Shown piece after piece: positions 1 to 64,000 of a stretch of DNA of 64,000 nucleotides. The notes below the pieces were generated by a model. The model was given only the letters and a program-made list of their open reading frames with translations, ran no database searches and was not told the origin of the DNA. The position numbers and the translations under genes are program-made. The stretch is from Candidatus Nanopelagicus hibericus. GTDB lineage: Bacteria; Actinomycetota; Actinomycetes; Nanopelagicales; Nanopelagicaceae. How positions within the stretch are numbered: the first letter of the stretch is position 1; each line of letters begins with the position of its first letter. Location of the stretch: assembly GCF_002288005.1 (NCBI RefSeq), contig NZ_CP016771.1, positions 1 through 64,000 of the forward strand, in the 5' to 3' direction.

Positions 1-12
1 TATGTTCGCCCC

Positions 13-99
13 CTATCCACAGATTCTCCCCTCTTTGGCTAGAAATAGAAGTTTAAAGGGCAGGTTTAGACCACAGCCTGTGGATAACTTTGTGGGTAA
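13..99. promoter_or_regulatory. DnaA-box cluster upstream of dnaA
   Basis: Three matches to TTATCCACA or its complement are visible: CTATCCACA at 13-21 (one mismatch), TGTGGATAA at 79-87 (perfect, reverse orientation) and TGTGGGTAA at 91-99 (one mismatch). The second box lies in a 13-bp dyad, CCACAG-C-CTGTGG (71-83). This fits the rpmH-dnaA side of an actinobacterial origin and autoregulation of dnaA. Binding is inferred from consensus only. Confidence 0.7.
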
Positions 100-136
100 C
101 TTTTAAAGGGCTTTTAGCCAGGATGTGGGTGATTAG

Positions 137-1570
137 ATGGCAACGCTTGCGCAGGTTGATCTGCAAAAACTTTGGGAGCAGGTGGTCTCATCCGTCTCTA
201 CCCCGCAATACAGCGCATTCTTAGCAAGAACTAAGCCGCTTGGTTTACTGCCAGGTGCTAGTGATGAGGGATCAAATCTCTTGTTATCAGCTCCGGATCT
301 TTTCACTAAGGATGTTTTAGAGACCAGGCTGCGTGGAATTTTAACTGAGGAGTTAAGTAATCAATTTGGTGAAAAAATAAATATTGCGGTCACTGTTACT
401 AGTGAGGGTAAGGGTGAAAATTATGATGAGGGTGATAATGATGGTGAGCAAGATTTCACTCCAGAGGTGATTGAGACACAAAATTTACCTAAGGTTGGTG
501 TTGGCAGAAACTCCACCTCATTAAACAATAATGAAAGTGCGCAATTAAATCCAAGATATGTTTTTGAATCATTTGTTATTGGTGCCTCCAATAGATTTGC
601 CCACGCAGCTGCGGTGGCGGTGGCAGAGGCGCCAGCAAAGGCTTATAACCCGCTATTTATCTATGGTGAATCTGGGTTGGGTAAAACCCACCTATTGCAC
701 GCTATTGGTGCTTATGCCAAAGAGTTGTATGGCTCAGTTCGGGTGCGCTACGTCTCATCTGAGGAGTTCACAAATGATTTTATTAACTCCATCCGCGATG
801 ACAAGGCTTCAGTCTTTCAAAGACGTTATCGCGACTTAGATATTTTATTAGTTGATGATATTCAATTTTTGGAGAACAAAGAGCGGACACAAGAAGAGTT
901 CTTCCACACCTTCAACACCTTGTATAACGCTAATAAACAGATAGTTATCTCCAGTGATCGGCCGCCGAAACAGTTAACTACTTTGGAAGATCGCCTGCGC
1001 TCTAGATTTGAGTGGGGATTAATTACCGATATTCAACCACCAGAGCTTGAAACCCGTATTGCAATTCTTCGTAAGAAAGCTGCGCAAGATAAATTAAACG
1101 CACCGGATGAAGTTTTGGAGTACATCGCAAGTAAAATCTCCACAAATATCCGTGAGTTAGAGGGGGCGTTAATTCGCGTCACTGCATTTGCCTCTTTAAA
1201 TCGGCAAGGTGTTGATTTATCACTGGCAGAGATTGTGCTTAAGGATTTAATTCCGGAGGAGGGTGGCCCAGAAATCACTGGACCAACCATTATGGCCCAG
1301 ACCGCCTCCTACTTCTCACTCTCAGTTGATGATCTTTGTGGCACCTCAAGGTCTCGGGTTCTAGTCAATGCCAGACAGATCGCGATGTATCTTTGCCGTG
1401 AGATGACAGAGCTCTCTTTGCCGAAAATTGGTCAGGCTTTTGGGGGAAGAGATCACACCACAGTGATGCACGCCGATCGCAAGATTCGCCAATTGATGGC
1501 TGAAAGACGCTCGATCTATAACCAGGTGACTGAGTTAACCAACCGGATCAAGCAGCAATCTAAGAAGTAG
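137..1570 (+). CDS. dnaA: Chromosomal replication initiator DnaA
   Basis: DnaA binds DnaA boxes and melts the origin to load the replicative helicase. The 477-residue product shows an N-terminal interaction domain (about 1-90), an acidic low-complexity linker (about 91-135), the AAA+ core with Walker A GESGLGKT (177-184) and Walker [10 protein letters not shown] (237-245), and a C-terminal box-binding helix-turn-helix carrying the signature around [15 protein letters not shown]. Length is slightly below many actinobacterial DnaA proteins because the linker is short. The gene is flanked on both sides by DnaA boxes, so autoregulation is likely. The ATG start has no strong Shine-Dalgarno sequence; GGGTG a few bases upstream is the best candidate. 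Identity is certain from sequence and position next to dnaN. Confidence 0.98.
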
Positions 1571-1897
1571 GGTTTTAAGACAACTAAATATCGAAAAGTG
1601 TCCCCAGATTAATACCCCCAACTTGGGGATAAGATGTGGATAAGTGTGGATAATGTTTTTTGAGGGTTTTTAAAAACTTGATTTAAACAAGGCTCCCACA
1701 CCCTCTCCACAGCTTTGGGGGAAGGTTTTATTGCGTCTGACCTGCGGTTTTGTTAAAAACCCACAGTTTGATCTCTGGTTATTACTAACCACTATATAGA
1801 GATAAATAGCTGGGTGGCAGCGAACTGTTGGATAAAACTTTAAGTAGTTAAGATTTCTAAATTATAAAAGTTAAAAATAAAGGAAGCGGGCGAAAAG
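1571..1897. other. oriC: Replication origin (oriC), dnaA-dnaN spacer
   Basis: This 327-bp gene-free spacer between dnaA and dnaN is the standard position of the actinobacterial origin. It holds two perfect DnaA boxes, TGTGGATAA at 1635-1643 and 1645-1653, and a near match TGGGGATAA at 1624-1632. The three share one orientation at about 10-11 bp spacing, roughly one helical turn. Weaker candidates are CTCTCCACA near 1703-1711 and the AACCCACAG segment near 1757. The last 50 bp before dnaN are strongly AT-rich and could be the unwinding element. Position and boxes are seen; origin function is inferred from family knowledge. Confidence 0.85.
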
Positions 1898-3025
1898 GTG
1901 AAGTTTGTAGTTGAAAGAGATGATCTAGTTGATGCTGTCAACTGGGTTTCTAAATCAATCTCTAATAGACCTATCACCACCGCCTTGCTTGGAATAGTTA
2001 TTGATGTGCAGGATGAGATCACATTATCTGGCTCTGACTTGGAGACTGCAGCTAAAGCAAAGTTTAAAGCTGACGTTTCCCAAAAAGGAAAAGTTTTAGT
2101 TCCAGGAAGATTACTTGCTGAAATATCAAGGGCCCTTCCTGCAAAACCAGTCAATTTTAATTTAGAAGGAAGCAGGGTTTTAGTAACAGCAGGAAGTGCG
2201 AAATTCACATTACCAACCCTGCCATTAGTTGAGTATCCAACCCTGCCAGAGTTACCAAGTGCTTCTGGAAGTTTAGCTTCAGATTTATTTGCAACCGCAG
2301 TAAATCAAGTAGCGATTGCAGCAGGTAAAGATGACTCACTACCAACACTAACTGGTGTATTTGTGGAGATTAATAAAAACCAAATCACATTAGCTGCGAC
2401 TGATCGATACCGCTTAGCGGTTAGAGAGTTAACTTGGAGTGCTAAAGATGCCAACATCGAAACCACTTCATTATTACGCGCCCGTACCTTGGCGGACGCA
2501 GCTAAATCTTTAATCGGATCAACCCAAGTGACAATCTCTTTGGCACCCACAAACACAAATGAAAAATTAGTAGGTTTTGTCGCCGAAGGAAAAAGTATGA
2601 CCTCAAGAGTTTTAGATGGCTCCTTCCCCCCATTTAGGCACCTACTGCCAAATGATTCAACCGCAAATGCAATTATTGAAGTGGCGCCATTTTTAGATTC
2701 AGTACGAAGGGTTGCATTAGTCACCGATAAAACTGTGCCACTTAGGCTTAATTTCTCAAACAACACATTGCAATTAGAGGCTGGTACTGGGGATGAAGCT
2801 CAAGCCAGTGAGAAGTTAGATATTAATTATAAAGGTGAGGATATAAATATCGCTTTTAATCCAACCTTTTTAACAGATGGATTAAATGCAATCAGCACCG
2901 CATTTGTACACATCGCATTTACTGGCGCAAATAAACCAGCGGTATTAACTGGCCAAACTGAGGCAGGAAGTGCGCCAATCACTAATTACAAATACTTATT
3001 AATGCCAATGCGCTACTCCTCATAA
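1898..3025 (+). CDS. dnaN: DNA polymerase III sliding clamp (beta subunit)
   Basis: DnaN forms the ring-shaped dimeric clamp that tethers polymerase III and other repair enzymes to DNA. The 375-residue product has the normal family length and three-domain character, ending with the conserved YLLMPMR-type C-terminus. The GTG start is chosen because an AGGA Shine-Dalgarno lies about 13 nt upstream and the N-terminus MKFVVERDDLVDAVNWV aligns with the start of other clamps. It lies directly after oriC and 18 bp before recF, probably in one transcription unit with it. Confidence 0.97.
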   Translation: MKFVVERDDLVDAVNWVSKSISNRPITTALLGIVIDVQDEITLSGSDLETAAKAKFKADVSQKGKVLVPGRLLAEISRALPAKPVNFNLEGSRVLVTAGSAKFTLPTLPLVEYPTLPELPSASGSLASDLFATAVNQVAIAAGKDDSLPTLTGVFVEINKNQITLAATDRYRLAVRELTWSAKDANIETTSLLRARTLADAAKSLIGSTQVTISLAPTNTNEKLVGFVAEGKSMTSRVLDGSFPPFRHLLPNDSTANAIIEVAPFLDSVRRVALVTDKTVPLRLNFSNNTLQLEAGTGDEAQASEKLDINYKGEDINIAFNPTFLTDGLNAISTAFVHIAFTGANKPAVLTGQTEAGSAPITNYKYLLMPMRYSS

Positions 3026-3043
3026 TTATTTAATTTTAATTTA

Positions 3044-4132
3044 GTGTTAATCACCAACTTAAACCTCACCAACTACCGCTCCTACACCTCACTTGAGCTA
3101 CAACTTCAACCCGGTGTTTCAATATTTATTGGTAAAAACGGTGAGGGTAAGACCAATATTGCAGAAAGTATTCTCTATTTAACCTTTTTAAGCTCACACC
3201 GAGCAAGCGGAAACACCCCTTTAATAAAACTAGGCAACAACAGCGCTTATATTCGAGCCAAAGTGAAGTACCCAGAGCGGGAGGTGTTAGTTGAATTGGA
3301 GATAAATAATGAAAAAACCAACCGTGCAAAAGTAAATCAAAATCCAGTCCGCAGCCAAAAAGAGATATTTGGGATTGTGCAAACCATCTACTTTTCACCG
3401 GAGGATTTAGATATTGTTAGAGGAGATCCAAGTGAACGAAGAAGATTTATCGACCAACTACTAACTTTAAGATCACCCCGTATTGCTGGGGTGATTACTG
3501 ATTATGAAAGAGCGGTAAAGCAACGAAACTCATTACTAAAAACCCGGGCATCAACTGATGCGCTAGCCCCCTGGGACAAGCAGGTAGCAGAGTTTGGTGG
3601 GCAATTAATTGCACTTCGGCTATCTGCTTTACTAAAGTTAAAGCCATTATTTAACGAGGTTTATCAGCAGATCTCAGATACAAAACCCGCTCAAATAATC
3701 TATAAATCCAGTATTGAAAATCCAACAACAGATGCTTTAGAAAACACAGGTAAAATTATGGAGCGGTTAATTACTAATCGTGGCGCAGAGCTAGAGCGAG
3801 GATTAACCCTAGTTGGCCCCCACCGAGATGATCTCACTTTGATGTTGGGTGATCATTTGGTTAAAGGCTATGCAAGTCAGGGTGAGTCTTGGTCTATTGC
3901 ATTATCTTTAAAACTTGCCACCTATAATTTATTAAAATCAGAGGGCTTATCACCAATTTTAATTCTAGATGATGTTTTCGCAGAGTTAGATGAGGAACGC
4001 CGAGAGAAGTTAGCCTCAATAACTCAAAGCGCGGAGCAAACATTAATCACAGTGGCGGTGGAAAATGATCTTCCTAAATCTATTACTGGAGTGAAGTATT
4101 TAGTGAAGTCAGGTGTGGTGAGTAAAATATGA
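3044..4132 (+). CDS. recF: DNA replication/repair protein RecF
   Basis: RecF is an SMC-like ATPase that helps load RecA at single-stranded gaps. The 362-residue protein has Walker A GKNGEGKT (30-37), an ABC-type signature around GYASQGESWS, and Walker B in PILILDDVFAELD near residue 305. Length is typical. It starts with GTG 18 bp after dnaN without an obvious strong ribosome binding site, suggesting coupling to dnaN. Its last 4 bp overlap the next gene in an ATGA arrangement. Confidence 0.96.
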   Translation: MLITNLNLTNYRSYTSLELQLQPGVSIFIGKNGEGKTNIAESILYLTFLSSHRASGNTPLIKLGNNSAYIRAKVKYPEREVLVELEINNEKTNRAKVNQNPVRSQKEIFGIVQTIYFSPEDLDIVRGDPSERRRFIDQLLTLRSPRIAGVITDYERAVKQRNSLLKTRASTDALAPWDKQVAEFGGQLIALRLSALLKLKPLFNEVYQQISDTKPAQIIYKSSIENPTTDALENTGKIMERLITNRGAELERGLTLVGPHRDDLTLMLGDHLVKGYASQGESWSIALSLKLATYNLLKSEGLSPILILDDVFAELDEERREKLASITQSAEQTLITVAVENDLPKSITGVKYLVKSGVVSKI

Positions 4133-4584
4133 AACGGGATCTAGCAAAAGAGCTATATAAATTTTATCGCTCTGGTTTTCGAAAAACCCAAAATAATGAT
4201 CAAACAAATGAAAGCAGAGAAAAAAATATTGATCCACAATCTCTAGAAGCTGTTTTAGCCGAGATGGTGGCGGGTAGAAATTGGGGACAAGGTATTGCAG
4301 AGGGAAATCTTTTTAGTAATTGGGCGGAGGTAGTTGGTGTTGAGATCGCTGAGCACACAACACCTATCTCATTAGTTGATGGCAGGTTAACAATTCAATC
4401 AACATCATCTGCTTGGGCAACCCAAATGAGACTTATGCAAAATGAGTTGTTAAAAACTATTTCAAATTCAGCGCCGGGTGCTCTAGTTGAGGAGTTAAAT
4501 ATGATTGGCCCACACGCGCCAAGTTGGAAACGAGGGCTTCGTTCAATAAAGGGGGCTAGAGGGCCGCGAGATACCTACGGCTAG
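4129..4584 (+). CDS. DUF721 family protein (DciA-like)
   Basis: This 151-residue protein carries the DUF721 core (about residues 55-135: NWAEVVGVEIAEHT, then LTIQSTSSAWATQMRLM). The family lies between recF and gyrB throughout Actinomycetota. Some DUF721 members (DciA) are helicase-loading partners of DnaB in bacteria lacking DnaC, so a role in replication initiation is likely but inferred from family and position. The first 40 residues are charged and probably disordered. The ATGA overlap with recF indicates translational coupling. Confidence 0.88.
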   Translation: MKRDLAKELYKFYRSGFRKTQNNDQTNESREKNIDPQSLEAVLAEMVAGRNWGQGIAEGNLFSNWAEVVGVEIAEHTTPISLVDGRLTIQSTSSAWATQMRLMQNELLKTISNSAPGALVEELNMIGPHAPSWKRGLRSIKGARGPRDTYG

Positions 4585-6730
<2,146 letters not shown>

Positions 6731-6732
6731 TT

Positions 6733-9216
6733 ATGGATAAGACGTTTACCGATAATGAAACTGAACATGGACGTGATCGACAAGAGTCGGTAGATCTGCA
6801 AGTTGAGATGGCTAGGTCATACCTAGATTACGCAATGAGCGTAATTGTTGGTAGAGCGCTACCGGATATTAGAGATGGTTTAAAACCAGTACACCGCAGG
6901 GTTTTATATGCAATGTTTGATGCTGGTTACAGACCAGATAAGGGTTATTACAAATCATCTCGAATTGTTGGAGATGTGATGGGAAATTACCACCCACATG
7001 GTGATACCGCTATTTATGACGCAGTAGTTCGCTTGGCACAGTTCTGGTCACTTCGCTATCCATTAATTGATGGCAATGGAAACTTTGGCTCCCCTGGTAA
7101 TGATCCAGCTGCTGCAATGCGTTACACCGAAGCTCGGCTTGCACCACTTGCAATGGAGATGATGCGAGACATTGATGAAGAAACAGTTGATTTTATTCCA
7201 AATTACGACGGCAGATCACAAGAGCCAACAGTTTTACCATCTCGCTTTCCAAACTTATTAGTAAATGGATCTGCCGGTATTGCAGTTGGTATGGCAACAA
7301 ATATCCCACCACATAATTTAAATGAGGTTATTGAGGCGACATGTTTTGCACTAGAAAACTCAGAGATGAAATCTGATGAGTTATTAAAAAAACTAATGGG
7401 AATTGTTAAGGGTCCCGACTTTCCAACCAAAGCATTAATTGTTGGCAGAGGTGGAATTGAGGATGCATATCGAACCGGCCGTGGCTCAGTAATTATGCGA
7501 GCAGTTGTTGAGGTTGAAGAGATTAATAAGCGCACTTGCCTGGTTGTGACCGAGCTTCCTTATCAAGTAAACCCAGATAACTTAGCGTTAAAAATTGCAG
7601 AGCTGGTCAAAGACGGCCGGATTAAAGGAATTGCAGATGTTAGGGATGAAGGAAATGAACGTTTAGGACAAAGATTAGTAATTGTTCTTAGAAATGATGC
7701 GGTAGCAAAGGTTGTCTTAAACAATCTCTATAAACACACCCAATTACAAGATTCATTCGGTGCAAATATGTTGGCGCTAGTTGATGGCGTGCCAAGAACT
7801 TTGCGGCTTGATGAGTTCATCCGTTACTACATTGAGCATCAAGTTGAGGTAATTGTCAGACGAAGCAAGTACCGTTTAGTTGAGCGGGAAAAAAGAGATC
7901 ACATACTGCAAGGTTATTTAAAAGCCCTTGATGCGTTGGATGCAGTAATCGCCTTAATTAGAGCAAGCAAGACGCCGGAAGAGGCCCGTTCTGGGTTGAT
8001 GAAATTACTTTCAGTAGATGAATTACAAGCGAATGCGATCTTGGATATGCAGTTGCGCAGAATCGCAGCTTTAGAGCGGCAGAGAATTATTGATGAACAT
8101 GATGAATTAATGAAGGAGATCAAAGAGTTAAAGGTGATTTTAGCTAGCCCTGAAAAGCAGCGAACCATAATCAAAAGTGAGCTAACAGAGGTTGGTTCAA
8201 AGTATGGCAATGATCGACGTACCCAAATAATCGCAGGAGATACCGATTTGTCTGTTGAGGATTTAATTCCTGATCAAGATGTGGTGGTGACAATTACCAA
8301 AGGCGGGTACTCAAAACGGACTAAGGCTGAGGCTTATCGGGCTCAAAAACGTGGCGGTAAAGGCGTAAAGGGAGCGGCATTAAAAACCGATGATGTAGTT
8401 GAACACTTCTTTACTGCAAGCACACACAACTGGTTATTATTTTTTACCAACAAAGGGCGGGTATATCGTGCCAAAGTTCATGAACTACCCGATGCAGGAA
8501 GAGATGCCAGAGGACAGCACGTGGCAAATCTTTTAGCATTTAAGCCAGATGAGTTAATCGCTCAAGTTATTGCAATCTCAGATTACTCAACTCAACCTTA
8601 TTTAGTAATTGCCACAAAAGCTGGCATTGTTAAGAAGACACCATTGGTTGAGTATGACTCACCAAGAAGTGGTGGCTTAATTGCGGTTTCACTTAAAGCA
8701 AATGATGAGGTGGTCTCAGCAACATTAGTAAGTGACAAGGAAGAGTTGTTATTGGTTTCAAAGATGGGAATGTCACTTCGGTTTGCAGCTAATGATGAAA
8801 ACCTTCGACCAATGGGAAGAGGAGCAACCGGTGTTATTGGGATGAAATTTAGAAAAGGTGACAACCTATTAGCGATGGCAGCAATTAGTAGTGATAATAA
8901 AAATTACGTATTTACTGCAACTAATGGTGGTTATGCCAAACGAACAAAGCTTGAGGAGTATCGAACTCAAAACAGAGGTGGAGTTGGAGTTAAAGCTGCA
9001 AAGATTAACGAAAATTCTCGAGGTGTATTAGTAGGGGCGATGATTGTGCAAGAAAGTGATGAGATTCTTGCGATCTCATCAGCTGGCACAGTAATGCGCA
9101 CACCATTGACACAAATCAGAGAGACTGGCAGGGACACCTTGGGTGTAAGGCTGGTTAACCTAGATGCTGGAATCTCAGTAGTATCTGTTACTCGTTTAGT
9201 TGATGATCTTGATTAA
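6733..9216 (+). CDS. gyrA: DNA gyrase subunit A
   Basis: GyrA carries the DNA cleavage-religation activity of gyrase. The 827-residue protein has the winged-helix core with the catalytic tyrosine in AAMRYTE (about residue 131) and the C-terminal beta-pinwheel. The GyrA box QKRGGKG near residues 538-544 identifies it as gyrase rather than topoisomerase IV. The quinolone-resistance region reads [17 protein letters not shown], so it has Gly-Asp-Thr-Ala after the His-Pro-His. Only 2 bp separate it from gyrB. Confidence 0.98.
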
Positions 9217-9300
9217 GCGTAATAAGTAGATAGATGATGAGGTATCTATAAGTACTTTTGGATAGGAAGTGCCTACTCAGGTAGCCTTCACCAGCAATAT

Positions 9301-9375
9301 GGGCCTATAGCTCAGCCTGGTTAGAGCGCTTCCCTGATAAGGAAGAGGTCTGTGGTTCAAGTCCACATAGGCCCA
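9301..9375 (+). tRNA. tRNA-Ile (GAT)
   Basis: A full 75-nt cloverleaf is visible: acceptor GGGCCTA/TAGGCCC, D stem GCTC/GAGC, anticodon stem CTTCC/GGAAG around loop CTGATAA (anticodon GAT), a 5-nt variable loop, T stem TGTGG/CCACA, and discriminator A at 9375. The next bases are CCC, so the CCA end is not encoded. The tRNA-Ile/tRNA-Ala pair after gyrA is a common actinobacterial arrangement. Confidence 0.97.
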
Positions 9376-9390
9376 CCCTGCACGCAATGC

Positions 9391-9463
9391 GGGGACCTAG
9401 CTCAATTGGTAGAGCACCGCCTTTGCAAGGCGGGGGTTAGGGGTTCGATTCCCCTGGTCTCCA
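9391..9463 (+). tRNA. tRNA-Ala (TGC)
   Basis: A 73-nt cloverleaf: acceptor GGGGACC/GGTCTCC with one G-T pair, D stem GCTC/GAGC, anticodon stem CCGCC/GGCGG around TTTGCAA (anticodon TGC), T stem AGGGG/CCCCT with loop TTCGATT, and discriminator A at 9463. CCA is not encoded. It lies 15 bp after tRNA-Ile, so the two are probably processed from one transcript. Confidence 0.97.
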
Positions 9464-9468
9464 CAAGT

Positions 9469-9496
9469 ATTTATATTTATTAATTTAAATATAAAT
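9469..9496. terminator. AT-only 11-bp inverted repeat after tRNA-Ala
   Basis: A perfect inverted repeat, ATTTATATTTA (9469-9479) and TAAATATAAAT (9486-9496), flanks a TTAATT loop, 6 bp after the end of tRNA-Ala and 16 bp before the cyclophilin start. It may end or process the tRNA transcript or insulate the next gene. It has no GC pairs and no long T-run, so it is not a classical intrinsic terminator. Confidence 0.4.
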
Positions 9497-9512
9497 TATT
9501 TTAGATAAAGAA

Positions 9513-10034
9513 ATGAGCGCAACAATGAACTCAGCAACCCTACACACCTCTATGGGCGATATTGTGATTGAACTATTTCCAAACCAAGCACCAAAAACTG
9601 TTGCAAACTTTGTTGAGCTCGCAACTGGGGCTAAAGAGTGGGTTGATCCAAATATTGGCCAGAAGGTTAAGACAAATCTTTATGACGGAACTATTTTTCA
9701 TAGAGTAATTCCAGGATTTATGATCCAAGGTGGTGATCCACTTGGAAGTGGTATGGGAGGACCTGGATATAATTTTGCTGATGAGTTTCACGGTGAGTTA
9801 AATTTTGATAAGCCATACCTACTTGCTATGGCAAATGCTGGGCCGAATACCAACGGCTCACAATTTTTTATAACTGTAGCAGCCACAACTTGGCTAAACC
9901 GTAAACACAGTATTTTTGGTGAGGTTAAAGATGATGCCAGTCAAAAGGTAGTAGATGTGATTGCTGGCGTAAAAACTGGGGCTAATGACAAACCTGTGCA
10001 AGCTGTAAAGATTACATCCGTATCATTTAAGTAA
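9513..10034 (+). CDS. Cyclophilin-type peptidyl-prolyl isomerase
   Basis: This enzyme catalyses cis-trans isomerisation of X-Pro bonds during protein folding. The 173-residue protein is a single cytoplasmic cyclophilin domain with family motifs FHRVIPGFMIQGGDP (catalytic Arg), NTNGSQFFIT and the HSIFGEV segment; no signal peptide is present. A second in-frame ATG at 9525 gives a four-residue-shorter protein. This gene is conserved at this place in actinobacteria. Its stop codon abuts the start of the rhomboid gene with no gap. Confidence 0.95.
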   Translation: MSATMNSATLHTSMGDIVIELFPNQAPKTVANFVELATGAKEWVDPNIGQKVKTNLYDGTIFHRVIPGFMIQGGDPLGSGMGGPGYNFADEFHGELNFDKPYLLAMANAGPNTNGSQFFITVAATTWLNRKHSIFGEVKDDASQKVVDVIAGVKTGANDKPVQAVKITSVSFK

Positions 10035-10571
10035 ATGCCAAAATCTTTAACTAGAGATTTAGTTGTTTTTATCTCTGGTTGTTTTGTATTAAGTTTAATC
10101 TGGCCAAGTCTGCAGTATGAGTTCGCACTCTACGGTCTGGCTATTGAAAACGGTCAGTGGTATCGATTATTTACTGTTGCCTTAGTTCACGGCGGCTGGA
10201 TACACCTACTTTTTAATATGTTAGCGCTTTACTCACTTGGCTTTAATATTGAAAACTACTTAGGTAGAGGCAAGTACATCTTTATTCTTATCACCTCACT
10301 TTTATTTGGCTCAATCACCTCCTACCTCTTTAACCCGTTAACCAGCATGGCGGTCGGCTCTTCCGGCATGATCTTTGGGCTTTTTGGCTGCCTACTTATT
10401 GTTGGCAAACGATTGGGCGCGAATCTAAAAGAAGGGGCAGGATTAATTGCATTAAACCTTGCTATTCCCTTTCTCATCCCTGGAATTGACTGGAAGGCCC
10501 ATCTAGGTGGGCTGCTCGGTGGCGGCCTTGCCACCCTGGTGGTTAAGCCTAAAAAGAGCAGCTGGGAATAA
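10035..10571 (+). CDS. Rhomboid family intramembrane serine protease
   Basis: Rhomboids cleave transmembrane segments inside the membrane. The 178-residue protein has about six hydrophobic helices, the family segment VHGGWIHLLFNMLALY, a catalytic serine in GSSGMIFG (about residues 108-115), and the partner histidine in KAHLGGLLGG near residue 156, so the Ser-His dyad is intact. It is smaller than the common 200-290 residues and lacks an N-terminal soluble domain. It starts directly after the cyclophilin stop, which suggests translational coupling. Confidence 0.92.
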   Translation: MPKSLTRDLVVFISGCFVLSLIWPSLQYEFALYGLAIENGQWYRLFTVALVHGGWIHLLFNMLALYSLGFNIENYLGRGKYIFILITSLLFGSITSYLFNPLTSMAVGSSGMIFGLFGCLLIVGKRLGANLKEGAGLIALNLAIPFLIPGIDWKAHLGGLLGGGLATLVVKPKKSSWE

Positions 10572-10605
10572 ACTCCACGCTTAATTAGTTCCTGTAGATA
10601 GCAAC

Positions 10606-10650
10606 CTTGAGCCTATCTGGCTCAACCTTTTGACTAGATGGGGGCTCAAG
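10606..10650. promoter_or_regulatory. HAIR operator(s) for HspR upstream of dnaK
   Basis: CTTGAGC (10606-10612), a 7-nt spacer and GCTCAAC (10620-10626) match the HspR inverted repeat CTTGAGT-N7-ACTCAAG closely. A second right half-site, GCTCAAG, lies at 10644-10650, and TTGACT at 10630-10635 between them could be a -35 element. HspR is encoded at the end of the same operon, so negative autoregulation relieved by heat shock is expected. The match is seen; binding is inferred. Confidence 0.8.
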
Positions 10651-10668
10651 GTTGAAAATAGGCCTATG

Positions 10669-10690
10669 AAAAGGGGTTAGAACCTCTTTT
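10669..10690 (+). promoter_or_regulatory. dnaK 5' leader hairpin
   Basis: AAAAGGGGTT (10669-10678) and AACCTCTTTT (10681-10690) form a 10-bp stem with one G-U pair and a very tight AG loop, about 40 nt before the dnaK ATG. The 3' arm contains CCTC and a run of four U, which could alternatively pair with the strong Shine-Dalgarno AGGAGGA (10714-10720). It could be a leader switch or thermosensor, but this is inference only. Confidence 0.4.
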
Positions 10691-10730
10691 AAAAAGGATA
10701 AAACTTAAAAAACAGGAGGAAGTGAAAAAA

Positions 10731-12560
10731 ATGGCAAGAGCGGTCGGAATTGATTTAGGAACAACTAATAGCTGTGTTTCAGTATTAGAGGGCGGTGATC
10801 CAACTGTTATTGCAAATGCGGAAGGAGCAAGAACCACACCTTCCATAGTTGCCTTTGCAAAAAATGGTGAGGTATTAGTTGGTGAGGTTGCAAAGCGACA
10901 ATCTGTAACCAATGTGGAGCGAACTATTCGCTCAGTTAAAAGACATATGGGTACCAACTGGACTCAAGATGTTGATGACAAGAAGTACACACCTCAGGAG
11001 ATTAGCGCACGTATTTTAATGAAGTTAAAACGTGATGCTGAAAGTTATTTGGGCGAGACAATATCTGATGCGGTAATTACTGTTCCGGCATACTTTAATG
11101 ATGCCCAACGTCAAGCAACTAAAGAGGCTGGTGAGATTGCTGGTCTTAATGTGCTTCGTATTGTTAATGAGCCAACAGCTGCTGCGCTCGCCTACGGTTT
11201 AGATAAGGGTGACAAAGAGCAAACTATTCTAGTTTTTGACTTAGGTGGTGGAACATTTGATGTTTCACTCCTTGAAATTGGCGAAGGTGTGGTTGAGGTT
11301 AAAGCAACCAATGGTGATAACAACTTAGGTGGAGATGATTGGGATCAAGCATTAGTTGATCACCTGGTAAAAACCTTTGCTGCTAAAAATGGAATTGATT
11401 TAACAAAAGATAAGATGGCGATGCAACGTGTTCGTGAAGGTGCTGAAAAGGCAAAGATTGAACTTTCATCCTCTGCTCAGACCTCAATTAATCTGCCATA
11501 CATCACGGTTGATGCTGAGAAGAATCCACTTTTCTTAGATGAAACTATTACTAGGGCGCAGTTCCAAGGATTAAGTGCTGACCTACTCGAGCGATGCAAA
11601 AAGCCATTCCAATCAGTATTAAAAGATGCTGGAATCCCAATTGCAGATATTGATCATGTAGTTCTAGTTGGTGGATCAACTCGTATGCCAGCTGTTGTGG
11701 ATTTAGTTAAATCATTAACTGGTGGCAAAGAGCCAAATAAGGGAGTTAATCCAGATGAGGTAGTAGCTGTGGGCGCTGCCTTACAAGCTGGTGTTTTAAA
11801 AGGTGAAGTTAAAGATGTGCTTCTTCTTGATGTCACACCTTTATCACTGGGTATTGAGACTAAAGGTGGGGTATTTACCAAGTTAATTGAGCGAAATACC
11901 ACTATTCCAACAAAGCGAAGTGAGATTTTCTCAACCGCTGATGACAATCAACCTGCTGTGCAAATTCAAGTATTCCAAGGTGAGCGCGAGATGGCTGCTT
12001 ACAACAAAAAACTTGGCATGTTTGAGTTAACTGGATTACCACCAGCACCACGTGGTGTCCCACAGATTGAAGTTACATTTGATATTGATGCAAATGGAAT
12101 TGTTCATGTCTCAGCTAAAGATCTTGGAACTGGCAAAGAACAACGGATGACAATTACCGGCGGCTCTGCTTTATCTAAAGATGATATTGAGCGAATGATG
12201 AAGGATGCTGAAGCTCATGCTGATGAGGATAAGCAACGCCGCGAAGAGGCAGATGTTAGAAACTCAGGTGACTCACTGGTTTATCAAACTGAAAAGTTCT
12301 TAAAAGATAACGCCGATAAGTTTAATGAGGGTGAAAATGCTACTAAAAAAGTTGAGCTTGAATCTGCGATTGCAGAGTTAAAGAAATCACTCGAAGGTAC
12401 TGATCTTTCAGCAATCAAGAGTGCAACTGAAAAAGTTTCGGAGATCAGTCAACAACTGGGTGCTGCTTTATATGCAGCAAATGCTGCGCAAGCACCAGCA
12501 AGTGATACTCCTGCCGATGATGGTGTGCAGGATGCTGAAGTTGTGGATGAGCAAAAGTAA
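10731..12560 (+). CDS. dnaK: Hsp70 chaperone DnaK
   Basis: DnaK is the ATP-driven folding chaperone of the Hsp70 system. The ATG at 10731 is chosen over the upstream GTG at 10722 because AGGAGGA (10714-10720) lies 10 nt before the ATG but only 1 nt before the GTG. The resulting N-terminus [14 protein letters not shown] matches actinobacterial DnaK. The 609-residue protein has the actin-like ATPase domain (phosphate loops GIDLGTTNS and [10 protein letters not shown], adenosine segment [10 protein letters not shown]), the linker [13 protein letters not shown], the substrate-binding domain and an acidic tail. grpE starts on the last base of its stop codon. Confidence 0.98.
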
Positions 12561-13063
12561 TGAGTGAAGAAAACTTAGCTGCGTCAGAGAAGGAACTTTC
12601 TGACGCAGTTGATGAGGTTTTAAGTGAGGCAACTGTTGTAGTTGATGAGGTGGCAACTTTAACCGCTGATCTACAACGGCTGCAGGCAGAGTATGCAAAT
12701 TATCGAAAGCGAGTAGATCGTGATCGAGTGGCTACAACTGAGTTTGCATTTGCAGCGGTATTAATGGAGTTTTTACCTGTACTAGATGATCTAGATCGGG
12801 CTGCCGAGCATGGTGAATTAACCGGTGGTTTTAAAGCGGTTGCTGATCGTATTAACGGTATTGTTGAAAAATTAGGGCTAACAAAGTTTTCTGAAGCACC
12901 TGTGCCATTTAACCCTGAGATTCATGAAGCGCTAACTCATGAAAGCTCAGCAGATGTTACTGAGCCAACCGCCTCAAAGATTTTACAACCAGGATATAAG
13001 TTTAAAGATCGGGTAATTAGACCAGCACGGGTTGCTGTTAGTGATCCAGAAATATCCGCGTAA
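12560..13063 (+). CDS. grpE: Nucleotide exchange factor GrpE
   Basis: GrpE releases ADP from DnaK. The 167-residue protein has an acidic coiled-coil N-terminus (about 1-55), the conserved helix-to-beta region (LQRLQAEYANYRKRVDRD, then FLPVLDDLDRA) and the C-terminal wing with GYKFKDRVIRPARVAVS. The length is slightly short for actinobacterial GrpE, whose N-terminal tail varies. TAATG overlap with dnaK shows translational coupling. Confidence 0.96.
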   Translation: MSEENLAASEKELSDAVDEVLSEATVVVDEVATLTADLQRLQAEYANYRKRVDRDRVATTEFAFAAVLMEFLPVLDDLDRAAEHGELTGGFKAVADRINGIVEKLGLTKFSEAPVPFNPEIHEALTHESSADVTEPTASKILQPGYKFKDRVIRPARVAVSDPEISA

Positions 13064-13075
13064 TTCAAGGCTTTT

Positions 13076-13990
13076 ATGGCTGCCAAGGATTTGTATGAAA
13101 AGGATTACTACCAAATTCTTGGTGTAACAAAAAACGCAGATAGTGATGCAATAAAAAAACAGTATCGAAAACTTGCCAGGCAATTACATCCAGATAAAAC
13201 AAAAGGTGATAAAAAGCTAGAGGATAGATTCAAAGCGGTCTCTGAGGCCTATGACATATTAAGCGATGATAAAAAACGACGCGAGTATGACGACGCCAGA
13301 GAGGCATTCAAATCAGGTCGGATTTCATCTGGATTTAATGGTGGTGGGCAAGGTTTTAATGGCGGTGACTTCTCAGATTTATTTGGCTCAGGTGGGGATA
13401 TTTTTTCAACATTATTTGGTGGTGCCCGTCAGCGTCACGGCGCTGATCTACAAACTGAAGCCTCAATTGGATTTAAGGACTCTATCTATGGCACAGAGTT
13501 AAATTTAAGGCTAGCCCCGCAAGGATCTACGCCAACAAATATCACTACCAGAGTTCCTGCTGGGATTAAGGATGGCGCAAAGATAAAAATTAAAGGCCGG
13601 GGTGCACCAGGGGCAGCAGGAGCTGGTGATTTATATGTATTAATCCATGTGACACCACACTCAATATTTTCTAGAAAAGATGAAAACATCCACCTAACTT
13701 TGCCAATTACATTTGTAGAGGCGACATTAGGTGCTGATATATCAGTTCCAACATTAGATGGGGATGAAGTAACAGTTCGTATTGCACCTGGCACTCCGTC
13801 GGGTAGAACACTCCGAGTAAAAGGGCGCGGAGTTAAAAAAGGCTCAACTACTGGGGATTTAATGATCACTCTAGATGTGAAAGTTCCACAACGTGTTGAT
13901 GGCGCAGCTAAAAAAGCGGTTGAGGAGTTTGCTAAAGCGACAAAGGATTTTAATCCCAGGGATGAATTATTTGAAAAGGCTAAGTTATGA
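13076..13990 (+). CDS. dnaJ: DnaJ/CbpA-type J-domain co-chaperone without zinc fingers
   Basis: This is the J-protein that stimulates the DnaK ATPase. The 304-residue protein has a J domain (about 9-75, HPD in QLHPDK), a Gly/Phe-rich linker (about 84-122) and the two C-terminal beta-sandwich substrate domains. None of the four CxxCxGxG zinc motifs of class A DnaJ is present, so it is class B in design. Actinobacterial dnaK operons more usually carry a class A DnaJ1. It begins 12 bp after grpE and overlaps hspR by 4 bp. A second, zinc-containing DnaJ may exist elsewhere in the genome. Confidence 0.95.
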   Translation: MAAKDLYEKDYYQILGVTKNADSDAIKKQYRKLARQLHPDKTKGDKKLEDRFKAVSEAYDILSDDKKRREYDDAREAFKSGRISSGFNGGGQGFNGGDFSDLFGSGGDIFSTLFGGARQRHGADLQTEASIGFKDSIYGTELNLRLAPQGSTPTNITTRVPAGIKDGAKIKIKGRGAPGAAGAGDLYVLIHVTPHSIFSRKDENIHLTLPITFVEATLGADISVPTLDGDEVTVRIAPGTPSGRTLRVKGRGVKKGSTTGDLMITLDVKVPQRVDGAAKKAVEEFAKATKDFNPRDELFEKAKL

Positions 13991-14364
13991 ATAACGAGAA
14001 TCCAATCCCACAAGATGAGGCAGTTTATGTAATCTCAGTTGCATCCCAGCTTTCTGGATTGCATCCACAAACCCTTCGCCAATACGACCGCCTAGGAATT
14101 GTTTCCCCAAATAGAACAGTTGGAAAAAATCGTAGGTACTCACTCCTAGATATTGTGAAATTACGTAATGTTCAGCGCTTGGTTGGTGAAGGAATAAACC
14201 TTGCAGGAATAGCCAGAATTATGCAATTGGAGGAGGCGGTGGCAAATATGTCACTAGAGGTGGCAAAACTTAGAACTGAAGTAGACGCACTGCTTGAGGC
14301 AAATCCACCAAGATCATTAGTCAGGCGAAGTGAACAAACTGTTGTTCTTTATCCAAAAGATTAA
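13987..14364 (+). CDS. hspR: MerR-family heat-shock repressor HspR
   Basis: HspR binds HAIR operators and represses the dnaK operon, with DnaK as co-repressor. The 125-residue protein has an N-terminal MerR winged helix-turn-helix (YVISVASQLSGLHPQTLRQYDRLGIV, followed by RRYS) and a coiled-coil C-terminal part. It is the last gene of the dnaK-grpE-dnaJ-hspR operon, overlapping dnaJ in an ATGA, and a matching operator lies upstream of dnaK. Identification is strong from sequence and context together. Confidence 0.95.
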   Translation: MNNENPIPQDEAVYVISVASQLSGLHPQTLRQYDRLGIVSPNRTVGKNRRYSLLDIVKLRNVQRLVGEGINLAGIARIMQLEEAVANMSLEVAKLRTEVDALLEANPPRSLVRRSEQTVVLYPKD

Positions 14365-14390
14365 TAGTAAGTAGAGATAGGCTCACCTAT

Positions 14391-14924
14391 ATGTCAGCTA
14401 AAGATGCACTAAAAAATGAAATATTAAAAAAAGCTGTAGTACATGGAAAAGTAATTTTATCTTCAGGTAAAGAGGCGGATTACTATGTTGATCTACGCCG
14501 AGTTACTTTAGATGCAACAGCTGCGCCATTAGTCGGTGAGGTAATGCTGGAGTTAACCAAGGATTTAGATTTCCAAGCTGTTGGTGGCTTAACACTAGGA
14601 GCTGATCCCGTGGCAACAGCAATGATGCATGTAGCAGCAAAAAGTGGCCGCAAATTAGATTCATTTGTAGTTAGAAAGGCAGAAAAAGCACACGGCTTAC
14701 AACGAAGGATTGAAGGCCCTGATGTAAAAGGACGCAGGGTCTTAGCTGTTGAAGATACCTCTACAACTGGTGGATCAGTTTTAACAGCGGTTGAAGCCTT
14801 AAAGGAAGCGGGCGCAATTGTTGTTGCAGTTGCAGTGATTGTTGAAAGAGGTGCGGCACCAAAAGTCAAAGAGGCAGGATTTGAATACCGTGCGGCATAC
14901 CAACTAACTGATTTAGGTTTATAG
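14391..14924 (+). CDS. pyrE: Orotate phosphoribosyltransferase
   Basis: PyrE converts orotate and PRPP to orotidine 5'-phosphate in pyrimidine synthesis. The 177-residue protein has the PRPP-binding motif VLAVEDTSTTGGS (about residues 114-126) and the flexible-loop segment VRKAEKAHG. Length is typical for the actinobacterial enzyme. Upstream, TAGGCT (14378-14383) lies 7 nt before the ATG, so the mRNA may be leaderless; AGG within it could instead act as a weak Shine-Dalgarno. It meets the minus-strand DedA gene end to end. Confidence 0.95.
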   Translation: MSAKDALKNEILKKAVVHGKVILSSGKEADYYVDLRRVTLDATAAPLVGEVMLELTKDLDFQAVGGLTLGADPVATAMMHVAAKSGRKLDSFVVRKAEKAHGLQRRIEGPDVKGRRVLAVEDTSTTGGSVLTAVEALKEAGAIVVAVAVIVERGAAPKVKEAGFEYRAAYQLTDLGL

Positions 14925-15605
14925 CTAAGGCCTTTTTCTTCTTTTTAATATTTCTATACCTATTGGCAATAAACTAAGTGCAATAATCAATGCAACAATC
15001 GGTAGAAGGAATTGATCTACAGAACCTTCAATTTTTTCACCTAATAAGTAGCCAAGTAAAATAATTCCATCGGTCCAAATTATTGCACCGATTACATTCC
15101 AAAATATAAAAACCTTGGTTGGAATATTAACAATTCCAACTATTGGATTTATTAATGTTCTAACAAATGGAATAAATCTTGCTAAAATTAAAGCTTTACC
15201 AATACCGTATTTTTCTAACCATTTTTCTGTCTGCACAACCCTTGCCTGAGTGAAAAATCTTCCATCTGGTCGATCAAATAGTTTTCGCCCATACTTTGCA
15301 CCAAACCATCTGCCGACAAATGATCCAACTATGGCTGCAATTGGTGCGCCAATAAATAATTCTAAGGTTGGCAGCTGATTTCCATTTAATAACGCAGCTC
15401 CAGTGCCAGATGCTGCAATACCAGCAACAAATAAAAGGGAATCTCCTGGAAAAGCTAGGCCAAGTAGCAGACCGGTCTCAGCAAATAAAATGGCTAAGAT
15501 TCCAATCAAGCCAAGGTCAGTCACAATAAAGTTGGCATCAAAGAGATTCATATAGGAGTTGAGGGTATCTGCCTCAGATAGGGAAAATAAGCGTGATTTA
15601 TCCAC
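14925..15605 (-). CDS. DedA family membrane protein
   Basis: DedA/SNARE-associated proteins are integral membrane proteins; some members flip polyprenyl-phosphate carriers or phospholipids. The 226-residue product has about five hydrophobic segments and the family motifs GLAFPGDSLLFVAG near residue 50 and ARFIPFVRTLINPIVG near residue 143. The GTG start gives an N-terminus of about 18 residues before an internal ATG (15551) that may be the real start. It is convergent with pyrE at zero distance and divergent from hppA. Substrate is unknown from sequence. Confidence 0.9.
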   Translation of the reverse strand: MDKSRLFSLSEADTLNSYMNLFDANFIVTDLGLIGILAILFAETGLLLGLAFPGDSLLFVAGIAASGTGAALLNGNQLPTLELFIGAPIAAIVGSFVGRWFGAKYGRKLFDRPDGRFFTQARVVQTEKWLEKYGIGKALILARFIPFVRTLINPIVGIVNIPTKVFIFWNVIGAIIWTDGIILLGYLLGEKIEGSVDQFLLPIVALIIALSLLPIGIEILKRRKRP

Positions 15606-15629
15606 GGCATACCTCTTTATTTGTAAAAA

Positions 15630-15686
15630 GGGCTCTGGGTATGCGTAAACTCGCCCGTCGTTAGTAATGTGCTCAAAGTTGAGCCC
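15630..15686. promoter_or_regulatory. hppA/dedA intergenic inverted repeats
   Basis: The 98-bp divergent gap contains a tight dyad GCTCAA-AG-TTGAGC (15671-15684) ending 8 bp before the hppA Shine-Dalgarno (AAGGAGAG, 15692-15699). A longer pairing GGGCTC (15630-15635) with GAGCCC (15681-15686) is also possible. It could be an operator or a leader fold. No convincing promoter hexamers were found. Confidence 0.35.
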
Positions 15687-15703
15687 TACCCAAGGAGAGT
15701 TCT

Positions 15704-17959
15704 TTGAATCTTGTCCAAGTAAGCGGAAGTAATCTCACCTACGTATATGTAATTTTAGGAATCTCACTGGCAGCACTTGCCATCGCCTTCACTCTTCGCG
15801 CCCAGGTTCTAGCCCAGGATGAGGGCACAGCAAAGATGCAAGAGATTGCAGCAGCGGTACAAGAAGGAGCTGCGGCATATCTATCTCGCCAATTTAAAAC
15901 ACTCTCAGTATTCGTGGCGATAGTTTTTGTGTTGTTATTTGCCCTTCCAGGTGAAACAGATATCAAAATTGGTCGATCAATATTCTTCCTAGTTGGCGCA
16001 GGTTTTTCTGCCCTAGTTGGTTACAACGGTATGTGGCTTGCAGTAAGAGCGAATGTTCGTGTAGCGGAAGCAGCCCGTAAGAAATCTGCAGAGCGCGCCG
16101 TACAAATTGCATTCCGAACTGGTGGCGTTGTTGGTATGACAACAGTTGGGCTTGGTCTGCTGGGCGCATCTTTAGTTGTAATTATTTATAAAGAAAATGC
16201 ACCATCTGTACTCGAAGGATTTGGTTTTGGCGCCGCGATGCTGGCGATGTTTATGCGTGTTGGTGGTGGAATCTTTACAAAGGCTGCGGATGTTGGCGCA
16301 GATTTAGTAGGAAAAGTTGAAAAAGGAATTCCAGAGGATGATCCACGTAATGCGGCAACTATTGCAGACAATGTTGGCGACAATGTTGGAGATTGTGCTG
16401 GAATGGCCGCAGATCTATTTGAGTCTTACGCCGTAACTCTTGTTGCTGCACTCATCCTTGGAAAAGCTGGATTTGGTGATGCCGGTCTTATCTATCCATT
16501 GATAGTGCCCGCAATTGGAATTGTTACTGCAGTTTTAGGAATTTTCTTAACCAAACTGCGTAAGAGTGATAAAACTGCAATGACTGCGATTAATCGCTCA
16601 TTCTTTACCAGCGCAATTATCAGCGCAGTATTAGTTGGATTTGCAACCTTTACATATCTTCCAGATTCATTAATGAATATGTCAGGTTTGTCTGCTGAGG
16701 CTCAAGGGATTGATATTAATCCAAGAGTATTTGCATTGGGCGCAGTATTAATTGGTATTGCACTAGCTGCAGCTATTCAAGTACTAACCGGCTTCTTTAC
16801 TGAAGTTGGCAAGCGTCCAGTAAATGATGTAGCAGCCTCTTCAAAGACTGGGGCTGCAACAGTAATTCTTGCCGGTGTTTCAGTGGGATTTGAATCAGCT
16901 GTTTACTCTGCCTTATTGATAGCAGGCGCAGTATTTGGAGCATATTTATTGGGCGCCGGCTCTGTTGTGCTTTCACTATTTGCTGTTTCCTTAGCAGGAA
17001 CAGGATTGCTAACAACTGTTGGCGTAATTGTGGCAATGGATACCTTTGGACCAATCTCAGATAACGCACAAGGTATTGCTGAGATGAGTGGTGATGTTAA
17101 GGGTGAAGGTGCAAAGATCCTTACCTCACTGGATGCAGTTGGAAATACAACTAAGGCGATTACAAAGGGTATTGCAATTGCAACCGCTGTTTTGGCAGCA
17201 ACTGCATTATTTGGAGCATTCACTGATGCAATTAAGAACTCTGTTCTTGAAAAAGGTTTGGTAGTTAAAGATCAGGTTCTTTCACTGCAAGGTGTATTAG
17301 ATGTGGCAGATCCAAGAAACTTAGTTGGATTAATTATTGGCGCAGCTGTGGTCTTTATGTTCTCAGGCCTTGCAATCAACGCTGTTAGCCGTGCTGCTGG
17401 CGCCGTAGTTGTTGAAGTTCGCGCACAATTTAAGAAGTATCCAGGAATTATGACTGGCAAGGTAAAGCCTGAATACGGCCGTGTAGTTGATATCTGTACA
17501 CGTGATTCATTACGTGAACTTGCAACTCCAGGATTACTTGCCGTTATGGCTCCAATCGCAGTTGGATTTGGTTTAGGCGTGGGCGCACTTGGTGCCTACC
17601 TTGCTGGATCAATTGGAACTGGCACATTAATGGCAGTCTTCCTATCTAACTCAGGTGGAGCTTGGGATAACGCAAAGAAGATGATTGAAGATGGCAAGTT
17701 TGGTGGCAAAGGCAGTGAAGCTCACAAAGCAACAATTGTTGGCGACACTGTTGGTGATCCATTTAAGGACACAGCTGGCCCTGCAATTAACCCGTTGATT
17801 AAGGTAATGAACCTTGTTGGTTTGTTGATTACCCCTGCAATTGTTGGTTTCACATTAGATGATAATCAAATGATGAATACGGTGATTGCACTCCTTGCAA
17901 CCTTGGTAATCATTTGGGCTTTGGTGCGAAACCGCAAACGCGCAACCGCCATCGCTTAA
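15704..17959 (+). CDS. hppA: Membrane proton-pumping pyrophosphatase (K+-independent type)
   Basis: HppA hydrolyses pyrophosphate and pumps ions across the membrane. The 751-residue protein has about 16 transmembrane segments and the catalytic motifs DVGADLVGKVE, EDDPRNAATIADNVGDN and the C-terminal GDTVGDPFKDTAGP. The segment GNTTKA carries lysine where K+-dependent enzymes carry alanine, indicating the K+-independent H+-pumping class. A TTG start is supported by a strong AAGGAGAG Shine-Dalgarno 4 nt before it. Pyrophosphate-driven pumping would suit an energy-limited oligotroph; that ecological role is inference. Confidence 0.96.
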   Translation: MNLVQVSGSNLTYVYVILGISLAALAIAFTLRAQVLAQDEGTAKMQEIAAAVQEGAAAYLSRQFKTLSVFVAIVFVLLFALPGETDIKIGRSIFFLVGAGFSALVGYNGMWLAVRANVRVAEAARKKSAERAVQIAFRTGGVVGMTTVGLGLLGASLVVIIYKENAPSVLEGFGFGAAMLAMFMRVGGGIFTKAADVGADLVGKVEKGIPEDDPRNAATIADNVGDNVGDCAGMAADLFESYAVTLVAALILGKAGFGDAGLIYPLIVPAIGIVTAVLGIFLTKLRKSDKTAMTAINRSFFTSAIISAVLVGFATFTYLPDSLMNMSGLSAEAQGIDINPRVFALGAVLIGIALAAAIQVLTGFFTEVGKRPVNDVAASSKTGAATVILAGVSVGFESAVYSALLIAGAVFGAYLLGAGSVVLSLFAVSLAGTGLLTTVGVIVAMDTFGPISDNAQGIAEMSGDVKGEGAKILTSLDAVGNTTKAITKGIAIATAVLAATALFGAFTDAIKNSVLEKGLVVKDQVLSLQGVLDVADPRNLVGLIIGAAVVFMFSGLAINAVSRAAGAVVVEVRAQFKKYPGIMTGKVKPEYGRVVDICTRDSLRELATPGLLAVMAPIAVGFGLGVGALGAYLAGSIGTGTLMAVFLSNSGGAWDNAKKMIEDGKFGGKGSEAHKATIVGDTVGDPFKDTAGPAINPLIKVMNLVGLLITPAIVGFTLDDNQMMNTVIALLATLVIIWALVRNRKRATAIA

Positions 17960-17999
17960 AGCTTTATCTCTTCCCCATTTAAGTTAAGAAGGAAGTACT

Positions 18000-20720
18000 T
18001 TGGGAACAAAGTTAGTAATTGTTGAGTCCCCTGCAAAGGCGCGCAAGATTGGCTCCTTTTTAGGGGATGAGTATGTTGTTGAAGCATCTGTGGGTCATAT
18101 TCGCGATTTACCACAACGCGCAGCTGATATTCCAAAAGAATATAAAAAGTTTGCCTGGGCAAAAGAGGGTGTAAACATTGAAGAGGAGTTTGCACCTTTA
18201 TATGTAATTAACCCAGATAAAAAATCTAAGGTGGCAGAGTTAAAAGAGTTAATGAAGGATGCTGATGAATTAATTCTGGCAACGGATGAAGACCGCGAAG
18301 GTGAAGCGATCGCATGGCATCTAATTGAAGTATTACGGCCAAAAATTCCAGTTAGGCGAATGGTTTTTCATGAAATTACTAAAGATGCAATTCAAAAAGC
18401 TGCTAAGGAAACTCGAGATCTTGATTATCGATTAGTAGATGCTCAGGAAACCAGGCGTGTATTAGATCGCCTTTATGGATATCGATTATCACCAGTTTTA
18501 TGGAAAAAAGTTATGCCAAGAATTTCAGCAGGACGTGTTCAATCAGTTGCAACTAGATTAATTGTTGAACGCGAACGTGAACGAATGGCCTTTATTTCTT
18601 CTAGTTGGTGGGATTTAGCAGCAGCATGTGATGCAGGATTTTCAGCAAGGCTTTTATCTTTAAATGGTAAGCGGGTCGCTGCTACAAATGATTTTGATGC
18701 AAATGGTGGAATAAAAGATAAATCTGCTGCAAATATTTTATTACTTGATGAAGCAGGTGCTAGAGAATTAGTTCAATCATTGCAAGGTCAATCACTAGTT
18801 GTTAAATCATTAGAGGAATCTCCAAGAACTGAGCGGCCAAAACCACCCTTTACAACCTCAACTATGCAACAAGATGCTGGATCTCGTCTTGGCTGGGGAG
18901 CACAGTTAACAATGCGTATTGCCCAACGGTTATATGAAAACGGCTATATCACCTACATGAGAACAGATTCAGTAACACTTTCATCTTCATCAATTACCGC
19001 TGCAAGATCATCTGCACAAGCACTTTATGGAAAAGAGTTTGTGCCAGCAACCCCAAGAGTTTATGAAGGCAAAACAAAAAATGCTCAAGAGGCGCATGAG
19101 GCGATTAGACCAGCAGGTGAATCATTTAGAACCCCTGGTGAATTAGCACCAGAGTTATCAAGAGATGAGTTTGCACTCTATGACTTAATTTGGAAGCGAA
19201 CTATTGCTTCCCAAATGTCAGATGCTAAGAAACAACAGATGCGAGTTGATTTTGATGTTAAAACTAAAACTGGTGCCGATGCAATATTTCGCGCAAATGG
19301 ATCGGTAATTACATTTGCTGGTTTCTTAGCAGCCTATGAAGATATTGTTGAAGATAAGGCAGATGTTGAAGATACAGATCGTAGATTGCCAGCAATGAGT
19401 GTTGGTGAAAAGATAAAGGTAAATGAATACAGCTGTGAGGGGCATGAAACAAAGCCGCCAGCAAGGTATACCGAGCCAACATTAGTTAAAAAACTAGAGG
19501 AGCTTGGAATTGGCCGGCCATCAACCTTTGCTTCAATTATGCAAACTATTCAAGATCGTGGATATGTTGCAAAACGTGGCCGGGCATTAGTTCCTACATT
19601 CTTAGCATTTTCAGTTACAGGATTATTAGAGCAGCACTTCACAAAGCTAATTGATTACGAATTTACCGCATCTATGGAGGAGGATTTAGATCGCATTGCA
19701 AATGGTGAAGAGGAGAGAGTTGCTTGGCTAACTAAGTTTTTCTACGGCACAGAAAATAATCCAGGATTAGCTGATTTATCGGCTGATCTAGGCGCAATTG
19801 ATGCGCAAGCAATTAACACCATGAAGATGGGTGAAGATATTGAAATCAGAGTTGGCAGATTCGGTGCATATCTACAACAAGGTCAAGGGGATGATCGTAA
19901 GTTTGCCAATATCCCAGAGCAGATGGCACCTGATGAATTAACACTTCCTGTTGCAATTGAATTATTAGCCAAACCATCGGGTGAGCGAAAATTAGGAGTC
20001 GATCCGGGAACTGGATTAGAGGTCATCGCAAAATCTGGTCGCTTTGGTGCATATATAACTGAGGTCTTCCCTGAAGAGATAGTTGAAGAGGGCGCGAAGA
20101 AAAAACGTAAGAAAAAAGATGCACCAAAACCAAAAACTGCCTCATTACTTTCAACAATGTCATTAGACACAGTTGATTTATCTGACGCGCTTCGTTTGCT
20201 GTCTCTACCTAGATCTTTAGGTTCATATCAAGATGAAATTATTACTGTTCAAAATGGTAGGTATGGCCCATACATGAAACACGGCGCAGATTCACGAACT
20301 CTTACAAGTGAAGATCAATTGTTTTCTATTGGCTTAGAAGAAGCAATTGAAATATATAAACAACCAAAGGTAAGAAGACGTGGCGTAGCAAAGCCACCAC
20401 TAAAAGAATTGGGTAAAGATCCACAAACAGAACGTGAAGTAATTGTGAAAGATGGCAGGTTTGGTGTGTATGTAACAGATGGTGAAACAAATGCAACATT
20501 AAGACGTGGTGATGCGGTTGAGTTACTTACATTAGAACGTGCTCTTGAGTTACTTGCGGGACGTCGAGCTTGGGAGATTGAAAACCCAGGTGGATCAAAG
20601 AAGAAAGGCAAGAGAGCGAAGAAAAGTGCACCAACACTTACTGAGAAAACTGTGAAAGGTGCGGGGGCGAAAAAGAAAGCCAAAAAGGCAGCAACTGGTG
20701 TTGGAAATGCACCAAAATAG
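18000..20720 (+). CDS. topA: DNA topoisomerase I
   Basis: TopA relaxes negative supercoils through a transient 5'-phosphotyrosine. The 906-residue protein has the N-terminal TOPRIM domain (VIVESPAKARKIG; DEDREGEAIAWH), the active-site tyrosine in YITYMRTDS, and the RPSTFASI segment. As in other actinobacterial enzymes, the C-terminus lacks four-cysteine zinc fingers. It instead has repeated GRFGAY/GRYGPY-type modules (about residues 620-840), followed by a Lys-rich tail. The TTG start follows an AGAAGGAAG ribosome binding site. It is followed by the MFS-thymidylate kinase gene. Confidence 0.97.
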   Translation: MGTKLVIVESPAKARKIGSFLGDEYVVEASVGHIRDLPQRAADIPKEYKKFAWAKEGVNIEEEFAPLYVINPDKKSKVAELKELMKDADELILATDEDREGEAIAWHLIEVLRPKIPVRRMVFHEITKDAIQKAAKETRDLDYRLVDAQETRRVLDRLYGYRLSPVLWKKVMPRISAGRVQSVATRLIVERERERMAFISSSWWDLAAACDAGFSARLLSLNGKRVAATNDFDANGGIKDKSAANILLLDEAGARELVQSLQGQSLVVKSLEESPRTERPKPPFTTSTMQQDAGSRLGWGAQLTMRIAQRLYENGYITYMRTDSVTLSSSSITAARSSAQALYGKEFVPATPRVYEGKTKNAQEAHEAIRPAGESFRTPGELAPELSRDEFALYDLIWKRTIASQMSDAKKQQMRVDFDVKTKTGADAIFRANGSVITFAGFLAAYEDIVEDKADVEDTDRRLPAMSVGEKIKVNEYSCEGHETKPPARYTEPTLVKKLEELGIGRPSTFASIMQTIQDRGYVAKRGRALVPTFLAFSVTGLLEQHFTKLIDYEFTASMEEDLDRIANGEEERVAWLTKFFYGTENNPGLADLSADLGAIDAQAINTMKMGEDIEIRVGRFGAYLQQGQGDDRKFANIPEQMAPDELTLPVAIELLAKPSGERKLGVDPGTGLEVIAKSGRFGAYITEVFPEEIVEEGAKKKRKKKDAPKPKTASLLSTMSLDTVDLSDALRLLSLPRSLGSYQDEIITVQNGRYGPYMKHGADSRTLTSEDQLFSIGLEEAIEIYKQPKVRRRGVAKPPLKELGKDPQTEREVIVKDGRFGVYVTDGETNATLRRGDAVELLTLERALELLAGRRAWEIENPGGSKKKGKRAKKSAPTLTEKTVKGAGAKKKAKKAATGVGNAPK

Positions 20721-20737
20721 CGGTCGCTAGTCACAAG

Positions 20738-20743
20738 TAGACT
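20738..20743 (+). promoter_or_regulatory. Candidate -10 of a leaderless mRNA (MFS-tmk)
   Basis: TAGACT fits the TANNNT -10 consensus and ends 6 nt before the ATG at 20750. No Shine-Dalgarno is visible in the short gap, so transcription may start at the start codon. Inferred from spacing only. Confidence 0.4.
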
Positions 20744-20749
20744 TCCATC

Positions 20750-22765
20750 ATGTCTTTGCCATTTCCAGCAGCACCTGCGCAATCTGAATCAAGAAGTGTC
20801 CTTGCAATTCCAGCATTTAGAAAACTTTGGCAAGCGATGGCTTTTTCATCCTTTGGCGACTGGCTTGGACTTCTAGCCTCAACTGCATTAGCTCAACAAC
20901 TAGCAGGTGGTGATTATGCCAAGGCAAACTTTGCAATTGCAGGCGTATTTATTGTCAGGTTGTTACCAGCAGTAATCTTAGGTCCATTTGCTGGTGTTAT
21001 TGCAGATAAGTTTGATCGTAGAAAATTGATGATTATTTGTGATGTTTTACGCTTTTCCCTATATCTTTCAATACCAATTGTTGGAAACTACTTTTGGCTA
21101 TATACCGCATCGATTCTGGTGGAAATTGTTACCTTATTCTGGTCGCCTGCAAAAGAAGCATCAGTTCCAAACCTTGTTCCTAAATCTAAATTAGAGAGTG
21201 CTAATCAGGTATCACTTCTTGCAGCATATGGAACTGCTCCAATTGCTGCGATTTTGTTTTCTACTCTTGCATTATTTACAGGTGCAATAAATGCAGCTTT
21301 GGGAAACACCACACCAGCATCGGCTGCAGATCTAGCTCTTTATATAAACGCAGTGAGTTTTCTATTTTGCGCGTACACAGTTTGGCGCTTAAAGGAGATT
21401 CCATCAGGGCCAAGTCAGAAGTTAAATTCTTCTTCAATTGGCAAATCTCTTTGGGAGGGCTTCTCATTTATCAAAGGCTCTAAAATTATTAGAGGTCTAA
21501 TCTTTGGAATGCTTGGTGCCTTCTTTGCAGCAGGCGCCGTAATTGGACTAGCTCGAACCTTTGTCGATGATCTACAAGCTGGTGAAGCTGCTTATGGAAT
21601 TTTATTTGCGGCTGTATTTTTTGGGCTAGCACTAGGTATCTCATTTGGGCCAAGGGTATTTGCACAATTTTCTAGAAGAAGATTATTTGGAATTTCATTA
21701 ACTATTTCAGGATTATTATTAGTAATTCTCTCCTTGGTTTTAAACCTAGTACTTGCAATCTTTATCACCGTTTTACTTGGCTTATTCTCTGGCATCTCTT
21801 GGGTAATTGGATTTACCATGCTTGGGCTTGAGGTCGAAGATGAGGTGCGAGGAAGAACCTTTGCATTTGTTCAATCAATAATAAGAGTCTCACTAGTTTT
21901 AGTTTTAGCAATTTCACCATTGGTAGCAGCTGCAATAGGTGAACATACCTACTCATTTAGAACCACAACAGTTACCTATAACGGCGCTGCCTTTACGATG
22001 TTTTTCGCCGGATTTATTGCAGTACTAGTTGGAGTTATTTCATATAGACAAATGAGAGATCGACCAAATGTTTCACTTTTAAGTGATATTAAATCAGCAT
22101 TCCGTGGTGAGTTAGGTGCGATCACAGGTCAGGTGACAAGTGGAGTATTTATCTCATTTGAAGGCGGCGAAGGTTCTGGCAAATCAACTCAAACAAAATT
22201 GCTAAAAGATTGGCTTGAGAAAAATGGTGAAGAGGTTTTATTAACTCGTGAACCTGGTGGAACTACTTTAGGTAATCAATTACGGGATATTTTGTTGGAC
22301 AATAAAACTGGCGTGATTTCACCTCGTGCTGAAGCTTTGATGTATGCAGCAGATAGAGCCCATCATGTTTTCTCTTTAATTAGACCTGCTCTGCAAAGAG
22401 GTGAGATAGTAATTACAGATAGATACTTTGATTCATCAATTGCATACCAAGGGGCTGGAAGAGTATTACTGCCAAGTGAGGTAGCAAGAATTTCTAGATG
22501 GGCAACAGAGTCTTTAACTCCAACTTTAACTGTAATCATGGATCTACCAGCCGAGATCGGCTTAGGCAGATTGCATTCAACTGATCGATTAGAGAGTGAA
22601 CCATTAGCTTTTCATGAAAGAGTAAGGCAAGAGTATTTAAACCTTGCCCACCTTGATCCTGAGCGCTTTTTAGTGGTGGATGCATCTTTAACTATCGAAC
22701 AAATTCATCAAATTATTATTGAACGAGTAGGCGCCATTAAAACTTTAAAAAGAAACCTGAAATAA
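20750..22765 (+). CDS. tmk: MFS transporter-like membrane domain fused to thymidylate kinase
   Basis: Residues about 20-435 form a Major Facilitator-like membrane domain with roughly 11-12 hydrophobic segments and the typical loop GVIADKFDRRKLM. Residues about 465-671 are a complete dTMP kinase with P-loop EGGEGSGKST, the DR-type motif REPGGT, and TDRYFDSSIAYQGAGR. The kinase makes dTDP for DNA synthesis. Similar fused proteins are known in other actinobacteria, so this is not a sequencing artefact; the two domains are in one uninterrupted frame. The transported substrate is unknown. It lies between topA and holB, and holB starts 2 bp after its stop. Confidence 0.93.
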   Translation: MSLPFPAAPAQSESRSVLAIPAFRKLWQAMAFSSFGDWLGLLASTALAQQLAGGDYAKANFAIAGVFIVRLLPAVILGPFAGVIADKFDRRKLMIICDVLRFSLYLSIPIVGNYFWLYTASILVEIVTLFWSPAKEASVPNLVPKSKLESANQVSLLAAYGTAPIAAILFSTLALFTGAINAALGNTTPASAADLALYINAVSFLFCAYTVWRLKEIPSGPSQKLNSSSIGKSLWEGFSFIKGSKIIRGLIFGMLGAFFAAGAVIGLARTFVDDLQAGEAAYGILFAAVFFGLALGISFGPRVFAQFSRRRLFGISLTISGLLLVILSLVLNLVLAIFITVLLGLFSGISWVIGFTMLGLEVEDEVRGRTFAFVQSIIRVSLVLVLAISPLVAAAIGEHTYSFRTTTVTYNGAAFTMFFAGFIAVLVGVISYRQMRDRPNVSLLSDIKSAFRGELGAITGQVTSGVFISFEGGEGSGKSTQTKLLKDWLEKNGEEVLLTREPGGTTLGNQLRDILLDNKTGVISPRAEALMYAADRAHHVFSLIRPALQRGEIVITDRYFDSSIAYQGAGRVLLPSEVARISRWATESLTPTLTVIMDLPAEIGLGRLHSTDRLESEPLAFHERVRQEYLNLAHLDPERFLVVDASLTIEQIHQIIIERVGAIKTLKRNLK

Positions 22766-22767
22766 CT

Positions 22768-23913
22768 GTGAGTGTTTTTTCATCTTTGATTGATCAATCT
22801 CAAGTGGTTGAAATCTTAAAAGATGCTGCTCAAGCAGCTCATAATTCAAATGATTTAAGCCAAGTAATGACAAGTACCTGGCTTTTCACCGGCCCACCTG
22901 GCTCAGGGCGCTCAAATGCAGCGATTGCATTTGCTGCAGCTTTAGTTTGCAAAGAGGGTGGTTGTAGTAAATGTAACGATTGTCTGTCAACAATTCTTGG
23001 TACGCATGCAGATGTTGAATTGATTAAAACTCAAGGTTTGTCTATAAAAATTGATGAAGTTAGAGAATTGATAACCAGAGCTTCTTGGTCACCATCTGTT
23101 GCAAATTATCATGTTGTTGTAATTGAAGATGCTGATCGTTTAACTGATTCTGCTGCGAACGCACTACTTAAAGTAATTGAAGAACCAGGCTTAAGAACTA
23201 TTTGGTTGCTTTGTGCTCCAACTTTAACTGATGTTTTGCCAACTATAAGGTCAAGGTGTCGACATCTTTCATTGCGAACACCATCTACCAAAGCAATAAC
23301 TAAATTATTGATTGAAAGAGATGCAGTGGACGCTAAAACAGCAGAGTTTGTAGCACGTGCTTCAGGTGGTCATATTGGACGAGCAAGAAGATTGGCCACA
23401 GATGCTAACGCAAGAGAAAACCGGGCAAATATTTTGAAACTACCTTTAATGATCAAAGATATTGCTTCAGCATTTAAAGCAGCTCAGCTTTTAGTAGATG
23501 CAGCCAAAGCTGATGCACTAACTGATGCTGAGAAGAAAGATGAAGATGAAATTTCGAAATTGAAAGAGGCTTGGGGTGCTACAGGTAGCAAAATGGCTAG
23601 TGGTGGTTCAAAAGCTGTGAAGGAGTTAGAGAAAGAACAAAAATCAAGATCAACAAGAATGGTCAGGGATTACTTAGATCGAGCACTCCTAGATCTTGCA
23701 ACGCTGTATAGAGATGTACTGCTTCTTCAATCAAACTCAACAGATTCACTAATTAATCAGGATTTAATTGAACAAATCAAAATAATGGCTACTTCGACTA
23801 ATCCAGCCAAGACTCTTGCCAAGATTGAAGCGATCTTAAAAACCCGAAGAAATTTGGCCCAAAATGCAGCACCTTTATTACTTATTGAAGCATTGATGTG
23901 TGAATTACGTTAA
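22768..23913 (+). CDS. holB: DNA polymerase III delta' subunit
   Basis: The delta' subunit is part of the clamp loader that opens the DnaN ring. The 381-residue protein has an AAA+ fold with a degenerate P-loop (GPPGSGRS, Arg in place of the usual Lys), a zinc-binding cluster CKEGGCSKCNDC (residues about 63-74), Walker B VVIEDADRLT, and sensor motif RSRC. The changed P-loop lysine agrees with delta' being a non-hydrolysing subunit. The GTG start lies 2 bp after the tmk fusion, so the genes are co-expressed. Length is typical for the actinobacterial protein. Confidence 0.92.
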   Translation: MSVFSSLIDQSQVVEILKDAAQAAHNSNDLSQVMTSTWLFTGPPGSGRSNAAIAFAAALVCKEGGCSKCNDCLSTILGTHADVELIKTQGLSIKIDEVRELITRASWSPSVANYHVVVIEDADRLTDSAANALLKVIEEPGLRTIWLLCAPTLTDVLPTIRSRCRHLSLRTPSTKAITKLLIERDAVDAKTAEFVARASGGHIGRARRLATDANARENRANILKLPLMIKDIASAFKAAQLLVDAAKADALTDAEKKDEDEISKLKEAWGATGSKMASGGSKAVKELEKEQKSRSTRMVRDYLDRALLDLATLYRDVLLLQSNSTDSLINQDLIEQIKIMATSTNPAKTLAKIEAILKTRRNLAQNAAPLLLIEALMCELR

Positions 23914-23957
23914 GAAAATGGTAATTAGCACCCTCCAAAGTAAGGCAAAATACTCTC

Positions 23958-24602
23958 ATGCGACTTGACCATGTTTCCTATGTTGCTTCCCACGATCAGA
24001 TCTCTGATGTTGTTAATCGAATTGGCTCCCAAATTGGAACCGCATTTGTTGATGGCGGAATTCATCCAAAATTTGGAACCAGAAATTTCACGGCCCCTTT
24101 GCTTAATGGACAATACATTGAAGTAGTTTGCCCATTGGATCATCCAGCAACAGATGCAACTCCATTTGGAAATGCAGTTAAGAAAAAAGCTGATGCAGGT
24201 GGTGGTTGGTTAACTTGGGTATTTAGTTCAAGTGATTTAGGAAAAGTAGAAGAAAAATTTGGGAGAAAAGCCGCAGATGGATCTAGAACAAGACCTGATG
24301 GTAGTGAGCTGAAGTGGAAGCAAATTGGCGTAAAAGACATCATGGGTTCTGGTGAATTACCTTTTTTTATTCAATGGTTGACAGATAAGCACCCTTCAAA
24401 AGATGGTAATTCCGTTGCAAAAATTACTAAAATTGTCATTGCTGACGATGAAGAGTTAGCAAATTCTTGGTTTAAAAATGAAATTAACTCTGGATTAACA
24501 GATATTCAAATTGAGTGGATAAAACCTGAGTTGAATGAAGGAGAAAAAGGCATTGTAAAAGTTGAAATTGGTTTGAAAGACCATTCAATAATTATTGAAT
24601 AG
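23958..24602 (+). CDS. Glyoxalase-like (VOC superfamily) protein
   Basis: This 214-residue protein begins MRLDHVSYVASHDQISD, the first strand-helix unit of the glyoxalase/vicinal oxygen chelate fold. It keeps the segments FGTRNFTAPLLNGQYIEVVCPLDH and PFFIQWL that are typical of the 'glyoxalase-like' family found near replication genes in actinobacteria. Reaction and substrate cannot be assigned. CAAAAT (23946-23951) ends 6 nt before the ATG, so it may be leaderless. It is the last gene of core-like composition before the carbohydrate island. Confidence 0.75.
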   Translation: MRLDHVSYVASHDQISDVVNRIGSQIGTAFVDGGIHPKFGTRNFTAPLLNGQYIEVVCPLDHPATDATPFGNAVKKKADAGGGWLTWVFSSSDLGKVEEKFGRKAADGSRTRPDGSELKWKQIGVKDIMGSGELPFFIQWLTDKHPSKDGNSVAKITKIVIADDEELANSWFKNEINSGLTDIQIEWIKPELNEGEKGIVKVEIGLKDHSIIIE

Positions 24603-24626
24603 GCATTTAAATTTAATATCAACCGT

Positions 24627-25355
24627 TCAATTCCGAAGTATTTTCTCGAAGCCCTTAAATAGGTCATCGCTAGTCCAGCTATTTTCAAGCAGATAATCAG
24701 GCTTCATATCTAGTAGTTCAATAGAGGAATGCGCTCCTGTCGCAGCAGCCATTACAAATAGATCAGAATTCTTGGCGGACAAAATATCACGGGGGCTATC
24801 GCCAATAACTAGACCAACTTGATCCTCAGCAAGAGAGTTTTTTGCATTCTCAATAACCAAATCCCTATTCCAATCCTTTTCTGTGGAATAAAATAAATTA
24901 TTTTTGTCAAAATATTGCAATAGATCAACATGACTTAATTTAATTAATGCACCATTCAGACAATTCCCCGTTCCAATTGCGAGCTCAATATTTGGAGACT
25001 CATGTAGCATAATTAAAGTCTTCTTGATCTCGCCAATTACCTGTGTTTTACTCTCCCGCAAAGAACTGGGTAGTAAAAGAGAATACTCATTGAGAATCTG
25101 TGTAATCTCATTGAAGGGGGTCTCCATGTTTATTGATTTGAGCAGATATTGGGCGATTTCGTAATCAGTAAACCCGCTTAATTTTTTTCGTTCAATTTGA
25201 ACTTCCTGACCAGCGAATTTAGATACCGCGTTAGCAAAAGGAACTGCCGCGGCTCCATGTGTCTGTAACAATGTACCGTCTATGTCCCAAAATATTTTTA
25301 TCTTCTTATAATTTTTTGCTCTTTGCATATGGAAAGCATATCTTTTTTGACGCAT
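24627..25355 (-). CDS. HAD-superfamily phosphatase
   Basis: The product has motif I DIDGTLLQT, motif II in AIGTGN and motif IV GDSPRD, with a helical cap between motifs I and II, i.e. a phosphoglycolate phosphatase/beta-PGM-type HAD enzyme. The furthest upstream start is a TTG at 25373; the ATG at 25355 is preferred, and a third Met at 25328 is possible. It is transcribed away from kdsA across a 107-125 bp gap. Its position suggests it could remove phosphate from KDO-8-phosphate in place of KdsC, but KdsC is a cap-less HAD, so this is only inference. General phosphoglycolate phosphatase activity is the main alternative. Confidence 0.75.
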   Translation of the reverse strand: MRQKRYAFHMQRAKNYKKIKIFWDIDGTLLQTHGAAAVPFANAVSKFAGQEVQIERKKLSGFTDYEIAQYLLKSINMETPFNEITQILNEYSLLLPSSLRESKTQVIGEIKKTLIMLHESPNIELAIGTGNCLNGALIKLSHVDLLQYFDKNNLFYSTEKDWNRDLVIENAKNSLAEDQVGLVIGDSPRDILSAKNSDLFVMAAATGAHSSIELLDMKPDYLLENSWTSDDLFKGFEKILRN

Positions 25356-25373
25356 ATTTTTAAATATCTCCAA

Positions 25374-25480
25374 ATAGATCTTTGTTTCAAAGGGAATCTG
25401 AGGTAAAATTCCTCAAAAGTATGCAAATACTCTATATACTTAGTTCATTAACTAACTAGCGCTGATTGTAGGTTTAATAC
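25374..25480. promoter_or_regulatory. Divergent promoter region between HAD gene and kdsA
   Basis: This AT-rich gap contains TATACT (25435-25440), a good -10 hexamer about 40 nt before the kdsA ATG. TAGGTT (25469-25474) lies 6 nt before the ATG and would give a leaderless start. GGAAT/ATTCC and GAGG/CCTC short inverted repeats lie near 25393-25414. No strong Shine-Dalgarno precedes kdsA. Confidence 0.4.
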
Positions 25481-26353
25481 ATGACATCAAAAATTATCGA
25501 AATAGGCTACGGTAATGTAAAACGAGTTAAAATCGGCGGGAATGGAAAATTAGTTCTTATTGGTGGTCCGTGTGCAATAGAGAACAGAGATCACGCATTG
25601 ATGATGGCAGATCAAATTTCAAAAATTTGTGACGAACTTGGTGTTGATTGGGTGTACAAATCATGTTTTGATAAAGACTGTAGATCGTCACCAGATAGCT
25701 TCCATGGAGTTGGCATCGACCAAGGTTTAGAGATTTTATCTGAGGTAAGAAATGAGTTTGGCATACCGGTTACGTCAGATTTCTCTGATCCTGCCTGGGC
25801 TGCAGCAACTGGGGAAGTTTGTGACCTTGTGCAAGTTCCAGCATATTTATGTCGACAAACCTCAATACTCCGTGCTGCTGCAAAAACTGGTAGACCCATA
25901 CACTTAAAAAAAGGACAATTCATGAGTCCATGGAACATGAAGAACTCAGTAAAGAAAATAGAAGCAGCTGGTGGAACCCAGATATTATTGGCAGATCGCG
26001 GAACTTTCTTTGGATACAACATGCTTGTAAATGACATGAAGTCTTTTGCAATAATGGCAAAAACTGGTTATCCAGTATGTTATGACATAACCCATTCAAT
26101 TCAGATGCCTACATCTATGGGAGAAATATCAGGTGGCGAACGTGAATTTATACCTCCGCTAACTCGAGCAGCAGCAGCAGCAGGAATCGATGCAATATTT
26201 GCAGAGATACACAATGATCCTCCCAACGCATTATCTGACCCAAACACAGTTTTAAATATTGCTCACCTAAAGCATGTGCTGGGCCAAGCCCGCGACATTC
26301 ACAATTTCCGGCTAGAATTACTTGAAAAATACGGGGTTGATAATGTCTACTAA
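25481..26353 (+). CDS. kdsA: 3-deoxy-8-phosphooctulonate (KDO-8-P) synthase
   Basis: KdsA condenses phosphoenolpyruvate with arabinose 5-phosphate to KDO-8-phosphate. The 290-residue TIM-barrel protein has the family segments GGPCAIEN, FDKDCRSSPDSFHG, VPAYLCRQT and ILLADRGTFFGYN. Cys31, His205, Glu242 and Asp253 correspond, with a constant offset of 20, to the four metal ligands of the metal-dependent Aquifex enzyme (Cys11, His185, Glu222, Asp233). This places it in the metal-dependent class. It is KdsA rather than NeuB or DAHP synthase by these motifs. It heads a four-gene unit and overlaps the CBS gene by 11 bp. Such a gene is unexpected in an actinobacterium without an LPS outer membrane. 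Confidence 0.93.
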   Translation: MTSKIIEIGYGNVKRVKIGGNGKLVLIGGPCAIENRDHALMMADQISKICDELGVDWVYKSCFDKDCRSSPDSFHGVGIDQGLEILSEVRNEFGIPVTSDFSDPAWAAATGEVCDLVQVPAYLCRQTSILRAAAKTGRPIHLKKGQFMSPWNMKNSVKKIEAAGGTQILLADRGTFFGYNMLVNDMKSFAIMAKTGYPVCYDITHSIQMPTSMGEISGGEREFIPPLTRAAAAAGIDAIFAEIHNDPPNALSDPNTVLNIAHLKHVLGQARDIHNFRLELLEKYGVDNVY

Positions 26354-26729
26354 TGAAATAGTAAGTTCGAGAATGATCAAAATTAATAGCTTTCCAATAT
26401 TAGACGAAAATGTAAGCTTGAAGTCTGCGCTGGATAGCATGAGTAAATATTCACTTGGAGTTGCTTGTTTTGTTAATAAACAAAACCAGTTTGTTGGTAT
26501 TTTAACTGACGGCGATTTAAGAAGACTTATTCTCAATAAACAAAGCCCACTACCAGCCTTACTCATAACGTCTGCCATTGAATTTGGAACTAGATCTCCA
26601 AAAAATATAAAAGAAAACGACACAATAAGTAAGGCAATCGCATTGATGGACGAAAGTCGTATATGGGATCTTCCTGTGCTAAATGAGCTTGGAAATGTAG
26701 TAGGACTTTTAAATCGCCATAATTTATAA
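26343..26729 (+). CDS. Stand-alone CBS-pair protein resembling the KdsD C-terminus
   Basis: From the ATG at 26343 this is a 128-residue protein made only of two CBS domains. Its GILTDGDLRRLI and the following SPKNI and DLPVLNELGNVVGLLNRHNL segments resemble the regulatory CBS pair of arabinose-5-phosphate isomerase (KdsD/KpsF) or of LegF/PtmE-type nucleotidyltransferases. The SIS isomerase domain that normally precedes the CBS pair is absent. An upstream in-frame ATG (26322) would add seven residues but extends the overlap with kdsA from 11 to 32 bp. kdsB follows after 2 bp. Likely role: ligand-sensing regulator of the KDO pathway; not testable from sequence. Confidence 0.8.
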   Translation: MSTNEIVSSRMIKINSFPILDENVSLKSALDSMSKYSLGVACFVNKQNQFVGILTDGDLRRLILNKQSPLPALLITSAIEFGTRSPKNIKENDTISKAIALMDESRIWDLPVLNELGNVVGLLNRHNL

Positions 26730-26731
26730 AT

Positions 26732-27520
26732 ATGATGCAAAAAATAAATGAAGTTACCATTCTAATTCCAGCAAGGTTAAATTCACAAAGGCTACCTAAC
26801 AAATTACTACTCGAAATAAATGGCTTACCAATAATTGAGCATGTACGACGACGAGCTGAATTAAATGAATTCGGAGCGGACGTATATGTTGTATCAAATG
26901 ACAAAAAGATATTGAAAACTATCTCGGGATATGGTGGCAAAACACTACAAACTCATAGAAAACATCTAAATGGCACCAGCCGGTGTTCGGAAGCAGCCGA
27001 ACAGTTAAAATCGAAATTCTATTTAATTCTTCAAGGCGATGAAATACTGGCTCTACCACGACACATCAACCAATTAATAAATGAATCTATCAATAAACCA
27101 AACTCAAAAGTAATTAATTTAATATCGAAGCTAGAAAAAGAATCAGAATTGAAAGACAAGAATATTGTTAAATGCTTAATAGGTATGAACAAGCAAGTCA
27201 TCGCACTTTTCCGAAAATCTCCACTAACCTCAAAGAGTAAAACACAAATGCAACTAATATATAAAGTACTCGGCATGTTTCTTTTCGAATCAAATACATT
27301 ATCCCAAATAGCTAAGCAACCTATTCAACCACTGGAAAAAACTGAACTAATTGAACAATTACGACTTCAAGAAATCGGAATAACTATAAACTCTTTACTA
27401 GTTGATATATCTCTTGAATCAGTAAATATAGCCTCGGACCTTTCTAAGGTGAAGAAAAAACTGAAAAACGATAAAGAACAAAAACAGATCTTGGCTAAAA
27501 TTCTCAATTATGAAAATTAA
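26732..27520 (+). CDS. kdsB: CMP-KDO synthetase-like cytidylyltransferase
   Basis: KdsB activates KDO with CTP to CMP-KDO. The 262-residue protein keeps the nucleotide-binding start TILIPARLNSQRLPNKLL, the THRKHLNGTSR segment, LILQGDE with metal-binding Asp103, and PLEKTELIEQLR near the C-terminus. It is diverged: the usual VDTPEDL near the end, whose Asp is a metal ligand in known enzymes, reads VNIASDL here (Asn232). The sugar may therefore be KDO or a related 3-deoxy-ulosonate. It overlaps the next gene by 11 bp. A close alternative is another 3-deoxy-ulosonate cytidylyltransferase; a NeuA-type enzyme is less likely. Confidence 0.82.
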   Translation: MMQKINEVTILIPARLNSQRLPNKLLLEINGLPIIEHVRRRAELNEFGADVYVVSNDKKILKTISGYGGKTLQTHRKHLNGTSRCSEAAEQLKSKFYLILQGDEILALPRHINQLINESINKPNSKVINLISKLEKESELKDKNIVKCLIGMNKQVIALFRKSPLTSKSKTQMQLIYKVLGMFLFESNTLSQIAKQPIQPLEKTELIEQLRLQEIGITINSLLVDISLESVNIASDLSKVKKKLKNDKEQKQILAKILNYEN

Positions 27521-29018
27521 CAATAATATTTATTCAGACTACACAACTTTTATAGATACTTGTAACAAAATCTTTGAAGTTTTTTCAAAATCAGATGTGG
27601 CATTATCTCCAATACTGAGCATAAGTAAACCGATACCAGAAGTTATAAAGAAAAAGCAAAGAATTATTCAAAATGTTACTAAAGAAAAGTATTACAGCTA
27701 TATTGTAACTTTTATACCGTGCATTCTTATCAATTTACTTGTATCCATTTTGCATCATTTTTATCATTTACAGTACTGGCGGCAATTCCCATTTAAAAAA
27801 CTTGCCAAAACTGAAATAATCTTTGTCTCACATTACACAGGGCAGGAAGCAAAAGTGGACGAAGATCCGTACTTTGGAACACTTCCACAACAGTTGAATG
27901 AAAACAAAAGACCGAATCTTCTTTTATATATAAATCATAATAAAGGTAATCCATCAAACCTCAATTTAGAAACGGAGGCACAAAAATTAAACAACTTACA
28001 ATATATTTTACCAAAAACTGTTAACACAAAAGAATTCTTAAAGTTATATATAAGTATTTTTGGAAACCTTAAAGAAATCATGTTCCATGTAGTAAAAAAA
28101 GGGGAGAAAAGTAAGCGCGAGAAAACATTAATGTTAGAACTTGCAATTCAGCAACTAGGCTTAGAATCCATGTCACAAACCATATTAGCGAAAAACATCG
28201 AACAAATAGTTGGTCAAACTGAAGCAAAGAAAATGGTCCTGACTTATGAAGGTCATAGCTTCGAAACTTATGTAGCCAATAAATTAAAGAGTAAGATTCC
28301 GAATCTGGATGTGTGTGTTTACCAGTTCGCACCTGTTGTTCCGGCGCAAAATTCTTTTTTTAGAAACCTTCATTACCTTAATAAAAATATAAGAGTATTT
28401 GTAAGCGGTTCGCAATATAAAGAAAATATTCTAAGGAGAACTAAATTACCTTCTAGCGCATTAACTGTTATTGGTTCTAGGAAAAATAGAGCAGAGAAAT
28501 TGTCTTTCACTGGAAGAAAAGATGTAACTGTAGTATTTGCTGCCGAGGGCTCAAAAGACTCTCTTATGGAATTTATAAATTTAGCATTCTATTCTTCTCT
28601 AGAGAATCCTGGTACCACATTCATCGTGCGGGCTCACCCAGATTCTGCTGATTATAAAAATGAATTATTCAAAAAAATGGGAAATCATTCTTCAAATTTC
28701 TATTTATCTAAAGATTCACTTATAAATGATTTGCATAAAGCAACCCACTGCGTTTATCGAAGTTCATCTGTCGGTCTTGAAGGACTGATGTATGGAGTGA
28801 TACCAATACATTATGCGGCGGAAATGAATTCAGTTCTAGATCCTATTAACACGCTAGATCTACCACATCTGCAATTTACAGATATAGATACTTTCAATCA
28901 AAAAATCAAAGAAATTTCCAAAAGTCATATAGAAATAGATGAGCAGCAGTTAAGAGATTATAGGGAAGTTTTTAATGGATACTTTGAGCCTTTGAAATTG
29001 AACATACTTAACTATTAG
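27510..29018 (+). CDS. Putative GT-B glycosyltransferase, candidate KDO transferase
   Basis: I do not recognise the exact family. The 502-residue protein has one hydrophobic segment near residues 65-90, then a large soluble part. The C-terminal half reads like a GT-B donor-binding domain: VTVVFAAEGSKDS, then RAHPDS, then YRSSSVGLEGLMYGVIPIHY. The HP and SSVGLE(G/A) pattern is shared with CMP-sugar-using polysialyl- and capsule-type KDO transferases. It overlaps kdsB by 11 bp and ends the kdsA-CBS-kdsB unit, so use of the CMP-activated product is a reasonable inference. Base composition is strongly AT-rich. Confidence 0.65.
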   Translation: MKINNNIYSDYTTFIDTCNKIFEVFSKSDVALSPILSISKPIPEVIKKKQRIIQNVTKEKYYSYIVTFIPCILINLLVSILHHFYHLQYWRQFPFKKLAKTEIIFVSHYTGQEAKVDEDPYFGTLPQQLNENKRPNLLLYINHNKGNPSNLNLETEAQKLNNLQYILPKTVNTKEFLKLYISIFGNLKEIMFHVVKKGEKSKREKTLMLELAIQQLGLESMSQTILAKNIEQIVGQTEAKKMVLTYEGHSFETYVANKLKSKIPNLDVCVYQFAPVVPAQNSFFRNLHYLNKNIRVFVSGSQYKENILRRTKLPSSALTVIGSRKNRAEKLSFTGRKDVTVVFAAEGSKDSLMEFINLAFYSSLENPGTTFIVRAHPDSADYKNELFKKMGNHSSNFYLSKDSLINDLHKATHCVYRSSSVGLEGLMYGVIPIHYAAEMNSVLDPINTLDLPHLQFTDIDTFNQKIKEISKSHIEIDEQQLRDYREVFNGYFEPLKLNILNY

Positions 29019-29021
29019 TTT

Positions 29022-30005
29022 TCATTTATTTATTCTAAATTCTAAAATATGGGTAGCATCTTTTTTGGTGAATACAAGTGACGTGACGTCTAAAAAAAGC
29101 TTAGATATGGTAATCATATCTGTTAAGAACTTCAAAGATCTCAAATCTTTGCTAATCATCGCGTTAATTGTGGAACCTATAAATCTCCAATAAAATGCTA
29201 GTACAGAAAGCTCTTTATTTGTTAAGACAAAAAATAATTGTATGTAAGTATGAAGCACAAAATAGGTTAATTGGAAATGATCTTCAGGATATTTTTGAAA
29301 TATAAACTTGCTTGAAGGGCTAAAGAAAAGTTTTCCATATTTAAGATTCTGGAAAGAAAAAAATAGATCTTCGCCAATAGCGTGGCGTATTTTGTCAAAC
29401 GGCACATTATATTTTTTAGCTAACTCTGCTTTCCAAATCGAAGCACCATTCAACCATTGAGTTTCAATAACTTCGTGGCTACTCATATAACTTGCGTTAT
29501 AGCCACTTTTATTTACCTGCCCTAAGTTTTTATCTGAGCTTAAGAACAATTTCTTCATCAATTTATACTGTGATTTTCGAACAGATGCATAACTTGGAGC
29601 ACAAGACATCCCGATACCAGCAATTTTGTTTTGTTTAGAAAGTCTTGATATATCAACAAATACATTTTCAATGGAATCGGGCAACAAAATAATATCGTCA
29701 TCAAAAAAAGCTATCCAATTTAGGTTTTCAGAAAAATACTTCAGCCCAAGTTTCTTCTGAATAACTTGTCCACTACTTGATAAATGCACATGCTTCAAAT
29801 TTAATTTATCCGTATATTTTTTTATTACTTCAGTTATGTCGATTCCTGAAGATGCAATTACCACTTCTATTGGCAATAATGACAAATTGCTTACAGATTC
29901 GAGAAATTTATTAAGCTGCTGTGGCCTGTCTTTTGTTGCCACTAAAATCCCATAAATTGGCAAAAGAACTTCTTGACTATCTATATTTGTAGTTCTGTTA
30001 TTCAT
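29022..30005 (-). CDS. GT2-family glycosyltransferase
   Basis: The 327-residue protein has a GT-A fold start (YGILVATKDRPQQLNKFLES), the donor/metal-binding triad in FFDDDI near residue 102, and an acceptor-side Glu-Asp in IGEDLFF near residue 213. The C-terminal 80 residues are rich in hydrophobic and aromatic residues, suggesting membrane association. It is a minus-strand gene within a plus-strand island: it converges with the previous gene (3-bp gap) and is only 22 bp from the divergent RmlD-like gene. Sugar specificity unknown. Confidence 0.85.
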   Translation of the reverse strand: MNNRTTNIDSQEVLLPIYGILVATKDRPQQLNKFLESVSNLSLLPIEVVIASSGIDITEVIKKYTDKLNLKHVHLSSSGQVIQKKLGLKYFSENLNWIAFFDDDIILLPDSIENVFVDISRLSKQNKIAGIGMSCAPSYASVRKSQYKLMKKLFLSSDKNLGQVNKSGYNASYMSSHEVIETQWLNGASIWKAELAKKYNVPFDKIRHAIGEDLFFSFQNLKYGKLFFSPSSKFIFQKYPEDHFQLTYFVLHTYIQLFFVLTNKELSVLAFYWRFIGSTINAMISKDLRSLKFLTDMITISKLFLDVTSLVFTKKDATHILEFRINK

Positions 30006-30027
30006 AAATGTAGTTTACTCTTTCCTA

Positions 30028-30981
30028 GTGAGTAGCGTATTCGATAAAAATGAATTTCTAAGATTTAGTAGTACGGAAACGGATTTCCTGGTTTTAGGAG
30101 GCACGGGGTTATTAGGGTCAGAGTTTGTAAATGAATTATCAAAGACTCACTCGGTTGCTGCAACTTTTCATGAGGTACAACCTTTTAAGGTTGGTCGAGT
30201 AAACTGGCACAAACTCAATGCCATCGATTTAGTTTCAATCAATGAACTAATCTATCTATTGCGACCAAAGGTCGTTATCAATTGCATAGCTTTAACTGAT
30301 ATTGATAAATGTGAGTTGTACCCAAAACTTGCCGCAGATCTAAATCATTTATTGCCCCAAACACTAGCCAAGATTTGCTCCGAGCTTGGAATATATCTAA
30401 TCCACATCAGCACAGATCACTACGATTCATCATTAAGAATTCCTCGGAAAGAGCAAGATGTTGTATTTGGAATAAATCAATATGGAATAACCAAAATGCA
30501 GGGTGAAAATTCAATCCTAGATTTGAATGTTTCAGCTTTAATTTTACGCACTAATTTTTTCAGCTACTCACTGTTGCGAAGTAATTCATTTCTTAATTGG
30601 ATAGTCAATAACTTAGAAAAGGATCAAATAATTAAAGGATTCACTGACATCGAGTTCTCACCTATTTCAATCGCTGAATTGATTAGTTGCACTTTTGCAC
30701 TACAAGAAATGAGAATTAGTGGAATAGTGAATGTTTCTAGCAATAAATCTATTTCAAAATACGATTTTATAAGCTTAGTTGCAAAAGCGTTTAATTTTGA
30801 AGCAAACTTAATTGAACCTTCAGTGAGCGATGAAGTCAAAGGCAGAGTTAGGCGCCCAACTTATATGTCGCTAGATAATGAGCGATTATCCTCTATTATG
30901 CATCGTAAAATGATTTCATTAGATAGTATGATTGATCAAGTGAGTGACGGCTATTTCAATAGTCGGTCCAATAAAAAGTAG
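30028..30981 (+). CDS. RmlD-like NAD(P)-dependent sugar-nucleotide reductase
   Basis: The 317-residue short-chain dehydrogenase has the Rossmann motif GGTGLLGSEF (residues about 28-37), RPKVVINCIALTDIDKCE as in dTDP-4-dehydrorhamnose reductase, and the catalytic STDHY and YGITK elements. The GTG start gives about 22 residues before the Rossmann strand; no closer start codon is available. It precedes a UDP-GlcNAc 4,6-dehydratase, not rmlABC, so reduction of a UDP-4-keto-6-deoxy-HexNAc (as by WbvR) is more likely than rhamnose synthesis. That specificity is inference. Confidence 0.8.
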   Translation: MSSVFDKNEFLRFSSTETDFLVLGGTGLLGSEFVNELSKTHSVAATFHEVQPFKVGRVNWHKLNAIDLVSINELIYLLRPKVVINCIALTDIDKCELYPKLAADLNHLLPQTLAKICSELGIYLIHISTDHYDSSLRIPRKEQDVVFGINQYGITKMQGENSILDLNVSALILRTNFFSYSLLRSNSFLNWIVNNLEKDQIIKGFTDIEFSPISIAELISCTFALQEMRISGIVNVSSNKSISKYDFISLVAKAFNFEANLIEPSVSDEVKGRVRRPTYMSLDNERLSSIMHRKMISLDSMIDQVSDGYFNSRSNKK

Positions 30982-30998
30982 ATTGGTAGTTTGAATTT

Positions 30999-31982
30999 AT
31001 GGAGACATTAAAAAACAAAACGGTGATGATTACTGGTGGAACTGGTTCTTTTGGGCAGTCATTCGTGAGAAAAATACTAGAGGAGAACGAAGTTGAATCC
31101 GTAATAGTTTTTAGTCGTGATGAACTTAAACAATTTGAAATGCAGGCTAATCTAGACAACCAGAAAGTTAGATTTGTTTTAGGCGATGTAAGAGACTATA
31201 AACGCCTTTTGGAAGTTTCAACCGATGTTGATGTCATAATTCATGCAGCAGCAATGAAACAAATAACCGCAGCTGAGTTAAATCCTATTGAAGCAATAAA
31301 AACTAATGTTCTAGGAGCCGAAAACATAGTGCGAGTAGCAATTGAAAATGAAATCAGTTCAGTTATTGCATTAAGTACTGATAAAGCTTCCAACCCAGCA
31401 AATTTGTATGGTGCTACAAAATTATGTTCAGACAAATTAATCATTGCTGGTAATAACTTGACTCGAGATAAGTTACCGATTTTTTCTGTAGTTCGCTACG
31501 GTAATATTCTTGGATCAAGGGGAAGTGTGATTCCATTATTTTTACAGCAAGCCAAAACAGGAACTATCACTATCACGAATGAGAAAATGACCAGATTTTG
31601 GCTCTCATTAGATGATGGAGTCGACTTTGTTTTAAAAAGTATCAAAACTATGCAAGGAGGGGAAATATTTATTCCGAAAATTCCAAGCTTTAGAGTAATC
31701 GATGCTGCCAAAGTTGTTGCGCCAGAAGCAAAAATTAATATTATTGGAATACGGCCAGGCGAAAAACTACATGAAATTATGATCACAGAAGATGACTCAT
31801 TCCACACTCGCGAATTCGAGAATTCTTATGTAATCCTCTCCCCTGACTTGATAAAATCAAATTCTTATAAGAATTCTGGAAAACCAGTAGCCGAAAATTT
31901 TAGATACTCAAGTGACACTAATGCACTATGGCATACCCATGAATCATTTAAAGAGAAATTAGCGAGTATCGGTCTTGTTTAG
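30999..31982 (+). CDS. UDP-GlcNAc 4,6-dehydratase (PseB/WbvB type)
   Basis: This enzyme class converts UDP-GlcNAc to a 4-keto-6-deoxy-L-hexosamine nucleotide, the first step to pseudaminic acid, L-FucNAc or L-QuiNAc/L-RhaNAc. The 327-residue protein has TGGTGSFGQSF (about 12-22), HAAAMKQITAAELNP, the catalytic LSTDKA followed nine residues after the Asp by Tyr in LYGATKL, and RYGNILGSRGSVIPLF. The Asp-Lys...Tyr spacing equals that of Helicobacter PseB (Asp132, Lys133, Tyr141). No pseC aminotransferase or pseI is present, so pseudaminate is unlikely and a 6-deoxy-L-HexNAc product is favoured. Confidence 0.88.
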   Translation: METLKNKTVMITGGTGSFGQSFVRKILEENEVESVIVFSRDELKQFEMQANLDNQKVRFVLGDVRDYKRLLEVSTDVDVIIHAAAMKQITAAELNPIEAIKTNVLGAENIVRVAIENEISSVIALSTDKASNPANLYGATKLCSDKLIIAGNNLTRDKLPIFSVVRYGNILGSRGSVIPLFLQQAKTGTITITNEKMTRFWLSLDDGVDFVLKSIKTMQGGEIFIPKIPSFRVIDAAKVVAPEAKINIIGIRPGEKLHEIMITEDDSFHTREFENSYVILSPDLIKSNSYKNSGKPVAENFRYSSDTNALWHTHESFKEKLASIGLV

Positions 31983-32661
31983 TCGCACACTTATAATTAT
32001 GGCCCATCCGGATGACGAAATTCTGGGGTGCGGAGGACTGTTAGCAAAGCATTCAAAGTCCATTACATTCCAAGTTTTATTTTTAGCCGAAGGCAGTAGT
32101 TGTCGCTATGACAAATCGGATTTAGAGAAGGCTAAAATTTCTATAGCCGAGCGTGAAAAAAGTGCGAAGGAAGCCTTAAGCATTTTTGAACCCGACCGAA
32201 TAAGTTTCACGAACTTACCATGTGGCCGACTGGATCAAGTTCCTATTTTAGAGATGAATAAAACCATCGAATCACATATAAAGGATTTTAAACCTTCAAC
32301 AATTTTCACCCATTCTGAGAATGATACGAATAGTGATCACCGTAGAGTTGCAGAATCTGTTTTTATGGCAAGTCGCCCAGGAGCATTAAATACGGTTTCG
32401 AACGTCGTGAGCGCTGAAATTCCATCTTCGTCAGAATGGAATTTTAACCAACCATTTCAGCCAAACTACTTCATAAAACTGACTGACAGTCAATTGAATA
32501 TGAAAATCGAAGCACTCTTAAAATACAAATCTGAAATTCGAGATTATCCATTTCCTCGTTCGCCAGAAGGTATCTCGGCATTCGCACGATACAGAGGAAT
32601 CCAATCAGGCAATGAATTTGCTGAAGCTTTTCGAATAATTAGGAGCATAGAAAATTCATGA
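31975..32661 (+). CDS. PIG-L/LmbE family zinc N-deacetylase
   Basis: The 228-residue protein has the zinc motif MAHPDDE (about residues 9-15) and SDHRRV (third ligand and catalytic region) of GlcNAc-type N-deacetylases. The TTG start overlaps the dehydratase by 8 bp; it is kept because the family needs the preceding beta-strand (RTLIIMAHPDDE), which an ATG at 31999 would lose. In this neighbourhood it may deacetylate the 2-acetamido sugar nucleotide or a glycan intermediate. Roles in mycothiol synthesis (MshB) are less likely given the context. Confidence 0.85.
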   Translation: MFSRTLIIMAHPDDEILGCGGLLAKHSKSITFQVLFLAEGSSCRYDKSDLEKAKISIAEREKSAKEALSIFEPDRISFTNLPCGRLDQVPILEMNKTIESHIKDFKPSTIFTHSENDTNSDHRRVAESVFMASRPGALNTVSNVVSAEIPSSSEWNFNQPFQPNYFIKLTDSQLNMKIEALLKYKSEIRDYPFPRSPEGISAFARYRGIQSGNEFAEAFRIIRSIENS

Positions 32662-32677
32662 AGGATTGAAGATATAA

Positions 32678-33613
32678 TTGAGAATTTTAATGACTGGTGC
32701 AGGAGGGCCTTCAACTGAAGCAATTTTGAAATTATGGAGTCCTAAACATGAACTTTTTTTTACTGACGCCAAAATTGATAGCATCACTCCTCAGGTTTCA
32801 AGTGATAAAAGATTTTTTGTTCCCTACGCGACTGATGAACAGTTTCTGCAATCAATTACTAACTTAACAAAGAGACTTCAGATAGATATCTTGATCAGTC
32901 AAGTTGATGAAGAATTACCAATAATTGCAGGAAATAAAAAACTATTTAATCCAACTTTACTATTAATACCGGATGAGAATTTCATAAACCTTTTTCTAAA
33001 TAAATTGCAGTCGGGGATTAAAATGAATGAGAATAAAATTTTAGAACCAGGCACTAAAGTATTGAATAATGAATCAAAATTTGAGGGCCTTCCTGTAATT
33101 TTTAAACCCTGTTTTGGACGTGGATCTAGAAGTATTTTTCATGCAGAAACACAAGAAGAGTTCGAAGCGTTAAAGAATTATTTGCTGACTCAAGAAGAAT
33201 TATTTATCACGCAACAAAAAATTCATGGAGACGAATATTCAGTTCAAGTTCTTGCGAATTCAAGAGGAATCTTGAAGGGTATAACTCCAATACTTATAAA
33301 AGGAAAAAGAGGTAGCACTACGAGTGGAGTTGTTTCAAATAATAGTGAGGTGATTAAAGCATGCTTAAATTTTCATGAAGTATTCAAGACAAGTGGTACA
33401 TATAACATTCAACTTATGTTAAACAAAGACCAAGCCTATATTTTCGAAGTCAACCCCCGTGTTTCTACCACTATGTGTGTTTCTTTATTCGGAGGATCAG
33501 ATCCAGTAGATATCTATTTTGATAGTGGTATTGAAGAAAACATAAAATTCTTGTTGGAAGGTACAAAACTTCAGAGGCATTGGAATCATACTTTTTCTAT
33601 GAATGGCAATTAA
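32678..33613 (+). CDS. ATP-grasp domain carboxylate-amine ligase
   Basis: The 311-residue protein begins MRILMTGAGGPST like carbamoyl-phosphate-synthase-type ATP-grasp proteins. It has the glycine-rich KPCFGRGSRS loop (about residues 146-155) and the metal-binding FEVNPRVSTTM segment. Such enzymes join a carboxylate to an amine through an acyl phosphate. Its TTG start is preceded by AAGGA (32661-32665). Placed 16 bp after a deacetylase gene, it could acylate the freed amino group of a sugar; this is inference. The true substrate is unknown. Confidence 0.78.
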   Translation: MRILMTGAGGPSTEAILKLWSPKHELFFTDAKIDSITPQVSSDKRFFVPYATDEQFLQSITNLTKRLQIDILISQVDEELPIIAGNKKLFNPTLLLIPDENFINLFLNKLQSGIKMNENKILEPGTKVLNNESKFEGLPVIFKPCFGRGSRSIFHAETQEEFEALKNYLLTQEELFITQQKIHGDEYSVQVLANSRGILKGITPILIKGKRGSTTSGVVSNNSEVIKACLNFHEVFKTSGTYNIQLMLNKDQAYIFEVNPRVSTTMCVSLFGGSDPVDIYFDSGIEENIKFLLEGTKLQRHWNHTFSMNGN

Positions 33614-33621
33614 TTTAACAA

Positions 33622-34563
33622 ATGAAAATTCTTATAGTTGGAGGAACCCGATTTATTGGTAAAAACCTAGTGTCACTATTAGTAAAAACGAATGTTGAAT
33701 TTGTCTTAACTTCTAGAAGAATCAACCCTGACGTACCACATTCGCAACAGATAATTTGCGAACGCGAGGAATTTACTAAAAGTGCGGGCAGCAAGCAAAA
33801 ATTTGATCTTATAGTTGACTTTAATGGTTACAGTGCAAACCAATTTTACGATTTCAATTTACGAGCTTCTAAATCAAAGTATTTCTTTGTAAGTACTGCG
33901 TGGATTGATCGCCCAATTAATGCTGCACGTACGAACGATTCTCGTCCTTTAGCAAAAACTTTATTCAATTCACTCGAAACAAATTATGTCAAGGCAAAAA
34001 AAGAAGCTGAAGAGAAGGTAATAGAAAGTTATGGACATAATGCAACAATTTTGCGTTTACCAATCGTCTTGGGTTTCGATGATCATCATAAACGTCTCGA
34101 TTACACTATTTACAGAATAAGAAATTCCAATAAATATATTTTGCCAAGTAATGGGAATAACATTTTAGAAACAATTCTTGTGAACGACGTATCAAGAATT
34201 ATGTTAAAACTCATTTTGAATTCAGATAAAGACATTCCCAATTATTTGAACTTCAAACCACCCCAAAAAACAACTTACTTAAACTATGTAAGCAAAATAT
34301 CATCATTTTTGCAGAAAGATACTGAATTTGTAGATATTGAAGTTGACGCATTCACAAAAAATTTGGGAAAAGTAGCAGTATGTGACCCTTTTTGGAGAGA
34401 GTCTGAAAGTGATGCAACGGGTAAGAATGCTTTTCAAATAACTAATTCACAACCGACCGGTATTAGCGATATCCTCCCTTATCTACTGAAATCGAATTTA
34501 ATAAATGCAGTTCAACATGAAGCTTTCTTGCAAGAAAGGACATATTTTGCTCGAAACAGATAG
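33622..34563 (+). CDS. NAD-dependent epimerase/dehydratase (extended SDR)
   Basis: The 313-residue protein begins MKILIVGGTRFIGKNLV, a Rossmann dinucleotide motif, and has a YVKAK catalytic Tyr/Lys at about residues 127-131. Overall it resembles the divergent epimerase family related to UDP-glucose 4-epimerase-like and isoflavone-reductase-like SDRs. The substrate is not recognisable. It follows the ATP-grasp gene by 8 bp and overlaps the next gene, so it belongs to the same operon and probably acts on the same sugar. Confidence 0.78.
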   Translation: MKILIVGGTRFIGKNLVSLLVKTNVEFVLTSRRINPDVPHSQQIICEREEFTKSAGSKQKFDLIVDFNGYSANQFYDFNLRASKSKYFFVSTAWIDRPINAARTNDSRPLAKTLFNSLETNYVKAKKEAEEKVIESYGHNATILRLPIVLGFDDHHKRLDYTIYRIRNSNKYILPSNGNNILETILVNDVSRIMLKLILNSDKDIPNYLNFKPPQKTTYLNYVSKISSFLQKDTEFVDIEVDAFTKNLGKVAVCDPFWRESESDATGKNAFQITNSQPTGISDILPYLLKSNLINAVQHEAFLQERTYFARNR

Positions 34564-35338
34564 TATTGACGACATAAAGGAATTTTTGAGTGCTCTAGGA
34601 AAAAAACTAGTTGCTTTTTCTCCCGAGAAAATTGAAACAGTAAGTGAAATTAATGAAAACTTGAAAACAAATATTGATCAAATTGCTCATGACTTTATGA
34701 TTGAAAAACTCAATCTGTTGAGTAAATTGCCCGTCATTAGCGAAGAAGATCCTATATCCATTAGTAAACCAAGGCCAAATAAATATTGGATTATCGACCC
34801 CATTGACGGAACACGTAGTTTGGTTAATGGATATCAAACTTATGTTTGCCAAGTCGCATTAATTGAGAATGCAATGCCAATTATGTCTGTTGTTTATGAA
34901 CCTGCGTTAAATAATTTTTACCATAGTATTAAAGGTCGAGGATCATACAAGAATGATCAAAAATTGAATTCAAACCCACAGAAGTTGCCCGATTCAATAA
35001 TTGATAATTATCCCGAACCAATTTCATCGATTAAAAACTTGATCGAAAATACAAGCATATCTAAATACTTAGAATGTGGGAGCATAGCTCTAAAAATGTG
35101 CAGAGTGGCTGATATGTCTGCCGATCTATTTTTAAAGAAAACACGAGTTTTTGATTGGGATATTGCACCCGCTGCCTTGATTGTTCAAGAAATGGGGGGT
35201 GTAGTAAAAACACTGTCTGGCAATCAAATCTTATATGAAGGAAATTTTAAAAAAGATAATTTATTAGTGTCAGCCAACCAGTCAATACATGAATATACTT
35301 TGGGTAAAATTAAGGAATTGAATGGCTTTAATGATTGA
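34547..35338 (+). CDS. Inositol monophosphatase/CysQ-family phosphatase
   Basis: The protein has the family metal sites: SEEDP, then DPIDGTRSLVNG, and the C-terminal WDIAPAALIV. Members hydrolyse inositol phosphates, 3'-phosphoadenosine nucleotides or sugar phosphates. A frame from ATG 34505 overlaps the epimerase by 59 bp; the TTG at 34547 is preferred because AAGAAAGGA ends 6 nt upstream and the overlap falls to 17 bp, giving 263 residues. In a carbohydrate operon, a sugar-phosphate substrate is plausible. It overlaps the following GT2 gene by 17 bp. Confidence 0.82.
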   Translation: MLETDSIDDIKEFLSALGKKLVAFSPEKIETVSEINENLKTNIDQIAHDFMIEKLNLLSKLPVISEEDPISISKPRPNKYWIIDPIDGTRSLVNGYQTYVCQVALIENAMPIMSVVYEPALNNFYHSIKGRGSYKNDQKLNSNPQKLPDSIIDNYPEPISSIKNLIENTSISKYLECGSIALKMCRVADMSADLFLKKTRVFDWDIAPAALIVQEMGGVVKTLSGNQILYEGNFKKDNLLVSANQSIHEYTLGKIKELNGFND

Positions 35339-36230
35339 TAAAAGAAAATATGAATTATCAATAATCGTGCCAGTGACAAAAATGCATGGGCGTTTAGATA
35401 ACTTCAAAAAAATGGTTGAAGATATAAGCAATTTTTCAATTCAATTAATAGTTGTTCACGATATAAATGACGATAAAACTGGACGCGAGTTGCAGATAGT
35501 CCTTAAAAATAATAAGAACATAAAATTGATTGAAGGAAAATATGGTTCAGCTGGTGGTGCACGTAATGCCGGCCTAGAATTGGTTAATTCCGAATGGATA
35601 GGATTTTGGGATAGTGACGATAAACCGGAAGTAGAGCAATACTTAGATTTAGTGGCAAAGATTAAAAAAGAACAAAATTTAGTCGGATACGGAAATTTTT
35701 TAAAAATTTCGGCCATGCCTAAAAAATTACAAAAATCTAAAAATTCCTTCAATGTCGAGGGTGCAACTAATTCTCTAAAGCCATATAAAAATCCAGGAAT
35801 CTGGCGGTGGATTTTCGCGAGTGAGGTTCTAAAAAATACAAGGTTTCCAAACCTAAAACTCGGAGAAGATGTTTGCTTCCTTTTTTCCACCCTTCAAAAA
35901 GTGGATAAGATCACTAAATCGAGTCAGGTAGTCTATAAATATTTTGTAGATAATCCATTACAAAGTACTGAATTATGGAAAAATGACACTCGGATATTTC
36001 TCGTTATCAAGTTCATGAACGAAAACTTTATTTCTAATCAAAAGAACCAAAATATCGCCATCGGTTTATTGGTTAATCAATTTTACAGTAGTTTAAAGCT
36101 TGATAAATTACGGTATAAAGCTATTTCAATCAAATTATTTATAAAAATTTTCTTTAAGATGAATCTCTCTGAAAAGAAATTATGCGTTAAATTGTTGATC
36201 ACAATTCCTTTAAATTTTTTGGAGACATGA
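35322..36230 (+). CDS. GT2-family glycosyltransferase
   Basis: The 302-residue protein starts with a GT-A fold (LSIIVPVTKMHGRLDNFKKM) and has the sugar-nucleotide/metal motif in FWDSDDKP near residue 94, preceded by the GSAGGARNAGLE segment typical of GT2 enzymes; LGEDVCF supplies the later acidic pair. The basic, hydrophobic C-terminus probably contacts the membrane. A second Met at 35331 reduces the overlap with the phosphatase gene from 17 to 8 bp. The fucosyltransferase-like gene starts 1 bp after its stop. Confidence 0.85.
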   Translation: MALMIDKRKYELSIIVPVTKMHGRLDNFKKMVEDISNFSIQLIVVHDINDDKTGRELQIVLKNNKNIKLIEGKYGSAGGARNAGLELVNSEWIGFWDSDDKPEVEQYLDLVAKIKKEQNLVGYGNFLKISAMPKKLQKSKNSFNVEGATNSLKPYKNPGIWRWIFASEVLKNTRFPNLKLGEDVCFLFSTLQKVDKITKSSQVVYKYFVDNPLQSTELWKNDTRIFLVIKFMNENFISNQKNQNIAIGLLVNQFYSSLKLDKLRYKAISIKLFIKIFFKMNLSEKKLCVKLLITIPLNFLET

Positions 36231-36231
36231 A

Positions 36232-37215
36232 GTGAAAATAGGAAAAACAGAAGATAGCAATTTGCCAATTATATATATTCACGCAGGTCTTGGGAATCAA
36301 TTATTTCAATTGGCCGCAGCCAATGTTTTGTGTGAGGATGGAAAATATTTGATCGACATTAGTAGTTTCAATAATTCAGAAGATTTTTTATCTAAATTTA
36401 GTTTTGGTAAGAAATTAAATATTCTTCCGATGAAAAAAAAGCAGTTCATGGAGCAGAAACTAATAAATTTGATTATTAGGGCCAATTATCGACCAAATAG
36501 GAAACAAAAAACACAATGGATTTATTTTCTTGCTGATATTGTTTCGAAAAATATTTTATCAAAAGTTTATTTGAAAGGAAGAACAATAGTTACATCTTCA
36601 AACTTAGGATTCGATGAGCAGTTAATCATTAAAAAGCCACACTCATATTTAATTGGTTATTTTCAATCTTATGTTTGGCCATCTAAGCCAATCAACAAAA
36701 ACTTTTTTAAAGATATGCAGCTAATTAAAAGTAATTCTGATTTTGATTATTATCGTGAACTATCCAAAGTTGAGAAACCTTTAGTTGTTCACATTCGTTT
36801 AGGAGATTATCTTGCTCAAAAATCATTTGGAATTCTAAGTAAAAAATATTTTCATGATGCTATAGAAAGTTTATGGAACATTAATAAGTATAAGAAAGTA
36901 TGGATATTTTCTAATGAGCCTGATAAAATTAAATCATATGTACCAAGCCATTTAAGTTCTTTATGTAGAACTATTGATTTAAATTTGAATGATGCCGCTG
37001 CTACTTTGCAATTGATGAAATATGGCCATGGGTACGTATTGTCTAATTCGACATTTGGTTGGTGGGGTGCATTTTTATCAATTAATGATGAAGTAGATGT
37101 AGTTGTTCCTAATCCTTGGTTTAAAGTAGCAGTCGATCCAGATCAAATCATCCCTGCAAACTGGTCCAGAATGAGTGGTTGGCCAATTCATAACACACTC
37201 CAAGGTCGCATTTAA
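36232..37215 (+). CDS. Alpha-1,2-fucosyltransferase-like (GT11) protein
   Basis: GT11 enzymes transfer fucose from GDP-fucose to galactose or similar acceptors. The 327-residue protein has the three family motifs: HAGLGNQLFQLAAA near residue 17, VVHIRLGDYL near residue 185 (nucleotide-binding HxRxGD) and SNSTFGWWGAFL near residue 263. The GTG start follows a GGAGAC site. It is the last gene of the island. No GDP-mannose dehydratase or GDP-fucose synthase is in the window, so donor supply is unresolved, and a related GDP-sugar donor is possible. Confidence 0.88.
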   Translation: MKIGKTEDSNLPIIYIHAGLGNQLFQLAAANVLCEDGKYLIDISSFNNSEDFLSKFSFGKKLNILPMKKKQFMEQKLINLIIRANYRPNRKQKTQWIYFLADIVSKNILSKVYLKGRTIVTSSNLGFDEQLIIKKPHSYLIGYFQSYVWPSKPINKNFFKDMQLIKSNSDFDYYRELSKVEKPLVVHIRLGDYLAQKSFGILSKKYFHDAIESLWNINKYKKVWIFSNEPDKIKSYVPSHLSSLCRTIDLNLNDAAATLQLMKYGHGYVLSNSTFGWWGAFLSINDEVDVVVPNPWFKVAVDPDQIIPANWSRMSGWPIHNTLQGRI

Positions 37216-37263
37216 AAATATTACTTAGAATTTATAAGATTAGTAATCGTAGAGTATAAATAA

Positions 37264-37272
37264 TGTTATAAT
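37264..37272 (+). promoter_or_regulatory. Extended -10 promoter of the DEAD-box helicase gene
   Basis: TGTTATAAT combines the TGN extension with a perfect TATAAT hexamer (37267-37272). No -35 match lies at 17 bp, which is tolerated by extended -10 promoters. It predicts a transcript start near 37279 and a leader of about 90 nt. Confidence 0.6.
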
Positions 37273-37291
37273 TTGTTCGTTCTTCCATGTG

Positions 37292-37358
37292 CTTACAATT
37301 TGTAAGTGCCTTGCGAGTCTTAATCTCAAATCACCACCAAGACGCGCATCATGTCTTG
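37292..37358 (+). promoter_or_regulatory. Structured 5' leader of the DEAD-box helicase gene
   Basis: A 15-bp palindrome CTTACAA-T-TTGTAAG (37292-37306) and a hairpin CAAGAC/GTCTTG (37338-37343, 37353-37358; 9-nt loop) lie between the promoter and the ATG at 37371, the latter ending 2 nt before the only AGG ribosome-binding candidate. Long folded leaders are common for cold-induced RNA helicases; the role here is inferred. Confidence 0.4.
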
Positions 37359-37370
37359 ATAGGTTGATAT

Positions 37371-38669
37371 ATGTCATTTAAAGATTTAGGCGTTAACGCT
37401 GCGCTTACCAAGGTACTACATACCTCTGGAATCGAAAAGCCATTTCCAATTCAAAAAGCAACACTGCCTGATGCAATCGCTGGCAAAGATATTTTAGGTC
37501 GAGGTCAGACTGGCTCAGGTAAAACTCTTGCCTTCGGTCTGGCACTAATGACCAGACTTGCTGGAAGAACTGCTGCTTCTATGAGACCTCTTGCTTTGGT
37601 TTTATCACCAACTAGAGAGCTTGCAATGCAGATCAGTGATGTGATCGCACCGTTGTCACGATCAGTTAATTTAAATTCACAAGTTGTCGCAGGTGGACTT
37701 TCTTACTCAAAACAAATACAAGCTTTAAAACGTGGCGTGCCAATTGTGGTGGCAACTCCTGGCAGATTAATTGATTTGATTCAAAAGAAGCACATTAAGT
37801 TAGATGATATTGAGATAACTGTTTTAGATGAAGCAGATCAAATGGCAGATATGGGATTTTTGCCAGATGTGAAGCGGATATTAGATTTAACTAAGCCTGG
37901 TGGTCAGCGAATGCTATTTAGCGCCACATTAGATAAGGATGTTGACTCACTTGTTAAGAAGTATCTAAAGAATCCTGTTACCCACTCTCTTGCTAATGAG
38001 AAATCAACTGCAGGAAATATGACTCACCATGTATTGATAATGGAGCAGTCACATAAAGATTTAATTACCTCACAAATTGCTTCTAGAAAGGGAAAGAGTA
38101 TTTTCTTTGTTAGAACTAAACATGGAGCAGATAAGTTAACTAAGCGGATGAATGAAGCAGGAGTTTCAGTTGGAGCACTCCATGGTGGCAAAACTCAAGC
38201 CCAAAGATCTAGAGTATTAGAGGCATTTAAGTCTGGTGTGACAAACGCTTTAGTTGCTACAGATGTAGCAGCAAGAGGAATTCATGTTGATGATGTCTCA
38301 CTTGTAGTACATGTAGACGCACCAGAAAATCATAAAGATTATTTACACAGGGCTGGCAGAACTGCTAGAGCAGGCGCAGTTGGGACTGTAGTAACTCTTG
38401 CAACTCATAAGCAACGAAAAGGTGTGCATGGGCTGGCAGCAAGAGCAGGGGTTAGATTAAATGAATCAACAGTTAGGCCAATGGATGCCAACTTAGTAAA
38501 GGTAACTGGAGCTGCAGAGCCTTCTGGGATTCCAATTGTTACTGCCATTAGTACAAAAGGTGATGGTGGCGGTAGATCTGGCGGTTATCGCGGCGCAAGA
38601 TCACGGGGTGGTGGCAAGAAGAAGAAATCTAGGCCACGTCCACATGAGCGCCGAAAGCGCCCAAGGTAG
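37371..38669 (+). CDS. DEAD-box ATP-dependent RNA helicase
   Basis: The 432-residue protein has the Q motif region (GIEKPFPIQKATLP), motif I GQTGSGKT, Ia PTRELA, II DEAD (VLDEADQMADMGF), III SAT and VI HRAGRTARAG. A Gly/Arg/Lys-rich tail (about 400-432) typical of RhlE-like enzymes probably binds RNA. Such helicases unwind structured RNA in ribosome assembly and cold adaptation. It marks the return to core-like base composition after the island and is followed by a permease gene after 30 bp. Confidence 0.95.
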   Translation: MSFKDLGVNAALTKVLHTSGIEKPFPIQKATLPDAIAGKDILGRGQTGSGKTLAFGLALMTRLAGRTAASMRPLALVLSPTRELAMQISDVIAPLSRSVNLNSQVVAGGLSYSKQIQALKRGVPIVVATPGRLIDLIQKKHIKLDDIEITVLDEADQMADMGFLPDVKRILDLTKPGGQRMLFSATLDKDVDSLVKKYLKNPVTHSLANEKSTAGNMTHHVLIMEQSHKDLITSQIASRKGKSIFFVRTKHGADKLTKRMNEAGVSVGALHGGKTQAQRSRVLEAFKSGVTNALVATDVAARGIHVDDVSLVVHVDAPENHKDYLHRAGRTARAGAVGTVVTLATHKQRKGVHGLAARAGVRLNESTVRPMDANLVKVTGAAEPSGIPIVTAISTKGDGGGRSGGYRGARSRGGGKKKKSRPRPHERRKRPR

Positions 38670-38699
38670 TAGTAAAAAAGAGAGTTAAATAGATTTCCT

Positions 38700-41724
<3,025 letters not shown>

Positions 41725-42669
41725 TTGTCCGATAACTCTGAGAATGAAGATTTAGGTTCAGAAGAGATAATTACTGAAGAGATGCTCTGGGAGAAAATTC
41801 CTGAGGTAGAAGGTTTAGACAGAGCAAATACTTATTACGAATTAAGTGCGCGAATTTATGCGCGTGGTCAATATGATGAAGCATTGGCACTTGCTGAGAC
41901 AGCGCGAGATATTTATGCAGATCTTGGTGCGGTAGCACCTGCAGAAGGATTAGCTCAGGCCTACTCTGCAATCGGTTACAACTTAAATCAATTAAAGCGA
42001 ATGAATGAAGCAGCAACTGCAATGAGTAAGGCGGTTGAGCTACTTCGTGAAACTAAATCTCCTATGGCAATTGAACTTGCCTGCACCTTGGGTGAGTGGT
42101 GGTTTAACTCAAAAGAGTATGAAAAAACCATTGAGTGCATGAATCAATGCGTGCAGGAACATTTGGTGGATGGCAATGAATCAGGTGCTGCCAATGATCT
42201 TCACCTAATTGGGTGTGCATATCGTGAGTTAAAGAATTATCCAAAATCATTAGAGGCATTTAAAGAATCACGCGCCCTGTTTAAGCGATTAAAAGAGGTT
42301 ATTAATGTGGCAAGGTGTGATCAAAAAATTGCTCACTGCCTAACTGAGTTAGGTGATGCGCAAGGGGCTTTAATCTCAGCCCAAAAATCTTTAGATGTGT
42401 TTGTCACCGCCCATGATCACCGGCGTGAGACCTACTCATCATTTGAGTTAGGAAAAGCACAATTTGCTTTAGCTTTATATGAAGAGGCGCTAATGACATT
42501 TGAGAATGTACTAGAGAGTGTGACTGAGGCTGAGTTTAAAGATTTCGAATTCATTATTGATATTGAGCGAAAGATCTCTTTAACCCTTCGAAAGTTAGAC
42601 CGCAATGATGAAGCTGATGAAATCTCTAGAAGAGTTGACGCGGTTGCTGAGGTGATTGACGAAGATTAG
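41725..42669 (+). CDS. Tetratricopeptide repeat protein
   Basis: The product of about 314 residues is built almost entirely of helix pairs with TPR spacing (ARGQYDEALALAETARDIY; SAIGYNLNQLKRMNEAATAMSKAVELL; and further repeats), after a short acidic N-terminus. No enzyme domain or membrane segment is present; it is probably a protein-protein scaffold. The TTG at 41725 is preferred over TTG 41719, which would lie directly on the AAAGG site. It ends 4 bp inside the convergent methyltransferase gene. Function unknown. Confidence 0.82.
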   Translation: MSDNSENEDLGSEEIITEEMLWEKIPEVEGLDRANTYYELSARIYARGQYDEALALAETARDIYADLGAVAPAEGLAQAYSAIGYNLNQLKRMNEAATAMSKAVELLRETKSPMAIELACTLGEWWFNSKEYEKTIECMNQCVQEHLVDGNESGAANDLHLIGCAYRELKNYPKSLEAFKESRALFKRLKEVINVARCDQKIAHCLTELGDAQGALISAQKSLDVFVTAHDHRRETYSSFELGKAQFALALYEEALMTFENVLESVTEAEFKDFEFIIDIERKISLTLRKLDRNDEADEISRRVDAVAEVIDED

Positions 42670-43319
42670 TTTTTTGGGTGATTTGTTGGATCTAAATGTT
42701 GCATCGCCCAGGCATACATCGCAATCGCACCCGCTGCGGATGCATTCATTGACCTAGTTGAGCCGTACTGGGAGATAGCAAGCACTACGGAGCAAACAGC
42801 CACTCCTTCTTCACTCATTCCAGCGCCCTCTTGGCCAAATAGCATCACGCATTTTTTTGGCAAAGTAGCACTTTCTAACTGCTTACTAATCGGTAAATTA
42901 TCAATTCCAATTATTGGCAGATTTTCTTTATCACACCATTTTTTGAATTCATCAATGGTTGCGTGATGATGAACAGTTAAGTATCGATCTGTCACCATTG
43001 CACCTCTTTTATTCCAATCTCGTTTACCAACAATATGAACCGCTGCAACATTAAATGCATTTGCAGTTCTAACAACTGATCCAATATTTAAATCATGTTG
43101 CCAATTTTCAATTGCAATTTGCAGATCGTGGCGTTTGGTATCAAGATCTGCAACTATCGCCTCAATCTTCCAATATCTATATTTATCTAAGACATTTCTT
43201 CGATCACCATGCTCAAGTAACTCTGGATCAAAGTGATTATCAGTCGGCCATGGTTTAGAGTGTGCTCCTACGCCAACTACCTGGTAGAACTCACCAGGTC
43301 CAACTGTTGATTCAGACAT
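42666..43319 (-). CDS. SpoU/TrmH-family RNA 2'-O-methyltransferase
   Basis: SPOUT enzymes methylate ribose 2'-OH in tRNA or rRNA using S-adenosylmethionine. The 217-residue protein shows the family motifs NIGSVVRTANAFNVAAVHIVG (motif 1), LFGQEGAGMSEEGV (motif 2) and ISQYGSTRSMNASAAGAIAMYAW (motif 3), which form the trefoil knot. The ATG at 43319 is chosen because AAGG lies 7 nt upstream; a TTG two codons earlier is possible. Target RNA is not assignable. It is divergent from dacB with a 29-bp gap. Confidence 0.92.
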   Translation of the reverse strand: MSESTVGPGEFYQVVGVGAHSKPWPTDNHFDPELLEHGDRRNVLDKYRYWKIEAIVADLDTKRHDLQIAIENWQHDLNIGSVVRTANAFNVAAVHIVGKRDWNKRGAMVTDRYLTVHHHATIDEFKKWCDKENLPIIGIDNLPISKQLESATLPKKCVMLFGQEGAGMSEEGVAVCSVVLAISQYGSTRSMNASAAGAIAMYAWAMQHLDPTNHPKN

Positions 43320-43348
43320 ATGCAAACCTTAAGCCCTAAGGAGTGATG

Positions 43349-44524
43349 ATGAGAAAAGTTCGGCTATTTTTTTCATTTATTCTCACCTTATTACTTTGCT
43401 TAAATGCATCCACCGCACAAGCGGTAGAAACTTTGCCACAGCCATTCTTTAAATACCTAAGTTCAAAGTACTTAGCAGATCCAGGAGTCATTTTAATTGA
43501 TGGCGCTACCAATGAAATTGTTTATCAAAGCGGTGCTGAAAAACCTAGAACACCTGCCTCTGTCTTAAAACTAACTACAGCAGCAGCAATTGCCCTAACC
43601 CTTGAAACATCAACAGTTTTTACTACTGCGATATATAAAACTGAAAAGAAAGGCGTCTTTGTAATTTGGGGTGATAATGATCCTTGGATTACCTCCAATG
43701 CAAAGTATCGAGATGCAAATAAGCGGGCGTATATGCCAACTTTAATTAAGGCAGCTTTTGCCTCAGATAAAAAACTTAAGAAAATAACCTTGATATATAA
43801 GGGAGTTAATAACTCTGACATCTACTATGCCAAACGGGCGTTAAACCGTAGAGCCTCTGTGGCATATAAACCATTAAGTAAAAATGTTGAAGTTGAATCT
43901 TTAATTACTGAGAAACTAGCCGAGGTTAAATCTCCGCCACTGGAGAAAATGATTCGCTTTGCGTTGCTATACAGCGACAATGTTTTATCTCAGCGTCTTG
44001 CAATGGTGGCAACTGGTAGAAATGGTTATCCATTAACTAAAGATGGCCTAAATAAGATGATGCAAGAGAAAATTTCATCAATCGGGGTTGATGTAACTGG
44101 CATGAATATTGTTGACGGCTCTGGGATAGGTGGCAGCAATCGAATTTCAGCAGTCACTGTCTCGCAATTACTTTTGAAAGTTAAGAGTGAGCCAAAATTA
44201 AGAGTTGTCTATAACTCACTTCCAGTAAGTGGTGAGTCAGGAACATTGGTCGGCAGATACCATTCAACTGCGCCGCAAGCCGTTGGCTTAGTTAAAGCGA
44301 AAACCGGATCAACCAGACATACAGTTTCGCTAGCTGGTTTTGCTACGTCAGGTGATAAAGATTATGTCTTTGTTGTAATTGCAGATGGTGTTGGTAGAAC
44401 TAGAAGATTGCAAGATGCTGCCAGAAATGCGATAGATCGCATGCTGGGAACAATTACTAAACCTCCTGTGATCGGATTAACACCACCTGGGTCAGAAAGT
44501 GATACCGCTACAATCACACCGTAA
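43349..44524 (+). CDS. dacB: D-alanyl-D-alanine carboxypeptidase/endopeptidase (PBP4, S13)
   Basis: This penicillin-binding protein trims or cleaves peptidoglycan cross-links. A signal peptide (about 1-25, ending STAQA) predicts export. The catalytic motifs are SVLK (Ser71-Lys74), SDN in LYSDNVL near residue 210, and KTG in VKAKTGSTR near residue 313. At 391 residues it is short for the family. The third in-frame start (ATG 43349) is chosen from GTG 43343, ATG 43346 and ATG 43349 because AAGGAG (43338-43343) lies 5 nt before it. Confidence 0.92.
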   Translation: MRKVRLFFSFILTLLLCLNASTAQAVETLPQPFFKYLSSKYLADPGVILIDGATNEIVYQSGAEKPRTPASVLKLTTAAAIALTLETSTVFTTAIYKTEKKGVFVIWGDNDPWITSNAKYRDANKRAYMPTLIKAAFASDKKLKKITLIYKGVNNSDIYYAKRALNRRASVAYKPLSKNVEVESLITEKLAEVKSPPLEKMIRFALLYSDNVLSQRLAMVATGRNGYPLTKDGLNKMMQEKISSIGVDVTGMNIVDGSGIGGSNRISAVTVSQLLLKVKSEPKLRVVYNSLPVSGESGTLVGRYHSTAPQAVGLVKAKTGSTRHTVSLAGFATSGDKDYVFVVIADGVGRTRRLQDAARNAIDRMLGTITKPPVIGLTPPGSESDTATITP

Positions 44525-44553
44525 TAATTGATTAGTTCTCAAGGGTAGAGTTA

Positions 44554-45411
44554 GTGCAAATGAAAAATTACATCACATTAATGAAATTGCGCGTAGTTGA
44601 GCTTTTACTTGTTACAACTCTGCCAGCATTATTTTTAGCAAGTGATGGTATGCCAGATATCGGTGTGACTTTTTGGAGTTTATTTGGCGGGGCATTAGCC
44701 GCAGGCGGTGCCAACGCATTTAATATGGTGATTGAAGCAAAATCTGATCAATTGATGAAGCGCACCTCGCAACGGCCAATCGCAACTGGTGTGATATCAA
44801 GGAATTCTGGATTGGTATTTGCAGCCATAATTTCACTTTTATCTTTAATTATTTTTTATATATTTACTACCCCACTTGCAACCTTATTGACCGCGCTAGC
44901 AATTATTTTTTATGTATTTGGCTACACAATTGCACTCAAAAAACACACCTCCCAAAACATTGTCTGGGGCGGTATTGCCGGCTGTATGCCGGTTTTAATT
45001 GGACAAGCAGCTGTCACAAACTCACTAACTTTGACCTCTTGGTTATTTTTTCTACTTATCTTTTTTTGGACACCCCCACATTTTTGGGCGTTAGCGGTTA
45101 GATATAAAGAGGATTACCAAGCAGCTGGTATCCCAATGTTGCCAGTAGTTGCTCCGATTAAATCTGTAATCAACCAGATGTGGTTTCACTCACTTGCGAT
45201 GGCGGTTGTCTCATTGCTAGTTATATCCAGCGCTAATTTACCAATCTGGCTCTCAGTAATTACCTTGCTACTAATAGTTGGTTGGAAACGGCAATTAATT
45301 AAGTTAACAAAGCAGCCAACTGAGGTTAATGCTGGGAAGTTATTCCAAGCATCAATCATTTTTCTCAGTATTTACTCATTTTTATTAGTAATCGGTGTAT
45401 TGCTTAAGTAG
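44554..45411 (+). CDS. ctaB: Heme O synthase (protoheme IX farnesyltransferase)
   Basis: CtaB attaches a farnesyl group to heme B to give heme O, needed for heme-copper oxidases. The 285-residue UbiA-family membrane protein has about eight hydrophobic segments, the prenyl-diphosphate site NMVIEAKSDQLMKRTSQRP (aspartate-rich motif with Glu and Asp), and the heme-synthase-specific TPPHFWALA near residue 170. The GTG start follows AAGGG by 8 nt; an ATG two codons later is also possible. It lies apart from any cytochrome oxidase gene in this window. Confidence 0.92.
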   Translation: MQMKNYITLMKLRVVELLLVTTLPALFLASDGMPDIGVTFWSLFGGALAAGGANAFNMVIEAKSDQLMKRTSQRPIATGVISRNSGLVFAAIISLLSLIIFYIFTTPLATLLTALAIIFYVFGYTIALKKHTSQNIVWGGIAGCMPVLIGQAAVTNSLTLTSWLFFLLIFFWTPPHFWALAVRYKEDYQAAGIPMLPVVAPIKSVINQMWFHSLAMAVVSLLVISSANLPIWLSVITLLLIVGWKRQLIKLTKQPTEVNAGKLFQASIIFLSIYSFLLVIGVLLK

Positions 45412-45426
45412 TTTTCACACCCAAAG

Positions 45427-45444
45427 ATGGGATAATTTTCCCAT
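45427..45444 (+). promoter_or_regulatory. Leaderless promoter and hairpin over the ABC ATPase start
   Basis: GATAAT (45431-45436) lies 6 nt before the ATG at 45443, where transcription would begin; no Shine-Dalgarno is present. The same bases form a perfect dyad ATGGGA-TAATTT-TCCCAT (45427-45444) whose right arm includes the start codon, so it could serve as an operator over the -10. Confidence 0.5.
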
Positions 45445-46348
45445 GTCCTCCCCTCTAGCACTTGATGTTGCCGATTTATCCAAAAAATATGGTGATCGAA
45501 TGGCGCTCTCGCATGCAAATTTTGAGGTGCCAATGGGAAGTATCTGTGGTTTTGTTGGACCAAATGGATCAGGCAAAACTACAACAATTCGAATGCTGCT
45601 GGGATTAATTAAACCAACAACGGGTAGTGGCCATGTACTAGGTGAATCAATTACTGAACCTGAGAAATATCTGCCAAATGTTGGCGCGATGATTGAGGGC
45701 CCCGCTTTTTATCCCGCACTAACTGGTGCACAAAATTTAGCGGTGCTGGCAAAGTTAGGCGGTTTTGATACCAACAAAATTCAAGAATTATTAGAGTTAG
45801 TTGATTTAGGAGATAGAGGTAATTCAAAGTATAAAACCTATTCACTAGGAATGAAGCAAAGATTGGGAATTGCGGCCTCACTGCTGCCAAATCCAAAGTT
45901 GCTAGTTCTTGATGAGCCAACTAATGGGTTAGATCCAGCTGGAATTCAAGAGGTGAGAAATCTACTTCGCAAATTAGCAGATGCTGGCACCACAGTTTTC
46001 GTCTCATCTCATCTACTTTCAGAGATAGAGATGATTTCAGATCATCTAGTGATGCTAAGGCTAGGAAAAGTTATTTTCTCTGGTAAAACCTCAGAGTTGC
46101 TAGCAAAGCAATTACCCGTAATTGTGGCTAAACCTTCAAATAGAGATGATTTAGAAAAACTAGTCAAGATTGCCAAAGCCAATGGCCATGATGCAAAGAT
46201 TATTGATCAAGATGTTCATGTAACTGGCGCCGCTGATTACTCAGCGCAGTTTAATAAATCAGCTTTTGATGCTGGAATTATTTTAGAATCCCTTACTCCG
46301 ATTCGCCCCTCACTTGAGGATACATTTTTTGAAATGACGGGTGATTGA
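45443..46348 (+). CDS. ABC transporter ATP-binding protein
   Basis: The protein of about 301 residues has Walker A GPNGSGKT, the signature YSLGMKQRLGIAASLL, Walker B LLVLDEPTNGLDP and the His-switch VSSHLLSE: a complete CcmA/DrrA-type export ATPase. The ATG at 45443 is chosen over a frame opening at 45395 because the longer form would overlap ctaB and the N-terminus MSSPLALDVADLSKKYG fits the family. The permease starts 1 bp after its stop. Exported substrate unknown. Confidence 0.93.
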   Translation: MSSPLALDVADLSKKYGDRMALSHANFEVPMGSICGFVGPNGSGKTTTIRMLLGLIKPTTGSGHVLGESITEPEKYLPNVGAMIEGPAFYPALTGAQNLAVLAKLGGFDTNKIQELLELVDLGDRGNSKYKTYSLGMKQRLGIAASLLPNPKLLVLDEPTNGLDPAGIQEVRNLLRKLADAGTTVFVSSHLLSEIEMISDHLVMLRLGKVIFSGKTSELLAKQLPVIVAKPSNRDDLEKLVKIAKANGHDAKIIDQDVHVTGAADYSAQFNKSAFDAGIILESLTPIRPSLEDTFFEMTGD

Positions 46349-46349
46349 T

Positions 46350-47141
46350 ATGTGGAATGTATTTAGAGCAGAGCTAACAAAGTTGCGCCGGCCATCTTTA
46401 TCACTTTCAACAATTGCCGCAGTCACCTTTGTAGTTGGATTAGTTACTTCACTCTTATTTTTGCTAGTTGATTCACCGGAAGGAAACGGTGAGCGTGGGG
46501 TAAGAATTGGTAGAGAGGTCTTATCCCTACCTGATGGCTTATCGATTGGCTTTAGTAACTCTGCTGGGCTGCTTGGCATAGTGGCACTTTGCATCTTTGC
46601 TGCTCAAACCGCGCAGGAGTACACCTATGGAACCTTACGAAATTTATTGGTTCGCCAGCCATCTCGAATGAAGATATTAATTGGCAAATTAGTAGCCATG
46701 AAATTATTTGCTATTGCGATGGTGACACTTGCTGCGATCTTATCTATCGCACTATCTTTTTTGTTTGCAGGTGTAAAAGATGTATCGACTACTGCTTGGT
46801 CAACCGGGGATGCACAAGCTGCTGTGCTACGTACTTTTATTAATGTTTTAATTGCCACCATTGGGTACGGAATCTTTGGCATGATTTTAGGTTTACTTTT
46901 CAGATCACCAATTTCGGCAATATCAATTGGTGTGATCTGGAATTTAATAATTGAAGGCTTACTATCTGCCTTTATCACAAATATAGACAAGTATTTTCCG
47001 GGCCAACTCTTATCAATTGTGGCCCAAGGCGGCAATGATCGAATCTCCTACCAATACTCCTTATTTACCTCTTACGGATTCTTGCTTGCAGCCTTTGTAA
47101 TTGTTGCAGTTTTATTTAAAAAGCGAGATGTGGCAAATTGA
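46350..47141 (+). CDS. ABC-2 type transporter permease
   Basis: The 263-residue protein begins MWNVFRAELTKLRRPSL, typical of ABC-2 permeases, and has six hydrophobic segments including FAAQTAQEYTYGTLRNLL, the EYxxGT(L/W)R-type motif of this family. The ATG at 46350 is chosen because GGGTGA is 5 nt upstream; a GTG at 46341 is possible but overlaps the ATPase gene. It forms an exporter with the preceding ATPase. Its stop overlaps the start of the NlpC/P60 gene. Confidence 0.88.
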   Translation: MWNVFRAELTKLRRPSLSLSTIAAVTFVVGLVTSLLFLLVDSPEGNGERGVRIGREVLSLPDGLSIGFSNSAGLLGIVALCIFAAQTAQEYTYGTLRNLLVRQPSRMKILIGKLVAMKLFAIAMVTLAAILSIALSFLFAGVKDVSTTAWSTGDAQAAVLRTFINVLIATIGYGIFGMILGLLFRSPISAISIGVIWNLIIEGLLSAFITNIDKYFPGQLLSIVAQGGNDRISYQYSLFTSYGFLLAAFVIVAVLFKKRDVAN

Positions 47142-48334
47142 TGAACAAAAAATTAATAGCAGTTTTATTACTCTTCTCACTAATTCCTACTACCGCTTTG
47201 GCCGCCACACCAAAACCCACTCAGGCTCAAATTGATGCTGCCAAGAAAATCGAGGCGGAGAAAAAAGCAGCAGCTGACGCAGCGGCAAAAAAATTGAGTT
47301 CTGCGAAGAAAACCTTGCAACAGTTGACCGCTATTGCAACAGCAAAACGAAAAGTTTATCTTGCTGCCCAAAATGAATTAAAAATTAAGACAAAAAAAGC
47401 TGAAATTGCAATGAAGCATTTGCAATCAGCACAAGCATCGGTAAGCCAAGGTAAGCGAACTATCGGCAAGTTGGCAGCAAATGCTTACGTTATGGGTGGT
47501 GGATTTACCGATCTTGATTCATTACTTAAATCAGATGGACCACAGGATTTGGCGGATCGGCTTAGTACATTGGATGCATTAGGTGAAAATAATTCAAATG
47601 CATTAGATAGATTTAAATCAGCAGAGGTGGTTGCCTCTACTGCGCAAAAAGAGGCGGATGCTGCTAAAAAAGCACAAGCCGAAGCAACTATTAAGGTAGC
47701 GGCTGCAAAAAAAGCGGCTGACGAGGCAGCAGCAATGCAACAAGAAGAGGTTGACAAATTACAGGCGGTTCAAGATAAGTTAGCAAAAGAGCTAGCAGTT
47801 GCTCAAAAAACCAGATTAACTTTAGAACAACAGCGCCAACTTGCTTTGTTAGAAGAGGCGAATGCTGGCCGAGCAATCCTGACACCGGATCAAGCAAAAA
47901 TTTGGCCCGACATTGGTTTCACCGGTAGAAGTAGCACGAGATCAACAGAGGAGATGCGACTGGCGGCGGTTGAATACGCGAAGAAACAGGTATTAGCCAA
48001 AAAGAATTATGTTTGGGGTGATGAAGGACCAAATACATTTGATTGTTCAGGTTTGGTTTATGCGGCCTATAAATCAGCAGGACTTGGTTGGCCAAATTGG
48101 GATCGCCTCAACTCATCACTTTATTGGGTAGCAACCAAGCGAGTGCCGATAAGTGAGATGGTGCCAGGGGATTTAATCTTCTACTCCTATAAAGGCACAG
48201 TTAGCACAATTCATCACATTGGAATCTATGCTGGTGATGGCATGATGTGGGAGGCTCACAACAAAGAGAAAGATTTGCTGTATTCCAGCATTTATAGCGT
48301 AAAAGGTTTAATGCCATACGGGGGTCGGGTCTAA
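47141..48334 (+). CDS. Secreted NlpC/P60 peptidoglycan endopeptidase
   Basis: The 397-residue protein has a signal peptide (about 1-22, ending TALAA), a long Ala/Lys-rich coiled coil (about 25-250) and a C-terminal NlpC/P60 domain with catalytic Cys302 in FDCSGLVYAAY, the His in TIHHIGIYAG and a third polar residue downstream. This layout matches RipA/CwlO-like enzymes that cleave peptide stems during growth or division. The start overlaps the permease stop (TGATG-type overlap), suggesting co-expression with the ABC pair, as with FtsEX-CwlO/RipC systems; no direct link is proven here. Confidence 0.9.
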   Translation: MNKKLIAVLLLFSLIPTTALAATPKPTQAQIDAAKKIEAEKKAAADAAAKKLSSAKKTLQQLTAIATAKRKVYLAAQNELKIKTKKAEIAMKHLQSAQASVSQGKRTIGKLAANAYVMGGGFTDLDSLLKSDGPQDLADRLSTLDALGENNSNALDRFKSAEVVASTAQKEADAAKKAQAEATIKVAAAKKAADEAAAMQQEEVDKLQAVQDKLAKELAVAQKTRLTLEQQRQLALLEEANAGRAILTPDQAKIWPDIGFTGRSSTRSTEEMRLAAVEYAKKQVLAKKNYVWGDEGPNTFDCSGLVYAAYKSAGLGWPNWDRLNSSLYWVATKRVPISEMVPGDLIFYSYKGTVSTIHHIGIYAGDGMMWEAHNKEKDLLYSSIYSVKGLMPYGGRV

Positions 48335-48337
48335 TCT
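48332..48337 (+). promoter_or_regulatory. Candidate -10 of a leaderless tilS mRNA
   Basis: TAATCT fits TANNNT and ends 7 nt before the tilS ATG at 48345. It overlaps the stop of the preceding gene, and no Shine-Dalgarno is visible. Confidence 0.4.
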
Positions 48338-48344
48338 TGTCGGT

Positions 48345-49307
48345 ATGGAAACTACCAACACTGCAAATCTTTGGGAGGTTAGAAAAGCGTTAAAACCATT
48401 TCTTGGCGATGGTGTGCAAACAGTTCTCTTTGGTTGTTCAGGTGGCGCAGATTCAATGGCATTGGGATTAGCATTATTCCTAGAGCGCGGAAATATTAAA
48501 GTTATTCCAGTTGTGATTGATCATGGTTTACAGCCAGGCTCTGATCAAATTGCTACGCAAACTATTTTAAAACTTAAAGAAATTGGCTACACCCAAATTG
48601 AATCAGCTCGGGCGCAGGTGGTGGTGACTGATGGAATTGAAGCATCAGCGCGGCGTGCTAGGTATCAAATCTTTAATCAATTTATAGATTCATATCAACC
48701 TGAGCATTTCTTTTTGGCTCACACATTAAATGATCAAGCTGAAACTGTGCTACTTGGTTTAGCAAGAGGATCTGGTGCTAGATCCTTATCTGGTATGGCG
48801 GTTAGAAATAATATTTACACCAGGCCGCTATTAAAGATTTCAAGGCAAGTAACATTAGCTGCTTGTAAAGAGGGTGGCATTAATATTTGGTCTGATCCAC
48901 ATAATGATGATTTAAGATTTAGTCGCGTAAAGGTACGCAAAAATGTATTACCAAACTTAGATGAAAATTTAGGTCCGGGAGTTATCGAAGCATTGGCCAG
49001 GAGTGCTGACTTACTTCGAGATGATGCTGATGCACTGGATAGTTTTGCCACAGAGTTTATTACTCAGGTAGATCCATCAAACCTAGAGGTTAAGGATTTA
49101 GAGCGGCTTCCAAAGGCGCTTCGCACTCGGATCCTGCGCCTTGCTATCTATCAGGCTGGTGCACCAGTTGGGACACTAACTGCAGAACAAATCTTCACAG
49201 CTGAAGCGTTAATCTCCGATTGGCACGGTCAAAAAGAGTTATCACTTCCTGGGAATGTGAAGCTTTTAAGGAATTCAGGCAGAATTACCCTCTCAACCAC
49301 CAACTAA
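48345..49307 (+). CDS. tilS: tRNA(Ile)-lysidine synthase
   Basis: TilS converts cytidine 34 of the CAU-anticodon tRNA-Ile to lysidine so it reads AUA. The 320-residue protein has the PP-loop SGGADSMALG (about residues 28-37), HTLNDQAETVLLGLARGSGARSLSGM as in the family, and the downstream RPLL segment. AUA codons are visibly common in the island, so this enzyme is needed. It precedes hpt by 8 bp, the conserved actinobacterial order. Confidence 0.94.
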   Translation: METTNTANLWEVRKALKPFLGDGVQTVLFGCSGGADSMALGLALFLERGNIKVIPVVIDHGLQPGSDQIATQTILKLKEIGYTQIESARAQVVVTDGIEASARRARYQIFNQFIDSYQPEHFFLAHTLNDQAETVLLGLARGSGARSLSGMAVRNNIYTRPLLKISRQVTLAACKEGGINIWSDPHNDDLRFSRVKVRKNVLPNLDENLGPGVIEALARSADLLRDDADALDSFATEFITQVDPSNLEVKDLERLPKALRTRILRLAIYQAGAPVGTLTAEQIFTAEALISDWHGQKELSLPGNVKLLRNSGRITLSTTN

Positions 49308-49315
49308 GGAGCATT

Positions 49316-49867
49316 GTGGATTTATCAGCTGATGGCAAAGAGATTGAAAAAATTATTGTCAGTCAGGAGCAAATTCAAAGTAGGTTGAAAGAATTAGCTG
49401 CGCAAATAGTAAAAGATTATGAGGGTAGAGATTTAATTTTAATTGGTGTATTAAAAGGTGCGATTATGGCAATGGCAGATTTGTCACGTTACTTACAGCG
49501 ACACGTAGATATGGATTGGATGGCAGTAACTTCATATGGCGCTGGAACCAAATCCAGTGGCGTGGTGAGAATTCTTAAAGATTTAGATAATGATATTTTA
49601 GGACGAGAAGTTTTAATTGTTGAAGACATTTTAGATACTGGATTAACACTTTCTTGGTTGACCGAAAACCTTCTTTCACGTGGTGCCAAATCAGTTTCAG
49701 TTTTTACTGTTTTGCGTAAGCCAGATGCAGCCACAGTAAAGGTTGAGGCGAAGTATGTGGGCTTTGATATTCCGAGTGAGTTTGTGGTTGGTTATGGCTT
49801 AGATTTCAATCAGAAGTACCGCAATTTGCCCTTTATTGGAGTTCTTGCCAAACACCTTTATTCTTAA
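49316..49867 (+). CDS. hpt: Hypoxanthine phosphoribosyltransferase
   Basis: Hpt salvages hypoxanthine/guanine with PRPP. The frame is open upstream into tilS, but the GTG at 49316 is the start: AAGGAG (49306-49311) lies 4 nt before it. The resulting 183-residue protein (MDLSADGKEIEKIIVS...) has the normal length. The PRPP motif VLIVEDILDTGLTL and the flexible loop MAVTSYGAG are present. The order tilS-hpt-ftsH is conserved in actinobacteria. With the NCS1 permease and GuaB1 it gives purine salvage capacity in this window. Confidence 0.95.
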   Translation: MDLSADGKEIEKIIVSQEQIQSRLKELAAQIVKDYEGRDLILIGVLKGAIMAMADLSRYLQRHVDMDWMAVTSYGAGTKSSGVVRILKDLDNDILGREVLIVEDILDTGLTLSWLTENLLSRGAKSVSVFTVLRKPDAATVKVEAKYVGFDIPSEFVVGYGLDFNQKYRNLPFIGVLAKHLYS

Positions 49868-49905
49868 GCCCCTCAATTAACTGTTTTAAGAAAGTGAAGT
49901 AACTG

Positions 49906-51975
49906 GTGTCCAAAAAGAAAAAGTTTAATATCCCCAAACTTAAGGGATTTAAAACTGCTAAGAAGCCGGTAAAGCCAACACCGCAAGCGGCAAAGCGTAT
50001 TTTGCGCGGACCACTTTTTTGGATTATTGCTGCACTGATTGCGGTAAGTATTTTTGGACAAATTTCAACCACTGGTGAAGAGTTTAAAAAAGTTGAGACT
50101 TCGGTAATTCTAAATGAGATCTCACTAAATAATGTTAAATCTGCCCTTGTTATTGATCGCGATCAAAAGGTAAGAGTAGTTTTAAAGGATGGCGAATTTG
50201 TTGATGGCGCAGCCAAACTTGAAGCTTCATATGTCTCTGGCCAAGAACCGCTAATTGTTGAGTTACTAACCAGCAATCCGCCAGCAAGTAATTGGGACAT
50301 AGAAGTTCCAAGGCAATCGTTTTTTATCTCTTTAATCCTAAGTATTTTGCCAATTTTATTGATCATATTTCTACTTTTGTTGTTTATGGGCGGTGGCCAA
50401 GGCGGGCGAGTACTTTCCTTTGGTAGATCACGAGCTAAATTACAAAACAAAGAAATGCCGACAAACACTTTTGCTGATGTGGCAGGAGCTGATGAGGCAG
50501 TTGCTGAGTTGAAAGAAATAAAAGATTTTCTGGCAAGCCCTGAAAAGTACAAAAGTATTGGTGCCAAAATTCCTAAGGGTGTTTTGCTTTATGGCCCGCC
50601 CGGAACCGGAAAAACTTTACTTGCCAGGGCGGTAGCGGGTGAAGCAAAGGTTCCGTTTTATTCAATATCAGGATCAGAGTTTGTTGAGATGTTTGTGGGC
50701 GTTGGTGCTTCCCGGGTACGAGATTTATTTGCACAAGCAAAACAAAATGCTCCGGCGATTGTTTTTGTCGATGAAATAGATGCTGTCGGTCGTCAGCGTG
50801 GTGCTGGATTAGGTGGTGGCAATGATGAGCGCGAGCAGACTCTTAATCAATTATTAGTTGAGATGGATGGCTTTGAAGCAAATGGCCAGGTTATTTTGAT
50901 TGCCGCAACCAATCGGCCCGATGTTTTAGATCCAGCATTACTCCGTCCAGGAAGATTTGATCGTCAAATTACCGTTGATCGCCCCGATTTAAAAGGCAGA
51001 GCTGCAATTTTGGCAGTCCATTCGAAAAATAAGCCAATTGCAAAAGATGTAGATCTTCCTTCTTATGCAAAACGCACGCCAGGTTTTACTGGCGCAGATT
51101 TAGCAAATGTATTAAATGAAGCAGCCTTACTGGCTGCTAGGCAGGAACGCAAAACAATTAGAAACTCTGATATTGATGAGGCGATTGATCGAGTTATGGC
51201 TGGACCACAAAAGGTTTCCAGATTAATGACTGAGGAGGAGCGGAGAATTACCGCCTATCATGAAGGTGGTCATGCACTTGTTGCACATGCCCTGCCACAT
51301 ACTGATCCAGTTCATAAGGTAACAATCATGCCAAGAGGTAGAGCACTTGGTTACACCATGGTGCTGCCAGATGAAGATCGTTATGCAGTAACTAGAAATC
51401 AAATGCTTGATCAACTTGCTTACACAATGGGCGGGCGGGCAGCTGAGGAATTAATTTTTCATGATCCAACTACTGGTGCTTCAAATGATATTGAGAAGGC
51501 TACAAATCTTGCTAGAGCAATGGTCACTCAATATGGAATGACGCAAAGACTTGGTGCGATCAAATTAGGTATTTCAGATTCGCAACCATTCCTCGGACGC
51601 GATTACGGTCATCAACGAGATTACTCAGAAAGTATTGCAGCGGTTGTAGATAGTGAAATCAGAGAGATGATTGAGAACGCCCATCAAGAAGCCTTTGACG
51701 TATTAGTAGCAAACCGAGAAATCTTAGACAATTTAGTAGATGAGTTATTAGAGAAGGAAACTCTTAATAAAGAGGAGATTGCAACGATATTTAAAAAAGT
51801 GAAGAAAGTTAAGCCAAGGCCGCCATGGACAGGCTCTGACTCTAGAATCCCTTCTAATCAGCCACCAGTCGCACTAAAGCCCGCAAAAATTAAAGTGGTG
51901 GAGGAAGATAAAGTGATTAAAAAAGCAGTTAATAAAAAGAGTGACAAAGAGATTAGTAAAGATGTAAATGAGTGA
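49906..51975 (+). CDS. ftsH: ATP-dependent membrane zinc protease FtsH
   Basis: FtsH degrades misassembled and regulatory membrane proteins. The 689-residue protein has two membrane segments (about 30-48 and 137-163), Walker A GPPGTGKT, Walker [12 protein letters not shown], the SRH region [17 protein letters not shown], and the zinc site HEGGH (452-456) with its downstream Asp. The Lys/Pro-rich tail is variable. Its stop overlaps the folE start by 8 bp, so folate genes are translated in coupling. Confidence 0.97.
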
Positions 51976-52588
51976 TATCAACTCCGTATCAATGGGACCC
52001 CACGATGGTGGTGCCAAAAAGGAGTTTGACCAAGCGCGGGCGGAAAAAGCAGTAACAGAGTTATTACATGCACTCGGTGAAGATCCAACTCGGGATGGCT
52101 TAAAAGATACGCCAAAGCGGGTAGCAAAAGCATTAGCTGAGAACTTTGCTGGGCTTTGGTTAAAACCAGAGGATGTTTTAACAACCATATTTGATATCGG
52201 CCATAAAGAATTAGTAATTGTCAGGGAGATTGAAGTTTTCTCCCATTGCGAACACCACCTGACACCATTTCATGGTGTTGCCCATATTGGGTACATTCCA
52301 GGTGAGAGCGGAAGAATTACTGGTATTTCAAAACTTGCTCGCATTGTTGATCTGTATGCTCGCAGGCCCCAGGTGCAAGAAAGATTAACCTCACAGATTG
52401 CCGATGCTTTGGTTGAGATATTGCAACCAGGGGGTGTGATTGTGATTATCGATTGTGAACACTTATGCATGTCCATGCGCGGTGTTAGAAAATCTCAAGC
52501 TCGCACAACAACTAGCGCAGTTCGTGGCCAATTATTAAATCCAACAACTAGAGCTGAAGCTATCTCACTAATAAATCAAAGTAGATAA
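51968..52588 (+). CDS. folE: GTP cyclohydrolase I
   Basis: FolE makes dihydroneopterin triphosphate from GTP, the first step of folate synthesis. The 206-residue protein has the zinc and active-site motifs [12 protein letters not shown] and [11 protein letters not shown], and [10 protein letters not shown]. Length is typical. It is the first of a compact folE-folP-folB-folK cluster with overlaps or gaps of a few bases. Confidence 0.96.
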
Positions 52589-52590
52589 TC

Positions 52591-53388
52591 ATGAGCCGCA
52601 CCTTAGTGATGGGAATTTTAAATATTACTCCTGATTCATTTGCGGATGGTGGTAAGTATTTATCAAAAGCAGATGCAATCTCACAAGGACGACGATTAAT
52701 TGCCGAGGGCGCAGACATTATTGATATTGGTGGTGAATCAACCAGACCAGGTGCTGAGCGGGTTAGTGAAGAGACGGAACTGGAAAGAGTAATTCCAGTG
52801 GTAACTGAATTAGTTAAAGATGGTGCGGTTATAAGCGTTGACACAATGCGTGCAGAGGTTGCAAAACAAGGGATTGCGTCAGGTGCCACATATATTAATG
52901 ATGTAAGCGGTGGCCTAGCCGATGAAAAAATGGCAAAAGTAATTGCTAGCAATCAAAAAGTGCAGTACATAGCAATGCATTGGCGTGGTCATTCAAAAGA
53001 GATGCAAAAACAAGCACTCTATGAAAATGTGGTCACTGAGGTAAAAGATGAGCTAGATGATCGGGTTACAAGCTTATTGAAATCTGGTGTTTCACCAGAA
53101 CAAATAATTTTAGATCCTGGAATTGGTTTTGCTAAAGAGAGCGAACATAATTGGCAAATATTAAAAAACATTGAACGTTTTCAAATGCTTGGATACCCAA
53201 TATTGGTAGGTGTATCGCGCAAAAGATTTTTAGGTGAACTGGTAAATGCTAAAGAGCCTGATAAACGGGAGGCAGCAACGATTGCATTAACTGCTGAGTT
53301 GGCAAGAGTTAAGGTGTGGGCAGTTAGAACACACGCGGTCAAAGCGCACCAAGATGCAATATCAGTTATTGAAAGGCTTCGTAAATGA
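52591..53388 (+). CDS. folP: Dihydropteroate synthase
   Basis: FolP couples hydroxymethyl-dihydropterin diphosphate with p-aminobenzoate. The 265-residue TIM-barrel protein has the family motifs MGILNITPDSFADGG (pterin binding), DIGGESTRPGA and DPGIGFAKE, and the late GVSRKRFLG segment. It follows folE by 2 bp and overlaps folB by 4 bp (ATGA). Confidence 0.96.
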   Translation: MSRTLVMGILNITPDSFADGGKYLSKADAISQGRRLIAEGADIIDIGGESTRPGAERVSEETELERVIPVVTELVKDGAVISVDTMRAEVAKQGIASGATYINDVSGGLADEKMAKVIASNQKVQYIAMHWRGHSKEMQKQALYENVVTEVKDELDDRVTSLLKSGVSPEQIILDPGIGFAKESEHNWQILKNIERFQMLGYPILVGVSRKRFLGELVNAKEPDKREAATIALTAELARVKVWAVRTHAVKAHQDAISVIERLRK

Positions 53389-53741
53389 GTGATTTGATAA
53401 AAGTAATAGGCATTAGTGCCAAAGGATTTCATGGTGTATTTGCAAGTGAGCAAAGACGTGGCCAGAGATTTGTAGTTGATATCGAACTCAGCTTGCCGCT
53501 AAAAAATCTTAATGATGACTTGAGTAAAACTGTTAACTACGCTGAAGTGGCTCAAATTGCATACGATCAAATTACCGCTAAACCAGTGCAATTAATTGAA
53601 ACCTTGGCAGATAATATTGCCAAACTTGTATTGAAAGAGTTTAAAAAAGTTAAAACAGTGAAAGTGATAGTTCATAAACCAAAAGCGCCAATAGCTTTGA
53701 AGTTTAAGGATGTAGTAGTTGAGGTAGTCAGAAGTAGATGA
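53385..53741 (+). CDS. folB: Dihydroneopterin aldolase
   Basis: FolB converts dihydroneopterin to hydroxymethyl-dihydropterin. The 118-residue protein has GFHGVFASEQRRGQRFVVDIEL and the VNYAEV and ETLADNIA segments that line the pterin site. Overlaps of 4 bp on both sides place it between folP and folK in one coupled operon. Confidence 0.94.
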   Translation: MSDLIKVIGISAKGFHGVFASEQRRGQRFVVDIELSLPLKNLNDDLSKTVNYAEVAQIAYDQITAKPVQLIETLADNIAKLVLKEFKKVKTVKVIVHKPKAPIALKFKDVVVEVVRSR

Positions 53742-54193
53742 AGGCGGTTATTTCGCTAGGCTCAAATCTTGAAAACCGAAAACTTAACTTAGAGATTGCC
53801 ATAACAAATATTGAACAAATTCTAAATAATTTAGTGGTATCACCATTCATTCAGACCAAACCAGTTGGTGGCCCACCGCAAGGTGACTTCTTAAATGCAG
53901 TGGTAATTGGTGAGTGTGATTTAGCAGCTGAATTATTACTTACTAAATTATTAGAAATTGAGGACCAAATGGGTAGGGTAAGGCAGATTAAGTGGGGACC
54001 AAGGATTATTGATTTAGATCTTATTGTTTATGGTGATCAGATAATTGACTCAGAGTTTCTAAAGCTGCCACATCCGCTTGCACAGTCAAGATCCTTTGTT
54101 CTATCACCTTGGTTAGAGATTGATCCAGATGGTGAAATACCAGGTGTAGGTGCGATAAAAACTCTTTTGGCATCTATTCAAAGCTCGAGTTAA
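53738..54193 (+). CDS. folK: Hydroxymethyl-dihydropterin pyrophosphokinase
   Basis: FolK transfers pyrophosphate from ATP to the pterin. The 151-residue protein starts MKAVISLGSNLENR and has the signature RWGPRIIDLDLI-like segment (KWGPRIIDLDLIVYG) with its metal-binding Asp pair, then LPHP. It ends the folate cluster; panC starts 39 bp later behind its own ribosome binding site. Confidence 0.95.
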   Translation: MKAVISLGSNLENRKLNLEIAITNIEQILNNLVVSPFIQTKPVGGPPQGDFLNAVVIGECDLAAELLLTKLLEIEDQMGRVRQIKWGPRIIDLDLIVYGDQIIDSEFLKLPHPLAQSRSFVLSPWLEIDPDGEIPGVGAIKTLLASIQSSS

Positions 54194-54232
54194 ACTTATC
54201 CTCTAGCCCGGTACCCGGAAAGGACTGGAGCC

Positions 54233-55018
54233 ATGATTGAAGTGCTTAAATCTGCTGATGATTTGGCGCGCCAAAATTGTGATGTGTTGGTGCCAACCAT
54301 GGGTGCACTTCATGCTGGTCATGAATCATTAATTAAACTGGCGAAAACAAAAGGTGATCAAGTAATTGTTAGTATTTTTGTAAATCCACTTCAGTTTGAA
54401 AATAAAGAGGATTTACTTAATTATCCGAAGACAATTGACTTAGATTTAAAAATTGCCGCTGTGGCGGGTGCATCGGCAGTTTTTTTACCCGAGGAATCTT
54501 TAATTTATCCAACCGGGTATAAAACAATTGAGGCAGGTGGTGTCGGTGAGATATATGAGGGCAAATCTAGGCCCGGTCACTTCTCTGGTGTATTAACTGT
54601 AGTAAATCGGCTGTTTGACTTAGTTAAGCCAAAATATGCAATTTTTGGTGAGAAAGACTTTCAACAATTGTTTTTGATAAAACAAATGGTAAGAAAACTA
54701 TCGCTACCAGTTGAGATACTGAATGCCCCAACTATTAGAGATGCCAATGGGGTTGCACTCTCTTCTAGAAATTCAAAGTTGGATAATGATGGAATTAAGG
54801 TAGCTTCGGTAATTTATAGAACACTATTGCTGGGTAACTTAGGAAAAGCTAAACAAGTCATAAAATCTGAACCAAGGTTTAAACTGGATTATCTAGAGAT
54901 GATTGATGCGAATACCTTTGATTTAGCCAAGGAAGATACTGAGAACAAGCGCTTAATTATCGCCGGTTGGATAAATCAGGTGCGATTGATCGACAATATG
55001 GCTATGGGAAGTAAGTAA
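54233..55018 (+). CDS. panC: Pantothenate synthetase
   Basis: PanC ligates pantoate and beta-alanine with ATP. The 261-residue protein has VPTMGALHAGHESLI (HIGH-like), FVNPLQFEN, FGEKDFQQL and VALSSRNSKL. It is slightly short for the family. AAAGGA upstream of the ATG is a plausible ribosome binding site. panD (aspartate decarboxylase), which often follows panC in actinobacteria, is absent; nadB follows instead with a 1-bp overlap. Confidence 0.95.
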   Translation: MIEVLKSADDLARQNCDVLVPTMGALHAGHESLIKLAKTKGDQVIVSIFVNPLQFENKEDLLNYPKTIDLDLKIAAVAGASAVFLPEESLIYPTGYKTIEAGGVGEIYEGKSRPGHFSGVLTVVNRLFDLVKPKYAIFGEKDFQQLFLIKQMVRKLSLPVEILNAPTIRDANGVALSSRNSKLDNDGIKVASVIYRTLLLGNLGKAKQVIKSEPRFKLDYLEMIDANTFDLAKEDTENKRLIIAGWINQVRLIDNMAMGSK

Positions 55019-56622
55019 TGAGGCTCTTAACGGGCAAGCCAGGCTGGAGCACATCAGCTGATGTAATTGTAATTGGCTCAGGAGTTGCCGGTTTGACTAC
55101 TGCGCTAAATCTTCGCTCTTATGGTTTGTCAGTTTTACTAGTTACTAAAGCAAGAATTGATGAAGGTTCAACTAAGTGGGCGCAAGGTGGAATTGCTGCC
55201 GCACTTGGTCCAGGTGATACGCCTGATCAACATAAGAAAGATACTTTGGCTGCTGGTGCTGGATTGTGCGACATAAAAGCTGTTGATGTTTTAGTTTCAG
55301 AAGGACCTGAAGCGGTAAGAAAATTAATTGCACAAGGTGCGGTTTTTGATAAGTCAGAGACTGGTGAGATTGCATTAACCAGAGAGGGTGGACACCTTCG
55401 TAACCGCATACTTCATGCTGGCGGTGATGCTACCGGCGCAGAGGTTTCCAGAGCACTACTTGCTGCAGTAAGAGGTGATACTGGTATTGAAATTATTGAA
55501 CACGCATTAGCAATTGACGCATTAAAGAGTATTAGTGGCGAGGTTTGTGGAGTAACACTGCATGTGATTGGGGCAGGAAGTCGAGACGGGGTTGGCCGGG
55601 CGTTAGCTAAAGCGGTAGTTGTAGCAACTGGTGGTTTGGGTCAGGTCTATTCACAAACTACAAACCCTGCAGTTTCAACTGGTGATGGCGTGGCACTGGC
55701 GCTGCGGGCTGGTGCGAAGGTGGCAGATGTTGAGTTTGTGCAGTTTCATCCCACAGTTTTATGGCGAGATTTAGCAAATAGAGGGCAACAACCTTTAATC
55801 AGTGAGGCGGTTCGTGGTGAGGGCGCTGTTTTGTTAAATAACAAGAATGAGCAGTTTATGGTTGGCAAACACCCACAAGCTGATTTAGCACCACGAGATG
55901 TAGTGGCGATTGAGATATTTAATCAAATGCAAATTAGTGGCCAACCTTATGTTTGGTTGGATGCAACAAATATTTCAGATTTTACAAATAGATTTCCAAC
56001 AATTTACGCCTCATGTATAGCAAATGGGATTGATCCAACAAAAGAGAGAATTCCAGTAGCCCCTGCCTCCCACTACGCATCTGGTGGAGTTTTAGTTGAT
56101 TTAGATGGGCAATCTTCAGTGCCAGGACTTTATATATGTGGTGAATCAGCATGCACTGGTGCACATGGTGCTAATCGACTTGCTTCAAACTCTTTACTAG
56201 AAGGATTAGTTTTTGGTGCTCGTATTGCAGCTAAGTTAGCAAAAGAATTACCAAAGCAAGGTGAACCAGTGGAGGCAGGGAATTCTGTGCTGCTAGATCC
56301 AAAGATCTTATTACCGCTACAGATTTCGATGAGTGAAGGAGCGGGAGTTTTGCGCTCACAAACTTCACTGAAAAAAACTAGACAAACTTTGCAAGAGCTT
56401 TCTAAGTTAACCAGCACGGAGCCAAGAATCGAGGCGTGGGAGGCATCAAATCTTCATCTACTTGCGACTGCAATTGTTAAATCAGCATTGACGCGCACGG
56501 AATCAAGAGGATCTCATCGTCGCAGCGATTACCCACAATCTTCAGATCAATGGCTAAGTAGGATTGTCCAACAAGTCGATGCTGACGGTAATTGGAAAAG
56601 TGATGTGGAGGCGATCAAGTGA
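55018..56622 (+). CDS. nadB: L-aspartate oxidase
   Basis: NadB oxidises aspartate to iminoaspartate in NAD synthesis. The 534-residue flavoprotein has the FAD motif VIGSGVAGLTTALNL near residue 20, STKWAQGGIAAALG, the active-site region EFVQFHPT, and the C-terminal ESRGSHRRSDYP. Its stop overlaps nadC by 4 bp. nadA (quinolinate synthase), needed to use the product, is not in the window. Confidence 0.95.
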   Translation: MRLLTGKPGWSTSADVIVIGSGVAGLTTALNLRSYGLSVLLVTKARIDEGSTKWAQGGIAAALGPGDTPDQHKKDTLAAGAGLCDIKAVDVLVSEGPEAVRKLIAQGAVFDKSETGEIALTREGGHLRNRILHAGGDATGAEVSRALLAAVRGDTGIEIIEHALAIDALKSISGEVCGVTLHVIGAGSRDGVGRALAKAVVVATGGLGQVYSQTTNPAVSTGDGVALALRAGAKVADVEFVQFHPTVLWRDLANRGQQPLISEAVRGEGAVLLNNKNEQFMVGKHPQADLAPRDVVAIEIFNQMQISGQPYVWLDATNISDFTNRFPTIYASCIANGIDPTKERIPVAPASHYASGGVLVDLDGQSSVPGLYICGESACTGAHGANRLASNSLLEGLVFGARIAAKLAKELPKQGEPVEAGNSVLLDPKILLPLQISMSEGAGVLRSQTSLKKTRQTLQELSKLTSTEPRIEAWEASNLHLLATAIVKSALTRTESRGSHRRSDYPQSSDQWLSRIVQQVDADGNWKSDVEAIK

Positions 56623-57491
56623 ATCAGCTTCGCGAAAATATTAAAACTTTAGGGCTGTCGCCAAATCATATTTTCCAGCAAGTTAAAGATGCAATATCTG
56701 AAGATCTTGCAGGTGGGCAAGATGTGACCTCAGTTGCCACAATCTCAGAATCTTCTGTTGCAACTGCAGATTTTGTATCTAGAAGCAGTGGAGTTGTCAG
56801 TGGACTTCATGTAGCAGCTGCAGTACTTGAGTACTGTGGAATTAATCATTATGAGGTTTTAGTTGATGAAGGTGCAAAAATTTCAGCTGGCAAGGTGTTA
56901 ATTACCGCCCAAGGAAATAGTAGAAAATTGTTATTAGCAGAGCGCAGTGCGCTAAATTTTCTATCCCATCTAAGTGGCATATCAACCCTCACCAACCAAT
57001 GGGTAGCAGCAGTTAGCGGCACAAAGTGCCAAATAAGAGATACTAGAAAAACTACACCAGGGCTTCGACAGTTAGAAAAATTTGCAGTGCGAATGGGCGG
57101 TGGCGTAAATCATCGACTTGGACTATCACAAGCCGCGCTGATAAAAGATAATCACATTTTAGCGACCGGCAGTATTAGTAAAGCGTTTACTGCTATTAAG
57201 AAAGAGTTTCCAGGTAAGGAGGTTGAAATTGAGGTTGACTCAATTGAGCAACTCAAAGAGGCACTTACTTTAAAACCAGATTTAGTTTTATTGGATAATA
57301 TGAGCGTTGAACAATGTGCCGAAGCAGTTGCACTTACCGCAGGTTTACTACCACTTGAAGCATCTGGTGGAATCACAATTGATAATGCAAAATCATATGC
57401 GGCAACTGGAGTTAATTACCTAGCAGTTGGAGCACTTACCCATTCAGCGCCAGCTTTAGATATTGGCTTAGATTTTAAGAGAGGAAAATAA
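56619..57491 (+). CDS. nadC: Nicotinate-nucleotide pyrophosphorylase
   Basis: NadC converts quinolinate and PRPP to nicotinate mononucleotide. The 290-residue protein has AERSALNFLSHLSGI, RDTRKTTPGLRQLEKFAVRMGGG and EVEVDS-type strands (EIEVDSIEQL), ending in the GALTHSAPALDIGLD motif. The GTG start overlaps nadB by 4 bp and its last base is the first base of coaX. Confidence 0.95.
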   Translation: MNQLRENIKTLGLSPNHIFQQVKDAISEDLAGGQDVTSVATISESSVATADFVSRSSGVVSGLHVAAAVLEYCGINHYEVLVDEGAKISAGKVLITAQGNSRKLLLAERSALNFLSHLSGISTLTNQWVAAVSGTKCQIRDTRKTTPGLRQLEKFAVRMGGGVNHRLGLSQAALIKDNHILATGSISKAFTAIKKEFPGKEVEIEVDSIEQLKEALTLKPDLVLLDNMSVEQCAEAVALTAGLLPLEASGGITIDNAKSYAATGVNYLAVGALTHSAPALDIGLDFKRGK

Positions 57492-58264
57492 TGCTACTTA
57501 CAATTGATGTTGGAAACACCAATACCGTTTTGGGAGTCTTTAACAAAGATAAGTTAGAACAATCCTGGCGAGTTAAAACTGATCCTAGGGATACCGCAGA
57601 TGAACTTTGGTTGCAGTATTCAGCTCTGGTGGAAGGCTTTGATATCACTGGTGTAGCAATTTGTTCAACTGTGCCAGCAGTTCTTCGTGAGATAAGAAAA
57701 TTAATTGATGATCACTATGGCGATATTAAAAGTGTAATTATTGAACCCGGGGTAAAAACTGGTGTACCACTGCTGGTGGATAATCCAAAAGAGATTGGCG
57801 CGGATCGAATTGTGAACTCACTCGCCGCGTTCACCTTGTACGGTTCAGATGGTCCAGCAATTGTGGTTGATTTTGGAACATCTACTAACTTAGATGTGGT
57901 CTCACCCAAAGGAGAATTCTTAGGGGGTGCGTTGGCACCCGGAATTGAGATCTCAGTTGAGGCGCTAGCAGCCCGCGCTGCTCAACTACGCAAAGTGGAG
58001 TTAGTAAAACCAAAATCTGTAATAGGTAAGAACACTGTTGAAGCTTTGCAATCTGGAACTATATTTGGATTTGCCGGTCAGGTAGATGGATTAGTAAATA
58101 GAATCATTGATGAGCTAGCTGATTTGTATCCAGATTCAGGCGAGGTTTGTGTAATTGCAACCGGAGGGCTTGCACCATTAGTGCTTGGGATAAGTGAAAC
58201 CATTGAATTTCATGAACCTGATCTAACATTAATCGGATTACGGTTAGTTCATGAGCGTAATTAA
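57491..58264 (+). CDS. coaX: Type III pantothenate kinase
   Basis: CoaX phosphorylates pantothenate in coenzyme A synthesis. The 257-residue actin-like protein begins MLLTIDVGNTNTVLGVF (phosphate 1) and has the DFGTSTNLDVV phosphate 2 motif and LGGALAPGIEIS. Most actinobacteria carry it between nadC and lysS. It lies with panC in the same run of genes, joining pantothenate synthesis and CoA formation. Confidence 0.95.
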   Translation: MLLTIDVGNTNTVLGVFNKDKLEQSWRVKTDPRDTADELWLQYSALVEGFDITGVAICSTVPAVLREIRKLIDDHYGDIKSVIIEPGVKTGVPLLVDNPKEIGADRIVNSLAAFTLYGSDGPAIVVDFGTSTNLDVVSPKGEFLGGALAPGIEISVEALAARAAQLRKVELVKPKSVIGKNTVEALQSGTIFGFAGQVDGLVNRIIDELADLYPDSGEVCVIATGGLAPLVLGISETIEFHEPDLTLIGLRLVHERN

Positions 58265-58287
58265 TTCATAACACCTCTACCGCCCGC

Positions 58288-58293
58288 TAAGAT
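58288..58293 (+). promoter_or_regulatory. Candidate -10 upstream of lysS
   Basis: TAAGAT fits TANNNT and ends 10 nt before the lysS ATG; a start about 7 nt downstream would leave a leader of roughly 4 nt or less. No Shine-Dalgarno lies in between. Confidence 0.35.
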
Positions 58294-58303
58294 TTAACGC
58301 ATT

Positions 58304-59800
58304 ATGGCTAATGAGGATGACCTACCCGAGCAACTACGAATCAGGCGTGAAAAAAGAGCAGCGATAATAAAGCGTGGTGGTGAGCCATATCCAGTATCGG
58401 TGCCAAGAACTGCCTCATTACTAGAGATTCGAACAAAACATAAAGAACTGCCAATAGATGTGGCAACTGGAATTATTGAATCGGTAACTGGTCGAGTAAT
58501 TTTCAAACGTGATACTGGCAAATTATGTTTTGCCAATTTACGAGAAGGAGATGGAACTGAGTTACAAGTAATGTTTTCACTAGATAAAATCGGTGAGGCA
58601 CAACTTGAAACCTGGAAATCTGAGATTGATTTGGGAGATATTGTCTCTGTGACGGGTGAGGTAATAACCTCAAAACGAGGTGAGTTATCAGTTCTAGCTA
58701 ATTCATTCGTACTCGCCGCAAAATCACTTCGACCACTACCGGTTGAGCACAAGCCGCTCTCGGAGGAGAGTCGAGTTCGAATGCGCTATGTAGATTTAAT
58801 CGTTAGACCAGAGGCAAGAAGTAATGCCAGATTGCGGCCTGCAGTTATGCGATCACTACGGGAGAGTTTTACTTCCCGCGGATTTTTAGAGGTTGAAACC
58901 CCAATGCTGCAGGTGATGCATGGTGGCGCAGCAGCCAGGCCATTTAAGACTTTTAGTAACGCGTATGAGATGGATCTTTTTTTAAGAATCGCACCTGAGC
59001 TTTATCTAAAAAGATGTGTCGTCGGCGGTTTAGATAAAGTCTTTGAAATAAATAGAAATTTTCGCAATGAAGGCGCTGATTCATCTCACTCACCAGAGTT
59101 TGCCATGATTGAAACTTATGAAGCATATGGTGATTGGAACACCATGGCAGAGTTAACTAGAAGTTTGGTGCAGGATGCAGCTAAATCTGTATTTGGGTCT
59201 CATAAAGTTAAACACCATGATGGAAAAGAACTTGATCTTGGTGGCAAGTGGAAAGAAGTATCTTTATTTGATGTTATTTCAGAGGCGGTTGGTGAGAAGG
59301 TAGATGGCCTAACACCTAAATCTGAGTTAACAAAGATTGCGACAAAAAAAGGGATAAAGGTCGACCCTAAGTGGATCACCGGCACGATTGCTGAGGAGAT
59401 ATTTGAGCATGTGGCCAAGGAGAAGTTAATAGCGCCAACATTTGTTAAGGGATTTCCAATTGACACCTCACCACTAGTTAGAGCCCACCGCGATACCGCC
59501 GGAATTGCGGAAAAATGGGATCTCTATGTAGAAGGTTTTGAGTTAGCAACCGGTTACTCAGAGTTGATAGATCCAGTGATTCAACGTGAGCGATTAACGC
59601 AGCAAGCAACACTTGGCGCATCTGGTGATTTAGAGGCGATGGGATTGGATGAAGATTTTCTAAAAGCGATGGAGTATGCAATGCCACCAATGGGCGGCAT
59701 GGGTATGGGTGTAGATCGATTACTTATGGCATTAACAGGTCTTGGAATTAGGGAGACTATTTTGTTTCCATTAGTTAAACCAACTGCAGGTGATGAGTAA
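58304..59800 (+). CDS. lysS: Lysyl-tRNA synthetase, class II
   Basis: LysS charges tRNA-Lys. The 498-residue protein has the N-terminal OB-fold anticodon-binding domain (about 55-160) and the class II core with motif 1 [11 protein letters not shown], motif 2 [17 protein letters not shown] and motif 3 [15 protein letters not shown]. Length is normal. Its stop overlaps the following acetyltransferase start by 1 bp. Confidence 0.97.
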
Positions 59801-60297
59801 TGTCAGTTTTGGTAAGAGGTGCTAAAACCTCTGATATTAAAAAGATTAGATTAATTGTTGACACATACGCATCAGAGCGAAAATTATTATCTAAAGAAAC
59901 TGTGACCTTATATGAAAACGTGCAGGAGTTCACAGTTGCAGAGTTTAATGGCGAGGTAATTGGTTGCGGAGCTTTGCATGTGCTTTGGGAGGACTTAGCG
60001 GAGGTTAGAACTGTGGCAGTAATAAAAGAGTGGCAAGGCAAGAAGGTTGGGCACGAAATATTAGAAAATATTTTGAGTAAGGCAAAAGAGCTTGGTGTAA
60101 AGAAAGTATTTTGCTTAACCTTTGAGACTAAGTTCTTTGGTGCACATGGGTTTACAGAAATACAAGGTGCTCCGGTGGAGCCTGATGTCTATGCGCAATT
60201 ACTTAGATCCTATGACGAAGGTATCGCCGAGTTCTTAGATCTTGAGAGTGTTAAACCCAACACACTGGGAAATACCAGAATGCTTAAAATTCTTTAA
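59800..60297 (+). CDS. argA: GNAT-family amino-acid N-acetyltransferase (ArgA-like)
   Basis: The 165-residue GNAT protein has the acetyl-CoA-binding region EVRTVAVIKEWQGKKVGHEIL (Q/RxxGxG/A-like) and the FCLTFETKFFGAHGF segment. Its C-terminus (AEFLDLESVKPNTLGNTRML) matches the actinobacterial stand-alone N-acetylglutamate synthase group. That enzyme starts arginine synthesis from glutamate or glutamine. The start overlaps the lysS stop (TAATG). lsr2, often found here, is absent. Function is assigned by similarity; another amino-acid acetyltransferase is possible. Confidence 0.78.
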   Translation: MSVLVRGAKTSDIKKIRLIVDTYASERKLLSKETVTLYENVQEFTVAEFNGEVIGCGALHVLWEDLAEVRTVAVIKEWQGKKVGHEILENILSKAKELGVKKVFCLTFETKFFGAHGFTEIQGAPVEPDVYAQLLRSYDEGIAEFLDLESVKPNTLGNTRMLKIL

Positions 60298-60441
60298 TCT
60301 TTTGGGCATAAACACCCCAGTTATGGGGTTATAGAGCCATAACCCACCCTAGATATAGGTAAGTTATTCACAGCCTAATCGAAGTGCATAATGTCGCCCT
60401 TTGGTATTAGGCTATTTACATAAGAAAGAAAGGTTTGAGCA
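60298..60441. promoter_or_regulatory. clpC upstream region with overlapping inverted repeats
   Basis: Three elements are visible: hairpin CCCCA/TGGGG (60315-60319, 60324-60328), hairpin GGGTTAT/ATAACCC (60326-60332, 60339-60345) which excludes the first, and an 8-bp repeat AGCCTAAT/ATTAGGCT (60372-60379, 60406-60413; 26-nt spacer) around the -10-like CATAAT (60387-60392). AGAAAGAAAGG just before the ATG is the ribosome binding site. No clear ClgR operator was recognised. Confidence 0.4.
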
Positions 60442-62940
60442 ATGTTTGAACGGTTTACTGATCGTGCCAGACGTGTTGTTGTGCTGGCGCAAGAAGAAGC
60501 ACGCATGCTCAACCATAATTACATTGGCACTGAACATATTCTCCTAGGTTTAATTCATGAGGGAGAAGGAGTTGCCGCTAAAGGACTTGAATCTCTCGGT
60601 ATTTCACTTGAGGCAGTTCGTTCCCAAGTTGAGGAGATTATTGGTCAAGGTCAACAAGCACCCTCTGGTCATATTCCATTTACACCACGTGCTAAAAAAG
60701 TATTGGAGCTCTCACTCCGTGAGGCGTTGCAATTAGGACACAATTACATTGGCACTGAACATATTCTTTTAGGTTTAATTCGCGAAGGTGAAGGAGTTGC
60801 AGCCCAAGTTTTAGTAAAGCTTGGCGCTGACCTTTCACGAGTTCGCCAACAAGTAATTCAATTACTCTCTGGCTATCAGGGCAAAGAGGCGGTCACCGCG
60901 GGCGGTCCAGCCGAAGGTCAACCATCAACATCTTTAGTTTTAGATCAATTTGGCAGAAATCTAACCACCGCAGCTCGTGAAGGAAAACTAGATCCAGTAA
61001 TTGGCAGAGAAAAAGAGATTGAACGGGTAATGCAGATTTTATCTCGCCGCACAAAAAACAATCCAGTATTAATTGGTGAGCCAGGTGTTGGTAAGACTGC
61101 AGTAGTTGAAGGATTGGCCCAAGCAATTGTCAAAGGTGATATCCCAGAGACACTTAAGGATAAGCAGCTTTACTCATTAGATCTTGGCGCCCTAGTTGCC
61201 GGTTCTAGGTACCGCGGTGATTTTGAAGAGCGGTTAAAGAAAGTATTGAAAGAAATCCGCACTCGCGGCGATATTATTTTGTTTATTGATGAGATTCACA
61301 CCTTAGTTGGCGCAGGGGCTGCTGAAGGTGCAATTGATGCAGCTTCAATATTAAAGCCAATGCTTGCTCGTGGTGAGTTACAGACAATTGGCGCCACCAC
61401 CCTTGATGAGTACCGAAAGCATTTAGAAAAAGATGCAGCTCTTGAGCGTCGGTTCCAACCAATCCAGGTGGCTGAGCCAACAGTGGCACACACAATTGAA
61501 ATTTTAAAAGGATTGCGCGATCGTTATGAAAGCCACCACAAGGTTTCAATCTCAGATGGTGCACTAGTTTCAGCTGCTACGTTGGCAGATCGTTATGTTT
61601 CAGATCGTCACCTACCAGATAAGGCAATTGATTTAATTGATGAGGCAGGATCACGTTTGCGCATTCGCCGGATGACTGTGCCACCTGAAATTCGCGAGTT
61701 TGATGACAAAATTGCTGCTGCGCGTAAAGAAAAAGAGTCTGCTATTGATGGCCAAGATTTTGAAAAGGCTGCCTCCTTGCGGGATAAGGAAAAGAATTTA
61801 ATCACCGAAAAAGCTGATCGAGAGAAGAATTGGAAAGCCGGTGATCTTGATGTGGTTGCAGAGGTTGATGAAGAGTTAATTGCTGAGGTGCTATCAACTG
61901 CAACTGGTATTCCAGTATTTAAGTTAACTGAGGCAGAGACTGCTCGTTTGCTTAAAATGGAGGATGAGTTACACCGCCGTGTAATTGGCCAAGAACAAGC
62001 GATCAAAGCATTGTCACAGGCAATCAGACGTACTCGCGCCGGCCTTAAGGATCCAAAGCGCCCAGGCGGATCATTTATTTTTGCTGGACCTTCTGGTGTT
62101 GGTAAGACAGAGCTTTCTAGAACTCTTGCACACTTCTTATTTGGTGATGCTAGTGCGTTAATTCAACTAGATATGTCTGAGTACTCTGAAAGACATACCG
62201 CCTCTAGATTATTTGGTGCCCCTCCTGGCTATGTTGGTTATGACGAGGGTGGACAATTAACTGAGAAGGTGCGTCGTCGTCCATTCTCAGTCGTGTTATT
62301 TGATGAGATTGAAAAAGCTCACCCAGATATCTTTAACTCACTACTGCAAGTACTAGAAGATGGTCGCTTAACTGATGCCCAAGGGCGGGTAGTGGATTTC
62401 AAAAACACCATCATTATTATGACTACCAACTTAGGCACTAAAGATATTTCTAAATCACTCTCACTTGGCTTTGCCAACGTGGCAGATGCACAGGGAAGTT
62501 ATGAGCGGATGAAGGCAAAGGTTGGTGATGAGCTAAAGACTCATTTCCGCCCTGAGTTCTTAAACCGTATTGATGACATTGTGGTCTTCCATCAGTTAAC
62601 TCAAGATCAGATTGTGAAAATTGTCGATTTGATGGTTGCGCAATTAGATGAGCGCTTAAAGGCGAAGGACATGGGAATTGAATTGACTGCTGGCGCAAAG
62701 GCGTTGCTGGCAAAGCGTGGTTATGACCCAGTACTTGGCGCTCGCCCACTTCGCAGAACAATTCAACGTGAATTAGAGGATGCTCTCTCGGAGAAGATGT
62801 TGTTTGGTGAATTAAAAGCTAGTGAAATTGTGTTGGTTGACGTATCAGATGACACCGATCAAGCAACCTTTACATTTAAAGGAACCGCTAAAACTGCATT
62901 GCCAGACACACCTGGTGATTTTGCAGAAGCAACTAATTAA
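60442..62940 (+). CDS. clpC: AAA+ unfoldase ClpC
   Basis: ClpC unfolds proteins for the ClpP protease. The 832-residue protein has two N-terminal Clp repeats (about 1-145), the first AAA+ module with GEPGVGKT and Walker [11 protein letters not shown], a UVR-containing middle segment (about 420-455), the second AAA+ module with GPSGVGKTE and [11 protein letters not shown], and the LGF-type ClpP loop within SLGFANV near residue 675. Its stop overlaps the convergent radA gene by 8 bp. Confidence 0.97.
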
Positions 62941-64000
62941 TCTTCACTTTACTAATTGCCTGCTCAACCCTAGAAGCTTCTAGTATTTCAATTCCAGCAA
63001 TCTTTAAATCACTTCCAACTGGCACAATCACTCGTTTAAAACCTAGCCGAGCTGCTTCAGCAACTCTTTGCGTCACGCCAGTAACTTTTCTAATTTCTCC
63101 AGCTAAGCCAACCTCACCAATTGCAACTAAATCAGATGGAAGTGCTAATCCTTTAGCAGCAGATGCTACTGATAAGGCAACTGCTAAATCAGCAGCTGGT
63201 TCATTTATTTTCATCCCACCAACAGTTGCTACATAAACATCGCGGCCAGTAATTTTGATCCCAGCCCGAAGATCTAACACCGCAAGTGTCATTGCAGTTC
63301 TGGCATTGTCTAAGCCACTGGTTACTCGCCTAGCATTACCCCAATCTCTACCATCTGAGTTTGGTGCACTTACTAATGATTGAATTTCAGCAAGTAATGC
63401 CCGCCTGCCCTCAAGCACCACAGTCACACATGTGCCAGGTACTGGATCAGAATGCCGAGAGGTAAACAGCCCAGTTGGATCTGGCAAACCAATAATTCCA
63501 GAATCATTTAGATCAAAGCAACCAACCTCATCAGATGCACCAAACCTATTTTTAATTGTTCTAATTAATCTCAGCCTAGAGTGGCGCTCACCTTCAAAGT
63601 TAAGGACCACATCTACTAAGTGCTCTAGCAATCTTGGGCCGGCAATCGAACCATCCTTTGTGACGTGGCCAACTAGAACCAAAGTAATTGATCGCTCCTT
63701 TGCAATTCGAATTAGCGCAGCAGCAATCTCGCGCACTTGAGTAACACCACCTGGGGCGCCATCAACTGTGGTGCTGGAAATTGTTTGGATTGAATCAATA
63801 ACTAATAGTTCAGGTTTTACCGAATCAATATGAGCAATTACTGCGCCAAGATCAGATTCGGCTGCTAGCCATAAGTTTTTATCAATTGCATTTAATCGCT
63901 CTGCTCGTAATCGAACCTGTGATGCTGATTCTTCACCGCTTATATATAGAGATAAAATTCCTTGTTTAGCAGTCTCTGCTGCAACTGTTAGTAATAAGGT
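62933..64000 (-). CDS. radA: DNA repair protein RadA (3' part; 5' end outside window)
   Basis: The minus-strand frame runs without a stop to the window edge, giving the C-terminal 355 residues. It starts within the region after Walker A and has [27 protein letters not shown] (Walker B), [13 protein letters not shown], the RadA-specific KNRFG in [15 protein letters not shown], and the C-terminal Lon-like domain. RadA helps branch migration in recombination. An internal GTG at 63736 is not the real start; the zinc finger and Walker A lie beyond the edge. Confidence 0.95.

Follow-up and report, generated by a model that had tools for sequence, protein, structure and literature searches.

Genes of the locus and their host genome

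The window, i.e. the 64,000 nucleotides at the start of Candidatus Nanopelagicus hibericus contig NZ_CP016771.1, carries at positions 25481-29018 four adjacent and overlapping open reading frames, all intact, for a KdsA-like synthase, a CBS-pair protein, a KdsB-like cytidylyltransferase and a glycosyltransferase, as the initial annotation had them (Table 1). The CBS gene was called from a TTG at 26322, but the ATG at 26343 agrees with the start in relatives. This contig is a single one of 1.22 Mb, 99.9% complete, and the host genome looks actinobacterial, with a GuaB1-type GMP reductase, HspR beside GrpE and DnaJ, and a type II DAHP synthase. Since the operon lies within one complete contig and the genes on both flanks of the island are collinear with same-genus genomes, contamination by Gram-negative DNA was rejected; the doubt attached to the initial annotation, that the contig might not be actinobacterial, finds no support in this gene content and these flanks.

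In four same-genus genomes the two genes that flank the island adjoin each other directly and the block 24627-37215 is missing; the GC content of this block is 34.0% as compared to 41–42% outside. Gene order and composition thus show a 12.6-kb low-GC surface-sugar island inserted in the window genome and absent from these four genomes. Glycotype islands are already known from lineages of this kind (PMC7771536), and Actinobacteria are listed among the phyla apparently without coding capacity for LPS (PMC5007114). The KDO-pathway-like module in the window is no evidence for an outer membrane or for LPS.

Table 1. Features of the surface-sugar island in the window.
Feature	Coordinates	Strand	Remark
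Island interval	24603..37370	none	flanking genes 23958-24602 and 37371-38669
HAD-family phosphatase	24627..25373	-	candidate for removing the ulosonate phosphate (putative role)
KdsA*, KDO8P-synthase-like enzyme	25481..26353	+	KDCRS replacing KANRS
CBS-pair protein	26343..26729	+	KdsD C-terminal half without SIS domain
KdsB*, cytidylyltransferase	26732..27520	+	without KH(I/L/V)G histidine
GT-B fold glycosyltransferase	27510..29018	+	family without Pfam model; proposed CMP-ulosonate transferase
GT2 glycosyltransferase	29022..30005	-	41% identity to counterpart in relative's legionaminic acid island
RmlD-like reductase	30028..30981	+	
PseB-type UDP-GlcNAc 4,6-dehydratase (inverting)	30999..31982	+	NCBIfam 460.8 vs cut-off 407.75
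PIG-L/LmbE de-N-acetylase	31975..32661	+	
ATP-grasp enzyme	32678..33613	+	
NAD-dependent epimerase/dehydratase-like protein	33622..34563	+	
Inositol-monophosphatase/CysQ family phosphatase	34505..35338	+	second candidate for the phosphate step (putative role)
GT2 glycosyltransferase	35322..36230	+	
GT11 glycosyltransferase	36232..37215	+	

The synthase clade and its partner proteins

The KdsA homologue passes the NCBIfam KDO 8-phosphate synthase model TIGR01362 narrowly (323.1 against a cut-off of 314) and also passes PRK05198; its best PDB matches are KDO 8-phosphate synthases and its barrel gives Foldseek TM-scores of 0.8–0.9 to the KdsA/DAHP synthase fold. It belongs, together with 79 further loci, to a clade which we call KdsA*, where the aldose-site motif KANRS is replaced by KDCRS. 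The metal-dependent KdsA with four ligands described initially is borne out, as Cys31, His205, Glu242 and Asp253 are all present and invariant in 86 of 86 KdsA* rows. Lys60, Arg68, Arg125, Lys143 and Arg173 are likewise common to canonical KdsA and KdsA*. The Ala and Asn of the KANRS(T) motif, however, are found in 26/26 canonical rows, while KdsA* has Asp (86/86) and Cys (81/86) in their place. The class-specific changes from canonical KdsA are S62C, A66D, N67C (94%), H102S and F122Y, with further fixed changes S176F, G211T, G212S, P255N and N256T, and S149A in reverse. Positions 67 and 122 are the equivalents of Asn57 and Phe112 of the Neisseria enzyme, modelled as touching ligands in the arabinose 5-phosphate (A5P) site in a modelling paper on that species (PMC6650799). 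Since the aldose-site residues differ and the shared lysines, arginines and metal ligands stay, the catalytic machinery appears to be kept and the aldose-reading part changed.

In a tree of the KdsA* rows with 26 canonical KdsA and 15 DAHP synthases, where the internal order of canonical KdsA is poorly resolved, KdsA* is not found among the 26 canonical rows but forms a separate group (support 97/100), with a single origin of its 86 rows in 96% of bootstrap trees. The phylogeny called for in the initial annotation therefore sets the enzyme apart from DAHP synthases, as anticipated, but in a clade of its own outside canonical KdsA. A NeuB or PseI identity was rejected, as the Pfam scan gives PF00793 only and the NCBIfam scan returned no NeuB or PseI model.

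The second enzyme is a cytidylyltransferase of family PF02348 (E 4e-30) whose best PDB matches are all KdsB. It is a KdsB homologue in this sense only, because it stays below every curated KdsB cut-off (97.1 against 155.2 for TIGR00466) and lacks the histidine of the KH(I/L/V)G motif, found in 22 of 24 canonical KdsB rows and replaced by I, L, V or M in what we call KdsB*. Position 160 has also changed, from Ser to Phe. One half of KdsB binds Kdo (PMC3149649), and the KdsB* changes fall in that half. Both specificity-setting enzymes thus lack some of the sequence features of KdsA and KdsB that we compared, in a module that otherwise works like the CMP-KDO one.

The CBS protein aligns to KpsF/KdsD only over its C-terminal CBS region (profile positions 160–268 of 268), and Pfam and NCBIfam scans find no SIS isomerase domain in it; therefore it is no isomerase, and of the "KdsD-like CBS pair" only the likeness to the C-terminal part of KdsD can be retained. 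The CBS gene is present in 77 of the 79 KdsA* loci. In the complete window genome the only SIS domains are two in a single GlmS-like open frame of 601 aa, and there is no SIS-type A5P isomerase. Among 17 genomes checked for full-length KdsD, three gave a full match, and none was found in the window genome or in eight Prochlorococcus with KdsA*, although only the first of these is complete and absence from drafts is weak evidence. Three KdsA*-only genomes do carry a SIS-type KdsD.

The 502-aa glycosyltransferase has no Pfam match, and PDB sequence searches gave no useful match, but its predicted model is a confident GT-B fold (pLDDT 86), which agrees, together with Foldseek, with the "large glycosyltransferase-like protein" noted initially. 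Foldseek retrieves many GT-B enzymes including the Kdo transferase WaaA; UDP-sugar enzymes score higher, and so the donor is not fixed by structure. We propose from genomic context, on which the CMP-sugar donor reading rests, that the enzyme is a CMP-ulosonate transferase. In a genome of the same family a homologue (26%) adjoins LegB, LegC, NeuD, NeuB and NeuC, followed in the same order by counterparts of the window GT2, PseB, second GT2 and GT11. The occurrence of this legionaminic cassette next to the same glycosyltransferases suggests that, within surface glycan islands of one kind, the ulosonate cassette has been swapped.

Spread of the operon and identity of the sugar

A scan of one genome per species across 84,980 species returned the 79 KdsA* loci, at 57–82% identity. 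Judged by the titles of their records they belong, apart from the window, to Pseudomonadota, Bacteroidota, Cyanobacteriota, Spirochaetota, Nitrospirota, Myxococcota, Verrucomicrobiota, Balneolota, Latescibacterota and Uhrbacteria, although some of these labels come from draft bins and may be wrong. The best relative of the window enzyme (L039, 82% identity) lies on a freshwater contig labelled as a beta proteobacterium. The initial idea of a KDO-type pathway as a trait of the lineage has to be given up, since among 296 genomes of the host's order only the window genome contains the KdsA* type; two others have KdsA homologues of ~40% identity with the ordinary KANR(S) motif. Canonical KdsA is also present in 27 of 42 KdsA* genomes, so KdsA* is no spare copy. 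A phage or plasmid source was not borne out: the plasmid and phage collections gave no relative above 60% identity. Both plasmid loci that we inspected bear a kdsA annotation, in one case accompanied by KpsF and cytidylyltransferase genes; in viral contigs a first scan was without match and a second gave 43 loci at 35–43% identity, below the KdsA* range, of which the one read for its motif is of KANRS type. We found no description of the KdsA* type or its operon in the open-access literature, where KDO in monoderm bacteria likewise gave mostly unspecific hits.

The gene order across phyla is KdsA*-CBS-(aldolase-SDR-SDR)-KdsB*-glycosyltransferase, of which the window has the reduced form. In 37 of 50 KdsB* loci the stretch from CBS to KdsB* is interrupted by genes for an HpcH/HpaI-type aldolase and two SDR oxidoreductases; the set occurs in none of the 14 loci with a His-type KdsB (for the aldolase alone, Fisher p 4e-7, with loci that are not phylogenetically independent). 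These 14 KdsA* loci, deep branches included, have an ordinary His-type KdsB, and so the product of the module may be KDO or something very close. The aldolase is found nowhere in the genomes of the window, some Prochlorococcus and one SAR11, all with the reduced operon, while other reduced-operon genomes contain distant homologues. KDCRS is identical whether the operon is full or reduced, and for this reason the aldolase and SDRs probably act downstream of KdsA* or on another precursor.

Which sugar acid is made by the window operon then? KDO is a Gram-negative sugar, and we think it likely, judging from the sequence comparisons above, that the window carries a reduced version of a CMP-ulosonate module which moves horizontally and which arose from the KDO pathway but has specialised away from KDO. 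Its product is probably a KDO-like but non-KDO sugar acid destined for a surface glycan. The original "KDO or KDO-like" is thus narrowed to its second half: a CMP-activated 3-deoxy-ulosonate pathway in an actinobacterial chromosome stands, and KDO itself as its sugar is not supported. The main alternative is a true KDO pathway, with KdsA* as a divergent KDO 8-phosphate synthase, A5P supplied by an unrecognised isomerase or salvage kinase, and KDO in the envelope. It would explain the passed synthase cut-off, the fold and metal site, the His-type KdsB in some loci and the KdsC-type phosphatase genes in 19 of the 79. We nevertheless regard it as rather unlikely, because the aldose-site motif is altered in all KdsA* members, KdsB* is without its near-invariant histidine, most sampled host genomes have canonical KdsA alongside and the complete window genome has no SIS-type KdsD. 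Very unlikely, in our opinion, is a decayed, non-functional remnant of a KDO locus, as the lack of the aldolase and SDR genes known from fuller operons might suggest: L039 does have the aldolase directly after CBS and the window genome has none, but frames are intact and overlapping, catalytic residues are kept, and loci of Prochlorococcus, SAR11 and SAR116 show this reduced form independently. That KdsA* is a DAHP synthase or another aromatic-pathway enzyme lying in the island by chance is hardly credible despite the common superfamily (PF00793), as DAHP synthases separate on a long branch (100/100), a type II DAHP synthase is already encoded in the genome, and the linkage of KdsA* with genes for CBS and cytidylyltransferase proteins holds across phyla.

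Returning to the specialised CMP-ulosonate module, the sequence shows the protein families, the altered motifs, the clade, the lack of a SIS isomerase, the conserved operon and the inserted island; the chemistry that follows, with the aldose, the product, the CBS role and the transfer to a surface glycan, is inferred. KdsA* would condense phosphoenolpyruvate with an aldose phosphate, probably other than A5P. The best guess, which is argued, is ribose 5-phosphate, present in every cell, and this would give a C5 epimer of KDO 8-phosphate; erythrose 4-phosphate seems less probable, as the product it would yield is already made by the DAHP synthase of this genome. The phosphate would be taken off by the HAD or the inositol-phosphatase family enzyme and the sugar acid charged with CMP by KdsB*. 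The CBS protein, from the regulatory half of KdsD, may sense the CMP-sugar or another nucleotide and adjust flux, and the GT-B enzyme would transfer the sugar to a surface polysaccharide whose synthesis falls to the other island genes.

For the clade as a whole, we see about even chances that KdsA* represents an undescribed route whose CMP-activated 3-deoxy-ulosonic acid differs from KDO, spread by gene transfer over about ten phyla. Annotation pipelines will label the genes kdsA and kdsB and thereby credit KDO to possible non-makers, among them Prochlorococcus and a monoderm actinobacterium. Should the family produce a different ulosonic acid, then some of the most abundant plankton have an acidic surface sugar that has been overlooked, and phages and grazers are likely to make contact with sugars of this kind. 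The islands concerned would include those of Prochlorococcus, SAR11, SAR116 and the monoderm actinobacterium, and the product could be a stereoisomer of KDO, or a sugar on which the aldolase and two SDRs of the fuller operon have acted further. KdsA* and KdsB* are small and close to well-studied enzymes, which makes the substrate directly testable.

Comparison with known systems

KdsA* is like the metal-dependent class of KDO 8-phosphate synthase KdsA (Aquifex aeolicus, Brucella) in fold, the four ligands, lysines and phosphate-side arginines, with ~40–49% identity to canonical members, but differs in the KDCRS motif, in Ser for H102, Tyr for F122 and TS for the GG at 211–212, and has no tie to a KdsD gene. 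KdsB* belongs to the same PF02348 family as the CMP-KDO synthetase KdsB (E. coli 1gq9; TIGR00466) and departs from it in falling under the cut-offs, in the histidine and in Ser160. The best PDB match of the CBS protein is the CBS pair of A5P isomerase 4o9k, but, in contrast to KdsD/KpsF/GutQ isomerases, the SIS domain is missing. With WaaA and other CMP-sugar GT-B transferases the glycosyltransferase shares the GT-B fold; no sequence kinship to them was found (identity is ~10% across the structural alignment), and UDP-sugar enzymes fit equally well or better. Compared to the CMP-sugar clusters for legionaminic and pseudaminic (nonulosonic) acids, the window synthase is KdsA-type instead of NeuB-type and is not supplied by an amino-sugar precursor pathway, while the GT-B transferase and its partner glycosyltransferases are homologous.

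Gene sets repeatedly found beside KdsA*

The RmlD-like, PseB, PIG-L, ATP-grasp, epimerase and inositol-phosphatase genes of the low-GC sugar island in the window recur in the same grouping near KdsA* (the KdsA-like clade with KDCRS in place of KANRS) in SAR116-type loci, for example L086, and this repeated grouping suggests that they represent a second sugar pathway linked to KdsA*. A pair of proteins of about 261 and 273 aa adjoins the legionaminic acid island of a relative and also many KdsA* operons; no Pfam match was found for the first protein or for a relative of the second. In the loci L046, L098, L100, L102 and L109, where KdsA* is accompanied by a KdsB that keeps the KH(I/L/V)G histidine, a radical-SAM-like gene (cluster 21) lies instead after or near KdsB, as does, in several of them, a large TPR-like gene (cluster 25).

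Positions of the features discussed
Feature	Location	Strand
About 261/273-aa protein pair	L242:7408-8984	-
About 261/273-aa protein pair	L243:4093-5677	+
About 261/273-aa protein pair	L041:8426-9211	
RmlD-like to inositol-phosphatase gene set	window 30028-35338	
MFS transporter/thymidylate kinase-like frame	window 20750-22765	

An apparently fused reading frame

A single 671-aa frame in the window resembles an MFS transporter fused to thymidylate kinase and is kept in same-genus relatives.

Viral and canonical relatives

KdsA relatives are also encoded on 43 viral contigs (L199-L241), with 35-43% identity to the query alignment. Another genome of the window's family (L003) carries an ordinary kdsB-kdsD-kdsA set, with a full SIS-CBS KdsD and a KdsA of the KANRS type, so the group may include genuine KDO genes as well.
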